This document shows positions 1 through 64,000 of a stretch of DNA of 64,000 nt, in pieces (the first letter of the stretch is position 1; each line of letters begins with the position of its first letter). The notes below the pieces were generated by a model. It saw nothing but the letters and a program-made list of their open reading frames with translations, did no database searches and was not told where the DNA came from. This DNA is from Adineta ricciae (lineage: Eukaryota; Rotifera; Eurotatoria; Adinetida; Adinetidae): NCBI GenBank assembly GCA_905250025.1, contig CAJNOJ010000008.1, positions 310,001 to 374,000 on the forward strand. The letters run 5' to 3'. The position numbers and the translations under genes are program-made.

Positions 1-476
1 CATCGGGAAAAGCATGGCATACGATGCGTGATCATCCAATGCATTTTGTTGTGATGCTCGGTAAGAAAGTTCATATATACCAAAAGAGATCGTTTTTTTC
101 AATCACAATGTTTAACCTAGGAGGTATGTGGGGCTTTCGACCAGCGTTAAATCGAACATTTTCTAAGTACGTTCTACAAACAATTCTCAATCGTTCGTTG
201 GTAACTGGCTACAATGGAAGAGGTGATCAAGGATTTTTATCAGATAACATTTGGCCACATATTCAGAACCAAATCATCGCACACGATAGTTATTTGTGTA
301 GGGAACCCTACTCAAGAAACTCTCGTCCTTGGCCGACACGTCGGTTGCCTCCTTCTAATGATACGAATTGTTTTGTCGGATGTTCACGACCTTGTTGTCA
401 ACCGTCGAAATATCCATTTGGTGAATGTCCCACAGCTTGTAGGCCGAAAAATCACACTGATTGGGCAATGTGTTGA
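1..476 (+). CDS. 3' end of a glycosyltransferase-like protein (partial)
   Basis: Only the last two exons are inside the window: 1-60 and 121-476, joined across a GT-AG intron at 61-120. The joined reading gives MRDHPMHFVVMLGGMWGF, a later stretch GDQGFLSDNIWPHI, then HDSYLC, and ends C-rich before a TGA at 474-476. The order RDHP, LGGMWG, D-Q-x-FL-x-x-x-IWP, HDS-x-C resembles a family of glycosyltransferase-like hypothetical proteins as I remember them; this is recall, not a search. The intron is 60 bp, a multiple of three, and has no stop in frame, so an unspliced reading also stays open. The start and any catalytic DxD motif lie left of the window. Confidence 0.5.
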   Translation, partial: SGKAWHTMRDHPMHFVVMLGKKVHIYQKRSFFSITMFNLGGMWGFRPALNRTFSKYVLQTILNRSLVTGYNGRGDQGFLSDNIWPHIQNQIIAHDSYLCREPYSRNSRPWPTRRLPPSNDTNCFVGCSRPCCQPSKYPFGECPTACRPKNHTDWAMC

Positions 477-567
477 AATATGCGAAAGCAAATGTTAATT
501 CGTTTTATTCTATAAGACCAAAAAAATAGATTATACTGTACAAACGGGAGGAAAAGCACAAATTAGT

Positions 568-1086
568 TCAAATCCATTGCTGATTTTCTTCAATGGGATG
601 CAAACGTGGAACGATTGATCGTTTTGGAAAAGGAACAGCTGAATGTCGTCGTCTGTGTTGATTATCTTTTTTATTGTAAAGGAGTCGTTTCAATGGAATG
701 ATATTATTCGCTGGTAGTGCCGACACAGTTGAATGACGTTTGCTACGACGTGGTGTTGATGTTTGATGAGGTTTAAGCAAAAGACGTGTTTGTTGTGGAG
801 AACTCTTTGGTGTACTCGTTGCACGAGCTGCAAATGCAAATGCCATTTTGCTTGATTTTTTTCGATATTCACTATTCGCTGTCGAATGTAATATCGCTGG
901 TTTGGATCCATGAGACAAATACGGACAGCAAATCTCTTCTTGTGATAAAGTTGTTAGTTGTGAACTGATGGAAAAATTCATGAGTGGAATATTGCAATTG
1001 TTGTCGAGTCGATGTATTTCGGATATGATGTCGTTGAGATGATGCACAAGTTTGCGCTTAAGTCGATCTTTGGACATTGTTGACAT
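568..1086 (-). CDS. Unknown basic protein, 172 aa
   Basis: Single open frame starting at the ATG at 1086 (MSTMSKDRLKRKLVHHL). The first 20-30 residues could form a charged helix. The rest is low complexity, rich in Ser, Thr, Arg and Lys, with short basic patches (RRSKRHS, HRRRHS) that could be nuclear localisation signals. A TAA lies in frame just upstream and a splice acceptor-like tract (ACCTTTCAG) lies about 25 bp before the ATG, which would suit a 5' UTR acceptor for cis- or trans-splicing. I do not recognise a family. The start is chosen because it is the first ATG after that stop. Confidence 0.4.
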   Translation of the reverse strand: MSTMSKDRLKRKLVHHLNDIISEIHRLDNNCNIPLMNFSISSQLTTLSQEEICCPYLSHGSKPAILHSTANSEYRKKSSKMAFAFAARATSTPKSSPQQTRLLLKPHQTSTPRRSKRHSTVSALPANNIIPLKRLLYNKKDNQHRRRHSAVPFPKRSIVPRLHPIEENQQWI

Positions 1087-2991
1087 GATTGAGAAGAATG
1101 TATTAAGTTATCTGAAAGGTAAAAAGAAAATTGAGATTCCGTTTTCTTTTATCCGTTAGTTTGATTACATATCGATAGTTTTCAATGACACGATGTCTAT
1201 TATTATGATTACAGAAAAGAGAAAGATGAGACTGGAAGAAAAAGAAAATGAAATCGCACAGTAGGACTTTATCTTCAAACAGTTCGGCGAAGCGCGCATC
1301 ACATGGCGACAGGTGATGATGTACTGTACTTGTCATTGGCAGTTGACGAAACTACATAGGAGGTCTTGTCTATCAACACATCTCATGCCGAGAACAAGCA
1401 TGGTTGATTAAAATGACAGAATTAAAGCCGATCATTTGACTAAAAAATCTTTTTCAAGTTATTTATTTAACTTACATTTGGTAGACTTTTCAAATTGTTT
1501 GCAATACTATGTGTATGCTGTCTGTTGAAATGCTTAATTGATTGCATTTGACGAGTAACGATAATATATATACACTTCCTCTCTCGCTTTTTTTTCTCTC
1601 TCTGTTGATTGGTCCACTGTTTGTTCTCTCTTTTCACACTGACCGGAAAATATCGCTATTGGCTATGGAACGAAATGAAAAACAAATCCCTTTCGTTCTA
1701 TGATCATTGTTGAAGCGTGCAAGAACAGCAGCATCATTTCGCACATTATAGACCCCTTATTAGAAGAGACAGTGTTGCCGAGTTTGTTTGATCGGTATAC
1801 AGTACAGCTCAATCCCCGAGGCTCAGTAAACATCGAACGATCAAACGCATGAAACTATCCTTCAAATTCGATGTATACTGATCATACACGATAAGCATTT
1901 GGACAAATAAAATAAAATAAAATAAATGTAAAATTGATGCTACTCTAATTATAAACATAAGAGCAACGATCGTGGCGATTGAATTCACGCACTATACAGT
2001 CTATATCATTTTTCGATCGGGTTCATCACTTTGAATATTTCAAAGATTACATAGTGTGTGAGCTACTATGTTGTAATATTTGATAAGAACGTCTGTCAAC
2101 CATCGGACATCGTCTTTTTGACACTCGACTTGTTATTTTTGTTGCTAACGCTATCGACATTCTCTAAACAGATGTGCTTTTCACAAGCTCTTCCCCACCC
2201 ACTCAAACGACGATGGTGCAATTGATACGTCCATTTACAGGTATGTTGACAATATGCCACGAGCAGTCACTCATCATAATAATAGCGATGATGATGATGA
2301 TGATGAATATATTTTCAATCGATCATCTATTATGCTTCTGATGTAACATTTGTTCTTAGTATTAGACCCATCTGGTGGTGTCTAGCCTAAATATTATAAA
2401 AAAAAGGCAATAGTGAAACGTAAAGATTTCGACACGTGTATGATAGAGACGATTGAAAATCAAATCAAGCTGTGATTATGCCACAACTACTAGAGCGGTG
2501 TGCATCACAGTTATTTTCCGCTTCAAATAAGACAAAAAAGAGTAACGTTCGCTTGTCAAGTCAATACACTTCTGTGATGAGTATACGCCCGAAGGCATGT
2601 CCATTTTTCTTCTTCTTCTTCTTCTTCTTCAAAGGCAAAACACCAAAACCTTTAGCTCTAAAATTTAACAAAGTATATATGTCTGTATGTATCTATTTTG
2701 AAATATAATACAAGAACAACAACAGATGAAAGATATACACTTGCTGTGCGTAGAAAAATTCTAATGAGCAGTTCATTAAAAAAGTATTGCTGTTCATCAA
2801 ACAGGCTCATGCGCCTTTGCACATCCGTCACATTATGATGACAATAAATGCAAATTAAAATATTTTAACATACAATCACTTTGATTGATTGGTATCGATC
2901 AAAAAACTAATAATAACAATCGAACCATGAATTGAATTGTTCTGCGCGTAAATATTTTTCATTTTCCTCAATTCACAACAAACTCTGTCCG
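1087..2991. other. Intergenic, about 1.9 kb
   Basis: No convincing gene. It holds simple-sequence tracts: an AATAA-type run near 1906-1926, a GAT run near 2285-2306 and a TTC run near 2606-2630. A short ORF on the minus strand (1103-1336) ends in Phe- and Lys-rich low complexity and has no recognisable features. A tiny upstream ORF (ATG AAT TGA) sits at 2927, before the next gene. Confidence 0.5.
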
Positions 2992-3798
2992 ATGCTTCTA
3001 ACAATACTAACTCGAATGTCAAATGATGAACAACGTTTACAATTATTGCAGACACTGCGAAATAAATTATCAAGCTATCGGCTCACTTGGCTGGACATAC
3101 GAAATATGATCAGATTATTTTCACCGACAACTCGAATTCGATTCGATATTTTGCAATTTTTTCTTTTGTATATGAAGAATTTCTCAGCAAATCTCGAAAT
3201 CGAAGACTATATCGATCTATATGATCTATGCACGAATGATAATGAACAAATGAAAGTTCGTTTGTTCGAACTAATCTACGAGAAATTAAATACCCGAAAT
3301 CAGCAAGATGTGGAACGAATCTTGAGTTTATTTCAAACGGCACATAGTCGACAGAAAATAGAAGGTATGCTTCGAAACTATCGATCCAAAGAAAACCTTG
3401 AGCAATACAGAGGTACACGGTACAAGAATATCCATCTACTGAATTTCATCGAGTCGATTCTTTTAGTTGTTGAATATCAACAATGTACAGCACATCCCGG
3501 AGAGATTGCAGCGAATAGAATCCTTTCACCGACATTGTCATCTGCTGAACAACTGTTTGTTGCACCATTGAAACGTAAATATTCTTACGATTACCAAGAT
3601 CAATCATGTCGTCAAGTCATCACACCCATACTATATTCACAGCAAGAAGAACTGATTCAACAACGAGATATACTATCGATTAGTTCATCAAATTCATCAA
3701 TTTCCTCGACAAGTGGTGAAAACGTTCCTATCCGCACACGTTCATTTATGATTGCTATCAAGAATACATTCGAATGTTTAAGAGAAACATCAAGTTGA
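2992..3798 (+). CDS. Unknown protein with N-terminal helical repeat, about 268 aa
   Basis: Open frame to a TGA at 3796-3798. The frame is open further upstream, but the first ATG is at 2992 (MLLTILTRMSNDEQ), with a second at 3016. Residues about 10-130 are strongly helical and show a repeated pattern of about 35 residues (LxxLRxxL...IRNMIRLFS...RFDILQFFLLYM...YIDLYDL...KVRLFELIY). This resembles the DUF4476 type of helical repeat, a tentative comparison only. The second half is polar and Ser-rich, with SSSNSSISSTS near the end. No signal peptide or membrane segment. No intron is needed. The function is not known to me. Confidence 0.55.
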   Translation: MLLTILTRMSNDEQRLQLLQTLRNKLSSYRLTWLDIRNMIRLFSPTTRIRFDILQFFLLYMKNFSANLEIEDYIDLYDLCTNDNEQMKVRLFELIYEKLNTRNQQDVERILSLFQTAHSRQKIEGMLRNYRSKENLEQYRGTRYKNIHLLNFIESILLVVEYQQCTAHPGEIAANRILSPTLSSAEQLFVAPLKRKYSYDYQDQSCRQVITPILYSQQEELIQQRDILSISSSNSSISSTSGENVPIRTRSFMIAIKNTFECLRETSS

Positions 3799-4545
3799 CT
3801 TTGTTGTTCTGAACAACAAGTTGCTGCCCGCCCATGATGATCAAAAAGCGGATGCGCGCGTTCCACTCAACTGATTAATTGATTGGTTGGTTCCTCTCCA
3901 TCGATAGCATGCCTATCGGTTCTGTCTACTTTCTTGAGTATCGACCACTTGGATAGCACTTAACGGTTTCTCTCGCTTCACTTAACGATGACGACAAAAA
4001 GTGACTTGAAACAAGTGTTTATCCATGTGATCATGAAGGGAAAATATGGGAGAGAAAACATTTTTCTTTCGTTACTAACGAGTGATGAAAATATTCTCTG
4101 TTCGTCGAACATTATCAGCAGAATGAATCTATTCAGGAAAAAAAACCATTGAGCACGTTCTGTTAAAGATGAGCAAAGCGAGATAATTGACCAAAATGAC
4201 ATATGCTCGCAAAAGCATTGATAACGTCAGACGAAGAATGTTATACGATAGATGTCAGTAACTATCAACAAGTCGTTTTATTTTCGAAAACTAATCAAGA
4301 TAACATCCGTAGAAAACTTTTCGGAAAAAAGATACTCGTCAATTTTGTACGGATTTATTCAATTGTATAATTAATTGCAAGGATCCCTTTTTTTTAATGG
4401 TTTGATGAGTCATCAAATCATATAAATTCGTGTTGATCTAATTTTTATTTTTCGGCGGGTTAATAGACTCTGAAGAAAAGCTTTTCTTTGCCATTTCATC
4501 GTTCGAAATCTTCCTAGATTATTCGTTTAATAACATCGATCGTCA
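3799..4545. other. Intergenic, about 750 bp
   Basis: No gene seen. It presumably holds the 3' flank of the helical-repeat gene and the promoter of the MBT gene. A GATCCC-TTTTTTTT tract lies near 4381-4398. Confidence 0.4.
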
Positions 4546-6674
4546 ATGGCAGCAACTCGCGATACAACAGGCTCTGTTGTACCATCGATAACTCCAAATA
4601 ATAATAATAACAATAATAACCATACATCACAACAAGTGTCACGTATCAACGGGACGGCAATTGTATCAATTCCAACCGCATCAGGTTTTCTATTTATATG
4701 TCTATTCCATAGTTCTATCCCGATCTTCTAGCGGATGCGATTGCTTCGTTTTCTTGGGGAAATTATTTGAAAACAACGAAAGCACACGGTGCTCCGGTTA
4801 GCTATTTTCGTCATGTAAGTGTTTCTATTGTTTACTTTGCGATGCGAAATGCTTGTTTGTTTCCAATAACCTAGGCACCACTGCAAGAAATGTGGGGTCA
4901 GCTAACACCAGGAATGAAAGTTGAAGTGATTAATACCGACTGTTCTTATAATTCGAATGATCCAAAGGAGAAAATTTTCTGGTTTGCGTATATTGTTCGG
5001 CTAGAAGGCTATTTAGCCCTGTTACGTTATGAAGGCTGTGATGATGATCCATCAATGGATTTCTGGTGTAATTTATGTAACAAAGATGTACATTGTGTCG
5101 GCTGGTGTGGACAGCATGGAGTGAAATTAGCACCGCCAAGAAGTGCGTTCAGGGAAAACGTTCGTAAGACTGAAGGAGAGGAAGTTGTTTTTGTATGTTT
5201 AGGTATCGAATATCGACAAACGGATTGGAAGTCGTTTCTTGTAAATAAATTAGTTGGTGCAAAAACATTGCCGGACAGTTTTCGTCAAAAAGTAAAATAA
5301 TCAGCAGTTGAAACATTCGAAAATTAATCTATTGTTTTAGATTCAATTCTCCCTTCGGTGTTCATTTAAAAAGCATACGCTTGTGGAACTGATCGACAAA
5401 TTTCAAGTGTCGCGTATGCGCGTTGGAAAAATATCCGATATCGTATGTATTCTCTCTTGTGCAGTTTCTGGAATCTTGATTTATCTTCTAGATCGGTGGC
5501 CGTCTACGAATCAATTATGAAAATGTAAGCTGAATGAATGAGGAAAAGTCAATATGACGTCTGAGACTTGTAGGGTGGCGGTGAACATTTCTGGGTTCAT
5601 CATACATCGGATTTGATTCATCCGGTCGGCTGGTGTCATGTGACCGGACATGATTTGGATGCAACTGATGATTATAGAAGTGAAGCAGCACGAATCAGCG
5701 AGACGAAATCTTATCCGACCAATATCGCAACACCGGATCTCTTTCGTCAAGTATGTGAATACAACTGACTGTAGAAAGAAATTGGAACGATAATTTAGGT
5801 ACCCATAATCACATCGGAAGACGAACAGTTCAAGGAAGGACAAAAACTAGAAGCGGTTGATCCATTAGAAATGTCTCGTATTTGTCCAGCGACTGTCGGA
5901 AAAGTAATACTTGAATTCGATTGTGAATGTTTTCAAGATTCCCTCCTTCTTTCTCCTTCGCGATCTTATAGGTATTAAAGAACGGTTATTTTATGTTATC
6001 AGTCGATGGATCGAGTACAGAGGATGGTTCCGATTGGTTTTGTTACCATTCGAGTTCGCGTGTAATCTTCCCCGTGAATCACTGTAAAATTAATAATATT
6101 CCTTTGTCACCACCCCTTGGTAAATCTTGCAAGGAACTATTACGTTTCACTTGACGTTTTCTGGCCTTTTCAGGTTATGAAGGTGAATTCGAATGGGAAA
6201 GATATCTTACTGAAACCAAGTCGGATCCAGTTCCTCGAGAACTTTTCCAGATTGTCAAAGTAACACTTTTCTCCAATATGCATCGATTATCGTCTTCATT
6301 CTATAGGAAAAAACGACGAATCCATTTTCTATCGGAATGAAAATCGAAGCTGTCGACATGATGGCTCCACATTTAGTATGCGTAGCGACTGTGGCGAATG
6401 TTGCTAGCAATTTAATTCGTGTGCGTTTCGATGGATGGAGTGCAGATTTTGAGCAATGGATCGATTGCCAATCAACAAATATTTATCCCGTTGGTTGGTG
6501 TGAATTAGTAGGTTATAAGCTCGAGCCACCGAAAGAGTCCGAACAAGAGAACACTGGTACGCTAGAAATAAATCCGTTGTCCATTGCAGAACTTTGCTTT
6601 TATTAGAATCAACAAAAAAATCTTTTAAGAAACCAATGGGCCGAAAATCAAATAAACGAAAGCGGCTCAATTAG
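4546..6674 (+). CDS. L3MBTL2-like: Four-MBT-repeat chromatin protein (L3MBTL2/MBTD1 type)
   Basis: Eleven exons by GT-AG sites and frame: 4546-4684, 4732-4814, 4875-5291, 5341-5442, 5492-5524, 5574-5750, 5799-5903, 5972-6119, 6174-6259, 6307-6556, 6607-6674, giving about 535 aa. The N-terminus has an Asn run. Then come four MBT repeats, each opening with a W/F-x-x-YL-type motif (FSWGNYLKTT, TDWKSFLVNKLVG, FEWERYLTETKS) and closing with a PVGW-like motif (VHCVGWC, LIHPVGWCH, VIFPVNHC, IYPVGWC). Repeat 1 has LLRYEGCDDDPSMDFWCNL, and LVNKLVGAKTLP opens repeat 2, both as in L3MBTL2 and MBTD1. MBT repeats of this family bind low-methylated histone lysines in nuclear repressive complexes (family knowledge). 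The last exon adds a basic tail (FKKPMGRKSNKRKRLN). I see no FCS zinc finger before repeat 1. Confidence 0.9.
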
Positions 6675-7680
6675 AATAATTACTTACATAAAATAAGTAA
6701 ATGAACGTCTTCTATTGTTGAAGAAAATGTACAACTTATTTTATTTCTTTCAGGCGTTAGCTCCTATCCTATAAATACACAAACACAATGGCATTACAAT
6801 CGGCGAGATGCATTTTCTTTTCTTCGAAAAACTATACATATGAACTTTTTCAGAGCAACTGTATATAGTACTAATACCGCGTGGTAAATGGCGTGACGAG
6901 AGAGAACTCGAGATATGTCTTTCATTTATTTTTCGTTTCCTATTTATATGTATATGAGTGTACGCTTCTCGACAAACAAATGGATTTGTTTAGATTACGG
7001 ATATTTTCTTCCTCTTCTTCTTCTTTTGCGCTTTTCAGTCCTTGGTTTCATATTGAAAGCAGGTGCCTATGTGATTTTTCTTTTTCTCTTGTTTTGCGTC
7101 GTTGTTATTCTTCAATCTTGATGCTGTGATGTACTTTTCGACTGAATATGTATATGTATAGTTCAAAGTAGAGCTTCAATTAGATACTCAATTGTCCAGT
7201 TCTTGCCTTCTTCTTTTTTTTTTTGTTATTATCTATTCGTTTTCTTTTTCGTGTTCTCGCTATTGAACAGTTAACAATGATATTCAAAGAAAAAGCAAAA
7301 GACTATTTGTCCTTTCTTCACCTTATCGCTACTTGAGAGAAATGATAAAAGGTTAACTTTGTTCCTCGCTTGCCAATGTAAATACTAAGTTACAATCAAG
7401 GTACGATTTATTTTATGAAAATCTCTTTTTTTGACGAAATAATGCAGAAATCCAGTTACTAGTGACCTCCACATGTCAACGATGTTATTTGTCTGATTTG
7501 TTATGTTACGGTACGGGTAGCATGCAAGTGTGTCTCGTGAAAAACTTTCATCGTTGTTGAGCAATACCTGTTGACAGCAAATAAAAAACCGCAGCAAACA
7601 TATAGTTTTTTTTCTTTCATATTTCTTTACGCAAAAGAGGAAAAACAACACGTTTTTCTTTCATTTGAAACTTATTTAAA
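6675..7680. other. Intergenic, upstream of macroH2A
   Basis: About 1 kb, T-rich with CTT/TTC runs (7005-7030, 7205-7225). Overlapping short ORFs here are low complexity (Ser/Leu/Phe runs) and not credible. The 3' end of the MBT gene and the promoter of macroH2A must lie here. Confidence 0.4.
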
Positions 7681-9187
7681 ATGGCACCGAGAACAGGCAA
7701 AAGCGCTCGCGTTTCGCGCTCATCGCGCGCGGGAATCATCTTTCCAGTCGCTCGTATGCATCGATATTTAAAATCGGCTCCGTTAGCTACAAATCGTGTT
7801 ACGAAAAGTGCGGCAGTTTATTTAGCCGCAGTTGCCGAGTACCTTGTCGGTAAGAATTCATCAGTCAGAGAGCGAAAAGAGAGTCAATCGAATTCCATAT
7901 CTAGCTGAACTTCTCGAACTGAGTGGCAATGCCGCCAGAGACAACCGGCGAACTCGAATTATCCCACGGCATGTTTTTCTCGCTGTCGCAACCGATGAAG
8001 AACTGAACAAAGTATGTAGAATAAAGAAATAGCTAGATCAAAATGTATTTTTGGGTTTCTAGCTACTTCATAGTTGCGTCATTCCTGAGGGTGGTGTTCT
8101 TCCATCTATCCTTTCGCTTAAGGATCCGACAAAGACTGGCAGTAATTCGAACCAATCGTCCTTCAGTTCATTGCAGAATTCTACAGCAGCGGCAACAACG
8201 AAAAAAGCTGCGACAAAAGGAAAAACTGCGAAACGTACTACAGCGAAACCGGCGTTGACTAAGGGTGGCTTAGGAAGTTTTACTGTTTTGGGTACTCCGA
8301 AATCCAAAGTAATGACTTTTGTCAATATAGATTACTTTCATATGTGCTCTTTGCTAGGCGGCTGCACTGAAAGGCACTGCGATAACAACGCTCTCGGAAC
8401 GTGTTCTTAATCGAGGACAAAAGGCATGTTTGATGAGATACGACAAAATTTCTCTATCTAAGCATCTACCTATCTGTTTCAGTTGACTGTCGTTCAAGGC
8501 AATATTATTAATATTACTGCTGATGCAATTGTTCATCCAACGAACAGTTCACTTAGTCTAGGTGGTGAAGTTGGTTAGTAGAGTTTCTATGCTTTTTTTT
8601 CTCTCGATAAATGTCATTTTCAAACCTCGAAATCAGGTCATGCTTTGGGAGCTGCTGGAGGACGAGAATTAAAAGAAGCTTTGTCCGAAGCAGCAAAAAC
8701 GAAATCATTAACCCAGACAAGTGATGGTAATGTGAAACTGCCAAGATACGTTCTTTTCTTGAACACATATTCTATTGCGTAGTGACTATCACCGATGCAC
8801 CTAATCTATCTGCAACACATTTGATTCACGTTAATTCGCCAACATGGAATGCAGCAAGTCAAGCCGAGTGTATTGCTGATCTTGACAAAGCTGCATTAAA
8901 CATTCTTAACCTTGCCGAAGAACAAGGCCTTACATCGGTTGCGATACCGAGCATTAGTAGTGGAAAGTAAGCTGCTGTTCTCTTTGATTTCCTTTCAATG
9001 ACATCATGTTTCGTGGTTTTTCAGTGCTGGATTTCCAAAACAAACTGCTGCGCAAACAATTCTTGCTGCATTATCGAAATTTTTTCGTCAAAATGCAACA
9101 ACAAAAATCCAACAGGTTTTCTTTGTTCTCTACGATGCCGAAAGTGTGAATGTTTATACGACTGAACTTCAACGTATGGTTGAATAA
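7681..9187 (+). CDS. MACROH2A: macroH2A histone variant
   Basis: Eight exons: 7681-7849, 7905-8011, 8063-8308, 8358-8423, 8483-8573, 8637-8726, 8783-8966, 9025-9187, about 371 aa, close to vertebrate macroH2A. Residues 1-120 are an H2A histone fold: [19 protein letters not shown], then [27 protein letters not shown] and ATDEELNK. Residues about 105-185 form the linker, starting PEGGVLPSI and rich in Lys, Thr and Ala. From about 185 there is a macro domain: [49 protein letters not shown] and [15 protein letters not shown]. Macro domains of this class can bind ADP-ribose and the protein marks specialised chromatin (family knowledge). The intron at 8424-8482 begins with GC, not GT. An AATAAA lies near 9312. 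Confidence 0.95.
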
Positions 9188-9404
9188 TATCGAAGGGATT
9201 TTGACACAGACTGTGACTTATTGAAAACCAGATTTATATATTACTCATTTGTCTTGTTTTGTGCGTATTTTCGTTGTGTAAATGCAGTGATTTTCGTTTC
9301 CACATTTTCCCAATAAAAACAAGTCTCCTCGTTGAATTCATTTCACCAATCTATAGATAATTGTTGTTTTAGAACTACGTTAAAAAAAGGAACGGAGACA
9401 TTAA

Positions 9405-11494
9405 ATGACACAAGAAACATCCAATGTAATTAATCTTGAAGATACCTTTCACCTCTATGGTCACTCAACTAAGAAAAGATATGTACTCAAACTGTCGCCA
9501 ACACATCTTTCTATTACAACGATATCGAATGAAACTGATATACAACTGGTGCCAATCGACGATATTTACGGATGTTTGTGTATGAAATCTGTTCATAAAA
9601 CCAATCAATGTCTTATAACATTCTATGTTTATGCCTTAAGACCATCGCGTGGTTTAAGTAGAATTCTTTCGCCCAAGCGTACCTTCCGTCGATCAGAATA
9701 TGTCTTTGCATACGGAAAATATGACAATTTCGATGCGAATCAAGCTGAAATTATATGCTGGCATCGACAGGTAACACACGCGGTCTATTTAAGACGAAAT
9801 CTTCCGAGTAAATCTCGCTTTCAAACATAATCAACGACCAATTTTAGTTCATTTAGTTGATATTGTTACAACTAGAGGAGATAAGCGTGCACTTGTCTTG
9901 GTTAATCCAGCAGGTGGTTCGGGAAGAGCTTATCGGATGATTATGGAACATGTTATTGGCATTTGGGCCGAAGCGGAATTCAATCATCAACTACTTATTA
10001 CCGGTTAGTCAGTACAATGTTATTCGGAAAGATTCGTAGTGGATTATTTTGTTTCCTTGTTAGAATATGCTGGTCATGCACGAGATTTCGTACAATCCTT
10101 AGATTTGAATGAATGGAGTGGTATTGTTGTAGCTTCCGGTGATGGACTTCTTTATGAAGTAAATAAGCCATTTTTGTAGATAAGTAACTTCTATGAGAAC
10201 GATTTATAATTTATTTGTAAAGGTTATTAATGGTCTATTCAGTAGAAACGATTGGCAAGATTCTTTGAAACTACCCATCGGACATCTACCATGTGGTTCT
10301 GGTAACGCTTTTATTACAAGCATTGTTCGTCATAGCAAGTAAGTAGAAAAGTTCTGTAGTCGGTATGAATTGACATTGAGTACGATCTCCACAGACAACC
10401 AATTGCTGATAGCATGTCGCAATATCTTATTCAATGTGCTGTACTGATAGCCACACATCAAGTGCTTCCGTTTGATATGGCTGTGATTGATACCTGTGAT
10501 GGACAACGTGTATTTTCTTTGCTTAGTGTTGAATGGGCTGTCATTGCCGATGTAGATTGTGACAGTGAAAAATATCGTTTTCTTGGTCAGGAAATATTTC
10601 ATCCCGATAAAGAATGAAATGCTGACTTTGGTTTTCTTTCTTTTGGATTAGGTGGAACTCGATTTACGGTTGAAGCTATCAAACGCATTCTTCGTAAGTA
10701 ATCTGATTCACTTTCTGAAGGTTATCGTAATCGTTTTCTATTGAAATAACCTTCGCCGATATCAGTAAATATTTAATTATATTTTAATCTTAACTTTGCT
10801 GTATTCAATAATCGTAGAGTTCCTATTTGACATCTCTACTGATAAGATAACTATTCAAGGTTTTTCGTTTATTCAATGCACAAAAAATGAAATTATTGAT
10901 CAGAATCTGATTTCTTTTAGGACCTCGTGTTTACAATGGTTATATCGATTATCTTCCATATGAAGTCACCGACGATACCGTGCAAAGTGTTCAAATAACA
11001 CCAAACACGACCACTGCTCAACTTCATCGTCATCTTTTACCATTAAATGAACCTATTCCAATTGATTCATCCACAAGTAAATGGCGACGTATCGATGGTC
11101 CGTTTGCCTATGTTCTCGTAACATCGAAATCAGCTCTCTCAAAAGATACTGTGTCGAGTCCGCAATCGTCATTAGCAGACGGCTATCTGACATTACAGTT
11201 TATCCGTACACGTGATTCTTCACGAATGAATTTAGCAAAAATGTTCATCGGCTTAGACGATGGAACGCATTTTGATTATGATTTCGTTGAATGGATGCCT
11301 GTACGAGCTTTCCGAATAGTACCAAGTGAAACCGACGGAAATCTAATGGTTGACGGTGAAAAAGTTCCCTATGGTAAAAAGCAGTTGAAGCCATCGAGAA
11401 GATGAATGTAATGTTTTTCTTTGTAGGTCCTCTTCAAGGTGAAGTGCTACCAAGCATTGCTCGTTGTATGGGTAAACAGCCAAGAATCGATTAA
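9405..11494 (+). CDS. SPHK: Sphingosine kinase
   Basis: Eight exons: 9405-9807, 9848-10003, 10064-10158, 10223-10338, 10395-10585, 10652-10693, 10921-11373, 11427-11494, about 507 aa. The diacylglycerol-kinase-type catalytic domain shows the nucleotide-binding block LVLVNPAGGSGRAYR, the SPHK-type signature VVASGDGLLYEVINGLF, the substrate-site block LPIGHLPCGSGNALI and WAVIADVDCDSEKYRFLGGTRF, all in family order. The enzyme phosphorylates sphingosine with ATP to sphingosine-1-phosphate (family knowledge). No membrane segment, as expected for SPHK. An acceptor-like tract TTGTTTTAG ends at 9372, just before the ATG, and may accept the spliced leader. The gene starts 217 bp after macroH2A, so shared transcription is possible but not shown. 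Confidence 0.93.
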
Positions 11495-12033
11495 ATGATT
11501 TCTAATGTGATAATACCAGTGTGCTTTGTATTTCTATAACATTCTTTATTTGTAATCGAGTAATTTTTTATAAATTCAAATCGGAGTTGCTTAGCATTTA
11601 ATCAACATTTTTTTTCACAATAAAAACCTTTTGTTTTGAACATATAAATATATGGTTTAAATGTTTTTTTTATCGCATAACAGAGTTACAGGGAACAACG
11701 AAATCTATGGATTAGTGAAATTCATATTTACTTACTAAACGAGAACTCAGAACTTATTGACAGTTTCCTGTTTCTCTCTTATGCTTAGTATCGAATGAAG
11801 GAGCGAATTGCCTTCATTGATTAACTTATGAATATCCACATCATCCCCTCATTGCTTTCCTTCCCCTTACTCAGACGATAAAGATGATTTTAAGAGCAAC
11901 ATGAAATTATGCACGAATTTATTATTGTTTGATTCATAACTAAACAATTATTAATAAATTAAGTTAAGAAAAACTAAACTAGAAGATATTTTATCACTGT
12001 TTTTTTTTTTGTTGCAATGGGAACCGTTTTACT
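11495..12033. other. Convergent intergenic region
   Basis: Space between the 3' ends of the sphingosine kinase (+) and the GH65 gene (-). AT-rich, with an AATAAA near 11619 and T runs (11663-11671, 12000-12010). Nothing else seen. Confidence 0.5.
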
Positions 12034-15000
12034 TTAAACACATAAATCTACACGAATTGGCAATTGAATATCGGCAAAATCGAGTTTTAATTGTTCACTA
12101 GTAATTCTCCATTGGCTGTGAAGGTTATCACTAACACAAAGTAGATTTTGATAACTACTGGATGTGATAAAAGACATAGATGAACGATCAAGAGTATAAT
12201 CGAATGGATACGTTCCGTGAACAAGAAGATTTCGTAAACGAATCGTTTTTGTTGATGGGGTTAGGACATTGGGTAAAGGATTAAACAAGAGGCCTTTCTC
12301 ATCAAAACGAAGACCAGCATAGCCCATCATAACTGATTGAATAAATCCACCATCACCAGTGAGAAAATGAGTGCTGAAATGGAGTAAACAAATATGGTCA
12401 TTGGTGTTCTTTTGGAATAAACTGAAATCCTACTTGAATTCATGTCCGCCAATGATGTCAGGATGAATATCCACCTATTCGATTGAGATGTGAAAAGAGA
12501 TCAATGCTCCATGATGTCAAACAATCAAAAAGAAACAAACCTCATTTCGAACATGAAATTCTCCATAGGTACATGCTTGTAAAGATCGATTAAATTCACC
12601 CTCAGCTTTCCATGTTTCATTCAACATAAGCCACACGATCGCATGAATCGGACCTGTCATACCAGCATTTTCTTGACATGTTATAGGAATGTACGTTTCA
12701 GCATCGTTTCGCATGATTTCCGGAGTGATGTTAAAATTCATTGGGTACGTTAGATATAGAACATCTTGAACATAGTTATGATTTAGTACATTATCAACAT
12801 AGACAAATGAGGATGAAATTACCTTCCGGACAAATGTAATGGTTCGGTAATATCGCCAATGTGGCTAAAAGGAGAAACAAATAAAACACTTAATTCGAGC
12901 GTTAGATTACCGTTGTCCCATTGGATATGTGTTTGAGTTGTTGCATTGAAATTTATTTTCAGCTTGTTTGCTGTTATAGCCCATTCCGGATCAACATCGA
13001 ATCCAAACATATTTCCTACTTCCGTGGCATACAGTAAAGACACTACAGCGACTGCATTCGTTTGAATAGCATTATTGATACCGATATCACCACATTTTGA
13101 TTCCGTATTATCACACCATTCGTCAACGGGCATTATGCCATTGATTGAATAAGTTTCGTTATTTGATTTATCTGTTCGGCTGGACCAAAATCGAGCAATA
13201 TCACGAAGAAGTGGCCAGCCAACATTTTGCAGCCAAACACGATCACGTGTCGCATAATAATATGTTCTTACTGCCACAGAGACATCGCCTGTCACATGCT
13301 GTTCGATGCAATTTTCCCAGCCACCTTTTCCATCGCAACAACCCTAAATTTTATTACGGAACACGTCTAACACAGAACGTTATGTTCTATTAACTTACCT
13401 GCGGTCGACCAAAGTATGATCTAAAAGAAAATGGCAATCTTCTAAACTTCAGATGGTTAAACTATGACATACGCAGTCCAAGCGAACATGGCTCCTTTGT
13501 AACCGAAGACCTGTGCAATTTTATTCGATTCTGATAAACTATTGTATCGATAACGAAGAATATTAGCAGCAATCGATGGATAGAATGGTAAAAGTGCAGG
13601 CATCATATACCTAAGGGAACATATACAGTTTACAAAACACATCGAAAATGATTACTTACCAGTCCATGTCCATAAATATTACACCGGAATAGGATTGAGA
13701 AGCTAATCCACCCGGACTAATACCATATCTTCCAAGAAAAAACATCTTAGCTGAACATCATGAAGATGTACAAATACTTACGGCCAATCATCTCTTGTAC
13801 TACATAGTAAGTAATAAAGAGAAGTATTTACATGTTGAGCGATATCAAGTGCTCGAGAAAATGTTGTTATAATTGTATCATTTTGCCCATCCCTGTTTGT
13901 ATCCAAGAGTCTTCTTGGTAATACGAATGGTTCTGTCTCAATAGGTTCGATATCAATACCAGATTCCCAGAGATTTTGCCAAGCTTGAACATGTTCATCG
14001 AAGAGTTCATTTCGTTTAGTCCATGCTTCGTCAAAACGATTGATTGCTTCTAATGTAACTGTTTTTTGTTCGATTGGAGCAGTACCAAAGTCAATACTAC
14101 TAGCTAAAGTGGAAATATAACGTAGAACTGGTACTGATGAAGAAAGGGTTAATGTTTCATCTGGCTGTTGAGTACAAACAGTAACGTAAACATATCGATC
14201 ATAATCATCTTGGCTTAAAAGAACACCTTCATATACGCTCATCGATGATGTCGAGAGATTTGAATTGAATGTAAATTTAATATCAACTTCAACACCACCA
14301 CCGCCTGTGCAAGCGGTTTCAGGATTATGTGTTTGATTAAGTGGATCGAATGTTGAAGAAAATATGAAGGGTACAGCTGTTGATGTCGGTGAAAGAAGCG
14401 AAAATTCAAGAACCATAACACCTTTTATCTACGAAGAAATCCATTATTTACTAAATACGATTCACAAAGCGATGTGATTTCTCTGAAGTTCTTACATTTC
14501 GACTGATAAAAACTCGATGTTCAACAGTAGCATCATTTATCTGGTAGCGCCGTGCAAAGACTGCTTTATCCATATGAAGACCACTAGCAATTAACTCTCC
14601 TGACATAATTGAACCTCCGATCGGCGACGGAACTCTCGCTTTTCCAATATTTCCACACTAGAATATACAGTAATATTCGATATGAGCAAAAGAAAAACAG
14701 TGAAAAGTTCCGTATTTCGCTATTTTGAGTCGACCATACGTATACATCAAAACAGTAGGAATTCGACTTCATTTAACATGGATCTATCCTATAGACTATT
14801 GAAAACATTTCATGGTACTTCACTTACACTTCAAGATGGAAGTGCGATGAAGCATTTAGCCTTTATTTAGGTTAGTTTCGTATTTAATACTGTCAAATTA
14901 GTAGTTGTTTGATGTGCATGTCTGGTAGACTCAAAATAGCTAAAAACATTTCGAAGATATCTCTGAAACGCCTTTGAAGCACGGAAATTTTCGCTTGTTT

Positions 15001-15557
15001 TCTCCCGTGGATATGCGACATTCTTCTAACATCTTCATTACTTTGCCAGTGAACAGACCACTTTGGAACAGAGCTGCCGACATTGCTCCTGTAGCAATAT
15101 ATCCATTGCCAATTTCTGGTAGAAAACAGAAATGAGGTTCAGGATTTGCATAGAGAATCTTTCCGCTATTGACACCATCTTGCCAATCTTCAGGTGGTAA
15201 ATATCCTTTTCGGATGTACAAATCGACATTGTGTGTTACGTCGTAACAACAACCAGCATCACAACCGGCTGTGCACGACTTTAACAAACCATTTGTATTA
15301 AATCCTTGACATACCGGATTAGCATTACAATGTGCAGCTAACTCTTCGATATCACATTCTTTTGAGAACCCTTAAGTAAACTCATAATCGGTTTTTTTCA
15401 ATTCACTCAAGCGTGACAGATATTGTTTACCTTCGCCACATTCAAAATAGGCAATATCATGACCAACAGCATCAGTCTTCGACATTTTCAAGTAATGATT
15501 CACCAATGCCAAACACCCGTGCATTGTGAGCAATATCAGTAAGTACGCTTTAGCCAT
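12034..15557 (-). CDS. Secreted GH65 glycosidase, PGGHG/acid-trehalase-like; one in-frame stop
   Basis: Eleven exons on the minus strand: 15557-15042, 14657-14496, 14428-13782, 13728-13660, 13600-13473, 13420-13399, 13343-12911, 12864-12823, 12764-12541, 12474-12434, 12373-12034. The start at 15557 gives a signal peptide (MAKAYLLILLTMHGCLA). A Cys-rich region follows (CDIEELAAHCNANPVCQGF, CTAGCDAGCC), then the GH65 body: PYGISPGGLAS, FMDMDWYMMPALLPFYPSIA, INGIMPVDEW, and a C-terminal beta domain with HFLTGDGGFIQSV. The order matches protein-glucosylgalactosylhydroxylysine glucosidase and fungal acid trehalase; which substrate applies cannot be told. The acidic residue of GIMPVDE aligns with the catalytic Glu region. 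A TAA at 15374-15372 interrupts exon 1 in a frame that otherwise continues. Exon 13420-13399 is only 22 bp. Confidence 0.82.
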
Positions 15558-15599
15558 AATATCCTTCCAAATCAATGCTTGATTGATGAAAGCATACAA

Positions 15600-16900
15600 A
15601 CTCAGGTGTTTGTGTATTTATGTCATATCAGAATGAAATAATATTTATTGGTTGATGAAATACAACCATCGCTGTTCAGTAGAATAAGATGTCACCTGTA
15701 TTCAATGAGTAATCAGAATTCAATTGAAGTAAGACGTCACATACCATCTATTTTAATTACATAGAACGAGTATTTACATTGCATCTCAAGCTGCATTTAT
15801 AAAAAATGATTATAGTTTTCATCGCAGGCCGGAAAATATGAGATTTCTTTCTGTTAGTAGAAAGCGTAAATGCAGCCGAGGGAACAAACGATGATCGATG
15901 TTTGTGTTACAGCTACATTTGGAGTTTATTCTCGTCGTATTCATTTGTTTCTTATCTATTATATTATGCATTATATTAACATCTGGTTAACAAAAATACA
16001 CTCTACCCGAAAGCAAATAGAATTTAAAAAAGCGAAGTAAACACTACATTTCTTCCCTTCGTTTTAGACTTTGAAGGAAAATATTCGAGAAGAACCGTTA
16101 GAATTAATAATAAATCAACTCCCTCTGTTCTGGATAAAACTATCAGGTGAGTTTAATTAATCCTTCATAATTCATTTCATTAGGCGCATGAACAGCAGGT
16201 AATCTCACAAAAGCTGAATATTTCATCATTCCGTGTAAGAATAAACATGGCAAAATTAATTATCGAATGCATTTAATTATAATCGGCGGCGCAATAAAAA
16301 ATACTTGCCTAGTTCTCTCCCTCCAAAAGATAGAGCGGAAACCGCTTCTCTCGACGATTCAGATAAGAACTATTATTTCTATTCGGTAATATTTTATTTG
16401 CAGTCAATGATCGTTCGGATTTAAGTCAAGTTCGACCTTTTTTTTTTCTTCTTTTGACTGGAAGAAACGATTATGAGACATAGATTTATTTGAAAGATCA
16501 TATGCTTGAAGAAATTACTGTTAACTAGTATGTGTTACTTCGAGAACCTTGTTAAAACAACAAAAAAGCCATTAATTAAGCACAATCGGATTGTTCAAAG
16601 CGAGAAAACTTCCATTCATTTGTCTTTTGTGATTCTCGTATTTTTCCTTTTTGGATTTGTTTACCCTATGTCGACAGGTTTTTTTTTCTTCTATTTATGA
16701 ACGATTCAATAGTACAGCGTCGAGATGAGAGAGACGAAGAGAGAAAACCAGTTATTTCCGACATCCTTTTTTGTCTTTTCATCCGTTTTGATTTGTTTGC
16801 ATATCGACTTATATATATATAATATTCTCGTTTTTACTACTGGCACGTTTGCAAAAACTCCTATTTCTTTGTTTTTTATTCATAGACAGTAAGCTGAACG
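15600..16900. other. Intergenic, about 1.3 kb
   Basis: Divergent space between the GH65 gene (-) and the Ly6-like gene (+). T-rich runs near 16438-16455 and a TATATATATAA near 16811-16822, about 80 bp before the Ly6-like ATG. No gene seen. Confidence 0.4.
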
Positions 16901-18606
16901 ATGCAGTTAGAAAGAAGACAACTGGTTTTCATCATTTTTGGATGGTTTATTTGTCCTAGTATGTATTTCATGCTTGACAAAAGCAACTGTTTGATTAATC
17001 CTTTTGTATTTCTAGGTTTCGAATTATCCTGCATTCAATGCACTAGTCCAGTCGAGCGAATCACACAGAATTGGGATCATTCTTGTCTAGACGGAACATT
17101 AGCCAGTGTGGCTTGTAAAAAGCCGAATAACGAATCCAGCGAACCCTTCCTAAACTGTGTATCTGCTCTTTATCGCATAGGATTGAATACAAATGGAGGT
17201 AAGAAATCGTGATTATTATGCATTTCATCGGGAAAAAAGAAACTTCTTATGAAACTGTTTGTGTAAGAAAATTCTCCGCAATCATACATCGAACACTTCC
17301 ACCACCACATTGTTCGATCGTTGACACATCGAAATAAACTAATTTGGTGTTGGTTTCTTCGATTGATCGTCGTTGTCTATCCGTTAAACAGTTGTGTGCT
17401 GACTTCGACATTACTAGGAGGTAATCTCCTTGATTGTTTCGTATTTCCAACATATTACCAGCAAACTGATTCATTTGTTCGAATGTAATGTCAATCACCT
17501 TTCGAGTGCCATTTTGTTCTAGCGATTGTACGATAGATTTTCGCTTAGTTTCGTCTTTGATTGATTGTAAACATATGATGGCTACATGTGTACCGATTGC
17601 CATCATCACATTGGTATGATAGATCGGCTTTTGATTGTGATCAACACTATCAAATATAATTGCTGGTTTTTGGTAATCTAATAACTTTGTAAATTGTTCA
17701 ACAACTGCATCGTGTGTACGTGGCGATCGCACAGCATAGACAATCTTATTGATTCGATCGAGTACTAGTGAACCAGTGCCTTCAAGAAATTGATTTCGGT
17801 ATTCAAGAACACTAAAATCAATGATAGCAGTAACGTTGTATCTTTGTGCTAAAGTTCTGATTAGATCATCTCGACGTTCCAATCGACGATTCGCTGCCAA
17901 CATCGGATAGAGTACAATAGTACCTTCAGAATGAGTTGAAAACCAATTGTTTGGAAAAATAGCATCGGGTTTAATAGGTATTGATGTATCTTCGACGACA
18001 TCAACATGAACATCATGCGAACGAAGCTGTTCAACCATACGATCGAATTCCGTCAAAGCGCGTTGTTGAATATCATTTGCTGATGATGAAACAGCATACT
18101 GATCATTTTGGAATGCATTTGAAACGGCTGTTTCTGTATTAAAACAGAAACAAGCTGGTCGTATCATAATAATCTGATTTGTTGATTGACTTTCTGCCAT
18201 TATGGAAAAGAAAAAGGTTTTTTTGTGCCGTGGTTTATGAATGTGATGCTTTCGTTTACTTTTCTTGTTCTCTTATCGAAAAATGTGATCACACGTAGAT
18301 TACCCTCGTGACATATGTAGTATTGCTTTTCTTTTTTTCTCTTTTTTCTATCTAGGTCTTCATATACATCGTGGGTGTTCGATGATTCAAGAAGTTCGAC
18401 GCGAATGTGATCCACCGACGACAAGCATAAATTTAGACACAACATTAGACTTTTTCTGTAGTCGAACATGTTCCAGCAATGGGTGCAATCAACATTCTGT
18501 TATTGATATTACTTCGAGTATGAATCAACGCTTTTCTAAGATTGAAATGTTTTTTAAAATAATTTTCATTACTTTCATGCAAATCTTTTTTCTTTTCCTA
18601 TTGTAA
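16901..18606 (+). CDS. Ly6/uPAR-like GPI-anchored small protein
   Basis: Three exons: 16901-16958, 17016-17198, 18356-18606, about 163 aa. Residues 1-20 are a signal peptide (QLVFIIFGWFICPS). The mature part starts with CIQC, has Cys spacing typical of a three-finger fold, and ends with CSRTCSSNGCN, the C-x-x-x-C-x-x-x-x-C-N pattern that closes Ly6/uPAR domains. The C-terminus is a hydrophobic tail (MFFKIIFITFMQIFFLFLL), as expected for a GPI signal. A cell-surface or secreted role follows from the fold; the ligand is unknown. Intron 1 (16959-17015, 57 bp) is a multiple of three without a stop. Intron 2 (17199-18355) is more than ten times longer than most introns here because it contains a complete gene on the opposite strand. 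Confidence 0.8.
17247..18200 (-). CDS. ctlX-like: CtlX-type amidinotransferase-fold hydrolase, intronless, nested in a host intron
   Basis: One uninterrupted frame of 317 codons from the ATG at 18200. Motifs of the FN0238/CtlX branch of the arginine deiminase/DDAH superfamily are in order: MIRPACFCFN, PDAIFPNNWFSTHSEGTIVL with YPMLAANRRLERR after it, EGTGSLVLDR, YHTNVMMAIG (His region) and QCGGGSVRCMIAE, whose Cys is the expected nucleophile. Family members in bacteria hydrolyse citrulline or related guanidino/ureido compounds; the exact substrate here is not determined. There is no signal peptide. Family membership is mainly bacterial as far as I know, and the lack of introns contrasts with every multi-exon neighbour, so horizontal acquisition is likely (inference). 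It lies wholly within intron 2 of the Ly6-like gene, on the other strand. Confidence 0.88.
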   Translation of the reverse strand: MAESQSTNQIIMIRPACFCFNTETAVSNAFQNDQYAVSSSANDIQQRALTEFDRMVEQLRSHDVHVDVVEDTSIPIKPDAIFPNNWFSTHSEGTIVLYPMLAANRRLERRDDLIRTLAQRYNVTAIIDFSVLEYRNQFLEGTGSLVLDRINKIVYAVRSPRTHDAVVEQFTKLLDYQKPAIIFDSVDHNQKPIYHTNVMMAIGTHVAIICLQSIKDETKRKSIVQSLEQNGTRKVIDITFEQMNQFAGNMLEIRNNQGDYLLVMSKSAHNCLTDRQRRSIEETNTKLVYFDVSTIEQCGGGSVRCMIAENFLTQTVS

Positions 18607-18923
18607 TAAACTATGTCATTATTCTTGTTGAATTATAAATAGCACGCCTTTTGACCCACTTGTCTTTTTTCGAGGTGTCATCATGCGATTAGGTATGCAG
18701 TCCATTCTTGTGTCAAATTGCAATCTCGGGAAGTCGCGACGTTTTTATGTCTCGCAGAAAAGTTGCTTTCTTCTCAATGTGAGTCAACGATATTCTCAGT
18801 TCATTTATTTCTCGATATAGCTCAGAAAACAAAACAACATAAACTATATGCATAGAATTTACAATTGCACATAAGGCTTAAAATATTCACATTTGTTTCG
18901 TATTCGTGTCTATGGGAGTTACG
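18607..18923. other. Convergent intergenic region, about 320 bp
   Basis: Between the stop of the Ly6-like gene (+) and the low-complexity gene (-). AATAAA-like TAATAAAC at 18604-18611 overlaps the Ly6 stop. Nothing else seen. Confidence 0.4.
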
Positions 18924-20616
18924 TCAGTCGACGACTAAATAAAGAATAGAATTGCTTTTTATAGAGGGCGATAGAATGTATATTCGAATTCTTACTCGGC
19001 GTAAAAAGTTGATCGATGACGACGACTGACGATTAGTTGGTAATGGTGGTTTGGATATTTTCACTCGTGATCCATCAGGATTGAAACGGACAGACAATCT
19101 CGAAGGTGTACCTTTATCTTTCGTCGTTGTTGAAACAATAGACGCATTGTTGTTTGATCGGTCCATGTCGACTTCCATATCACAATTTCCGTTGCTGGTC
19201 GAAGGAAGATCTGCAAAGGTAAACAAGACTGTCTAGTTGTCGGAAAATATGAATCAAAATGTATCAACCTTCGTTCGCCTGTGCGGCTATCGAAGTATTG
19301 TGATTTTGATGAACTTCATCTTGCGTATATATGTCGGAATTATCAATATTATCTTTAGATTGGCTAAGAACTTGACATGGTGATCTGCTCTGAACAGGAG
19401 ACAATGTTGTTTGAACAGCTGTTGATGGACGATATTCACTAGGACCATCGGTAGTTGTTGTTGTAGTACAATTATCAACAGGTCTTCCATTACGAAAACG
19501 ACCTTGTTTTAACGGTATTTTCGGTAGACGTGCGGCCATAGTTTCGGCATTGGTTCGTCGGGCTGTTGCTGGTGTGAATTCAAGTGGTGTATCGGATATA
19601 AATTCAACCTCGTTTAACACCTGTTTCAGAGCAGCATCAGTTTCCTCGGTTATCTCTGTCCAAGGATCAGTCGGATTATGATGTTCTCTCGAATAAATAG
19701 ATGGATCATTTTGTTCGGTATCATCGATAGTAATTGTTTGGATAGGTGATGGTTCTCTTGTGTTTTCATCAAAAATCGTAGCTCGTTTTACTCTGCGAAC
19801 ATTTTTTGTAGTTCGAGGTGACGTAGATGAAGATACAGTCGTGTTCGTCATTTCAACTGGTGACATATCAACTTGAGACGATCTAAAGCATCAAACAGTC
19901 TTATCAATAGACAATGAAATACAAAGAGCTTGCCTAGTGACAGATTTCGGAGTAGTTCTTATCGGTGGTTGTGCATTGGATCGATTTGGTGTCATTGTTG
20001 CTTTATTCAATAGCTTCTGTTTCTAATCACATGTTACTATTAATAGAAGACAAATAAAATTCATAAATTTACCGTTAATTCACCGTCAGAATGCTTTCGA
20101 GTAGTTGATGATCGTCGTCGTGATTGTCGATGAAGATAATGTTGTGCAATGTCATTAGTCATTGGTACTAGTACGAGTTGTTCTGGTAATCCATGAGAAA
20201 GATTCTTTAGAACGGCTAAATGTGTTGAGCAACAATTGTACGATGATAATTGAGACAGCACAGAACAGATTAAACATGTCGCTGATTCACGATGACGATG
20301 ATGTCGTGAAGTTCTTTTTCTTAATTTTGAACTTCGTGAATGTCGTTGTGACGATGTCGACGGCCCATCTTCGTCTGAATCTGATAGCTCAATATGTGAT
20401 CTTCGATTGGATTTGGCTATTGATTGTTCATCATCATCGTCGTCGTCATCCCAAAGATTCGTTCGACCAGTACGTATTTTTTCCAATCGTCGAGCTATTT
20501 GAGACTTGATGGGTGGTGATGGTGACTGATATTTTCGTTTTCCTAAACATGAATAAAACAGAAATTTGTATAAAAGAACTAAGTCGAGATTTCGTGAAAG
20601 ACTAACTTCTGCTCAT
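18924..20616 (-). CDS. Unknown low-complexity, probably nuclear protein
   Basis: Proposed exons on the minus strand: 20616-20607, 20542-20073, about 20023-19934, 19882-19269, 19210-18924. The N-terminus reads MSRRKRKYQSPSPP after splicing a 10-bp first exon, then an acidic run (WDDDDDDDEQS), an acidic Ser patch (ELSDSDEDGPSTSS) and Arg/Ser/His-rich segments (RKRTSRHHRHR). The rest is Thr/Ser/Pro-rich with a few short ordered-looking pieces (EITEETDAALKQVLNEVEF, RLSVRFNPDGSRVKI). I do not recognise a family. The third intron starts with GC (19933-19883, AG|GCAAGC). The last exon may end at a donor near 18998 and splice to a short alternative tail, so the C-terminus is uncertain. Confidence 0.6.
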
Positions 20617-21286
20617 TTTGCCTTGTCTATTGACAACCAAGAAGTATGAAAGTTGAATTGTAATTAAAACGAATCAAAAAGACAAATGTCGAACATTTGA
20701 GTGGACAATATCCTAACGACTATGAATCGTGGGCGAAAAGAGAGGGCGCTATTGTAACGAATTCAATTCGTTCGCGTCAATCATTGAACGCATATTCCCT
20801 GCAGGAACGACGTAGTATATGTTGTATAATATCTTGTAATGATAATAAGTAGGATATAATCGTGTCATCTGCCAATGCCAATGCTTGTATTACGATGTCA
20901 CAAACTCAGTGTAAAGTTTTAATTTAAAACGCATTGAAATATAAGAAACATCTTTATTAATAACATAGAAAAGAGCAAGACGTAATGTCACTCTTCGTTC
21001 GAAAACGAACGAGTTCAAGTAGTAAAAAAGTGCTACAATGTGTGAATCGTTAAATATATGAGTTCATATGAGAAATGTAGTTAAAGTTCATTGATTGAGA
21101 TTTAATGCAAGGATAATTATAGTATTATTGTATGTTCAAGATCTTTGTCAAGCTCAAAGTGACAGGTTTTTCATCCTCTTCTACTAGCACACGTCATAAG
21201 CGTTGCTGACGTTAACTTAATTCCATTAAGAGTATAAATATTCAAGCATTTTTCACAAACAGATACTTTCAAAACAAGCGATATTT
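20617..21286. other. Divergent intergenic region, about 670 bp
   Basis: Between the low-complexity gene (-) and the GPCR (+). AT-rich; a TATAAATA lies at 21234-21241, about 50 bp before the GPCR ATG. No gene seen. Confidence 0.4.
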
Positions 21287-22385
21287 GTGGACATGTCCAA
21301 TTTAAATGCAACCATTTCGTTTCTTAACGCTCTTAGTCTCGTTCAAACGAACATTTCGATTTATGGATATTCGGTCATCCTTATCGTGGGCAATATTGGC
21401 TCAGTTTTAAATGTTTTCGTTCTTACTCGACGACAGTACTTACAGAATTCATGTTCGTGTTATATTCTTGCGTCAACTGTCACAAATTTGATTATTCTCA
21501 ATGTTGTTGTGTTATTTCGTTTGTTAACCGGTTTCGACATTGACCCATCGAGAACGTCGGCATTTTTCTGTAAATTCCGTACTTACATTGTTCAAATGAC
21601 TACTGCATTGTCGAGAATCTATATTGTTTTGGCATGTATCGACCGTTGGGCAATGACATCCACAGTTGTCCGTCGACGTTCATTCACAAATAGAAAAGTT
21701 CCGAAGATTCTCATTCCCATCGTGGCAATAGTATGTGGCTTATCGTTTATTCACATACCGTTTTACTATGATATCATTCGAAGTAAGCACGCTGAAAGTA
21801 AAAGCGTTCAAAGCAATCTATTTCTGTCTTCTAGGTCGATGTACGACTACGTCAAATAGTTACTTGCAGTTCTATAATATTTTCAACACAGTTTTATCAG
21901 GAGTCACCATTCCTATTCCAATGATCATTTTTAGTATATTAACAGTTCGTAATGTTAAAAGACTTCAACATCGTGTTGATAACAATACATTGCTCACTGA
22001 ACGAATCATTCCGAACAATATTGTCAACAAAAGACATCATGACTATCAACTATTCTATATGATTTTTATTCAACAGTGTGTTTACATTATAACAACTTTA
22101 CCATTTGTGTCATATCTATTGTATATCACTATTACCATGTATTCAGTGAAATCGCCTGTTCAAACTAGTATCGATAATTTGTATATGACGGTCGTCTTTA
22201 CATTTGTTCATGTTAACTTTGCTGCAACATTCTACATTTATGTATTGATATCGCATACATTTAGAAAGGATTTAAAGCGCTCATTATTACGCGGTCGTTT
22301 GATAACTTGGATTAGTGGAAATCAACAAAATCGAATAACCGTCGCATCGGTTCCACTTGAAATCAATTTACCTCCACGAACATAA
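21287..22385 (+). CDS. Rhodopsin-like G-protein-coupled receptor
   Basis: Two exons, 21287-21782 and 21835-22385, about 348 aa. Seven hydrophobic segments are visible: TM1 (YSVILIVGNIGSVLNVFVL, with the conserved GN), TM2 (ASTVTNLIILNVVVLFRL), TM3 ending in CIDRW (a DRW variant of the DRY motif), TM4 (ILIPIVAIVCGLSFI), TM5 (SGVTIPIPMIIFSIL), TM6 (MIFIQQCVYIITTLPF) and TM7 (VVFTFVHVNFAATFYIYVL). N-terminal NATIS and NISIY are possible N-glycosylation sites. The C-terminal tail is short and basic. This is typical of the expanded peptide- or chemo-receptor-like GPCRs of small invertebrates; no ligand can be assigned. Confidence 0.85.
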
Positions 22386-22572
22386 TTAGACGATCTTAGG
22401 CTCCGCAACCTTTTTTAGCTTATAATAATAACCGCATTGAAATGTCAAGAGTGGTTGGAAATGTATTTAAGATTTGTTTTATTGAAGAAAAGGAAAAAAT
22501 AAAATCGCACAAAAAGAAATGTTGTTTATCATATTGATAAATGTATACAGTAAACTCTATTTATCAGTTAAA

Positions 22573-23591
22573 TCATTTTTTTGGTGCAATCAAGCCTTCC
22601 AATTGAGCCTAAATGAAAGAGAATACTCATCAAATGAATATGTCATTATTTTGAATGAAATCTTACCTTCAATTGTTGATTAGTTTTCTTCAAGAAGTTA
22701 ATTTCTTCCATGTGTTTTCTTTCTTCAACCTGTCGTTGTTCGTTAAGTTTCTTTTCGGCAGCTTCAGCATTGGCTTTGGTTTCTTTCAACTGCCGTTCGA
22801 GGTCACGTTTATCTTCTTCGAGTTGTATCAACTATAAAATACCTTATGAAAAGCAAATCTCATACGTTTCTTCGTTTACGTACTTTACGTTCCAATTCTG
22901 ATTTGCCTTGTTCAGCCATTAGTGCTTTGCGCATACCAAATGCTACGCTACTCTCGTACAGGGTTTGATAAGCACGTAATGTCATTTGAAGTTCATCACG
23001 TACACGAAGAAGAAGTAGACCACGTTCAGCACAATTGATAGCGACTTGTCGAATAAGTTCATCTGGAAGACAATCCAACAATTGAAAGAAAAAATCTTCT
23101 AATTAAGTGTTTACCGAAGCATTGTGAAAATAATTCACGACGTACAGGGCAAATACCAGTTTCTCGAGCTTGTCGTTGTTGTAAACGCATATCTAACTGT
23201 TCTTGTAGATTGATGACATCGAGACGCGTTGCTGGCGTTGATGAGATACGTTGACAATAGAGTAGATCAGCATTGTTTGGATCTTTGGTAATTCTATTTT
23301 TATAGAGAAAATGAATGAGACAATGAAATGATAATTCTCGAGAAGGAGAAAATACTTTGGTGGAAGAATTTTATCGAGAATTTCTTCCAGTGATAAATCT
23401 TTCATTGCTGCCTGTTTTTTGGCTAGTCGAGGTGAACCTGTACCACCAGCAGTCACATCCATCATTTGCTGATCCAATCCTGTTGATTGCTTACTAGGGC
23501 CGGCACCTTTACGATCTTTATCATTTTGTGATGTTATCAGTGTTGGATTATCGAAACGAACGAGCGAACCAGAGGGTGGAATGATTGACAT
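22573..23591 (-). CDS. DNALI1: Axonemal dynein light intermediate chain (p28)
   Basis: Five exons on the minus strand: 23591-23356, 23293-23115, 23062-22884, 22831-22667, 22608-22573. The protein starts MSIIPPSGSLVRFDNPTLI and contains the family core: SSTPATRLDVINLQEQLD, RQARETGICPVRRELFSQCF, DELIRQVAINCAERGLLLLR, YQTLYESSVAFGMRKALMAE, then a coiled coil (EEDKRDLERQLKE through FLKKTNQQLK) and the tail AQLEGLIAPKK. DNALI1 is a component of inner-arm dyneins in motile cilia (family knowledge). The gene is complete, with no missing blocks. It is convergent with the GPCR (187 bp apart) and divergent from FBXO8, with 499 bp between the two ATGs. Confidence 0.96.
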
Positions 23592-24090
23592 ATTTAGTCA
23601 GAAAACTGATAAATCTCTTATGTAAGGATGCGTTCCTTTAGCAAAACAAAATCTTCAACTATTTGTTTCTAAACAACGTTGCTAAAAGTAGACGCCATTG
23701 GTGTATGTTTACAGACGAGTTGCATAGCAACTGAATTGCTGCGAGCAAATACGAAAGATTTGGAAGATTTTCGAAAGATATAAAAATTAATTGAAAATAA
23801 CGATATGTATGGGTTTATTTAGAAATCTATATTATTTATTCAGAGAAACTGCTGCCATTGGTTGATCTATTTAACTAATGGAAAGTGAGAGAAAAACAAA
23901 CTCGTTCAATTCTGCAACTTTTTGCTTTCCTTCCTCTCAATAAATAAGACTACAAAAAATATATATATATTATAATCTGACAAACATATATTGCTCACCT
24001 TTCCACGTCGACATCTCTTGTCCACGTCATCGTAGAAAGTCGGCTCGGCTACATATTCGTTCGATTAAAGCTTGATTTTAATCATAAACG
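23592..24090. promoter_or_regulatory. Divergent promoter region DNALI1/FBXO8
   Basis: This 499-bp space lies between two start codons on opposite strands and must hold the 5' flanks of both genes. It contains a TATATATATATTATAA tract near 23961-23976. No ORF or repeat of note. Confidence 0.45.
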
Positions 24091-25207
24091 ATGGGTCAAA
24101 TGTTCGATCGACAAGTTGCCGGGCCGACACTGCATACTCAAAAACAAGGTACAGATCTGTTTGAATTCAAAACTCGAACAAATAGCCGTACATGCCTATT
24201 CTTTCCATTTAGTTACCAAAATTTCCGATATATCCCAATTACCACCTGAACTAGCTTTGCAAATTCTCAAAAATTTAAATGCAACTGATCTATGCCTTGC
24301 CTCGTGTGTTTGGCAAACATTGGCTAACGATGAAATCCTTTGGCTCGGGTATGTAAAGAGAAAGTAGAATTGATAAATATTGACTATTTTCTTTTCTTCA
24401 TTTAAAAGATTATGTAAATCAAATTGGGGCTATGCATCTGTATACAAACGAGCTCGTGATGAAGGTATTTCATTCCGAAGGATTTATTTACAACTTGACG
24501 AAGGTACATTAAGATTCAATGCTGGACAGGTATGTAATGATTTCGACTTTTAAATGTGCATTAATTGACATTTGAATGGTTAGGGATTGCAATATTTTCT
24601 TGAAAATCGATTAATTGACGACGTATGCGAAGAAATATGTCAATTTTTTCATAATACAAGAAAATTGCGGTCCGTAGAGAAACGTAAATTATTACAAACA
24701 CGGTAAGATATCAACAGCTTTCGTACTTTTAATCTTCTATCGTTGATTGCCTAGCCGTGACATCTTGGAGCGTCTTGTTGAACTTCAATCTTACGAAAAT
24801 CAATTTCTACCCAATGCTCTACGTCAATTCTTTGCAAAACTTGATGCACCTGAAGATCGAAATGAGTACCTATCAATTTTGATCGAAAATTTTTCCAAAC
24901 GCTTTCATGAATGTAACAAAGACCTTGGCTTATCGACTGGTTCGTATATCATTTGCTCTCAGTAATTACCTATTGCTTCGTGCACGTACTTTTAGAGACA
25001 ATCTACGTTTTATGCTTTTCATTGATTCTTCTTTCAATTGATCTTACATCACCACATGTTAAAAATAAAATGTCAAAACGTGAATTTATTCGTAATACAC
25101 GTCGTGCCATAATTAATGGAACATTAAGTGACGAATTAGCTGGCCACTTATATGATAATATATATTTGATTGGTCATGTCGCGCGTTCAACCACCGCTGC
25201 AAATTGA
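24091..25207 (+). CDS. FBXO8: F-box only protein 8 (F-box + Sec7-type domain)
   Basis: Six exons: 24091-24148, 24213-24348, 24409-24529, 24594-24702, 24755-24939, 24996-25207, about 273 aa. It starts MGQ, as FBXO8 does (a possible myristoylation signal). The F-box reads LPPELALQIL..LNATDLCLASCVWQ and is followed by LCKSNWGYASVY. The C-terminal half is the Sec7-like region: NQFLPNALRQFF, APEDRNEYLSILI, YVLCFSLILLSIDLTSPHVK and NKMSKREFIRNTRRA..LYDNIYLIGHVA. FBXO8 is thought to link SCF ubiquitin ligase to ARF-family regulation (family knowledge). It is somewhat shorter than the vertebrate protein (319 aa) because the N-terminal linker is shorter. A possible polyadenylation signal lies near 25399. 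Confidence 0.96.
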
Positions 25208-25780
25208 ATAATCAAAACGTCTTTTTTACGCACAACAAATTCCTCCCGGTTATTTACCTGTATAAACACGTTTTTCTTTTATGAGAGCTTCGTTTATTTT
25301 ATATTTTGCCTCCTTTTCTTTCCGTTTATTTTGTATGTTGATGTGTCTCCATCAATTTGTCTTTTTCTTCTCTAAGAAAGAAAAGCCAGTGTTTACATAA
25401 TAAATTATCAGATGTCGAGTTTTTCTAGAAAATATTCGTTACTTTCTAGTAATCATTACTCAAAACAGTCATTGGTTTTGAGATGAGAAACAACTGTCAC
25501 ACTTTATAACAAATCTCTTTTTCATTTGTTACTGTTGAAAGATATGATTACCACTCTCGGAACACCGATAGCGAACCTAATTCACATGGATAGTGAAAGG
25601 GGTTCATTGATATTTTTCTACTCCTACGGAACGAAGTTTCATCAGTTCATGGAGAGCGTCAACGTCAATAACAGATGATTTTGCCTTGTCCTTGATTAAT
25701 TTGAAAGTGTTGCTTGCAGCTTGATCTCTTCGCCGTCTCTACACACCGAGTTTCGAAAGAAGTGACAGAGAAAGTGAAAA
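25208..25780. other. Intergenic, with remnant of an SL-gene partner
   Basis: FBXO8 3' flank, then two short blocks also found beside the intact SL gene at 28684-28790: an ACGAAGTTTCATCAGTTCA block at 25631-25649 (also at 28570-28588), and GATTAATT.GAAAGTGTTGCT at about 25694-25714 (also near 28671-28691). The SL RNA body that should sit next to the second block is missing, so this looks like a deleted partner of the SL gene at 25828. Confidence 0.5.
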
Positions 25781-25805
25781 GTGTAAGGACTGGCTAGATG
25801 TCGTG
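25781..25805 (+). promoter_or_regulatory. PSE-like element of SL RNA copy A
   Basis: GTGTAAGGAC..TGTCGTG lies at -47 to -23 of the leader start. It matches the element found at the same distance upstream of the other SL genes (GTGTAGGGACTCGAG..GTCGTG) and of the first U2 gene. Confidence 0.6.
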
Positions 25806-25827
25806 GTTTTCGGAAGAAGGAGAAGGT

Positions 25828-25934
25828 TGCTTATTACAACTTACCAAGAGGTAAATGATCTTACTAGATCAAATACATGTTGCGATGACGAAAACGAGCG
25901 GATCAGTGGTAACACTGATCTGCCAGAGCGACAC
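25828..25934 (+). ncRNA. Spliced leader RNA gene, copy A
   Basis: 107 bp. The first 23 nt (25828-25850) equal the rotifer spliced leader as I recall it except for the first base, and are followed directly by a donor GAG|GTAAAT. Downstream are a short hairpin (GATC TTACTA GATC) and a 3' hairpin (GATCAGTG GTAA CACTGATC). No canonical AUUUUUG Sm site is obvious. The 3' end carries one change (GAGCGACAC instead of GAGCAACAC). It is the only complete copy that is not half of an intact head-to-head pair. Confidence 0.85.
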
Positions 25935-28308
25935 TTTCTAATTAATGAAGAAGAAAACAAATGCGAAACATTATGATGACCCTCACGTGAGGGTGTGATG
26001 ATGTTGGTCATCAATTGTAGCAGCAGACAGAATTCATAGATTGAAATCTGTACGACTTCCACTACTTTTGGATCGATGTTGGTTGCTCCTGCTGTACCCA
26101 AAAACATTCCTGAAAAGTCTGATTCAGTCGTTTCTTCAGAGATGTGTTCCGTTATCGAGAATCAAGGTATGATATCGGACCAGTTCTCAGTCATTGTATT
26201 TCATATGTTTTGTCTTCATGACAATCGAACATGACGCCGAATTATATCTGCTTGAATGATTTTACTTGGACAGTTCTGGTCTATTCAAGGCAACGTAAAG
26301 AAGTCAATACAAAAACTTGACATCGATTTTGTTGAAAAGAAAGTGATTCATGACCACAAAACTTAGGTTCAAACTAAAACGAATGAATAGTGGTAGGATA
26401 TGATGTTTGTGATCCTATAAACATTGTTGGATTCATTCAAAGATGCAAAAATCCTAAAACATGAATAATCGAAGAAATGAAAATCAGATATGAAGAAACA
26501 CATGTTGAGATAAGATTTTGTTCATATATAGTTGAAATATAGGTAAAAGCAGTCGAGAAATGATTGATTTGAATACTATTTCCACAATTCTAATCATATC
26601 ATACGTAAAAGCTATACAAATATAAGTTCTTACAACCATTATAAAAAAAGTCATTAAGAGATATTTCTATAGAATATAAACAACCGAATAGAGAGTAAAA
26701 TGAACACTTTTATTATAAATATAAGTAAATGAATTACTTGAGTCATAATCATGATTCGAGTAATGAGTATTCTATTCAGATACGGTCTAATGAGATCAGA
26801 AATTAGAAAACTAACTGACAGTTTTTCTAAATTTGACTGAGTGCACACCTTGACAAACATGATTTTGAAATTATTTTTTTCATCAATGGATTTACTTGGG
26901 TGTTCAGATAGAAAATCATAGTGAAAAGCGATGCATAGATTATACGTGACGACTATCAAAAGTTATTTCTCCATTTATATATGAGTTGCTTTTGTTGAAC
27001 ATTTCTATTCTTCCTTGGAAAAACCTTTCTCATCTATGCAGTTTTCTTCTCTATCCGTTAGTCCTTCTTTCTCCGGATTTTTCCTTTTGTATTTGTTTGA
27101 ATATCAATATTATTAATTGTATACAAATCTATGAAAGAAAGAAATATCGGGGAATATCTGTAAATAGTAGAAAAAAGATCAATTTGGATCTTAGATAATA
27201 ATAGTTTAAGGTAAATTTTTGTGTTAACTTCTTATGTCTTATTATAATTGTCATTTGTTGAATAAAAATTCTTTCGACAGATAATGATGAACCATGTTAA
27301 TAGAAAGTTGTCTTTCAATGTAAGCCATTTGATAATAAATGTACATATATAGTGACAACAAACATTTATCCAGAATCGAAGAGATAAACTTGATTTAAAG
27401 GCTTTTGGAATGATACTTTTCTGAAGTTAGTTTGTAAAGCAATGATGACATGTTCCATTGTTGATGATACCAAGAGCAATAATTTGTTTACCACCGATCG
27501 ATATTGTCTAACTAATTGCCTCATGTATCAATTTAGAATGTCCCGCTGATCTTTTGTTGACACTCTCGAAAGGCATCAATATGTAAGAGAGATGCTTTTC
27601 AAAATCTGTGTAACATTTCTTCTTTCTTATCAACACAGTTATTCGCCCTAGAAAATCGCATGGATGATACTTCGGAGTGTGTACTCAAGGAGAGATTCGT
27701 TTCAGCTTTGACAGGTCTTGAAAGTCGCTTTTCAGATATTGACGTATATGGAATCTTTTCCATCGATTCGGTGCCGTATTTCTTTCATTTAAAGTGTGTA
27801 TTCATCGTCGATTTCGTTGAAGAAAAGCGCTAAAAAAGAAAACAATCTTGAACTAGTTTGATGGATGTGCCATGATCGATGAAATCAGAGCCATGCACTA
27901 AAATAGGATTTCGACGGTAACGACTGATGTGATCAAATGATTAGCTGGATTCTACGGTGGTTGTATCTGTGCATTTGAGTTTCATATACATAAGAGATCT
28001 TCTAGATGTTATAGTGTATCGATGAATACAATTCGTGACAACAATTCAGATACAGGTTACATAGAAAAAACTATATGTTGTCTTGTTTCGAATTCACGAT
28101 TATCTTAGTTACATTCGAAACAAAAGATAAAAAGACTCGTCATTGCATCCGCAGTGATTTCGCATAATATCTCGATGGGACCATATTGTGCTTAAGTTAT
28201 CACCGAGGAAAATACAATAACCATTCTTACAGATAGACGTGGTCTACGAAGTTTGGTTTCATGTTTTACATTTGAATGATGTGATTCCCGTTCCCGAAGG
28301 AACGGGAG
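25935..28308. other. Long non-coding spacer
   Basis: About 2.4 kb, AT-rich, with only short, low-complexity or Ile/Phe-rich ORFs that I reject. The first 170 bp (AATGAAGAAGAAAACAA.., and CACGTGAGGG) recur downstream of the truncated SL copy at 34803-34900, so this flank belongs to the array. A perfect 10-bp hairpin (TCCCGTTCCC-GAAG-GAACGGGA) sits at 28285-28307, immediately beyond the 3' end of U2 copy 1. Confidence 0.5.
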
Positions 28309-28498
28309 TGGACCGAACTCGACGGCACTGCAGTGTCGAGACGATCCGTGGCACAGGTCCGAGTGAACCCGGGTGATCCTGGCCCATGTCCAAAAATCCG
28401 CTTGAAAGAGCCTGGCCCCGATGGGACCAGCGCCGGCTTTCAAACCGACGAGAACAGATACTACACTTTGATCTTAGCCGAAAAGGCCGAGAAGCGAT
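28309..28498 (-). ncRNA. U2: U2 snRNA gene, copy 1 (probably functional)
   Basis: Read on the minus strand from 28498: ATCGCTTCTCGGCCTTTTCG, then GCTAAGATCAAAGTGTAG and TATCTGTTCT, including the branch-point recognition sequence GTGTAGTA. Stem-loop IIa (CGTCGG TTTGAAAG CCGGCG) and IIb (CTGGTCC CATC GGGGCCAG) follow, then an Sm site (GATTTTTGGA), stem-loop III (GGGCCAGG / CCTGTGCC) and stem-loop IV (CTCGAC ACTGCAGTGC CGTCGAG). The length of 190 nt fits U2. Stem I has one extra C compared with the usual GGCCUUUUGGCU. A PSE-like element lies at -48. It supplies the branch-point recognition RNA of the spliceosome, needed for both cis- and trans-splicing. Confidence 0.93.
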
Positions 28499-28521
28499 AA
28501 CTAACATCACAAATTCCTTCA

Positions 28522-28546
28522 TCTTTTCTCCCTCATGTCTCCACAC
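28522..28546 (-). promoter_or_regulatory. PSE-like element of U2 copy 1
   Basis: On the minus strand GTGTGGAGACATGAG starts 48 bp before the U2 5' end, the same position as the SL-gene element (GTGTAGGGACTCGAG). Shared spacing and sequence suggest one snRNA-type promoter factor serves both (inference). Confidence 0.55.
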
Positions 28547-28683
28547 ATTTGATATTTTCGATTTTTACGAAACGAAGTTTCATCAGTTCACAGATGAATG
28601 ACGTCATTCGTGTGACTAAGTACTGCGAAGAAGCGAACAAAGATCGAAGATGTAATTTTTCTTTTTTTTCGATTAATTAGAAA

Positions 28684-28790
28684 GTGTTGCTCTGGCAGAT
28701 CAGTGTTACCACCGATCCGCTCGTTTTCGTCATCGCAACATGTATTTGATCTAGTAAGATCATTTACCTCTTGGTAAGTTGTAATAAGCA
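28684..28790 (-). ncRNA. Spliced leader RNA gene, copy B
   Basis: 107 bp with the 23-nt leader at 28790-28768, donor GAG|GTAAAT, hairpin GATC TTACTA GATC and a 3' hairpin (GATCGGTG GTAA CACTGATC, one G:T pair). Head-to-head partner of copy C across a 130-bp spacer. It lies about 190 bp from U2 copy 1, same strand. Confidence 0.88.
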
Positions 28791-28920
28791 ACTTTCCTCG
28801 TCGAGGGCGAGGACACGACGTTTCTCGAGTCCCTACACATCGCCCTTTGTTTCGCTTTTCCTCAAACGCTATGTGAAAAGACACGAGTGATATCGTGCCT
28901 TCGCCTTCGACGAGGAAAGT
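28791..28920. promoter_or_regulatory. Bidirectional SL promoter spacer B/C (inverted relative to the others)
   Basis: A 130-bp spacer whose two ends are imperfect inverted arms starting at each leader (ACTTTCCTCGTCGA..GGCGA.G). A 25-bp PSE-like element faces each gene at -48 to -24: GTGTAGGGACTCGAG..GTCGTG toward copy B and GTGAAAAGACACGAG..ATCGTG toward copy C. The middle part matches the reverse complement of the D/E and F/G spacers. Confidence 0.7.
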
Positions 28921-29027
28921 TGCTTATTACAACTTACCAAGAGGTAAATGATCTTACTAGATCAAATACATGTTGCGATGACGAAAACGAGCGGGCTGGT
29001 AGCAATACTAGCCTGCCAGAGCAACAC
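28921..29027 (+). ncRNA. Spliced leader RNA gene, copy C (variant 3' hairpin)
   Basis: Same 23-nt leader (28921-28943), donor and middle hairpin as copy B. The 3' hairpin differs at many positions yet still pairs: GGCTGGTA GCAA TACTAGCC here, against GATCAGTG GTAA CACTGATC in copy A. Such paired changes are what selection on an RNA helix leaves. Confidence 0.88.
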
Positions 29028-29928
29028 TTTTCATTAAAACATAAAGTAGCAAGGGACAGAGAGAGAGAGACATCAGTGCTATACTGTACACGTAACTTAT
29101 GTGAACACAATAGTGATGAAAAACGATGATATTACGTAAGCTGACGAATATGATTTTGTGGCAAACTAGATTTTAATCAAAATTAATAATTGATTGGAAA
29201 ATTCGAAGACATAACTTATACTGACTAAATCTAGGATGAAAAAACTACCCGCCAACAGTTCAACAGTATGGTGGTGTAACGACGAGCTTTATTTAAGGTG
29301 ATTCGTACTGCCTTTATTTCAACAAAACCTTTCCTTTTATATTGGTTCCCTCATTTCTCTTTTTTTGGGTGCATCGGTCAAGCGAGAACCGAGAGAGAAA
29401 CACGAAGAAGAGAAAACAATCATTAGATGAACTGTTAAAGATGAATGTGTTGTGAGACGAGGCGAATAGATATAATAAACAGGAAGTAGAAGATAATGAT
29501 ATATACGAGAGTCATGTGTTTGTGCTCGAAAGAGTTCATTGATGAATACATAAATGTTGTCACAAGTGGCATGAACCATATCCTGTGGCCCGCAAAATAA
29601 CTATTTTCAACTTTCAAACTTGTCACTCTGGGTACTACTATATCCTTATATCGCATTACTGTGTCTAACTATACACAATGAGGTACACAGATGAAGACAA
29701 TGAGAAAAGGATTCGACGACATAATTACAATTTGCTCCATTAATATCAATCCTTTGATCGATAGAAACTACAAATTCGACATCGTTTTGAAGGAACTTAT
29801 ATTTATCGCGAAGTTGCCTTTTTGCCGGCTTTACAGTTAAAATATTGACACTGATCTGAATTTGCCGCAAAATCAAATTCCTCATTACTTCTAATATTAT
29901 CATTTTGATATTTTATGAAAGAATGCAA
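29028..29928. other. Array spacer
   Basis: Non-coding. A GAGAGAGAGAGA run lies near 29059-29070. From 29316 the sequence is repeated after the N at 32095. Short ORFs on the minus strand (29337-29579, 29646-29903) recur in the second unit, but with scattered replacement changes. Confidence 0.5.
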
Positions 29929-30118
29929 GTAGACCATACTCGACGGTACTGCAGTGTCGAGAAGATCCATGACTAGGGGCCCGAGTCAACTCAGGTGATC
30001 CTAGTCGGTATCCAAAAATCCGCTTGAAAGAGCCTGGCCCCGATGGGACCAGCGCCGGCTTTCAAACCGACGAGAACAGATACTACACTTCGATCTTAGC
30101 CGTGAGGCGAGAAGCGAT
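29929..30118 (-). ncRNA. U2: U2 snRNA-like gene, copy 2 (variant stem I)
   Basis: 190 nt, read from 30118. The branch-recognition block GTGTAGTATCTGTTCT, stems IIa/IIb and the Sm site GATTTTTGGA are unchanged. Stem-loop I differs (CTCGCC TCAC GGC instead of CTCGGCC TTTT CGGC), and one base before GTGTAG differs (GATCGAAG). Stem III has changed on both sides (GACTAGG / CCTAGTC) and stays paired. The loop of stem IV (ACTGCAGTACC) is close to the usual U2B''-binding loop. At -48 only a weak match to the PSE-like element remains, so it may be poorly transcribed or a pseudogene. Confidence 0.75.
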
Positions 30119-30333
30119 AAAGCAAACTGTAGAAATGTGTGTTTTAAAAATCTGTCTGTCTTTACTGATGTCGTACACTTTTACTACGTGAGTCAACATT
30201 GCGAATAGGTATTTCATAATTATGATGGAAAGCGAAAGACGATTTGTAGCATGACGATTAGACAAAAGTGTAAAGAGTAAAACAAGAAGGGTGAGGGTGG
30301 TCGTGTTCTTTTCTTTTTGTATTTTAATCAAAA

Positions 30334-30440
30334 GTGTTGCTCTGGCAGATCAGTGTTACCACCGATCCGCTCGTTTTCGTCATCGCAACATGTATTTGAT
30401 CAGAGTTGATCATTTACCTCTTGGTAAGTTGTAATAAGCA
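30334..30440 (-). ncRNA. Spliced leader RNA gene, copy D
   Basis: 107 bp; leader at 30440-30418 followed by GAG|GTAAAT. The middle hairpin is the second type, GATCA ACTC TGATC, also found in copies F, G and H. Head-to-head partner of copy E. Confidence 0.88.
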
Positions 30441-30570
30441 ACTTTCCTCGTCGAAGGCGAAGGCACGATATCACTCGTGTCTTTTCACATAGCGTTTGAG
30501 GAAGAGCGAAAGAAAGGGCGATGTGTAGGGACTCGAGAAACGTCGTGTCCTCGCCTTCGATGAGGAAAGT
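30441..30570. promoter_or_regulatory. Bidirectional SL promoter spacer D/E
   Basis: 130 bp with inverted arms at both ends. The GTGAAAAGACACGAG-type element faces copy D and the GTGTAGGGACTCGAG-type element (30523-30547) faces copy E, the opposite arrangement to the B/C spacer. Confidence 0.7.
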
Positions 30571-30677
30571 TGCTTATTACAACTTACCAAGAGGTAAATG
30601 ATCTTACTAGATCAAATACATGTTGCGATGACGAAAACGTGCGGATCGGTGGTAACACTGATCTGCCAGAGCAACAC
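30571..30677 (+). ncRNA. Spliced leader RNA gene, copy E
   Basis: 107 bp; leader 30571-30593, donor GAG|GTAAAT, middle hairpin of the GATC TTACTA GATC type, 3' hairpin GATCGGTG GTAA CACTGATC. One change (AACGTGCGG instead of AACGAGCGG) in the single-stranded part. Confidence 0.88.
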
Positions 30678-32094
30678 TTATAATAACAGGAAATAAAGTG
30701 AACAAGTCAGTCGCATATGATTTTATTACTCCTTGTTGATTGAATAACGGAAGAATTTGGGGCGCTGTGGAGGGTGAGGATTCTTTCATGTAGATTCTCG
30801 ATTCTGTTGCATGTTCTTCGTCTCGAGACGATCGAAAATAATAGTGTTTAGGCACAAGTAGTAGGGTGAAAGGCAGCTGTATTGATTTGTGAGTGGGAAC
30901 GTTATGCCCTTTTTTGCATTTCTCATGAGAGGATCGGGAATATATTAAGTAAAAACCGACAACGTGAACGAAGGAGAACGTGAAATAATCCGAGGAAAGT
31001 TATCTCGGACACGATTCGACTTTTTACTAATTGTCTAACAATCGATTGAGGCGGGCACTTGTTTCTACTTGATTTACTAAACGTAAGTGTCGTGAAGTCA
31101 TCAGCGTGCACAACTTTTACGTGGCGTTCTAACGCTACATTGATCAGTTCATGCTGATACAAAATGACGAGAGCCGGATGAATAGATGAACCTTAGTTTA
31201 CTCCGCTGTGTTATAGAAAGTGTGTAGATTTCGTACCCTTGATCTTAAACTCAGATGAGCATTTGCAATGAACGATTTAATTAATTGATGAACAAAGAAA
31301 CGAATTAATGCAGTAGTGCTGAGATAGAATTTTGTGATTAGTCCACTATTAATATACTTCTAATCAAAATTTTATGTTTCGATCGAAATCGTGTTTATTC
31401 GTCACAATGGTGAAGCTGTACAATGAACAGCTTTTGATAAATTTAGAATTTGAAAAACATATTCTGTAGGGAAGAAGTACTTCGCAATAGCTTTTGCACA
31501 GTTGGAAACCGGGGGTTATCTGTTTACTACAAAACGGCGTCAACGATGGAGATCCAGATAGTATCTGGAGAAACTTGTAGTGAGTTAGTTAAACCTATTA
31601 AAAACAGTTTTAGAGATATACTTCGGAGGTCGGTGAAAGCCTCAAATTTTACTTGTAGCCTGACTCAGCTTTCTCTACTGTTACAATGAACATTTTTTTT
31701 GACAAATGACGATCCCCGCACAAAAGCTCTCTACGAGAAAAGTTATCCCGGAGTGCCGTCGAATTATAACAACAACTATGAATTACAATGCTCACCCATA
31801 GTGCAATCTTATCTGAACAGCCAGAAGTTTGGCATTACAGTGCAAATTCAAAGACGTACAAAATAGAACCAAATTACGATGAGAGGAATACGTAAAAATT
31901 TGCATAATAAAAGTCGGAAAAACCTGTAACGCTCTGAAACTCATCAATACACGATAGAAACTGTTTCATACCCCTGGGCTCTCTCGCTTTCTGTGTTTCT
32001 TTGGATGCTGTTTCTGCTACAGGAATAATCAGCAAAATTCAACCGAAGATCTGTATATAATCTATGAGGACGAGATGACTTTACNATTTCAACA
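30678..32094. other. Spacer of tandem unit 1, no gene supported
   Basis: About 1.4 kb repeated at 33313-34720. It contains short ORFs on both strands (30923-31162 minus, 31450-31689 plus) whose two copies differ mainly at amino-acid-changing positions, so I treat them as non-coding. Confidence 0.5.
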
Positions 32095-32095
32095 A
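32095..32095. other. Single N: assembly join between array units
   Basis: An undetermined base separates the end of unit 1 (..GATGACTTTAC) from the start of unit 2 (ATTTCAAC..). Unit 2 ends with the same GATGACTTTAC before the N at 34721. The true sequence and number of units between these points is unknown. Confidence 0.9.
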
Positions 32096-32698
32096 AACCT
32101 TTCCTTTTATATTGGTTCCCTCATTTCTCTTTTTTTGGGTGCATCGGTCAAGCGAGAACCGAGAGAGAAACACGAAGAAGAGAAAACAATCATTAGATGA
32201 ACTGTTGAAGATGAATGTGTTGTGAGACGACGTGAATAGATATAATAAACAGGAAGGAGAAGATAATGATATATACGAGAGTCATGTGTTTGTGCTTGAA
32301 AGAGTTCATTGATGAATACATAAATGTTGTCACAAGTGGCATGAACCATAGCCTGTGGCCCGCAAAATAACTATTTTCAACTTTCAATCTTGTCACTCTG
32401 GGTACCACTATATCCTTATATCGCATTACTGTGTCTCACTATACACAATGAGGTACACAGATGAAGACAATGAGAAAAGGATTCGACGACGTAATTACAA
32501 TTTGCTCCATTAATATCAGTCCTTTGACCGATAGAAACTACAAATTCGACATCGTTTTGAAGGAACTTGTATTTATCGCGAAGTTGCCTTTTTGCCCGCT
32601 TTGCAGTTAAAATATTGACACTGATCTGAATTTGCCGCAAAATCAAATTCCTCATTACTTCTAATATTATCATTTTGATATTTTATGAAAGAATGCAA

Positions 32699-32887
32699 GT
32701 AGACCATACTCGACGGCACCGCAGTGTCGAGAAGATCCATGACTAGGGGCCCGAGTCAACTCAGGTGATCCTAGTCGGTATCCAAAAATCCGCTTGAAAG
32801 AGCCTGGTCCGATGGGACCAGCGCCGGCTTTCAAACCGACGAGAACAGATACTACACTTCGATCTTAGCCGTGAGGCGAGAAGCGAT
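32699..32887 (-). pseudogene. U2: U2 snRNA-like copy 3, probably not expressed
   Basis: 189 nt, close to copy 2, with the same altered stem I. Stem IIb is shortened to CTGGTCC CATC GGACCAG, which pairs perfectly. The stem IV loop has lost the usual GCAGU (ACTGCGGTGCC). The expected promoter position at -48 is occupied by a G-rich simple repeat after a deletion, so no PSE-like element remains. It is called a pseudogene because of the missing promoter and the loop change; expression was not tested. Confidence 0.6.
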
Positions 32888-32968
32888 AAAGCAAACTGTA
32901 AAAATGGGAGGGGGGGTGGGTGAGGGTGAGGGTGGTCGTGTTTTTTTCTTTTTGTATTTTGATGAAAA

Positions 32969-33075
32969 GTGTTGCTCTGGCAGATCAGTGTTACCACCGA
33001 TCCGCTCGTTTTCGTCATCGCAACATGTATTTGATCAGAGTTGATCATTTACCTCTTGGTAAGTTGTAATAAGCA
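32969..33075 (-). ncRNA. Spliced leader RNA gene, copy F
   Basis: 107 bp; leader 33075-33053, donor GAG|GTAAAT, middle hairpin GATCA ACTC TGATC. Same body as copy D. Head-to-head partner of copy G. Confidence 0.88.
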
Positions 33076-33205
33076 ACTTGCCTCGTCGAACGCGAGGGCA
33101 CGCCATCATTCGTGTCTTTTCACATAGCGTTTGAGGAAGAGCGAAAGAAAGGGCGACGTGTAGAGACTCGAGAAACGTCGCGTCCTCGCCTTCGATGAGG
33201 AAAGT
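33076..33205. promoter_or_regulatory. Bidirectional SL promoter spacer F/G
   Basis: 130 bp, same orientation and arrangement as the D/E spacer, with a few base changes in the arms (CTTGCCTCGTCGAACGCGAGG). The two PSE-like elements are present. Confidence 0.7.
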
Positions 33206-33312
33206 TGCTTATTACAACTTACCAAGAGGTAAATGATCAACTCTGATCAAATACATGTTGCGATGACGAAAACGAGCGGATCGGTGGTAGCACTGATCTG
33301 CCAGAGCAACAC
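33206..33312 (+). ncRNA. Spliced leader RNA gene, copy G
   Basis: 107 bp; leader 33206-33228, donor GAG|GTAAAT. The middle hairpin is the GATCA ACTC TGATC type, unlike its unit-1 counterpart E, and the 3' hairpin is GATCGGTG GTAG CACTGATC. Confidence 0.88.
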
Positions 33313-34720
33313 TTATAATAACAGAAAATAAAGTGAACAAGTCACTCGCATATGATTTTATTACTCCTTGTTGATTGAATAACGGAAGAGTTTGGGGCGC
33401 TGTGGAGGGTGAGGATTCTTGCATGTAGATTCTCGATTCTGTTGCATGTTCTTCGTCTCGAGACGATGGAAAATAATATAGTGTTTGCGTACAAGAAGTA
33501 GGGTGAAAGGCAGCTGTATTGATTTGTGAGTGGGAACGTTATGCCCTTTTTTGCATTTCTCATGAGAGGATCCAGAATATATTAAGTAAAAACCGACAAC
33601 GTGAACGAAGGAGAACGTGAAATAATCCGAGGAAAGTTATCTCGAACACGATTAGACTTTTTACTAATTGTCTAACAATCGATTGAGGCGGGCACTTGTT
33701 TCTACTTGATTTACTAAACGTAAGTGTCGTGAAGTCATCAGCGTACACAACTTTTAAGTGGAGTTCTAACGCTACATTGATCAGTTCATGCTGATACAAA
33801 ATGATGAGAGCCGGATGAATAGATGAACCTTAGTTTACTCCGCTGTGTTATAGAAAGTGTGTAGATTTCGTAACCTTGATCTTAAACTCAGATGAGCATT
33901 TGCAATGAACGATTTAATTAATTGATGAACAACGAAACGAATTAATGCAGTAGTGCTGAGAGAGAATTTTGTGATTAGTCCACTATTAATATACTTGTAA
34001 TCAAAATTTTATGTTCCGATCGAAATCGTGTTTGTTCGTCACAATGGTGAAGCTGTACAATGAACAGCTTTTGATAAATTTAGAATTTGAAAAATAGATT
34101 CTTTAGGGAAGAAGTACTTCGCAATGGCTTTTGCACAGTTAGAAACCGGGGGTTATCTGTTTACTACAAAACGGCGTCAACGATGGAGATTCAGGCAGTA
34201 TCTGAAGAAACTTGTAGTGAGGTAGTTAAACCAATTAAAAACAGTTTTCGAGATATACTTCGGAGGTCGGTGAAAGCCTCAAATTTTACTTGTAGGCTGA
34301 CTCAGCTTTCTCTACTGTTACAATGAACATTTTTTGGACAAATGACGGTCCCTGCACAAAAGTTCTCTACGAGAAAAGTTTTCCCGGAGTGCCGTCGAAT
34401 TACAACAACAACTATGAATTACAATGCTCACCCATAGTGCCATCTTATCTGAACAGCCAGAAGTTTTGCATTACAGTGCAAATTCAAAGACGTACAAAGT
34501 AGAACCAAATTACGATGAGAGGAATACGTAAAAATTTGCATAATAAAAGTCGGAAAAACCTGTAACGCTCTGAAACTCATCAATACACGATAGAAACTGT
34601 TTCATACCCCTGGGCTCTCTCGCTTTCTGTGTTTCTTTGGACCCTGTTTCCGTTACACGAATAATCAGCAAAATTCAACCGAAGATCTGTATATAATCTA
34701 TGAGGACGAGATGACTTTAC
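33313..34720. other. Spacer of tandem unit 2, no gene supported
   Basis: Counterpart of 30678-32094. A 59-codon ORF at about 34323-34502 (MNIFWTNDGPC..) is open here but is broken by a T-run length change in unit 1. The minus-strand ORF 33560-33799 reads YADDFTTL but has no other polymerase motif. Confidence 0.45.
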
Positions 34721-34721
34721 N

Positions 34722-34802
34722 AACGATCAACTCTGATCAAATACATGTTGCGATGACGAAATCGAGCAGATCGGTGGTAACACTGATCTGCCAGAGCAAC
34801 AC
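34722..34802 (+). ncRNA. Spliced leader RNA gene, copy H, 5'-truncated at an N
   Basis: Only the intron-like part of the SL RNA remains (GATCA ACTC TGATC hairpin, 3' hairpin GATCGGTG GTAA CACTGATC, CCAGAGCAACAC). The 23-nt leader would lie in the gap at 34721. One base differs in the linker (GAAATCGAG). The sequence after it resembles that after copy A, so A and H probably border the array. Confidence 0.8.
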
Positions 34803-36563
34803 TTTCTAACTAATGAAGAAGAAAACAATATGATGATGATCTCACTTGAGGGAGAGGATATGATCACGTCGGTTATCAATCTTAGCAGCAAGTGGAGGCT
34901 TCTTTTGATTCGTACATCGTATCAGTTAAGTACTTCAGCGATATTAGACGTCATACAGAGAATTCATAGTTACACTGTTGCACGAAATCATAGTGGCTAT
35001 ATCCTATTCTCACAGCTATAGTCTGTATCACCATGTTTTCCAATTAAAAAGCCTGTCAATCCTTTTCATGAATTAGGACTATAACTATTGACAGAAGGTA
35101 ATGTCGAATGAACAGGTTAACAGTTTTGACATAAAAAAGATAAGATTTAGTAGAATAAATGAAGTAATTTTTTAAAAGAAATCATTACTGAAAATGGATT
35201 TTCCAAGGGAGAAAAAGTGAGACTTCAAATACTATCTGAAATAGATCAAGTCTTGGCTTTCTCCTCTTGATCAACACATTCGTAAGATTCTCTCTCCCTC
35301 TCATCTCTGTTTATCCAATATCATGTGAACATATTCTGAACAGTTAACAACAATAACAGCTACTCCAATCTCACCTGCTTCGACAACTGAATCAACTGTT
35401 GCTGTTTTGTATCCAACAGATTTTGTAAATGGAATGCATCATACATCTGTATATATATCATGATTGATAAAATAATACGAAGACATTTGTCTTCAATCCA
35501 TCGAAAATCTATCCACAATTAAGACATACACAACGAATGAAGCAAGTGGTGAAAAACTAAACTTGTGGACGTATTCGACATTTATTTTTCAATTTTAACA
35601 TAATCCAAACACTTATTTTTATTTGTACCTTTACTTTGAATAAAATAAAGATAGACTGATCAATCATATCATATAGAATAGATGTCTTTCGTTTTTTGTC
35701 AATCAAATAGATTAGGTTACTGTTGAACAAAAGGATTGGATTAGTTTATCGACAATATTTCAAAATAAAGCTGAAACAAGAGAGTGCCATTCTATGAATT
35801 GTTACACAGTGAGCATGTGCCAGTAAAACAATTCTTTGTCCATAAACAAATTCATTCATACTTAGTCGATGTCTCTTTGATGATTATACGCCTCCTTTTT
35901 GTCCATTTCTGCTAAAACTCTATTGAGAGATCTTATATGCAGCGGCAAAAATCGACTTCGGACTTACATCTCTTCGAAGTAGATCTCTTTCAACATCAAT
36001 ATTACTTTCCGATCAGATTTAACAACAAACGATACGTTTATGAAAGATCGTTTGATTCAAGGTGAAAGAAAAGATGAACAAACGTTCATGTTTCCCGATT
36101 ACAGCAACATCTCATCATTCGTTTTTTGAACGGTTACGAACATATTAAGATCCACTAGGACGAATAGACTTTTAGCATCTCGATCAGGTAAGATTTAACC
36201 TCTCTGTGATACTTTTTTTCAGACAGAAGCGCGTTGTGCAAATAGAAGCTGTTTCGATTTATTTCTTTCAGTTAAACTACGTCTTTTACTAAACACTTTC
36301 TTTTCACATTTTTAATATTTGCATAGCGACAATTGCATTCTCTACAGGCATGTTTTTCTCGTTCTTCAGTTGTTATGCATAAAAAAAGTAACTGTACGAA
36401 TGCGGTAGAAAGAAGAAAGAACACAAAAATTTACCAACGAAGTTACCTTTTTATTGTGAGTTAACCGACACAGCACCAAAGCAGAGTGTCAGAAGGCAAT
36501 AACAACTAGGAGAACAATAATCGGAACTTTCAACACAGTATACTATCGGTCGATCTTCGAAAG
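34803..36563. other. Intergenic, right border of the array
   Basis: The first 100 bp are related to the flank of SL copy A. The remainder is AT-rich with no credible ORF. It leads into the promoter of the ART/TPR gene. Confidence 0.4.
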
Positions 36564-39023
36564 ATGCAAGACGTCGTTGTGATCTGGCTCGACAATCAGA
36601 TTGATCATAATAATGCTGATTGCCAGTTAACAATTGCACAACTTGAACACATTACTGACAATGTCACTACATTCACGGATAATGACGAATGTGTCGAATA
36701 TATACTCAATTGTAATGACCATCAAGTCTGTCTAATCGTTCCTGGTGCACTTGGACAATATCTTGTTCGTTGTGTCCACGACATTCCTCCATTACACTCG
36801 ATTTTCATCTTTTGTCAAAACAAATCATATCATGAACAATGGACTAAACATTGGAACAAGATCAAAGATGTTTTCACTGATATATCATCACTCTGCCAAG
36901 CCATTCAGAACACGTTTCTCCAAGATGAGCCCACTGTCACACCAATCACTTTTGTACCATCTGGCAAAAGATTGGATCTGCTCAATCCATCTTTCATGTA
37001 CACACAACTCTTCAAAGAGATCTTGTTTACGATCGAATTCGAAGACAAACACATCGAAGAGTTTGTCAGGCATCATCCTGGACTAATCACTCTCGACTGT
37101 ACGCATTCTAATGATGTTCAACAATCAGTACGTGATTACCGTACAAAGAAGCCCATCTGGTGGTATACAAGAGGTAATTCCTTGCATTCCATGCTCAACG
37201 ATGCACTACGAATCATGGATGGTGACGTTCTTGTTCGAATGGGATTCTTCGTCAATGATCTTCATCGCAACATAGAACAGTTGCACAAAGAACAGTTTGT
37301 TAACACACCTTGGAGTTCCCTTGTGTTTACAGTATATCGTGGACAAGGTCTATCTCACTCAGATTTTGAAGAACTAAAAAACACGATAGGCGGGTTGATG
37401 TCATTCAACAGCTTCTTCTCTACCAGTATGCAACGTGACGTCTCGTTTTCCTATGCGAAAAGTAACGCAGACAATCCCAAGTTAGTAGGAATTCTCTTCA
37501 CAATACAGGTCGATCCTCTTCGGTCAACAACACCGTTTGCCTCAATTGGGAATTATGGCAGTTTCTTACAAGAACACGAAGTGTTGTTTTCAATGCACAC
37601 CGTGTTTCGCGTTCATNTGATGTCATTCAACAGCTTCTTCTCTACCAGTATGCAACGTGACGTCTCGTTTTCCTATGCGAAAAGTAACGCAGACAATCCC
37701 AAGTTAGTAGGAATTCTCTTCACAATACAGGTCGATCCTCTTCGGTCAACAACACCGTTTGCCTCAATTGGGAATTATGGCAGTTTCTTACAAGAACACG
37801 AAGTGTTGTTTTCAATGCACACCGTGTTTCGCGTTCATCACATCAAACTCATTGGCGCTGATCGACCACTGTATGAAGTGAATATCTCGCTGACTCTTGA
37901 TTCTGACGAAGAGTTACGCACACTGACTGATCATGTTCGGCGCGAAAGTCGTCTCAATGGTAAAGGTTGGACCCGATTAGGCCTACTGCTGATTCAGTTG
38001 GGTCAACATGACAAGGCTAAGGCGATTTGTGATACTTTACTCAACCAAACATTAGATGACACTGATGAAGGATTGATTTATTATCAACTTGGTTATATCC
38101 GATTCAGGCAAGGTTTCTTTCAGGAAGCCATAACATTCTATGCCAAATCACTTGTGCTTCTGGAAAAATCAGTTCCTGCCAACCGTCCTAATATAGCCGC
38201 ATCCTACAACAGCATTGGCTCGGTGTATGTCTGTATGGGAGATTATCGAAAAGCACTTGAATACTATGAGAAAACCCTTTCAATTCAACAACAATCACTT
38301 CCTGCAAACCATCCTCATTTAGCCACATCCCACAACAACATCGGCTCGGTGTATGACAGTATGGGAGATTATCGAAAAGCACTCCAATGCTATGAGAAAG
38401 CTCTTTCAATTCGACAACAATCACTTCCTGCAATCCATCCTCTTTTAGCCACATCCTACAACAACATCGGCTCGGTGTATGACAGTATGGGAGATTATCG
38501 AAAAGCACTCCAATGCTATGAGAAAGCTCTTTCAATTCGACAACAATCACTTCCTGCAAACCATTCTGATTTAGCCACATCCTACGGCAACATCGGCTCG
38601 GCGTATAATAATATGGGAGATTATCGAAAAGCACTTGAATACCATGAGAAAGCTCTTTCAATTCAACAACAATCACTTCCTGCAAACCATCCGGATTTAG
38701 CCACATCCTACAACAACATCGGCTTGGTGTATGACAGTATAGGAGATTATCGAAAAGCACTTGACTACTATGAGAAAACTCTTTCAATTGAACAACAATC
38801 ACTTCCTGCAAACCATCCTGATTTAGCCACATCCTACAACAACATCGGCTTGGTGTATAACAGTATGGGTGATTATCCACAAGCTCGCTTCTATTGTGAA
38901 CGCGCTGTTCAAATTGCCAGGTGTTCAATGTCACCAAATCATCCACACCTTTTAACATTCGAAAGATATCTTGAACTTGTTACAAATCGACTGCAGCGCT
39001 CTTCTTTTCGTACTATAAAATAA
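36564..39023 (+). CDS. ADP-ribosyltransferase fused to TPR repeats (contains an assembly duplication)
   Basis: One intronless frame from the ATG at 36564. After a variable N-terminal region (about 200 aa), an ART domain shows the R-S-E pattern of arginine-specific enzymes: VYRGQGLS (Arg), MSFNSFFSTS (Ser), and LQEHEVLF (E-x-E). The C-terminal third has about eight TPRs, six of them in exact 126-bp DNA repeats (consensus GDYRKALEYYEKALSIQQQS). ART domains transfer ADP-ribose from NAD to proteins; the TPRs, of kinesin-light-chain type, probably bind partners. The 221 bp before the N at 37617 are repeated exactly after it, so the ART core appears twice; 221 + 1 = 222 keeps the frame by chance. 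The real protein is probably about 745 aa. No signal peptide. Confidence 0.85.
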   Translation: MQDVVVIWLDNQIDHNNADCQLTIAQLEHITDNVTTFTDNDECVEYILNCNDHQVCLIVPGALGQYLVRCVHDIPPLHSIFIFCQNKSYHEQWTKHWNKIKDVFTDISSLCQAIQNTFLQDEPTVTPITFVPSGKRLDLLNPSFMYTQLFKEILFTIEFEDKHIEEFVRHHPGLITLDCTHSNDVQQSVRDYRTKKPIWWYTRGNSLHSMLNDALRIMDGDVLVRMGFFVNDLHRNIEQLHKEQFVNTPWSSLVFTVYRGQGLSHSDFEELKNTIGGLMSFNSFFSTSMQRDVSFSYAKSNADNPKLVGILFTIQVDPLRSTTPFASIGNYGSFLQEHEVLFSMHTVFRVHXMSFNSFFSTSMQRDVSFSYAKSNADNPKLVGILFTIQVDPLRSTTPFASIGNYGSFLQEHEVLFSMHTVFRVHHIKLIGADRPLYEVNISLTLDSDEELRTLTDHVRRESRLNGKGWTRLGLLLIQLGQHDKAKAICDTLLNQTLDDTDEGLIYYQLGYIRFRQGFFQEAITFYAKSLVLLEKSVPANRPNIAASYNSIGSVYVCMGDYRKALEYYEKTLSIQQQSLPANHPHLATSHNNIGSVYDSMGDYRKALQCYEKALSIRQQSLPAIHPLLATSYNNIGSVYDSMGDYRKALQCYEKALSIRQQSLPANHSDLATSYGNIGSAYNNMGDYRKALEYHEKALSIQQQSLPANHPDLATSYNNIGLVYDSIGDYRKALDYYEKTLSIEQQSLPANHPDLATSYNNIGLVYNSMGDYPQARFYCERAVQIARCSMSPNHPHLLTFERYLELVTNRLQRSSFRTIK
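37396..37838. repeat. Exact 221-bp duplication around a single N (likely assembly artefact)
   Basis: 37396-37616 and 37618-37838 read identically by eye, from TGATGTCATTC to CGCGTTCAT. The only thing between them is N37617. A duplication of the same length surrounds N44271. Confidence 0.9.
38237..38992 (+). repeat. 126-bp tandem repeats encoding TPRs
   Basis: The motif GGGAGATTATCGAAAAGCAC or a close variant starts at 38237, 38363, 38489, 38615, 38741 and 38867, an exact 126-bp period (42 codons). The copies are almost identical in DNA, which points to recent expansion or gene conversion. A long minus-strand ORF here is only the shadow of the repeat. Confidence 0.9.
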
Positions 39024-40771
39024 AATCATCTCTTATCTTAAAATCGCATGTCATCATATAACTTTTCAGAGAAGCATTCTGTCGATGTCTTTCCATTAGA
39101 ATGCGCCTAGACTGTTTCCGTGAGAGAAGTAGCGATAAGTTGACACATTGAATGTCTTTAGTTAATGGATATTGTTTATATGAATGACGTTAGGTAGGGT
39201 TAATTTTACGGTTTGAAGTCAGCGACGTTTAACAAACCGTACCCGAAGTTAATGTTGAAGCCGTTCTATAGAGATAAATTTGTTTAAGTTTTTATAGCTA
39301 CTCTTGACATTGAAAGAATTGAGCTCTTGGTAAGGTGAGGTCGGTATACTTGTCTATGCGAATTCTGCTGAAGGTAGGAAAAGGGAAAGTTCATACTTCA
39401 AATACTAATTGAAGTAGATGAAGTCTTGCTTTTCTTCTTAGGATTATCAATGAGTCGATTCTGAATGAAAAAGGGTTTCTTATTTCAGACGCGTTTGAAT
39501 GCATCAACTATCGAAAACACGCATAAACGTGTTAGGACGCGTTTATTTTATGTTTCAGAGTTACGCGGCTTGTATTTTTCTACTTTTAAAAAAAGTTTTA
39601 ATATTATCGAAAACAACGATCATATTGCTCAATCGTGAGCAGTTATAAAACATTTCATTGTTTCCTTTTCTGAAAGAAAGGGTTATAGGGTCATCAGAGA
39701 TCGATCACTGATGAGGTAATCGAGGTCGAGCATCCCGAATCCGATGTTAATTTTCTCAAATACTAATTAGTTAATTAGCTAACGATCAGTTCTTGTATTG
39801 CCGAATAAGGGTTGATCGAAAGGGTCATCGGGATGCAAGATCTCGAATCTATTGTTAGATTTTCAATAAAACTATTCTGTACTGTTTTTCTAGACAAAGG
39901 ACGATTTTTTGCAAGGAAATTTTTTCTAGACGATAGCGTTTGAAGCAGCAATATGTAGAACAAAACGAAATAGTTGATTAACCTCGGACTGTTGAATATT
40001 CATACACATCAGCACATTGATAGTATCACAATTATACAAATGGTTATATTACACAGACATTATCTGATGCTAACCACTCAAAATAATACTCCCCTGTAGC
40101 AAATGTTGCTTTGGACAGTCACAATCGCACAAAGTCGGTGCTTATTCAGCAGGGAATGGAAGGGATTCTAAACTAGATGAAAGAATGAACGTTGGACATT
40201 AACGGCTAGTCGCGAGTGGCCGGCCGACTAGATGTTGATTTAAAGTGTAATATTTTACAGGGTAAATTTTAGTGTACATAAAACTTGATCCCAGCTGATC
40301 GAGATTTTCATTGAAAGCCTCGTCTGTTGTTGTGAAAAAACTCATAGCAATAGAATTGTGATTTTACTGTTTGAAACAACTGGAGAACATGAAAGTTGTT
40401 CCCGACTTTCTTTTGCCGTCGTATTTCAGGTAATACAAAACTTCAAGTTTTTGTCATGAATCTACTATTATACCCAAACTAAAATGATTACGAATGTTTT
40501 TGTATGGATCGCGCAAGAGCGGACACAGGTAACGATCTGCGATTTTCGACACTGAAACCAGTAAGTTTTTAGTAGTAGTCAGGATATGATAAAGGTATCA
40601 ACTATGTTCTTTCACCCTCAAGATGATTGTTATGAACATTTATTGTTTCAAATTTATTTACTTCATTATAAAGACATTAAAAAACTTGGCAGGTAACTTA
40701 CATCACAAATTGAGAAAAAAATTCCACTTTGATCTATCTACACCAAGAAAAACTTCCTAGTATGCATGAAA
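39024..40771. other. Intergenic, about 1.75 kb
   Basis: Between the 3' ends of the ART/TPR gene (+) and PRKDC (-). No credible ORF. TAAAATAAAATC overlaps the ART/TPR stop and may serve as the polyadenylation signal. An imperfect repeat (GGGTCATC..GATG..GATCTCGAAT / CATCCCGAATC) occurs near 39685-39850. Confidence 0.4.
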
Positions 40772-43700
40772 CTACATAAATGTTTCCAACCCAGCCCATG
40801 ATCGGGCAAGAATATCGATGTCAGTTGCTTGATCGATAATACAGTCGACTTGTTCATCGACCGTTAACTGATGATATCGATCTGACCCGTATCGTACCAA
40901 AATTTGTGCACGCTTGTTCTCAGTTTGATCGCCACCAACAACTTTTTCCATATGGCGAAGTGCGTCTTTCAAAGCTGCTGGACGAAGAAAATTGTTTAAT
41001 TTAAGATCCGCACTAAAATACATGTCATGTACAACAGTCGAATATGTAACTGATTATATGTACATACGCAGTAATTACAGCTGGATTGATTCCATTCAGT
41101 TTTAAACGAGCACTTCGAATACGATCTTTTGCATAGGTATCGTCCGAACGAATCGGACTTGATTCTAAAGCGATAAAGTGAAACAATTCTTAACGTATTA
41201 TGTTGAACATACCGCTCTGTGATACTTGTTTACTCGTTTTCAGTGCATGTTCCTAGAAATCAATCCGAATGAAAATAAGACATATTGAACGATTAACAAA
41301 AACGTACCACCCATTCCATAAGAGGTTCCTTAATAAAGACATTCATGGTACTTAATAATAAATCGGAATTCTCGCGTAATGCATTCATCGTATGGATCAT
41401 TGTTGCACGGAACAGACCAGCTGTACCCACTGGTGACATGAGTTCGGTCAACTGTCGAGTCAAACGAATTGGTATGAGTTCAGGAACAGGTAAATGCTAA
41501 ACAAGGAAAATCAGGAGGAGTCGTTTTCCGCCGAAATGGAAAGATTTATTTTCTTACAATTGTTGCAGCATTGAATGCAGAACCAAAATCAATGCCAATA
41601 ACTTGTCCTGATGTTGTATCGATCAAAAAACTATACAGAAATAATACGTGTAAAAAGCTGAACATCAATGTCAACCAATTTTACTTTGATTGATGTCGAT
41701 CACCAATGCCTAATATGTAGTGACTTGTACATAAAATGGCATAACTGGTTATAAACTGTTGACGTAATGTATAGAATCCTTCATGTGAATTAGCCATCTT
41801 GTAATAGGCACGTCGGAGTAACTCACTGGGAATAACTGCTTGAACTTTATTGAATTCTTCACGAACTTCATTCTTTGTCAGAGAAACAAATAGTTCTGCA
41901 TACATCAGAGTGTTACTTGTTGATTTCGCACTTGGTTTCGCTCTTTGATATGCGCCAGTCACATAATCTTGAAAGAGCTTTCTTGGATGTTGACCTTGAG
42001 AAATAACATCTTGTTCAGCCTTTGTATAGCATTCATCAATTAGTTCTTTCAATGGACGTGTGTTATCGAGCCATTCAATCATTCCCAATTTCGATGACAT
42101 TGGAATAACTAGAACAACAGTACCCGATGAAAAGCAATCAATACAATCGATTATTACTTTTACCTTTATACGTTCGTATGGAAACATGTGATGCATTTGA
42201 TTGATTACAATTTGGATCATTATCGTAGAGATCATTCATAATAGTGAACAGTGCTTGAATACGTTGATCTTGTCGTATGTCTTCGCCTCCCTTGACTAGA
42301 AATCGATAATCATTTTCATCATGTCCACGTATAATTAAACGTTTCGGTAATCTTAACGAATGAAGAACTAAGATTTTCTCATCGAAACCAACAATTTTGA
42401 TATGATGCTCCAATAGCGGTTTCTTTTTGCTTGTATATTGTCCGGGTATTTCGATTTCACGCGTCGACGGTGTACCGAGAGCTCGATGTTGTTGTCGAAA
42501 TGTTAACGAAAACCATGTGGAATAATCGTTTATATTAGATTTATCTTGGGATATTGATTTTAATTTCGTGCTAATTGACGATAGCACTGTTTTCACATCG
42601 GTTAAGAGAACAGTAGAAAATAATTCACCTTGTTTACCAAACAATGTGTCGAGATCTTTTTCCACAGAATTTTTGAACTGACACCGTATGGATGTTAGAC
42701 GAGTCTTTGATAAACGATGATCTGTTCCGTCATTGAACACACTGTCTTGCGATGTCATCGTAGTGCTCGTGTGTTCTTCATTCATTTCATTGATATTGAT
42801 CGCATCGGAAAAGAGAACATCTTTGAATTTCTTCAGATGAGCCTTAAGTTTCTCGATATCCCGTGTTTGAAGATCATTGGTCAGCAATTGATATAGTTCT
42901 TTGCACCAACTCTCAAACTGTTGTTGAGGATTTAGTTGATTCAATGCTTGAATAAATTCATTGACAAGTGGAGTTTGCCGATCTACTTTGTGACGAATGA
43001 TTTCAAGATTGCGTTTTAAAGCCGGATCAGCAATTGAGTATTGCAAAGTCTCATAACTTAGTTTAAACGGATAAACAATCGATTGCGGATAGGATTTTAC
43101 TATTTGGTCAATTAATGGATACAGTTTTAAACTAAAATCAAAGAAAAATGAGAAAAAAAACCATATATTTTCAGGAGATTTCGATACGTACGCAATGGGT
43201 TTATCTAGGTGTGCTGTAATTTGATACAAACAATCGAAGAACATCCAGCATGGAATTTCTTGTAAACGATTAGCAATCGATTCCAAAGTATTCGGATACA
43301 ATTCAACTATTTGTAGTATACGAGAGAAACATTTGACACCTTCATTCGAGCCATATTTCATTGATGATAAGACTGAATGAATAATCAATTCGGCTATTTG
43401 TTTACCATTATGACCAGCAAATAAATGACGCATTGGATGTTGTGTATCATCATCATTGTTTTCATATCGACGAAGATAATCATCGCAAAATTTCGCTAAT
43501 TCATTATGATCACGACTGAGTACAGTTTCTTTTCCTGCGCGATTCGTTTCTTGTTTTTCAATATTACTCTTCAAGATGTTTACACTTTTGTGAAATAATT
43601 CTTTGATCAGCGAGTCGGCTTTCTGCATTGTATTATTTTGATCATCTAAACCATAGACATACATTTCTAATTGCCGATGCTTGGCTTGAGAGATTTTCTC

Positions 43701-46700
43701 ATCATGCTCATAGTCACTATAAGCTTTCGGTTGTTCTAATAGATAATCAATTATAGTTCGACAAAATTGAGCATTTAATTGTATATATGTCGAGTTCAAG
43801 GTCGCACTCTGTTCGTCAGTAACTGGCATAGAATTGATTTTTAGTTCCAATTTTGTCAATTCTTTCGCAACGAGTGTTGATAACAAGTTCGCCAGATTTG
43901 ATTGGGTTTGATGGCGCTTTAAATGAACATCACAATAGATTTCGTTCCAGTAGATGGATTTGATCAACGGATTTTGACATAAATCCAAACGGTTACGCGT
44001 ATCATTTAGTTTCGTCAGTGCTAATTTAAAATTTCGTTGACGTAACGCACAGTAGGCCATGTCAAGTGAAGATTGAACTTTGTAATCAATTAATAGCGGA
44101 TCGAATTCTGTTGCTTTCAATCGACTTGTGAAACTCATTCGCGGTCCACCAATTAAATCATCAAGAATCTAAACGAGATGAAATTCTTCGAGACAAACTT
44201 ATTTATAGCAATTCAAATGCTCACGTCTAAGAACAATGCACGGTTTGTAACAATATCATCCCAAGTGCAANCAGTAGGCCATGTCAAGTGAAGATTGAAC
44301 TTTGTAATCAATTAATAGCGGATCGAATTCTGTTGCTTTCAATCGACTTGTGAAACTCATTCGCGGTCCACCAATTAAATCATCAAGAATCTAAACGAGA
44401 TGAAATTCTTCGAGACAAACTTATTTATAGCAATTCAAATGCTCACGTCTAAGAACAATGCACGGTTTGTAACAATATCATCCCAAGTGCAAATGGAACT
44501 CCGAATAGCATCGGGTAATGTCCATTGTGAAAGTAAATCATCATGTATGCGCTGAAGGAATGCATCGCGCGTATCGGTATCGTGTTTATTATTCGTTAGA
44601 TAACGGTTTTCCAAGGATTTGAGTAACGGAAGATTCTGTTCGAGAAATGCCAAGAAATGGTCAAGTTCATGATAAGGTTGAATCAATTGTATGGCATTCT
44701 TACGACCATATTCGCTTAGACGACTTAGTTGTGACCAGTGATGCAAAAATTGTTCTTTGGCATATTGAATATAATACTTTGAACCTAGAAGATGGACAGA
44801 TGCACGTTTGTATCAAGCTGAAGTCCTGGCACTTACGGTCGAAATCTTTTTGGTAAAGGAAAAATGTGGCCAATTCAAATGGATACTGTTTTTCGATATA
44901 GGATCGTTTGACAAATGTTGTTTCAGAATTTGCTGTCGCTGTTGTTATTGCTGCATTCGATGTAGATGACAAATTATTGAAAAAATGACAAAGATCTTCC
45001 TGCTCTAATTGTTCCTGTTCACTACCGGATATTAAAAGTTTTAATTTCGCACGTATGGCATATGGCATTAAATAATTCAACTGATAAGCATTTGACCATA
45101 AGGTATCGAATGTAGTCTGGGGAAGAAAGATATGTTTCGACATAATTGTCCAGTTGGTTAATTGATTACAACAATTTAACATCGATTGTGTCCAAAAATC
45201 CTGTTCTAATTCGACGATTGGATTTGCTGTTGTTGTTTCGTCGACAGTTCGGTTTTGCTCCAATGCTGTTACGTAAGTATTCAAAGCAGAAAGAAAATCC
45301 GCATGACTTTCTTCTTCGATAGCCTGCAATGTCAACGGATTTAAACCTGGTGTTTGTGAGAAAATTCCGCGAACATCATCATAGTATGCTAACGAACGAT
45401 AGCATTTAGCTAATTCAAGCCAGTGATCGATTCGTTTATAAAGTTCAGTATTTATCTGAGGATCGGATTTGAATTTCTTCTTAGTCGATCCATGAACTAA
45501 TTCACTCTGGTCATTTGCTTGAGTTAAACGAATGAAATATTCCAATGTTAAGATTCCAACCGATTCTAAATGACTTGAAATACTTGCTGCACTAATAAAC
45601 TGAGCAGAAATCTTGATTTGCTTTGGTTTCGACAGAACAATATCGAGTAGAGCAGCAACCAATGACGGATAGAAGACTTCCGATTGCGATAGAATCGCAT
45701 CGAAACGTTGTTGAATTGTTTCAATCAATTCTGCATATTCATCAGATGATAATTTATCTTCGAGAGAAGTTAAAATCGATGTGAATAAACTTGCATACAA
45801 CAGACGAGCAATATGATTGTCATATTGAGCGAGTGCTTGTAATGGAATGATAATATCACTGAAACGAATTTGTATATCAGGTAGTTCACCAATACGGTAG
45901 GAGCGATATTTTTCCACTTGATTTTCCTGCTTGAGTTTGACTTCGTTGAGAAATTCTTTTTCTTTCTGTTTCTTTTCATTTTGTTTTCGAGCAAAATAGC
46001 CATGTAATTTACCGGTATCCTTTAAAAATCGTCGTTTAAGTCGAAAGATATCCTCTTCTTCTTCTTCGTCTTTGTTCGAACCGGTATTTGTTGTTGTTTT
46101 GCTACTTTTACTCACATTAACAATTAACGAGGTTTGTTTTGTTTGTGTTGCGAGCGTTGGTAATGCAAATGTACTCGTTGTATCGAATGTATTTGCTTGT
46201 TTGAGCCAATTGTAATTCAGATTGGTGTTTTCCAACATTTGTGTAGGAATGAATTGTTGTCGATTAGACATTTCTTGCGTTTGCAATAACATATGCTGTT
46301 GATCATTGTTATTCGATATTGTTTGCATGAAATGAACAGGATTCAACGTAATCAGATTGGCATTAGTTGGATCCATAGTTGATTGCGATTGTAAAGTGAA
46401 TAGAGGTGTCGTATAAGTGTGATGACGTTGCCGCCAATTGCAGGCTAATGGAAATTCTTGAAAGGCACATTTATCCAGCGGATGCTCGAAGATTAAATAA
46501 TGATAATCAGGACTATGTGTCGTACGTTCGAGAAGAAAATTCGTTGAGTAATTTAGATACTCATTTTCGGTTTTGATTGAATATAGTTGATCAACTAGGG
46601 CAATAAGACGATGGTGTGAAGAAACACTTAGCCGCTTTGGATCACACCAAAAGTTTCGACAATTCACGCGTATATATTCGGTTTTACTTGATAGAAATTG

Positions 46701-49700
46701 TAGCAATTGTTCTCGAACATGATGGTAGAATGTTTCATACATCGGCGCTCGATTTTCACTTGTGATATGTTGAGTAATATAGTCATACAGCCATTTGTAG
46801 ATTTCTAGTGTCCAGTATTGACATTCATTAGGACCGTCAACAGACAAGACTTGAGCAACTTCTAACAATTGTTCATGTGTTAATTTCGGTAGTAATTTGT
46901 GAAGTAAACGTAACGCAACGCTACGAATACTAAAGTCTCTACAACAGATACAACGAAGACCGAGTTTTGATCAGTAAATAAGTCAGCTATCTTTCTTACT
47001 TGTGAATGAGTATATCCAATATTCCAGCTGCTTTCAATTCTAGATATGCGGAATCTAGTTCCGTGATATTGGCACTAATGGCTTCCAAACATTCCATTTT
47101 AAAGTCTCCGTACAACTTTTTCAAGCCAAACATTAATTTATTCATAACAGCCTTATCGACAATCTCCGGATAGTGTTTTTGCAATGAATAAATGCATGTA
47201 ACATAGGAATCTTGATTGCCTTGTCCACTGTGCCATTTCAAGAGGAAACTCAACTGTTCCAAAAGACGTTCATTCGATTCGTGTTTCAGTTTTCTCACAT
47301 GTAACAGCATGCCTACAACTTCAGCAGCAGCTGCATAGATATTTCGATACGAATTCTTCATATTCTTCAGTAAGGTTTCATTGAATTTATCTTCCGAAAG
47401 GTCAGTTGTTGTTTGATGATAAGGTAAAATTTCATTTGCCAACAAGATTCCCATTAGGGACAAACCGATGGCATTTTGTTTTGATTTGATATCGGGATCT
47501 GCTATCAATTTGTATATGATCAATGTCGGAGCATAAATACGAGCGTTCCATGACTCGACCAATTTTTTCACAAGGTCTAAATTTGACTTCGTTACTTGGG
47601 AATTTTTGTGTGAACAATGAAGGAAAAGATATTCGAGTAAACGTTGTACAGGCGTTGCATCGAGTTCACTCGGGATTGCCACGGAACTCCATGACAATAG
47701 AACAACAATTGTATCAATCAGAAATGTATTTAAACCTTCCGCAGATTTCTCAAACATTTGATTACACATTTGAATGATCGGTGACAGCCAATATCGTGCG
47801 TACGGTTTGAAAACTGTATGTGTATGCGTTATCAGACGCATAAGAAATAATTTGATGTTCAAATGAACAGTTGCATCATGAAATTTTTTGTATAAACAGA
47901 TCATCCAAGGCGGCATATCGGATTGAGTATTTGCCGTTGTGGGCGGTGGTGTTATGCCATGCGTTTCCATATGTTTGAGTAAGCAAATCATGGGAACCAT
48001 GCACGGATGAAGATTGAGGTCATCCATTTCGATATCAAGAAAATCAGTACCGAGCTCATCGTCAGCACCTTCAACTAATGCCGGTCGATCGTCATCTTTT
48101 CTTTGAAGTGAAATTTCTAATGTGTTCTCGGAAAGAGAATTCGATTGCGTTTTGCTCAGATCACTGTGGAGTTGAGTGACAACAGCTGATGTAAAGTCGA
48201 ATACAGCCAATTCATCTGTAAGACTGCTGCCGAAAAGATATTGAGATGGTAAATATCTGGGCGGCGTTGATAAACGTTGTTGATTATCCGAATTGGGCGA
48301 AGATGTAAGAAGTTTTTTGGATAGAATATTCAATAATGTACGTTTATCCTTTTTATAATAATGTTCAAGTTCAAGTGGAAATGTGTACTTTTGATCAGGA
48401 TCGATCAAGTTCTCCCAAATATATTCTTCCTTTGATGCGTTCGCATCGAATATAAAAGCTTTGTACAGCTTCGCTTCCGTTTGCGTACAGATCAGAATTG
48501 ATACCAAGCAATTGAATGAACTTGCTGCCAATGAGCGAACTAAATGTACTTTAACGTCTTTCGTTGCGTCTGGCGGTAGCATCTCCATCGTCTTCATTAG
48601 CTTTCCATCAATGAATTGTGCGCGTGCACGTGCGATGATATATTTTGTCAACTCTTTTCCATCCATTGTTGGAGCAATTTTAATTGTTGTAATTGGCATT
48701 TCCATATTCAAAACTTTTCGTGCATCTTCTTGTCGTTTCACTACTTCGTAGAATGTCGTCGCGATCGAAGAACTCATTCCGAAAACATCATCTTTGTTTA
48801 ATATCGTATACATATAATCGAGAAAACGATATGCACAAACTCGGTTAATTAGAATCGAAGTAATCGATGACGATGTTACATCTAATTTAATATCCAGTTG
48901 ATCAATTGCAAAGAATGATATGTATTGATTGTAGAACTCCATTAGTGTACTCTTTTTCACAGATGTGAGAATCTTCAAGATAAACTTATCGAGCGCATTC
49001 AAGCGATGTTCAAGACGAAATAAGGGATTTTTTCCAAATAGAATCGAATGGATGTAATTAAGTAAGTTCATTTGTTTGTTTTGTTGATTGAGTTTCGTTA
49101 CATAGCGACTTATTGATGAGAGAATTTCTTCTTCAAATATATGATGTGGTTCACAACATAACATCCAAACTAGCAATTCGAACAGAACAAATGACGAAGA
49201 TAATTCAAGTGCGGAGAGAATTTTTCGTATTGCGCCAAGATAATCATGATATTCTTGTGTACCTTTGCGAAATTCGGTACTTTTCAATGGAAAACAATCA
49301 GCTGTAAACGTATGTAATGTTCGACAAAAGTCATCGGACCACTTCTTACGTTTTTCTTCCGACATATCTTCATCTGTATCCAACGAAGCAAAAAATGGTA
49401 ATAAATCGAGTAGACGTGTTTTGAATGTTAAATTCAATTGCTTGTCGACTAGTAAACTCAAGTACATTTGAGATATTGTATCGAACTGTTCATGAATAAT
49501 CAGTACGCGACTATCGATAATGAAAGTTTTGGTTAATAATGTAACAATCAATAGTTTATCATCAAGATTCGTCGAACGATACAATGGAACAAACAATGGC
49601 CAGCAGGTATAGATTCCATCGACGAATTGTCGACCATATTGCTGACGAATATCTTTCTCTCGACTACATAGATCGAGAACAATAGTTAGAAATGATACGA

Positions 49701-52700
49701 CTGAACGACATTGATCGACTGTTTTGATATCACCAACATTATTGATAATAAAATGAGGCGTTGTACCAAGCCAACTGGTGATTTGATGTTTGAATAAGTT
49801 CAGTAGATATGTGCCAATTGTCGCCATGCCGGAATCTGTATGAATACGATGGGATTCAAAGAAATGCGGCAAAACTTCATTTGGCTAAAACGGCAAAATC
49901 CATAAGCATTCGTTTTTTCTTCGAAAGAATTCAAAGAGATGAGCTTACCTTGATGCCAAGATAGATAATATAACCAAATAAAGCTTGTAAGCCACGTTGA
50001 TTATCAATGATCAAAACGATGTTTGCTTTATCACATTCGTCTTCTTTCGTAATCAGTTTCTACACGAGAAGAAAACCCAGATAAGAACAAGTTTCGATTG
50101 GACACAAAGAAATAATACAGTCAATAAGATAGTCCAAAGCTGTTTAGCATATTCTTCGGGTTGATTCGGCTTTGGCAACAATCGTACATCATGCAAAAGA
50201 CGGAGGCCACGTGCAATGGTAAATATCAGTGGCCAACGAACAGGTTTCATATTTAGTTCATTCATCAAATTGTACACTCTTCAATTAGAGAGAAAATTAT
50301 GAACATGACTCGTATGCAGACGAAGTCTTACCCGTCGGATTTTGTCATCTGTAATGCATCGGCATAGAAGGGCTGAATCAGTTCTTCGGGTAAATGCGTT
50401 GTCATGGACTTTAACAAACTAGAAATCTAAAGAAATAACAGTAAAAGAAAGATTTTTTCCGAAAATTTTTATGAAACTGCATACTCGTTCAGGTAATTTC
50501 CGATTGACTTCTTCGTTATTGATATCAAATCCTAACTGTGTGGGATTTAATACACAAGTTAATATAAGTTTTCTCAAATCTGGACTGTAGAACGAATTGT
50601 CAATTGCACGTTTGGTGTCCTGTGGATACTTCGTCCATAGTGCTGTGATGAAGTTAAGCAAACGAACAATGACCGTACATTTTGCACTAGAACAAGTTTC
50701 TCTCAAACAAGTAAAAATTCGTTCTTTTGGCTTACACATCAAATTGACGAACATCAGTTGGCGTAAAGACGGATGAGTGAGGAGATGAAGATACAAAATA
50801 GGTGCTAATATCATGTAATGAATTCATCGACACCTTCGAGATAAAGTAGGATAAAGACACTATTAGACGACTACGTCCTTGGAAAAGCGTTGGATTGAGA
50901 AATCCTTGTGAAAATACCCATGTATAACAATCCAACGAAGCAATGACCGTATCAAGCCACTGATATACTATCGGAAGTGAAAATTGTTCACTCATATCAG
51001 TTAGACATGCGGCATTTGCTAAACTAGCTTTGAATCTTGTTTTCTTCTCTGCACCTGCTGTTCCTTCGAATCTAAATGGAAACGATTTGGTCAGGAATGC
51101 AAAATGACTTCGTCAACCTTTCGATGAAATACACATTTCCATCGGTTTTGACTTTCAAATCGAAATACTCTCGGATAGATCGAATTCCTAGGTTTTAAGA
51201 AACAAAAATGATCAATTCACTGGTTAAAATCTCGATCCTACCTGGTAGAAGTGGAATGAATGTACACACAAGCTCAATGCATTTTCTTCGTGATTCTGTT
51301 TCGATTCGTCCACATTGTCGAAGTAGCCATCGAATGGTCACATCAAGTGTTGCTTCACTCCACGATCTAGTCGGGAATTATTCAACTAGTTTCTCTCGCC
51401 CGGTAAGCAACAAATGACTTACGGTGGTCGATGTCGTTTTGGTGTTTCTTTAATGAATAATTGCGACTTTTCTTTGATTATTCGTTCAAGATGCGATAAA
51501 GCGCTTATTGCTTGTTGTTGCGTGCCTAAAATACTGCATATTTAGTCATCAGATTACCAACAATATTGAACTTACCCAGAGACGAATCATCTCCTTGAGC
51601 GATTGCTAAACTTTCGACAAAAACATAGAGCAACTGTAACGTATAAACGTCAACCAATATCTCTGACTCTCTAGAAACCGAGAGCATATAATTTCTTTTC
51701 CTGACATTACCAAGATCAATTCATCATTCATACCGATAGAGTGCATAGATTGAGTTCCATGCTAGTGTCGATCCAAGTCGTTTGAAACTATTGGGATGCA
51801 AGGCGAAGCTCAGAATGCGTTTGAGAATTGATGTGGCATTTTTTAAATAGGCAGATTTATCGTATCCACCGGAATGTTTTACTGTCCATTGGAGAAATTC
51901 TTTTAGACAGATACCACTGAAATCGCGAATCGACGCATTGCGTCCCGAGATCATTCCATTCTATGTTAATCGGATGAAGACATTCATGTAAGTTTCGTGC
52001 AAATATCGCCTACCATGAACGTATCGAGCATCGACATGGTTTCTGGGTTCTCATAATTGTGATTTTTCGTAAACCAATGGATCATTTGAATCATAAAGGT
52101 GGTGAACAAAGTTTTTGTAAACTAAATTTTTCCAACGATGACATTTATATTGTCCTAGACATTTCGGATGTAAATGATGTTACCGTATCAGAATCACAGG
52201 ATAATTCCAGAACAACAGGAAGCAAATGCTCATAGAGTTTTTCATACGACGCCTAGATTTGAACAACGAAGCTCTAGATATGCTGTTGTAGATAAATCAT
52301 ACATACTGCAGCAGTGCTTCGATTCGTTGCGCTTTTTCCAATCATATACAACATCACGGATTGTAATAGCTCACAGGCAGTGATCTTAGTCTGCCGATCA
52401 GAACTATGCAATGCTAAATCGACAATGCGAGGTAGAAATATATCTAAATTCATTTAGATTATCGCAATCGTGTTTGGAGATCAAAAGAAAATGATTCCGC
52501 ACCGAGATGAATTGTTGGTTTTAAATCGTCAAATGGAACATTGAATGTAAGATGATTTTCATTGTCCCATGCGACCGCTTCTTTGGTTAGATAATTTGCT
52601 GTATCGTCGATCAGATGGTAATTAATACGATTGCCTAGTGAGCCGAGATATTTTAAGATACGAAATTGTACACGACGAATGTCGCTATCATCGAAAAGCT

Positions 52701-55700
52701 ACAAGAAAAACGAGTTTATTGATGTTCTCAAGGGAAACAACTGCGTACATGTTTTATCTGCTTTGTTTTCTTGAGCATTCGTGTAGGTAGAACGTGTTTA
52801 CCTCTCGATTTCAGTCGTGTTTTCTCTTGTAAAGATGATACGATTGCTCGAACGTTGACATCGTCGCCTGTAAGAATTCACAACCGATTCGTTTTGTTAA
52901 TCGTTTATGAAAATTCGTTACCTTGATCTTGAGATAATCGAAGATAATCATCGAGATAGGGTAGTATTTGATCATAGAAATTTGGTAAATTCAATGATGT
53001 CGATTGTGACCATCGTTCAAGACTATTGACAGTCTGTTCAGCTAAAGGTAAATAAGTCAAACCAAGCTGTAACGCTAACTAAAATATGTCGACATGTTAA
53101 TTTGCAGAAGAAAAATACGATCTTACTTGTATTGCTGGTACGTAATCAACAAAGTCGTAATCAATACATTCTGAGGGTAATGAAATAATGAATTGTAAAC
53201 ATGAGATCAATAAATCATCACGATATTGCTTTTGTCGTGAAAGTACTTCATGCGCAAAGCGTCGAACAAGAGCGCAAACAGCTGGAATTTGGTCATTGTC
53301 AGTTGAGTCAGTCTCCATCATTTCAATACCTGCACGATTTGTAGTCATTGATCGTTGTGACTAAGAAACATCGCACGGAACATTAGATTCGATGTTGACA
53401 GAAGAGACTTACTTTGAAATAGTCAAGTTTCAGGCAAATATTCATCACAAATGTAGCGAATCGGTAGACTCCACTAACTAATGGATACCTAAACACAATG
53501 TTTGAGAGAGTGAACAGCTCAAGTTGATGCATACTTGGTTGAAGTAGAAATAATATCGTATAAGAATCGAAAGATCCATTTGAGAAATAATTCTGGTGTT
53601 TGATCAGGCAATAAATCTCTAGGAAATTGAAATATGTTAATGACTATCATATATTCATTTCTGCATGAGATTTACTGGCAAAAATCAACTAGATTATAGA
53701 AGATCTGGAAATCTTTTGGTTTGATAGGCCGCATCCCAAAGACTGGATCCGTATTTGCTATTGTTTCATCGTTATTTTCAACCTAGAACCTCGCTACAAA
53801 TCAAAATCAGTCAACTACTATTTTCCTTTACTTGTTGCGTTTCTTTTTCAACACTTAAATCTAGTCGATCGATGATATGTAAAATCGACTCAATAATTTC
53901 ATCATACAATGAAACCAACATATTCTGCCGATCGAATATTAGATATGTACTTGTGTCAAATTCCTTTGAAGAAAGAGAACATTCGCTGAGAGAGGAAGAG
54001 AGCAGATTTTGTTCAATTACTTTTGATATTGCCACACTCAAGAGCGATTTCCATAAAGGAATATAATTCTCGTACGTAATAGTTTTTCCAATTGACAGAA
54101 GAGATTTCACAGTATCATCGGATGGATCAGGTTCATAGTTTTCCAGTTGTTGCTCAACAGTAGATTTTAATGGATGTGAACAACAACGAATCAATGCTTG
54201 AGTGACTATAATCAAACCGAGTGACAGTTAGAGGTTTATTCTATAGAGTTTACACTACCAATGCGTGAAAGAAATGGTTTGTAGGCATTCGGTTTTGTTT
54301 GCAAAGCTAGAATCATTTTGATAACGGACGAACACGTCGTCGCTTGTGATTTGGGTTGATAACGTGGATAGTAGTCAATTGTCATTACGGTTAAACGTTC
54401 GAGTGGACCAAAAAATTCTTCACCGATCTAATCAACAATGATTCATTTTCATACAAACATTCGGATTTTCCTCAATCTTACATTAGTCATTTCGACGATA
54501 ATGGCTGAAAGTGCATCAATCAAATTAGGTAAACCATAGAATCGTTCATCGAAGATATCCATCGCTTGAGATAACGTCACAGTTGGCATAGCTATCTGTT
54601 CACAACGTTGTATAAGACCAACAAACATGAATTTCACATCCTCCTCCGTGCCATACAGTTTACATGCCTATGAGCAATCAATTTCCAAATCATAGCTCAC
54701 AAAGAGATCAGCCAGAAAGTCTTACATTAGCAAAAATTCCATAGCCACGTATTCCCATGGCTAAATCACGAATTTCCAATTCAGGCGTGTCGATTTTATC
54801 ACGAAACTCTTTGATAAAATATTGGAAAACTTGCACGGCTCGACGACGTTCCTCTGGCGTTTTCACGTTTGTTTCTTTCAAAGCATTCGCTACCTAGAAG
54901 CACCAAAAACTGAATAGGACAATGTTGAGAATCTTCTTAGCAATATCCTACACCGAGCAAGAATGCATCATAAGCACGTTGTGCTATCTTCTTCACATCA
55001 TAATTATCATGAGCATTCCATGCGCGAATGCACCGAAGTATTTCCGGGTAGTCTTCATAGAGATATTCAGTGAATAATGTTGAATGTTGCGCAAATAATT
55101 CAAGGCCAGCTGCAAGAGAAAACCGTGTTTATTCATTCGAAGAAGAAGAAGAGTCGAATTCTTTATGTACCTTTAACTAATGCGTAACGATTCAAGTTAG
55201 TTTGATCTTGTGTTTGAATTGCACGTGTTCCATATATATAAATACGCTTTAAATCCGATTCACATCGAATTCGTTCTTCATTCCAACGTTTTTCTTCTTC
55301 TTTACTTTTATTTCGAACAGCTGGCGGTGGTGGCAAAGGATGAACTATGGACGAAAAGTGTTTTCAAATCCGAATTACTAAGAACTACTACTCACCAGGT
55401 GTAGATGAGGGAGTAAATTTCACTAGATAATTGATCAGACCTTCAATTGCACCGGCAGCTATCAGCATTTCAAATTTCACTGCATCTTTGACTAACTAAA
55501 AGGCAATCAATATGAAGTTCGTCTTGATTTTCAGTAAATTAAACTTTACTTGTTCATGTAAATATTTCAAATACTGTCCTAACAAAAGTGGATCTGCATA
55601 TTTTCGCATGTGTTCTGGATAAAATTTACATAATAGGCCAAGAAATGCCAGACAAAGTCCTCTAACTATATACACAAAGGAAACGATTGATATTTCAATC

Positions 55701-56336
55701 TCCAAAATAGTCTACTAGTCGCTGTAGTTTTCGAGCTTTGAAGACCGATTTGATCGAGAAATGTCGTCGCCATTTTCTCCACTTCACTCGCCATATCTGT
55801 TGAGCCAGCGCTCATTTCCATTAACTAAATGATATTTCATCATCTGGCAAAGTCTGTTGATGTTCTCACTTGTGACAAAACCGGGAATATCGATGCACGT
55901 ACGTCAGACGCATTATCAACGGCGAAAATCGTGAGAAGAACGGATTTCAACTCCAGTGCGTACGACAGAATTTTCGTTCCAGCAGTTTCGATAAAAAATT
56001 TCAAAAACTGAAGAATTTCAATTTTGGTTTTCTTCAATTCGACTTTGGATGTCGCACGTCGAAGATATGTGAGAATATTCTTTTGACCACCGAATAGAGC
56101 GGATAGACACATCGCTTGAAAAAGAAATACGAGAATGAACTATCTTATTTCGCTTTTCAATTCAATTCATCACCTGTTTGCATCGGTGATGGATGTTCAG
56201 AATAAGCTTGTGCTAAATCAGCAACAATTGCTGAGGATTGTCCGTCGACATCGTTTATCTCACGTATACGATCAAGATTTTCATGTAGTTCAGCAATGTA
56301 ATTATCAAAATTCGAAGTAGATGAATTTTCAGACAT
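40772..56336 (-). CDS. PRKDC: DNA-dependent protein kinase catalytic subunit (DNA-PKcs)
   Basis: Many exons on the minus strand, from an ATG at 56336 ([10 protein letters not shown]) to a TAG at 40774-40772. HEAT-repeat region about 56.3-47 kb, with blocks such as [20 protein letters not shown] and [14 protein letters not shown] [15 protein letters not shown] region about 46.9-42.8 kb ([52 protein letters not shown]). The kinase domain has [68 protein letters not shown] (catalytic Asp and Asn) and [10 protein letters not shown], then [13 protein letters not shown]. The FATC end is [23 protein letters not shown] (shown in two pieces: [23 protein letters not shown]). DNA-PKcs joins double-strand breaks with Ku (family knowledge). 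An SQ/TQ-rich stretch at about 46390-46140 corresponds to the autophosphorylation cluster. A 221-bp duplication at N44271 breaks one exon. Confidence 0.94.
44050..44492. repeat. Exact 221-bp duplication around a single N inside PRKDC (likely assembly artefact)
   Basis: 44050-44270 (CAGTAGGCCATG..CCAAGTGCAA) and 44272-44492 read identically by eye, separated only by N44271. Removing one copy restores a continuous PRKDC reading from [14 protein letters not shown] across a small intron into [14 protein letters not shown]. Confidence 0.9.
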
Positions 56337-56593
56337 GAGAATACGTTTTAATTGTGAATAAGCAGCAAACGCATTCGCCAAAAACCACTTTTATTTGACA
56401 GTGTGGTATTATTGGTCGATTGTGCAATAACATAAACGAACGAATAGGAAAAAAGTCGCCAACTCCACTCGTCGTTACCTCGAGAGAATCTATGGAGGAT
56501 AGAACTAAGCAAAACTATTTGATTAAATTCGATTAATGTCGAGAGAAGAGAAAAGAAAAGTTTTTTGATTACTATGATAGGAAAATCAAAATA
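56337..56593. promoter_or_regulatory. Bidirectional promoter region PRKDC/CEP104
   Basis: Only 257 bp separate the two start codons on opposite strands, so both 5' UTRs and promoters lie here. No TATA box is evident. CTCGAGAGAATC and GTCGAGAGAAG repeats occur at about 56479 and 56538. Confidence 0.5.
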
Positions 56594-59500
56594 ATGCCAA
56601 GAAAAATTTCATTTCAATGTGTCTATTCCACAAGTTCGGATGAGCAATATCCCGCTAGTGAACTAAATCATCATGAACCATTCGTCAACGGATGGCAAAG
56701 CAGTCGCTCATGCTCCTATCCACAAGAACTTGTTTTTCGATTTGAAAGTTATGTTCGACTGAAACGTCTCCAATTACTGTGCCATCAATACCTAATCGGT
56801 AACTCTTTGTTTTGTTTCGTTCTCTCCTATAATCGATTCCGAGTATTTCTAGCATCGAAAATCGAATTTCATATCGGCGATTGCTTATCAGACGAAGAAG
56901 TGACATATAAAAATGCTCGTTATACTAATCTAGGGTAAAACACACAATTATCATATTGTAATTTGGATAAATTATTTGCAAATAGGTTTATTGAATTGTC
57001 CACCAATGAACGTAGTGATTACAAAGCTCGGGAACTAAAATCAATTCATGTTGATGCTGATGGATGGTTTCTAAAATTGATCCTACACAAAAATCATTCG
57101 AATCGATACAACGTGCATAATCAAGTATATTAAATCTCAATCAGAATTCAATTTCCTTCATAATCACTTCGTTTTCTTAGGTTAGTCTCGTAGCAATCAA
57201 TTTACTCGGTGATGATATTGACAAAGTATGAAAAAATTCACATGCAAGTCCGGAATACACTCGCACTTGTTTTAGTTTCGTGATACTTACGACCATCCAC
57301 TCGACTCGACACCAGTCAGGTAGATCGCATCGTTTCTTTATTAAATGATCATGTTTGACGAGTATGATTAGATCGGAACAAATCTCCATTGTCGATGATC
57401 TTGCATTTGCGATGTTTCAAGATCCAGAAATAGCCGTGATCATACGAAATTTAGATCGAAAAAAGCAAGAATATGTTCAAGGTCTGAGTTAATCTTGCAC
57501 TTATTCACTGAACACTTTCGTTTTGTTATGCAGATGAGAAATTTGATCGAGCGCGGAAATTCAAACAAGCAATACAAGAACTTGTCAAAGTAGACGTGAT
57601 TTTCAAAACGGCACGACACGACATTGTTTTGTTCTCGTTTCTATGCAGGTTGGCGAACGACTTGCCCGATATGAAGTCGAAAAACGGAAAGCAATCGAAG
57701 TATGTTTACACACCAACATATTCTTTCATGATAATATCATTAAAAACACCCCTGTCGTAACAATGAAATGTCAGCATCGCCTATAAATAGATTTTCATTT
57801 CGTTTTCATCTGAAACCTGCGAATCGTTCTTACGGCAATATTTATTCAGGTTTCAAAGTAAAGAAAACTAATACTAATCAAATATGTTTCGATCATATTA
57901 CGTTTGCTGACTGTATTTGAATTAATTAATATACAGTGAAATTTTCACTGGCTGATGATGTTCTTTGTCTAATGAGCTGTTTGAAGTTCTACGAATTCGC
58001 TCTAATTGAGCAAAGAATAATACTACTGAAAGGTTTTATGCCTTAGTACAGACTGTAGAAAAGATTCAAAAAACAAATCTTCTTGGATACCTTCGAGTGA
58101 TCATCTTATCTGATTTCATTTTAGCGAGAGGATTATGACACAGCACAGGCGAGAAAAGACAAAATGGATCTGGTGCGAACGGAAACATACAAACAACTTC
58201 AAGCACTTAATTTACTGGATATCGTTATTGTAAGTAACAACGAAGTAAAGGGTTGTTTTTGTTGTCATACAAATTCGTATTTGCCAAGTGAAAATGCAAT
58301 CTATCTCGTAGGAGAATGGCGAAGGAACGGAATTTTTGAAACGTTTACAGGAAAATACTAATAATGAACAACAAAATGACATTGACCAAAACGAAGATAA
58401 TGAAAATGACGATGATGACGATGATGTTGATGATAACGAAGAGGAGGTAGATATATATACAACCTGGTAGTGATTTGCTCATTTTTTTGCATGATTGATC
58501 CTATGCACATACTTGTTTTTTTTTCTCATGCCCATCATTATTGATTATCTAGTTTTTATGTTAATCAACAAAACTTGTTTGCATGAATTGATTTAGCTGG
58601 AATAACAGAAAAAGCTTATGAATTTTTAACTTCTATTTCTAGCCACCACGTACAGTTAGACAGCAGAACCATGGTAATTGTTTGCTCTCATAAAATGTGC
58701 GTTGTTATACTTATTATTTCTCCTTTCAAGGACATTCACAAAGTACACTTCAATCTCGCCGCTCTGCGCAATCGACGGTCTCGCTTGCTGCTCAATCAAT
58801 AGCGCAGGAGCCTACGACATCACCATTGCCGCACATTGTCAGTACCGCTAAACGCACAAGTATTGCTCCTAGTATAGGTGGTTACAATTCTCCTCTCCCA
58901 CCTATCCCTACAAATTCAGTTAAACGAACGAGTGTTATGGTCAACCGAACCGATCCACCTGCTCTTGAATATCAGAAACCAGCAACACCTTATGAGGATA
59001 AAATCATTCCCACATTACGAAATCGTTTGCGTTCAGATGGTGCACCTCCACCGACTTCGTCGATGGGTAATCCTGATTTCGGAAAGAAGCCTACTGACGA
59101 CATCGATTATCCATCATCACGAGTCATGAGTACCATACCTACTGATGATGCCACTGCCGAATTGAATCAAGCAGAAATGATTGAGGCTAATCAAATGATG
59201 ATTGTCTTTGACAAACAATTAGTGAGAGAAATTCTGAGCATTTCTTCATTGAATTCATCTTGGTTTTATTCTTTAGGTTAGCAAATTGTATCATCGAAAT
59301 CATTTGGAACGTGAAGAAGCGCTAGATGAGATCTATCAAATATTAAATACATTCTCGGGTGATCAGGAGGATGCACGTGCATATTTACGTGCTGGCAGTT
59401 TTGTCGTTGCACGAATGTTTCGTGTCGATGTTCTTGCAATTTTCTCTCAATCGTTGAAAATTTTCCATTTACTTATGAATGATTATGTACGGCGACATTC

Positions 59501-61073
59501 GATTCAACGTTCAGATATTGTTGCCAGTTTAGAACGTGTCCTGCCTGTTCTTCTGCAACGTACAGGAGACTCCAATGCTCGATTGAGATTGCGAGCACAA
59601 GAAGCAATTATCGAAGCAGCTTCATATCCCGAAGTCAAACCGTTGCAAGTCATTCCACACGATTGCGTTTATCCGTTCAATAAAACCTGTGCACCGAGAT
59701 TAGCAATTAGTCGTTGTGAACTTGTAGAAGAATTAATGAAAGTATTAGATGTGCAAAAAGGTGATCAAGGCTTAAATGTTGACAATGTCGGCAAATTCTG
59801 TGCTCAAGCACTAGAACATAATGGTAGGGAATCTTTTACTCGTAAAACCCGTGATGCGATGCTCTACGTTGAACTTATATTCTATTTTTAGCCGGTGAAG
59901 TCCGAGAATTAGCTATTAAGCTATTACTTAGCTTATATAAAGTAAGAACGCGAAGAGATTTTGATTATTCACGAAAACCTCCCTGTTTAGACTCATGGAG
60001 CGGTTGTCAAACGTTACCTCCCACCGAACAATGATCAAACACGTCGAATGAAGAAGTATCGCGATATGTTCAATGCATTTGATCGAATGGATCCTCAAGC
60101 TGAGAGTGTATTGCATTTTTCTACGAATGAAGCCATGCCTTATCTTCAAATGTTCGTTTTGTATTTAGCCACCAATAAATCTCCCATTGGATCGAATAAA
60201 GCGGCCAAGTGAACCACAAAATACCACGAAACGTGATGTATCCAAACAGCAACATACTGCACGTGAACAACTGAAAGCGGTGAGAAACAAGCCTTTCTGC
60301 GCAATGACTCTCTGCATTGACATGAATTTCTAGGTTGAACCAAAAGGTTCGCTTAGTAACAAATCTCGAGCTCCAACACGATTTGATGGAAAAACACCAA
60401 CAGCCAGTGTTGCCGATGAATCGGAATTCACTCCCGAAGAGTAAAATGATCGATCTATTTGAATTGCTAATAGATCTTTTCATGATTTTGTAGTACATGT
60501 ATATTTTGCGGTGATAAAAATCCTGAATTCATTCGGAACGGTCTTGAGACGCACTATTGGGCTAGTTGTCCCATGTTACAACGTTGTAAAGAATGCAATC
60601 AAGTTTGTTGACATTTTAGTCTCTCGTTGTTTCTCTTGACGCGAGTTTTTCGTTTCAGGTAATAGAAATCGGAATTCATATCGAACATTTACTACGCGAA
60701 TGTGAAAAAAAAGGCAAATATCAACAATGTCCTCGGTGCACTGAGGCAATCGGACATGATTTCGACAATCATATTAAATCTAAACAATGCATTGAAGCAA
60801 AGCCGAATACGAATCGTTGTCCGTTGTGTCATGCGAATGTTCGTGAAGGTGAAAAGTACTGGCGTGATCATTTAATGGGCCCGAATGGTTGTACAGAGAA
60901 TCCTCGTCGTCTTAAAGCCACAACTAAAAGTATTATCATTTTGAATCGATTTTGACACACTGATTCGTTTTCTTGCAGATCGAAGCGCTTCGCAGTCGAA
61001 ATCTGTGGTTGTACCGCCATCTCAAAGCAATGTTATGAAGAAGCAGAGGAAAGTTTCGACAACTGTTAAATAG
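56594..61073 (+). CDS. CEP104: Centrosomal protein of 104 kDa
   Basis: Multi-exon gene from MPRKISFQCVY at 56594 to a TAG at 61071-61073. N-terminal jelly-roll domain: PFVNGWQSSRSCSYPQELVF, LLCHQYLI, SKIEFHIGD, KARELKSIHVDADGWFLKL and VSLVAINLLGDD. Then VDDLAFAMFQDPEIAVIIR and a coiled coil (KVGERLARYEVEKRKAIE, REDYDTAQARKDKMD). An acidic linker and a Ser/Pro-rich linker lead to a TOG-type domain (59286-59990; RTGDSNARLRLRAQEAIIEA, NVDNVGKFCAQALEH). The C-terminal Cys/His zinc-binding repeats read CIFCGDKNPEF, CPRCTEAIGHDFDNHIK and CPLCHANV..HLMGPNGC. CEP104 sits at centriole and cilium tips and binds tubulin and CP110 (family knowledge). The region 57225-57370 resolves into the micro-exon FRDTYDHPLDSTPV plus flanking introns. 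AATAAA lies at about 61166. Confidence 0.95.
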
Positions 61074-62464
61074 AAAAAGCCATTTCTGAGCTTTTATCTT
61101 TTGTATTGAAGTTTTTATTTCGATGACATCTATTTTATTTTCATTAACATCCATGAAGCTATTTGAATAAAAACCAAATTACACAAACATTTAAATATTT
61201 ATTTATTATTTTTTTTCTGTATTGTCTGAGAGTGATTGAATATTTTGTTATTCATGTAAATATATACGATTACAAAGTTATCGCTTGTGCGTTTTCTTTT
61301 ATTTGAGTACTAAAGTCTATATGAAACGTTGTCATTGTGGGCGAACGTGCTCGCCTCACCATGAATAATAAGATTTATTCACACGTCGTCTTTTTTTTTC
61401 AAAAACATTTTGCTTTAGTCTAATGGAATCAGGATTTTCAATTAACAATTATTTTCACTTCATTAACGAGGCTTTAAATAGATCGCTAAGATCATTATGC
61501 TAAATAAGCGTGTACCCGAGAGAACTCAATCAGAGCAGTTGTTGTAATCGTCAGTTTCATTATTAATAATGCTGTCTGAGAAAGCAAAAGTCCTTCCATC
61601 GCATCCTTTTCAATTTACAATATTATCAAGTCACTTTGACGTCACTATGTCATGCTTCACACATTAGTCAAATGCAGAGCAGAAGCATTTCTCACTTTAA
61701 TGGGTATAACGTGAAGAACTACATATTTTTTATTTACATCGACTAAACAAAGGTGAGTCATCCAAGGGTTTTCCGAACCTCTAGAGACTTGCGTGGATCC
61801 AACTCATCGAATCAAGTATGCTTTGCCAGATCGTCCTATATCAGATTACTAATGATTAAAATATATTATTCATTTCTCGGATTTACATCTGATAAACGCA
61901 TGTATTATTCAGATTACTTTTAGAAGATCAAAGTGAACCAGTCAATACATTATAGATACCTGCGCGGGAAAAGTTGACGATAGTCTATATGAAATTTTCA
62001 ATGACGTTAATCGTTACAATTTGATATTGAACTCTAAGTTCAACCGTAAAAGCACGAATATAATACTAATTAAGACAGCGGTAGATTTTCTTGCTCCGAT
62101 GGATCGAAAAGGTCAATGCCTAATCTGTTTTGTAGAACGTTTCAAATACTTTGTAGTTCATAGCATACAACGTGACTTATCTCAAAGCGGATCTTATTTT
62201 GATTATGTCATTAAATAAAACATGGCACAGTTAAACGGAATGACGATCTTATCACGAATAAACATCTATGTTTAAGCATCTCATCTCGGAAAAACGCAGT
62301 AGCAAGTGCTTTTATCTCAGACCGTTGTCAATAATTTTACTCTTGTGAAAAATAACTAGTACGAGTTCGAGAGAAGTCGAGTGACACAATTGAAAAGAAA
62401 AAAGATGCATTTATTTTCAAGATGAATTTTTAGTTCACAAAAAACCGAGAAAAGCAAGATTACA
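61074..62464. other. Convergent intergenic region, about 1.4 kb
   Basis: 3' flanks of CEP104 (+) and the membrane-protein gene (-). AT-rich. A 65-codon ORF at 62021-62218 has no recognisable features. No RNA gene seen. Confidence 0.4.
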
Positions 62465-64000
62465 TCACAGTGAAGTTTGTTGAAATTGATTTAGACTTGT
62501 TAAATTACTTGTGGTTATGACATTTTGACTACTAGTATTATCGTCATAGATAACAACTGACTCGTTCGGATAACTAGTTGAATGTTCTTCATAAGCTGAT
62601 GATGTTAGATCGAGTGTAAAAGAATTTTTCGAATGTTCATTTGAATTTCCATCACTTTGATGATACGGAACAAAGCGTAGATGAAAATGGATAGTCGGCC
62701 GCCGAAGCCTCCATGAAAAACGCAGCTTTGTATGAAGAATATAATGAAATATTGAGGAAATATATGATGAAAATATGCTGAAAGACAAATAGAAAAATAA
62801 GAAGGTTAAACGAACTGGAATGGAGTAATAAACCAAACAGAACAGCGAGTAAAAGAACATTTTGACTGGTAGCCATTTGAACGGTGATGACACGAAGTAT
62901 AAAAGTATCGTCAACGAACATATGTACACCAGACGGATGAGAATGAATGTCGTATGGCAATAAACAATGATATATTGAAAATACCGTAAGTATGCTAATA
63001 ACATCAGTTGTCTATGTCGTTCAGCGCATTTATTTTGCTCGAGAACAAGCGCTTTTTCATACAATGCTCGATGATATTCGATATCCATTGATGGAATTTG
63101 ATAACGATTGACACTTATTAGATAATACACAATCATCGAAAGGTAGAAGAATGAATGAATTAGAGTGATGAAATTGGCTAAGAAATAATTTCGTTGGCCA
63201 TAAGTACATCGATGTACTCGATAGGACATATTTTTGATTTGGGATTTATTGAATTTCCGATGGATTTTTTTCGGCTTCTTTCGGGTTCGGTTTTTATATG
63301 TAGAATTTTGCGGGCTAAATAAATTATACGGAACTTTGATAAGTATCTCGAAAGTCGAATCATCCTTTTGAGTGTGAATAATCTTTTCCGGATTAGTTGG
63401 TATAATCCGTAATTTTTGATAATTTCGAGCATATTTATCCAGATCAGCATAGAATTTCGAATAATCGTTCAATTTCATGTCATTTATATGATACAACGGC
63501 ATGGGATACTCTTGAATACTAACCTCCGAGTTCCACCGGTTCAACATTACCAAGTGAATCTTCTCAACTTTCAAATGCGTGATCCAGTTGTTAATGTATA
63601 CAATGACCAATAAACAAACTAATGTCAGCGCCCGGGAATGTACTCGACTCGAGTTCGGCAATGAGTGATGTTTGAGAAAGTACTGAACTTTCTGACAGCG
63701 TATTGCATAGATAAATATGAGTGTTAAACATTGTCCGCCCTCCGACGATGCTTTCAAATAGTGTGGCCATCGACAAAAACCGCTGAAGTACTTTTCTTGG
63801 ATCATGATTAAATTGAACTTCAATAGAATGATGAATATTAATTGAATTATATCGTAGAAGATCATCGAATAGATGAACGGAATGAGACATGGGAAAAATA
63901 TCGTCCGAGATCGATAGAACAATATAATAATACTGAATATCGTTAGGAAAACGGTAACAAATGTTGATATATACAAATATTTGAATGATACTGTGTTGAA
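62465..64000 (-). CDS. Multi-pass membrane protein, 5' end outside the window
   Basis: The frame is open from the right edge (64000) to a stop at 62465; no ATG is needed inside the window, so the start lies beyond it or in an upstream exon. Hydrophobic segments: TFVTVFLTIFSIIILFY, IYSMIFYDIIQLIFIILL, ALTLVCLLVIVYINNW, FLANFITLIHSFFYLSMIVYYL, YFQYIIVYCHTTFILI and LVYICSLTILLYFVSS, plus two more near 62760-62870, about eight in all. A long polar loop (about 63.55-63.2 kb) with basic KNRTRKKPKKIHRKF separates the first and second groups. The tail is Ser/Thr-rich. It resembles a receptor-like protein in layout, but I cannot assign a family. No introns are visible. Confidence 0.6.
   Translation of the reverse strand, partial: FNTVSFKYLYISTFVTVFLTIFSIIILFYRSRTIFFPCLIPFIYSMIFYDIIQLIFIILLKFNLIMIQEKYFSGFCRWPHYLKASSEGGQCLTLIFIYAIRCQKVQYFLKHHSLPNSSRVHSRALTLVCLLVIVYINNWITHLKVEKIHLVMLNRWNSEVSIQEYPMPLYHINDMKLNDYSKFYADLDKYARNYQKLRIIPTNPEKIIHTQKDDSTFEILIKVPYNLFSPQNSTYKNRTRKKPKKIHRKFNKSQIKNMSYRVHRCTYGQRNYFLANFITLIHSFFYLSMIVYYLISVNRYQIPSMDIEYHRALYEKALVLEQNKCAERHRQLMLLAYLRYFQYIIVYCHTTFILIRLVYICSLTILLYFVSSPFKWLPVKMFFYSLFCLVYYSIPVRLTFLFFYLSFSIFSSYISSIFHYILHTKLRFSWRLRRPTIHFHLRFVPYHQSDGNSNEHSKNSFTLDLTSSAYEEHSTSYPNESVVIYDDNTSSQNVITTSNLTSLNQFQQTSL

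Follow-up and report, generated by a model that had tools for sequence, protein, structure and literature searches.

Spliced leader RNA genes linked to U2 snRNA genes, and sharing a promoter element with them, in the genome of the bdelloid rotifer Adineta ricciae

Spliced leader (SL) RNA genes are linked to 5S rRNA genes in Caenorhabditis elegans, where they form the 5S rRNA-SL1 tandem repeat, and in copepods and Euglena (PMC11822377, PMC4664967, PMC2784804). The rotifer genes described here resemble those systems in that multicopy SL genes are interleaved with another small-RNA gene, but the partner is U2 instead of 5S and, unlike the single tandem array of C. elegans, the rotifer cassettes are dispersed and contain divergent SL pairs. 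The dinoflagellate SL genes, which Zhang et al. in 2009 reportedly found arranged with 5S and U6, would also lie near a spliceosomal RNA gene, but in a protist and with another partner. A recurrent linkage of two small-RNA genes is found as well in Euglena between U3 snoRNA and U5 snRNA (PMC2784804), although other RNAs and another phylum are concerned. The locus analysed here is located in a stretch of 64,000 nucleotides (the window), which has a GC content of 36.7%, and the source assembly that was searched comprises 130.46 Mb in 1033 contigs. In open PMC papers, a set outside which falls Pouchkina-Stantcheva and Tunnacliffe 2005, reportedly the founding rotifer (bdelloid) SL paper, no report of SL-U2 linkage was found.

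The linkage of U2 and SL genes, originally predicted from the window alone, extends beyond it and holds across the genome of the source assembly when the distances between both kinds of genes are tabulated. Searching with the leader alone, 12 of the 15 U2 matches lie at 1.1 kb or less from an SL gene, and once the divergent SL copies revealed by a closer look around the U2 genes are added, 13 of the 15 do so at 1.5 kb or less; the 1.5-kb zone around SL genes represents 0.065% of the genome. No SL gene was found within 10 kb of any of 68 other small-RNA genes (6 U1, 5 U4, 4 U5, 7 U6 and 46 5S), and sensitive BLAST on the same database gave no SL match around any of 10 U1 and U5 genes. The SL-U2 linkage is real and genome-wide, and it is not a 5S linkage, an SL-5S association being rejected by the absence of SL within 10 kb of all 46 5S matches. 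No U2 match lies within 50 kb of four SL loci (on C2, C79 and C146, and at C99:113.6-114.8 kb), near the SL of C77 there is only a U2 fragment of 44 bp, and the U2 gene of C155 has no SL match in the flanks examined. The locus in the window (C8:335.8-345 kb) belongs to a family of small-RNA cassettes scattered over several contigs of this bdelloid genome.

Seven complete SL RNA genes had been predicted in the cluster of the window, and the leader has seven exact matches there, GTAAATG following in every case, four on the plus and three on the minus strand. In these seven copies the donor GT is placed directly after the leader exon of the Rotifera consensus (PMC3795323, Table 1), to which the leader is identical in 22 of 23 letters, the first one being T in these genes and G in the consensus. 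Bdelloid SL RNA is about 100 nt long (PMC1925144). The leader followed by GGTA has 41 exact matches in the genome, and an exact leader search gave no matches in viral_contigs or in genome_contigs. Gene 1 (25828..25934, plus strand), with the promoter element discussed below at -47, has its head-to-head partner deleted; a remnant of the partner, recognized by eye against the intact copy C8:253819, occupies 25704..25744 on the minus strand, its 3' end being fused to its own promoter (element 25735-25744) and its body missing between two AGCAACAC repeats. A canonical U2 snRNA gene with Sm site comes next (28303..28498, minus strand), identified by Rfam RF00004 with 141.9 bits and by alignment, with a UUCG hairpin after it (28287-28306) and its promoter element, GTGTGGAGAC, at -48 (28537..28546, minus strand). 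SL genes 2 (28684..28790, minus) and 3 (28921..29027, plus) are separated by a divergent promoter of 130 bp (28791..28920) that contains one site on each side, at 28816-28839 (minus) and 28872-28895 (plus). A variant U2 (29924..30118, minus strand, 124.7 bits), with stem I changed, without the 3' hairpin and with an element carrying two mismatches at -49, is followed by SL genes 4 (30334..30440, minus) and 5 (30571..30677, plus). Another variant (32694..32887, minus strand, 115 bits), lacking both the 3' hairpin and the promoter element (best match with four mismatches), is a probable pseudogene and precedes SL genes 6 (32969..33075, minus) and 7 (33206..33312, plus). The three U2 copies anticipated in the cluster are one canonical gene and two variants, all on the minus strand, with Rfam matches of 115-142 bits; the U2 genes exceed the gathering score of RF00004 and contain branch-point and Sm sequences. 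The proposed order U2(-), SL(-), SL(+) occurs three times in the window, and the cluster contains no protein gene, as had been stated: among 14 open reading frames of at least 80 amino acids overlapping 25000-35500 the longest has 101.

Single Ns at 32085 and 34721 lie within the cluster and bound a 2.6-kb block (32086..34720) copying 29316-32084 with 96-97.6% identity. Where this block truly belongs, and with it the third U2/SL/SL set, is therefore uncertain. The SL gene originally described as truncated is indeed present as a cut copy (34722..34802, plus strand), but the cut begins at the assembly join at N 34721, and an intact counterpart exists at C77:397639-397745, 97.3% identical over 337 bp aligned. 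A wrong joining of U2 and SL contigs, which those Ns might suggest, as might the two other single Ns of the window with their exact 221-bp duplications on both sides, is nevertheless extremely improbable. The N-free part of the cluster (25828-32084) already holds two of the three U2 copies and five of the seven SL genes, and cassettes without any N are located at C8:237-258 kb, C6:233-245 kb, C43, C76, C99 and C112. Misassembly is excluded as explanation of the linkage because diverged loci without Ns show it again; the concern about misassembly raised with the original prediction persists for the exact copy number.

The cassette unit consists of a head-to-head SL pair around a promoter of about 130 bp, with U2 behind one of the members in the same orientation. 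Partial copies included, 46 of 54 SL copies have a head-to-head partner, and the 5' ends are 127-132 bp apart in 34 of them. Of the 13 linked U2 genes, 9 are preceded on the same strand by an SL gene or fragment whose end is 81-215 bp upstream of the U2 5' end (183-185 bp in six), an arrangement that would allow a single SL-U2 transcript started at the SL(-) promoter. Such a transcript is, however, very unlikely, as an element of its own is placed at -48 of the canonical U2, SL lies on the 3' side of the U2 of C76, and the U2 of C155 stands with no SL in its examined flanks. Inspection of the downstream stretches, by eye only, gave nothing convincing as a 3' box shared by SL and U2. In the cassette, every gene would have an snRNA-type promoter of its own and be transcribed separately. 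Loci share homology from U2 across both SL genes (77.6-85% over ~540 bp), and the cassettes may have spread by segmental duplication.

SL and U2 genes have in common the element GTGTRNRGAC at -46 to -49. Allowing one mismatch, it is found at -46 to -48 in 46 of 49 SL and in 9 of 15 U2 genes (8 of them exact), and a match with two mismatches is present at -48/-49 in four further U2 genes. The usual snRNA promoter contains one proximal element for U1, U2, U4 and U5. At the sequence level U2 does not carry here the element of the others: against those 9 of 15 U2 genes, none of the 12 upstream regions compared (0 of 6 U1, 0 of 4 U5 and 0 of the 2 U4, among five, that were compared) contains GTGTRNRGAC with up to one mismatch. 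One U1 gene, that of C131, matches at -48 with two mismatches, as well as the four variant U2 genes do. The sequence TACTRTGCAATTTNTG has four exact matches in the genome, all before U1 or U5. The two-part promoter was defined as a genome-wide pattern with a spacing of 6 bases. Exact promoter sites for which no known gene accounts are located at C142:138611, C457:27815, C601:30197 and C681:23561, and paired sites at C64:343030/343086. A matrix was derived from seven SL genes on three contigs where U2 has no match (C2, C79 and C146); these genes were picked for having the element (7 of the 8 there). The best site of the matrix is located at -48/-49 in 13 of the 15 U2 genes and in none of the 12 U1/U5/U4 regions. 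The U2 of C155, with no SL near, scores 19.1, higher than any of 2000 random stretches, among which the maximum is 15.0. For six canonical U2 sites the score is 11.7, which exceeds only slightly the 99% null value (10.2); one U2 site has 9.6, and four variants have 7.4 (95% null value, 7.1). Since these latter scores are near the null values, the argument is carried more by position than by score.

The presence of one element at SL and U2 genes, and not before the other splicing-RNA genes examined, suggests joint supply. The co-ordinated dosage originally proposed would have its nearest support in this upstream element, which formed no part of the original prediction. Both would use the same promoter-binding factor or a variant of it, and the levels of SL RNA and U2 snRNP are thereby proposed to move together, so that the trans-splicing donor and the snRNP recognising the branch point would rise and fall in parallel. 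In C. elegans, ATTF-6 occupies U1, U2, U4, U5 and SL2 promoters (PMC11822377), and in view of this the mere sharing of a factor between SL and U2 would be ordinary. The features might also have been inherited accidentally, one ancestral U2-SL-SL cassette having been copied often, with linkage and shared promoter lacking any regulatory role; we give this reading even odds. It accommodates the homology of the U2-to-SL stretch across loci and the existence of SL genes without U2. However, the element is kept in position where the remaining upstream region has diverged (U2 of C76 and C155, SL of C79), and it is also found at loci with one partner only, both SL genes without U2 and U2 without SL. 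Accidental inheritance is compatible with the observed part of the best explanation, and the two are not exclusive. The best explanation, to which we assign a probability of about two in three from sequence evidence, is that of a cassette family with an element shared by SL and U2, whose genes would be transcribed separately with the help of a common factor, supplied jointly and spread by duplication.

How SL RNAs originated, and by what means their supply keeps pace with the spliceosome, are unsolved questions, on both of which the sharing of neighbourhood and promoter element with U2 provides a direct lead. The SL family could have arisen through promoter capture from U2 or from a degenerate copy of a U2 gene, which would account for both the linkage and the shared element; for this doubtful proposal speak the adjacency of the genes and the fact that, among U1, U2, U4 and U5, U2 alone has the same element at the same distance. 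Against it, SL bodies are no closer to U2, U1 or U5 than shuffled sequences are (24 comparisons, lowest p 0.074). Derivation of SL from the U2 body is not supported by these local alignments, which covered U2, U1 and U5, and promoter capture alone remains, in one direction or the other. Monogonont rotifers, one of which yielded no SL (PMC1925144), permit a comparison of U2 promoters before and after. Tentatively, and with less chance of being right than wrong, two classes of snRNA promoter may exist in bdelloids, one for U1, U4 and U5 and the other for U2 and SL, with one factor balancing trans-splicing donor and branch-point recognition, and with an SL family that came from the capture of a U2 promoter and whose RNA functions without a standard Sm site.

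Canonical SL RNA contains in its intron an Sm site, as a rule AU4-6G. Neither this motif nor AU3-6G occurs in any of 49 SL bodies, and the same scan detects an Sm motif in 14 of 15 U2 genes. The SL bodies could still contain an Sm site of unusual sequence, and the missing motif would call for a look at the assembly of the SL particle. The alignment of 28 SL copies supports a stem-loop fold with the donor in stem I, with 22 base pairs, seven of which have changes on both sides. The single-sequence fold z values are -5.95 and -5.52 for two SL copies of the window, and range from -1.63 to -4.33 for four other copies.

An Rfam search of the window returned three U2 snRNA genes, all on the (-) strand (141.9, 124.7 and 115 bits), and seven exact copies of the 23-nt leader were found, each followed directly by GTAAATG, in spliced leader (SL) RNA genes spanning 25828-33312, in agreement with the seven complete SL and three U2 genes originally predicted. 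The order U2(-), SL(-), SL(+) is likewise present, three times, and the 14 ORFs that overlap 25000-35500 (minimum length 80 aa) reach at most 101 aa. The leader agrees in 22 of 23 letters with the Rotifera consensus in Table 1 of PMC3795323, the first letter being T here and G in the consensus. Read by eye, the first SL gene has apparently lost its partner by deletion between two AGCAACAC repeats.

Single Ns occur in the window at 32085, 34721, 37617 and 44271. The SL copy regarded as truncated is indeed cut in the window, although the cut coincides with the N at 34721, where the copy begins, and its counterpart on contig C77 of the same assembly is intact. The block 32086-34720 repeats 29316-32084 at 96-97.6% identity, and since this value roughly equals that of 34722-35058 with C77:397665-398001 (97.3%), the block may be a misplaced allele and not a tandem copy. 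Identical 221 bases flank the Ns at 37617 and 44271 on both sides, so that both are probably places where overlapping contigs were joined; the repeats are probable false duplications, and gene models crossing either N would therefore be unreliable. Misassembly had been considered as a source of the SL-U2 linkage, but the stretch 25828-32084, devoid of Ns, contains two U2 and five SL genes, and hence the linkage is independent of the joins.

The whole genome (130,461,839 bases, 1033 contigs), of which the window is C8:310001-374000, was searched with the leader pattern, which at up to three mismatches gave 44 places and, for the backward control, none, and with the Rfam U2 model, which gave at least 15 genes (46 of 7474 candidates scored). 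With the leader search alone, 12 of the 15 U2 matches listed have an SL gene no more than 1.1 kb away, and 20 of the 44 SL places lie within 1 kb, and 33 within 5 kb, of a U2 match. BLAST of fetched stretches contributed diverged SL partners and fragments beyond the pattern; four more SL-like genes, at C99:113.6-114.8 kb, came from a DNA search in which the best 40 of 59 candidates were scored. With the resulting 54 SL places, 13 of the 15 U2 matches listed lie within 1.5 kb of an SL gene, a zone of 84,669 bases (0.065% of the genome), which bears out the linkage claimed from the window. The thirteenth (C76) was added by a closer BLAST search of U2 flanks, through which alone its SL was found; the same search also covered the flanking DNA of every U1 and U5 gene (10 in total) and gave no SL there, the U4, U6 and 5S flanks lying outside it. 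The other two U2 are a diverged gene on C155 and one cut by an N on C186. Genome-wide, none of 68 genes for U1 (6), U4 (5), U5 (4), U6 (7) and 5S (46) lies within 10 kb of an SL gene. The four C99 genes (C99:113665-114823) form two head-to-head pairs, are 108-109 nt long and 87-91% identical to the window copy, and perhaps escaped the pattern through an indel in the leader or stem I.

Linked U2 genes are found on C6, C8 (the contig of the window, two regions), C43 (two places), C76, C99 and C112. At the SL loci of C2, C79, C146 and C99:113.6-114.8 kb there is no U2 match within 50 kb, and the C77 locus holds a 44-bp U2 fragment. Nine of the 13 linked U2 genes follow a co-oriented SL gene or fragment whose end lies 81-215 bp upstream, in six cases 183-185 bp; the arrangement differs for C76, C99 and two of the C6 copies. 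A head-to-head partner accompanies 46 of 54 SL copies (49 plus 5 partial, a count different from the 54 census places), with 5' ends 127-132 bp apart in 34 of the 46 and 56, 153, 301, 348 or 444 bp apart in the remaining pairs. Because these cassettes were duplicated, the linked loci are not all independent events. Linkage through descent alone is a serious rival explanation, which may hold alongside a promoter-based one.

The consensus fold of 28 SL copies has 22 pairs, 7 of them changed on both sides. An AU3-6G Sm motif is present in 14 of 15 U2 genes, whereas none of the 49 SL bodies has one 3' of the leader. Derivation of the SL body from U2 is not supported: in 24 comparisons SL bodies resembled U2, U1 or U5 no more closely than shuffles did. 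Canonical U2 carries a UUCG hairpin directly 3' of stem-loop IV (28287-28306 in the window), with compensating changes, seen by eye, in C43:404384 and C155. A second U2 class with changed stem I (29924-30118 and 32694-32887 in the window, that is C8:339924 and C8:342694; C6:239136, C6:251446 and C99:25298) lacks this hairpin wherever the 3' flank is readable.

Both kinds of gene are preceded by the element GTGTRNRGAC at -46 to -49. With at most one mismatch it precedes 46 of 49 SL genes and nine of 15 U2 (eight exact, C155 with one mismatch); four variant copies of U2 match it with two mismatches, leaving the third window copy, which has a different upstream region, and C186, which is located at an N. 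At the same threshold it is absent from 6 U1, 4 U5 and the 2 of 5 U4 genes read, the C131 U1 having a two-mismatch match at -48, and no exact copy occurs in 105,980 background positions. As a guard against cassette copying, a matrix was built from the SL genes of C2, C79 and C146 having the element (7 of 8). For 13 of the 15 U2 its best site lies at -48 or -49, a position that it takes at none of the 12 U1, U5 and U4 genes. The C76 and C155 U2 score 18.9 and 19.1 (2000 random stretches reach at most 15.0), six canonical U2 11.7 (null 99%, 10.2), and one canonical U2 and four variants 9.6 and 7.4 (null 95%, 7.1).

U1 and U5 have TACTRTGCAATTTNTG in place of the element. All four exact genome matches precede U1 or U5; 8 of the 10 such genes carry it when one mismatch is allowed, a level at which it is genome-wide as common as its control (42 vs 39). 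TTCACCGATTT lies upstream of both U4 read and is resembled at one U1 (C18:108805).

SL and U2 genes are thus linked in this genome, in a cassette geometry and with a common element. Each gene would be transcribed separately from its own element, one common factor would act at both, and the two RNAs might be supplied jointly. According to PMC11822377, C. elegans ATTF-6 binds SL1 clusters and the U1, U2, U4, U5 and SL2 promoters; in the rotifer, a separation of U2 and SL from the other snRNA genes would be the unusual point. The SL partner in the papers found is 5S (PMC4664967, PMC2784804, PMC11822377), while here it is U2, and searches of open PMC papers gave no report of U2-SL linkage.

The two-part pattern TGTGTRNRGAC-N6-GATGTCG has 15 exact sites genome-wide, 11 of them at SL or U2 genes, and 94 sites with up to two mismatches vs 29 for the control. 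The exact sites C142:138611, C457:27815, C601:30197 and C681:23561, with no SL or U2 match, are possible further genes of this promoter class. On C64, promoter-like sites with two and one mismatches and no leader match stand back to back (343030(-) and 343086(+)), 56 bp apart start to start, a spacing seen in SL pairs.

Among the neighbouring protein genes, 46996-49884 and 42138-44168 (-) match the Pfam DNA-PKcs domains CC1-2, CC3 and CC5 and, below cut-off, PI3/PI4-kinase, and by these matches are a DNA-PKcs-like gene. One of the Ns at 37617 and 44271 lies inside an 837-aa ORF (36510-39023) and the other between two ORFs, in the DNA-PKcs-like gene. Finally, 17247-18272 (-) matches Pfam DDAH_eukar (dimethylarginine dimethylhydrolase) with an E value of 4.4e-102.
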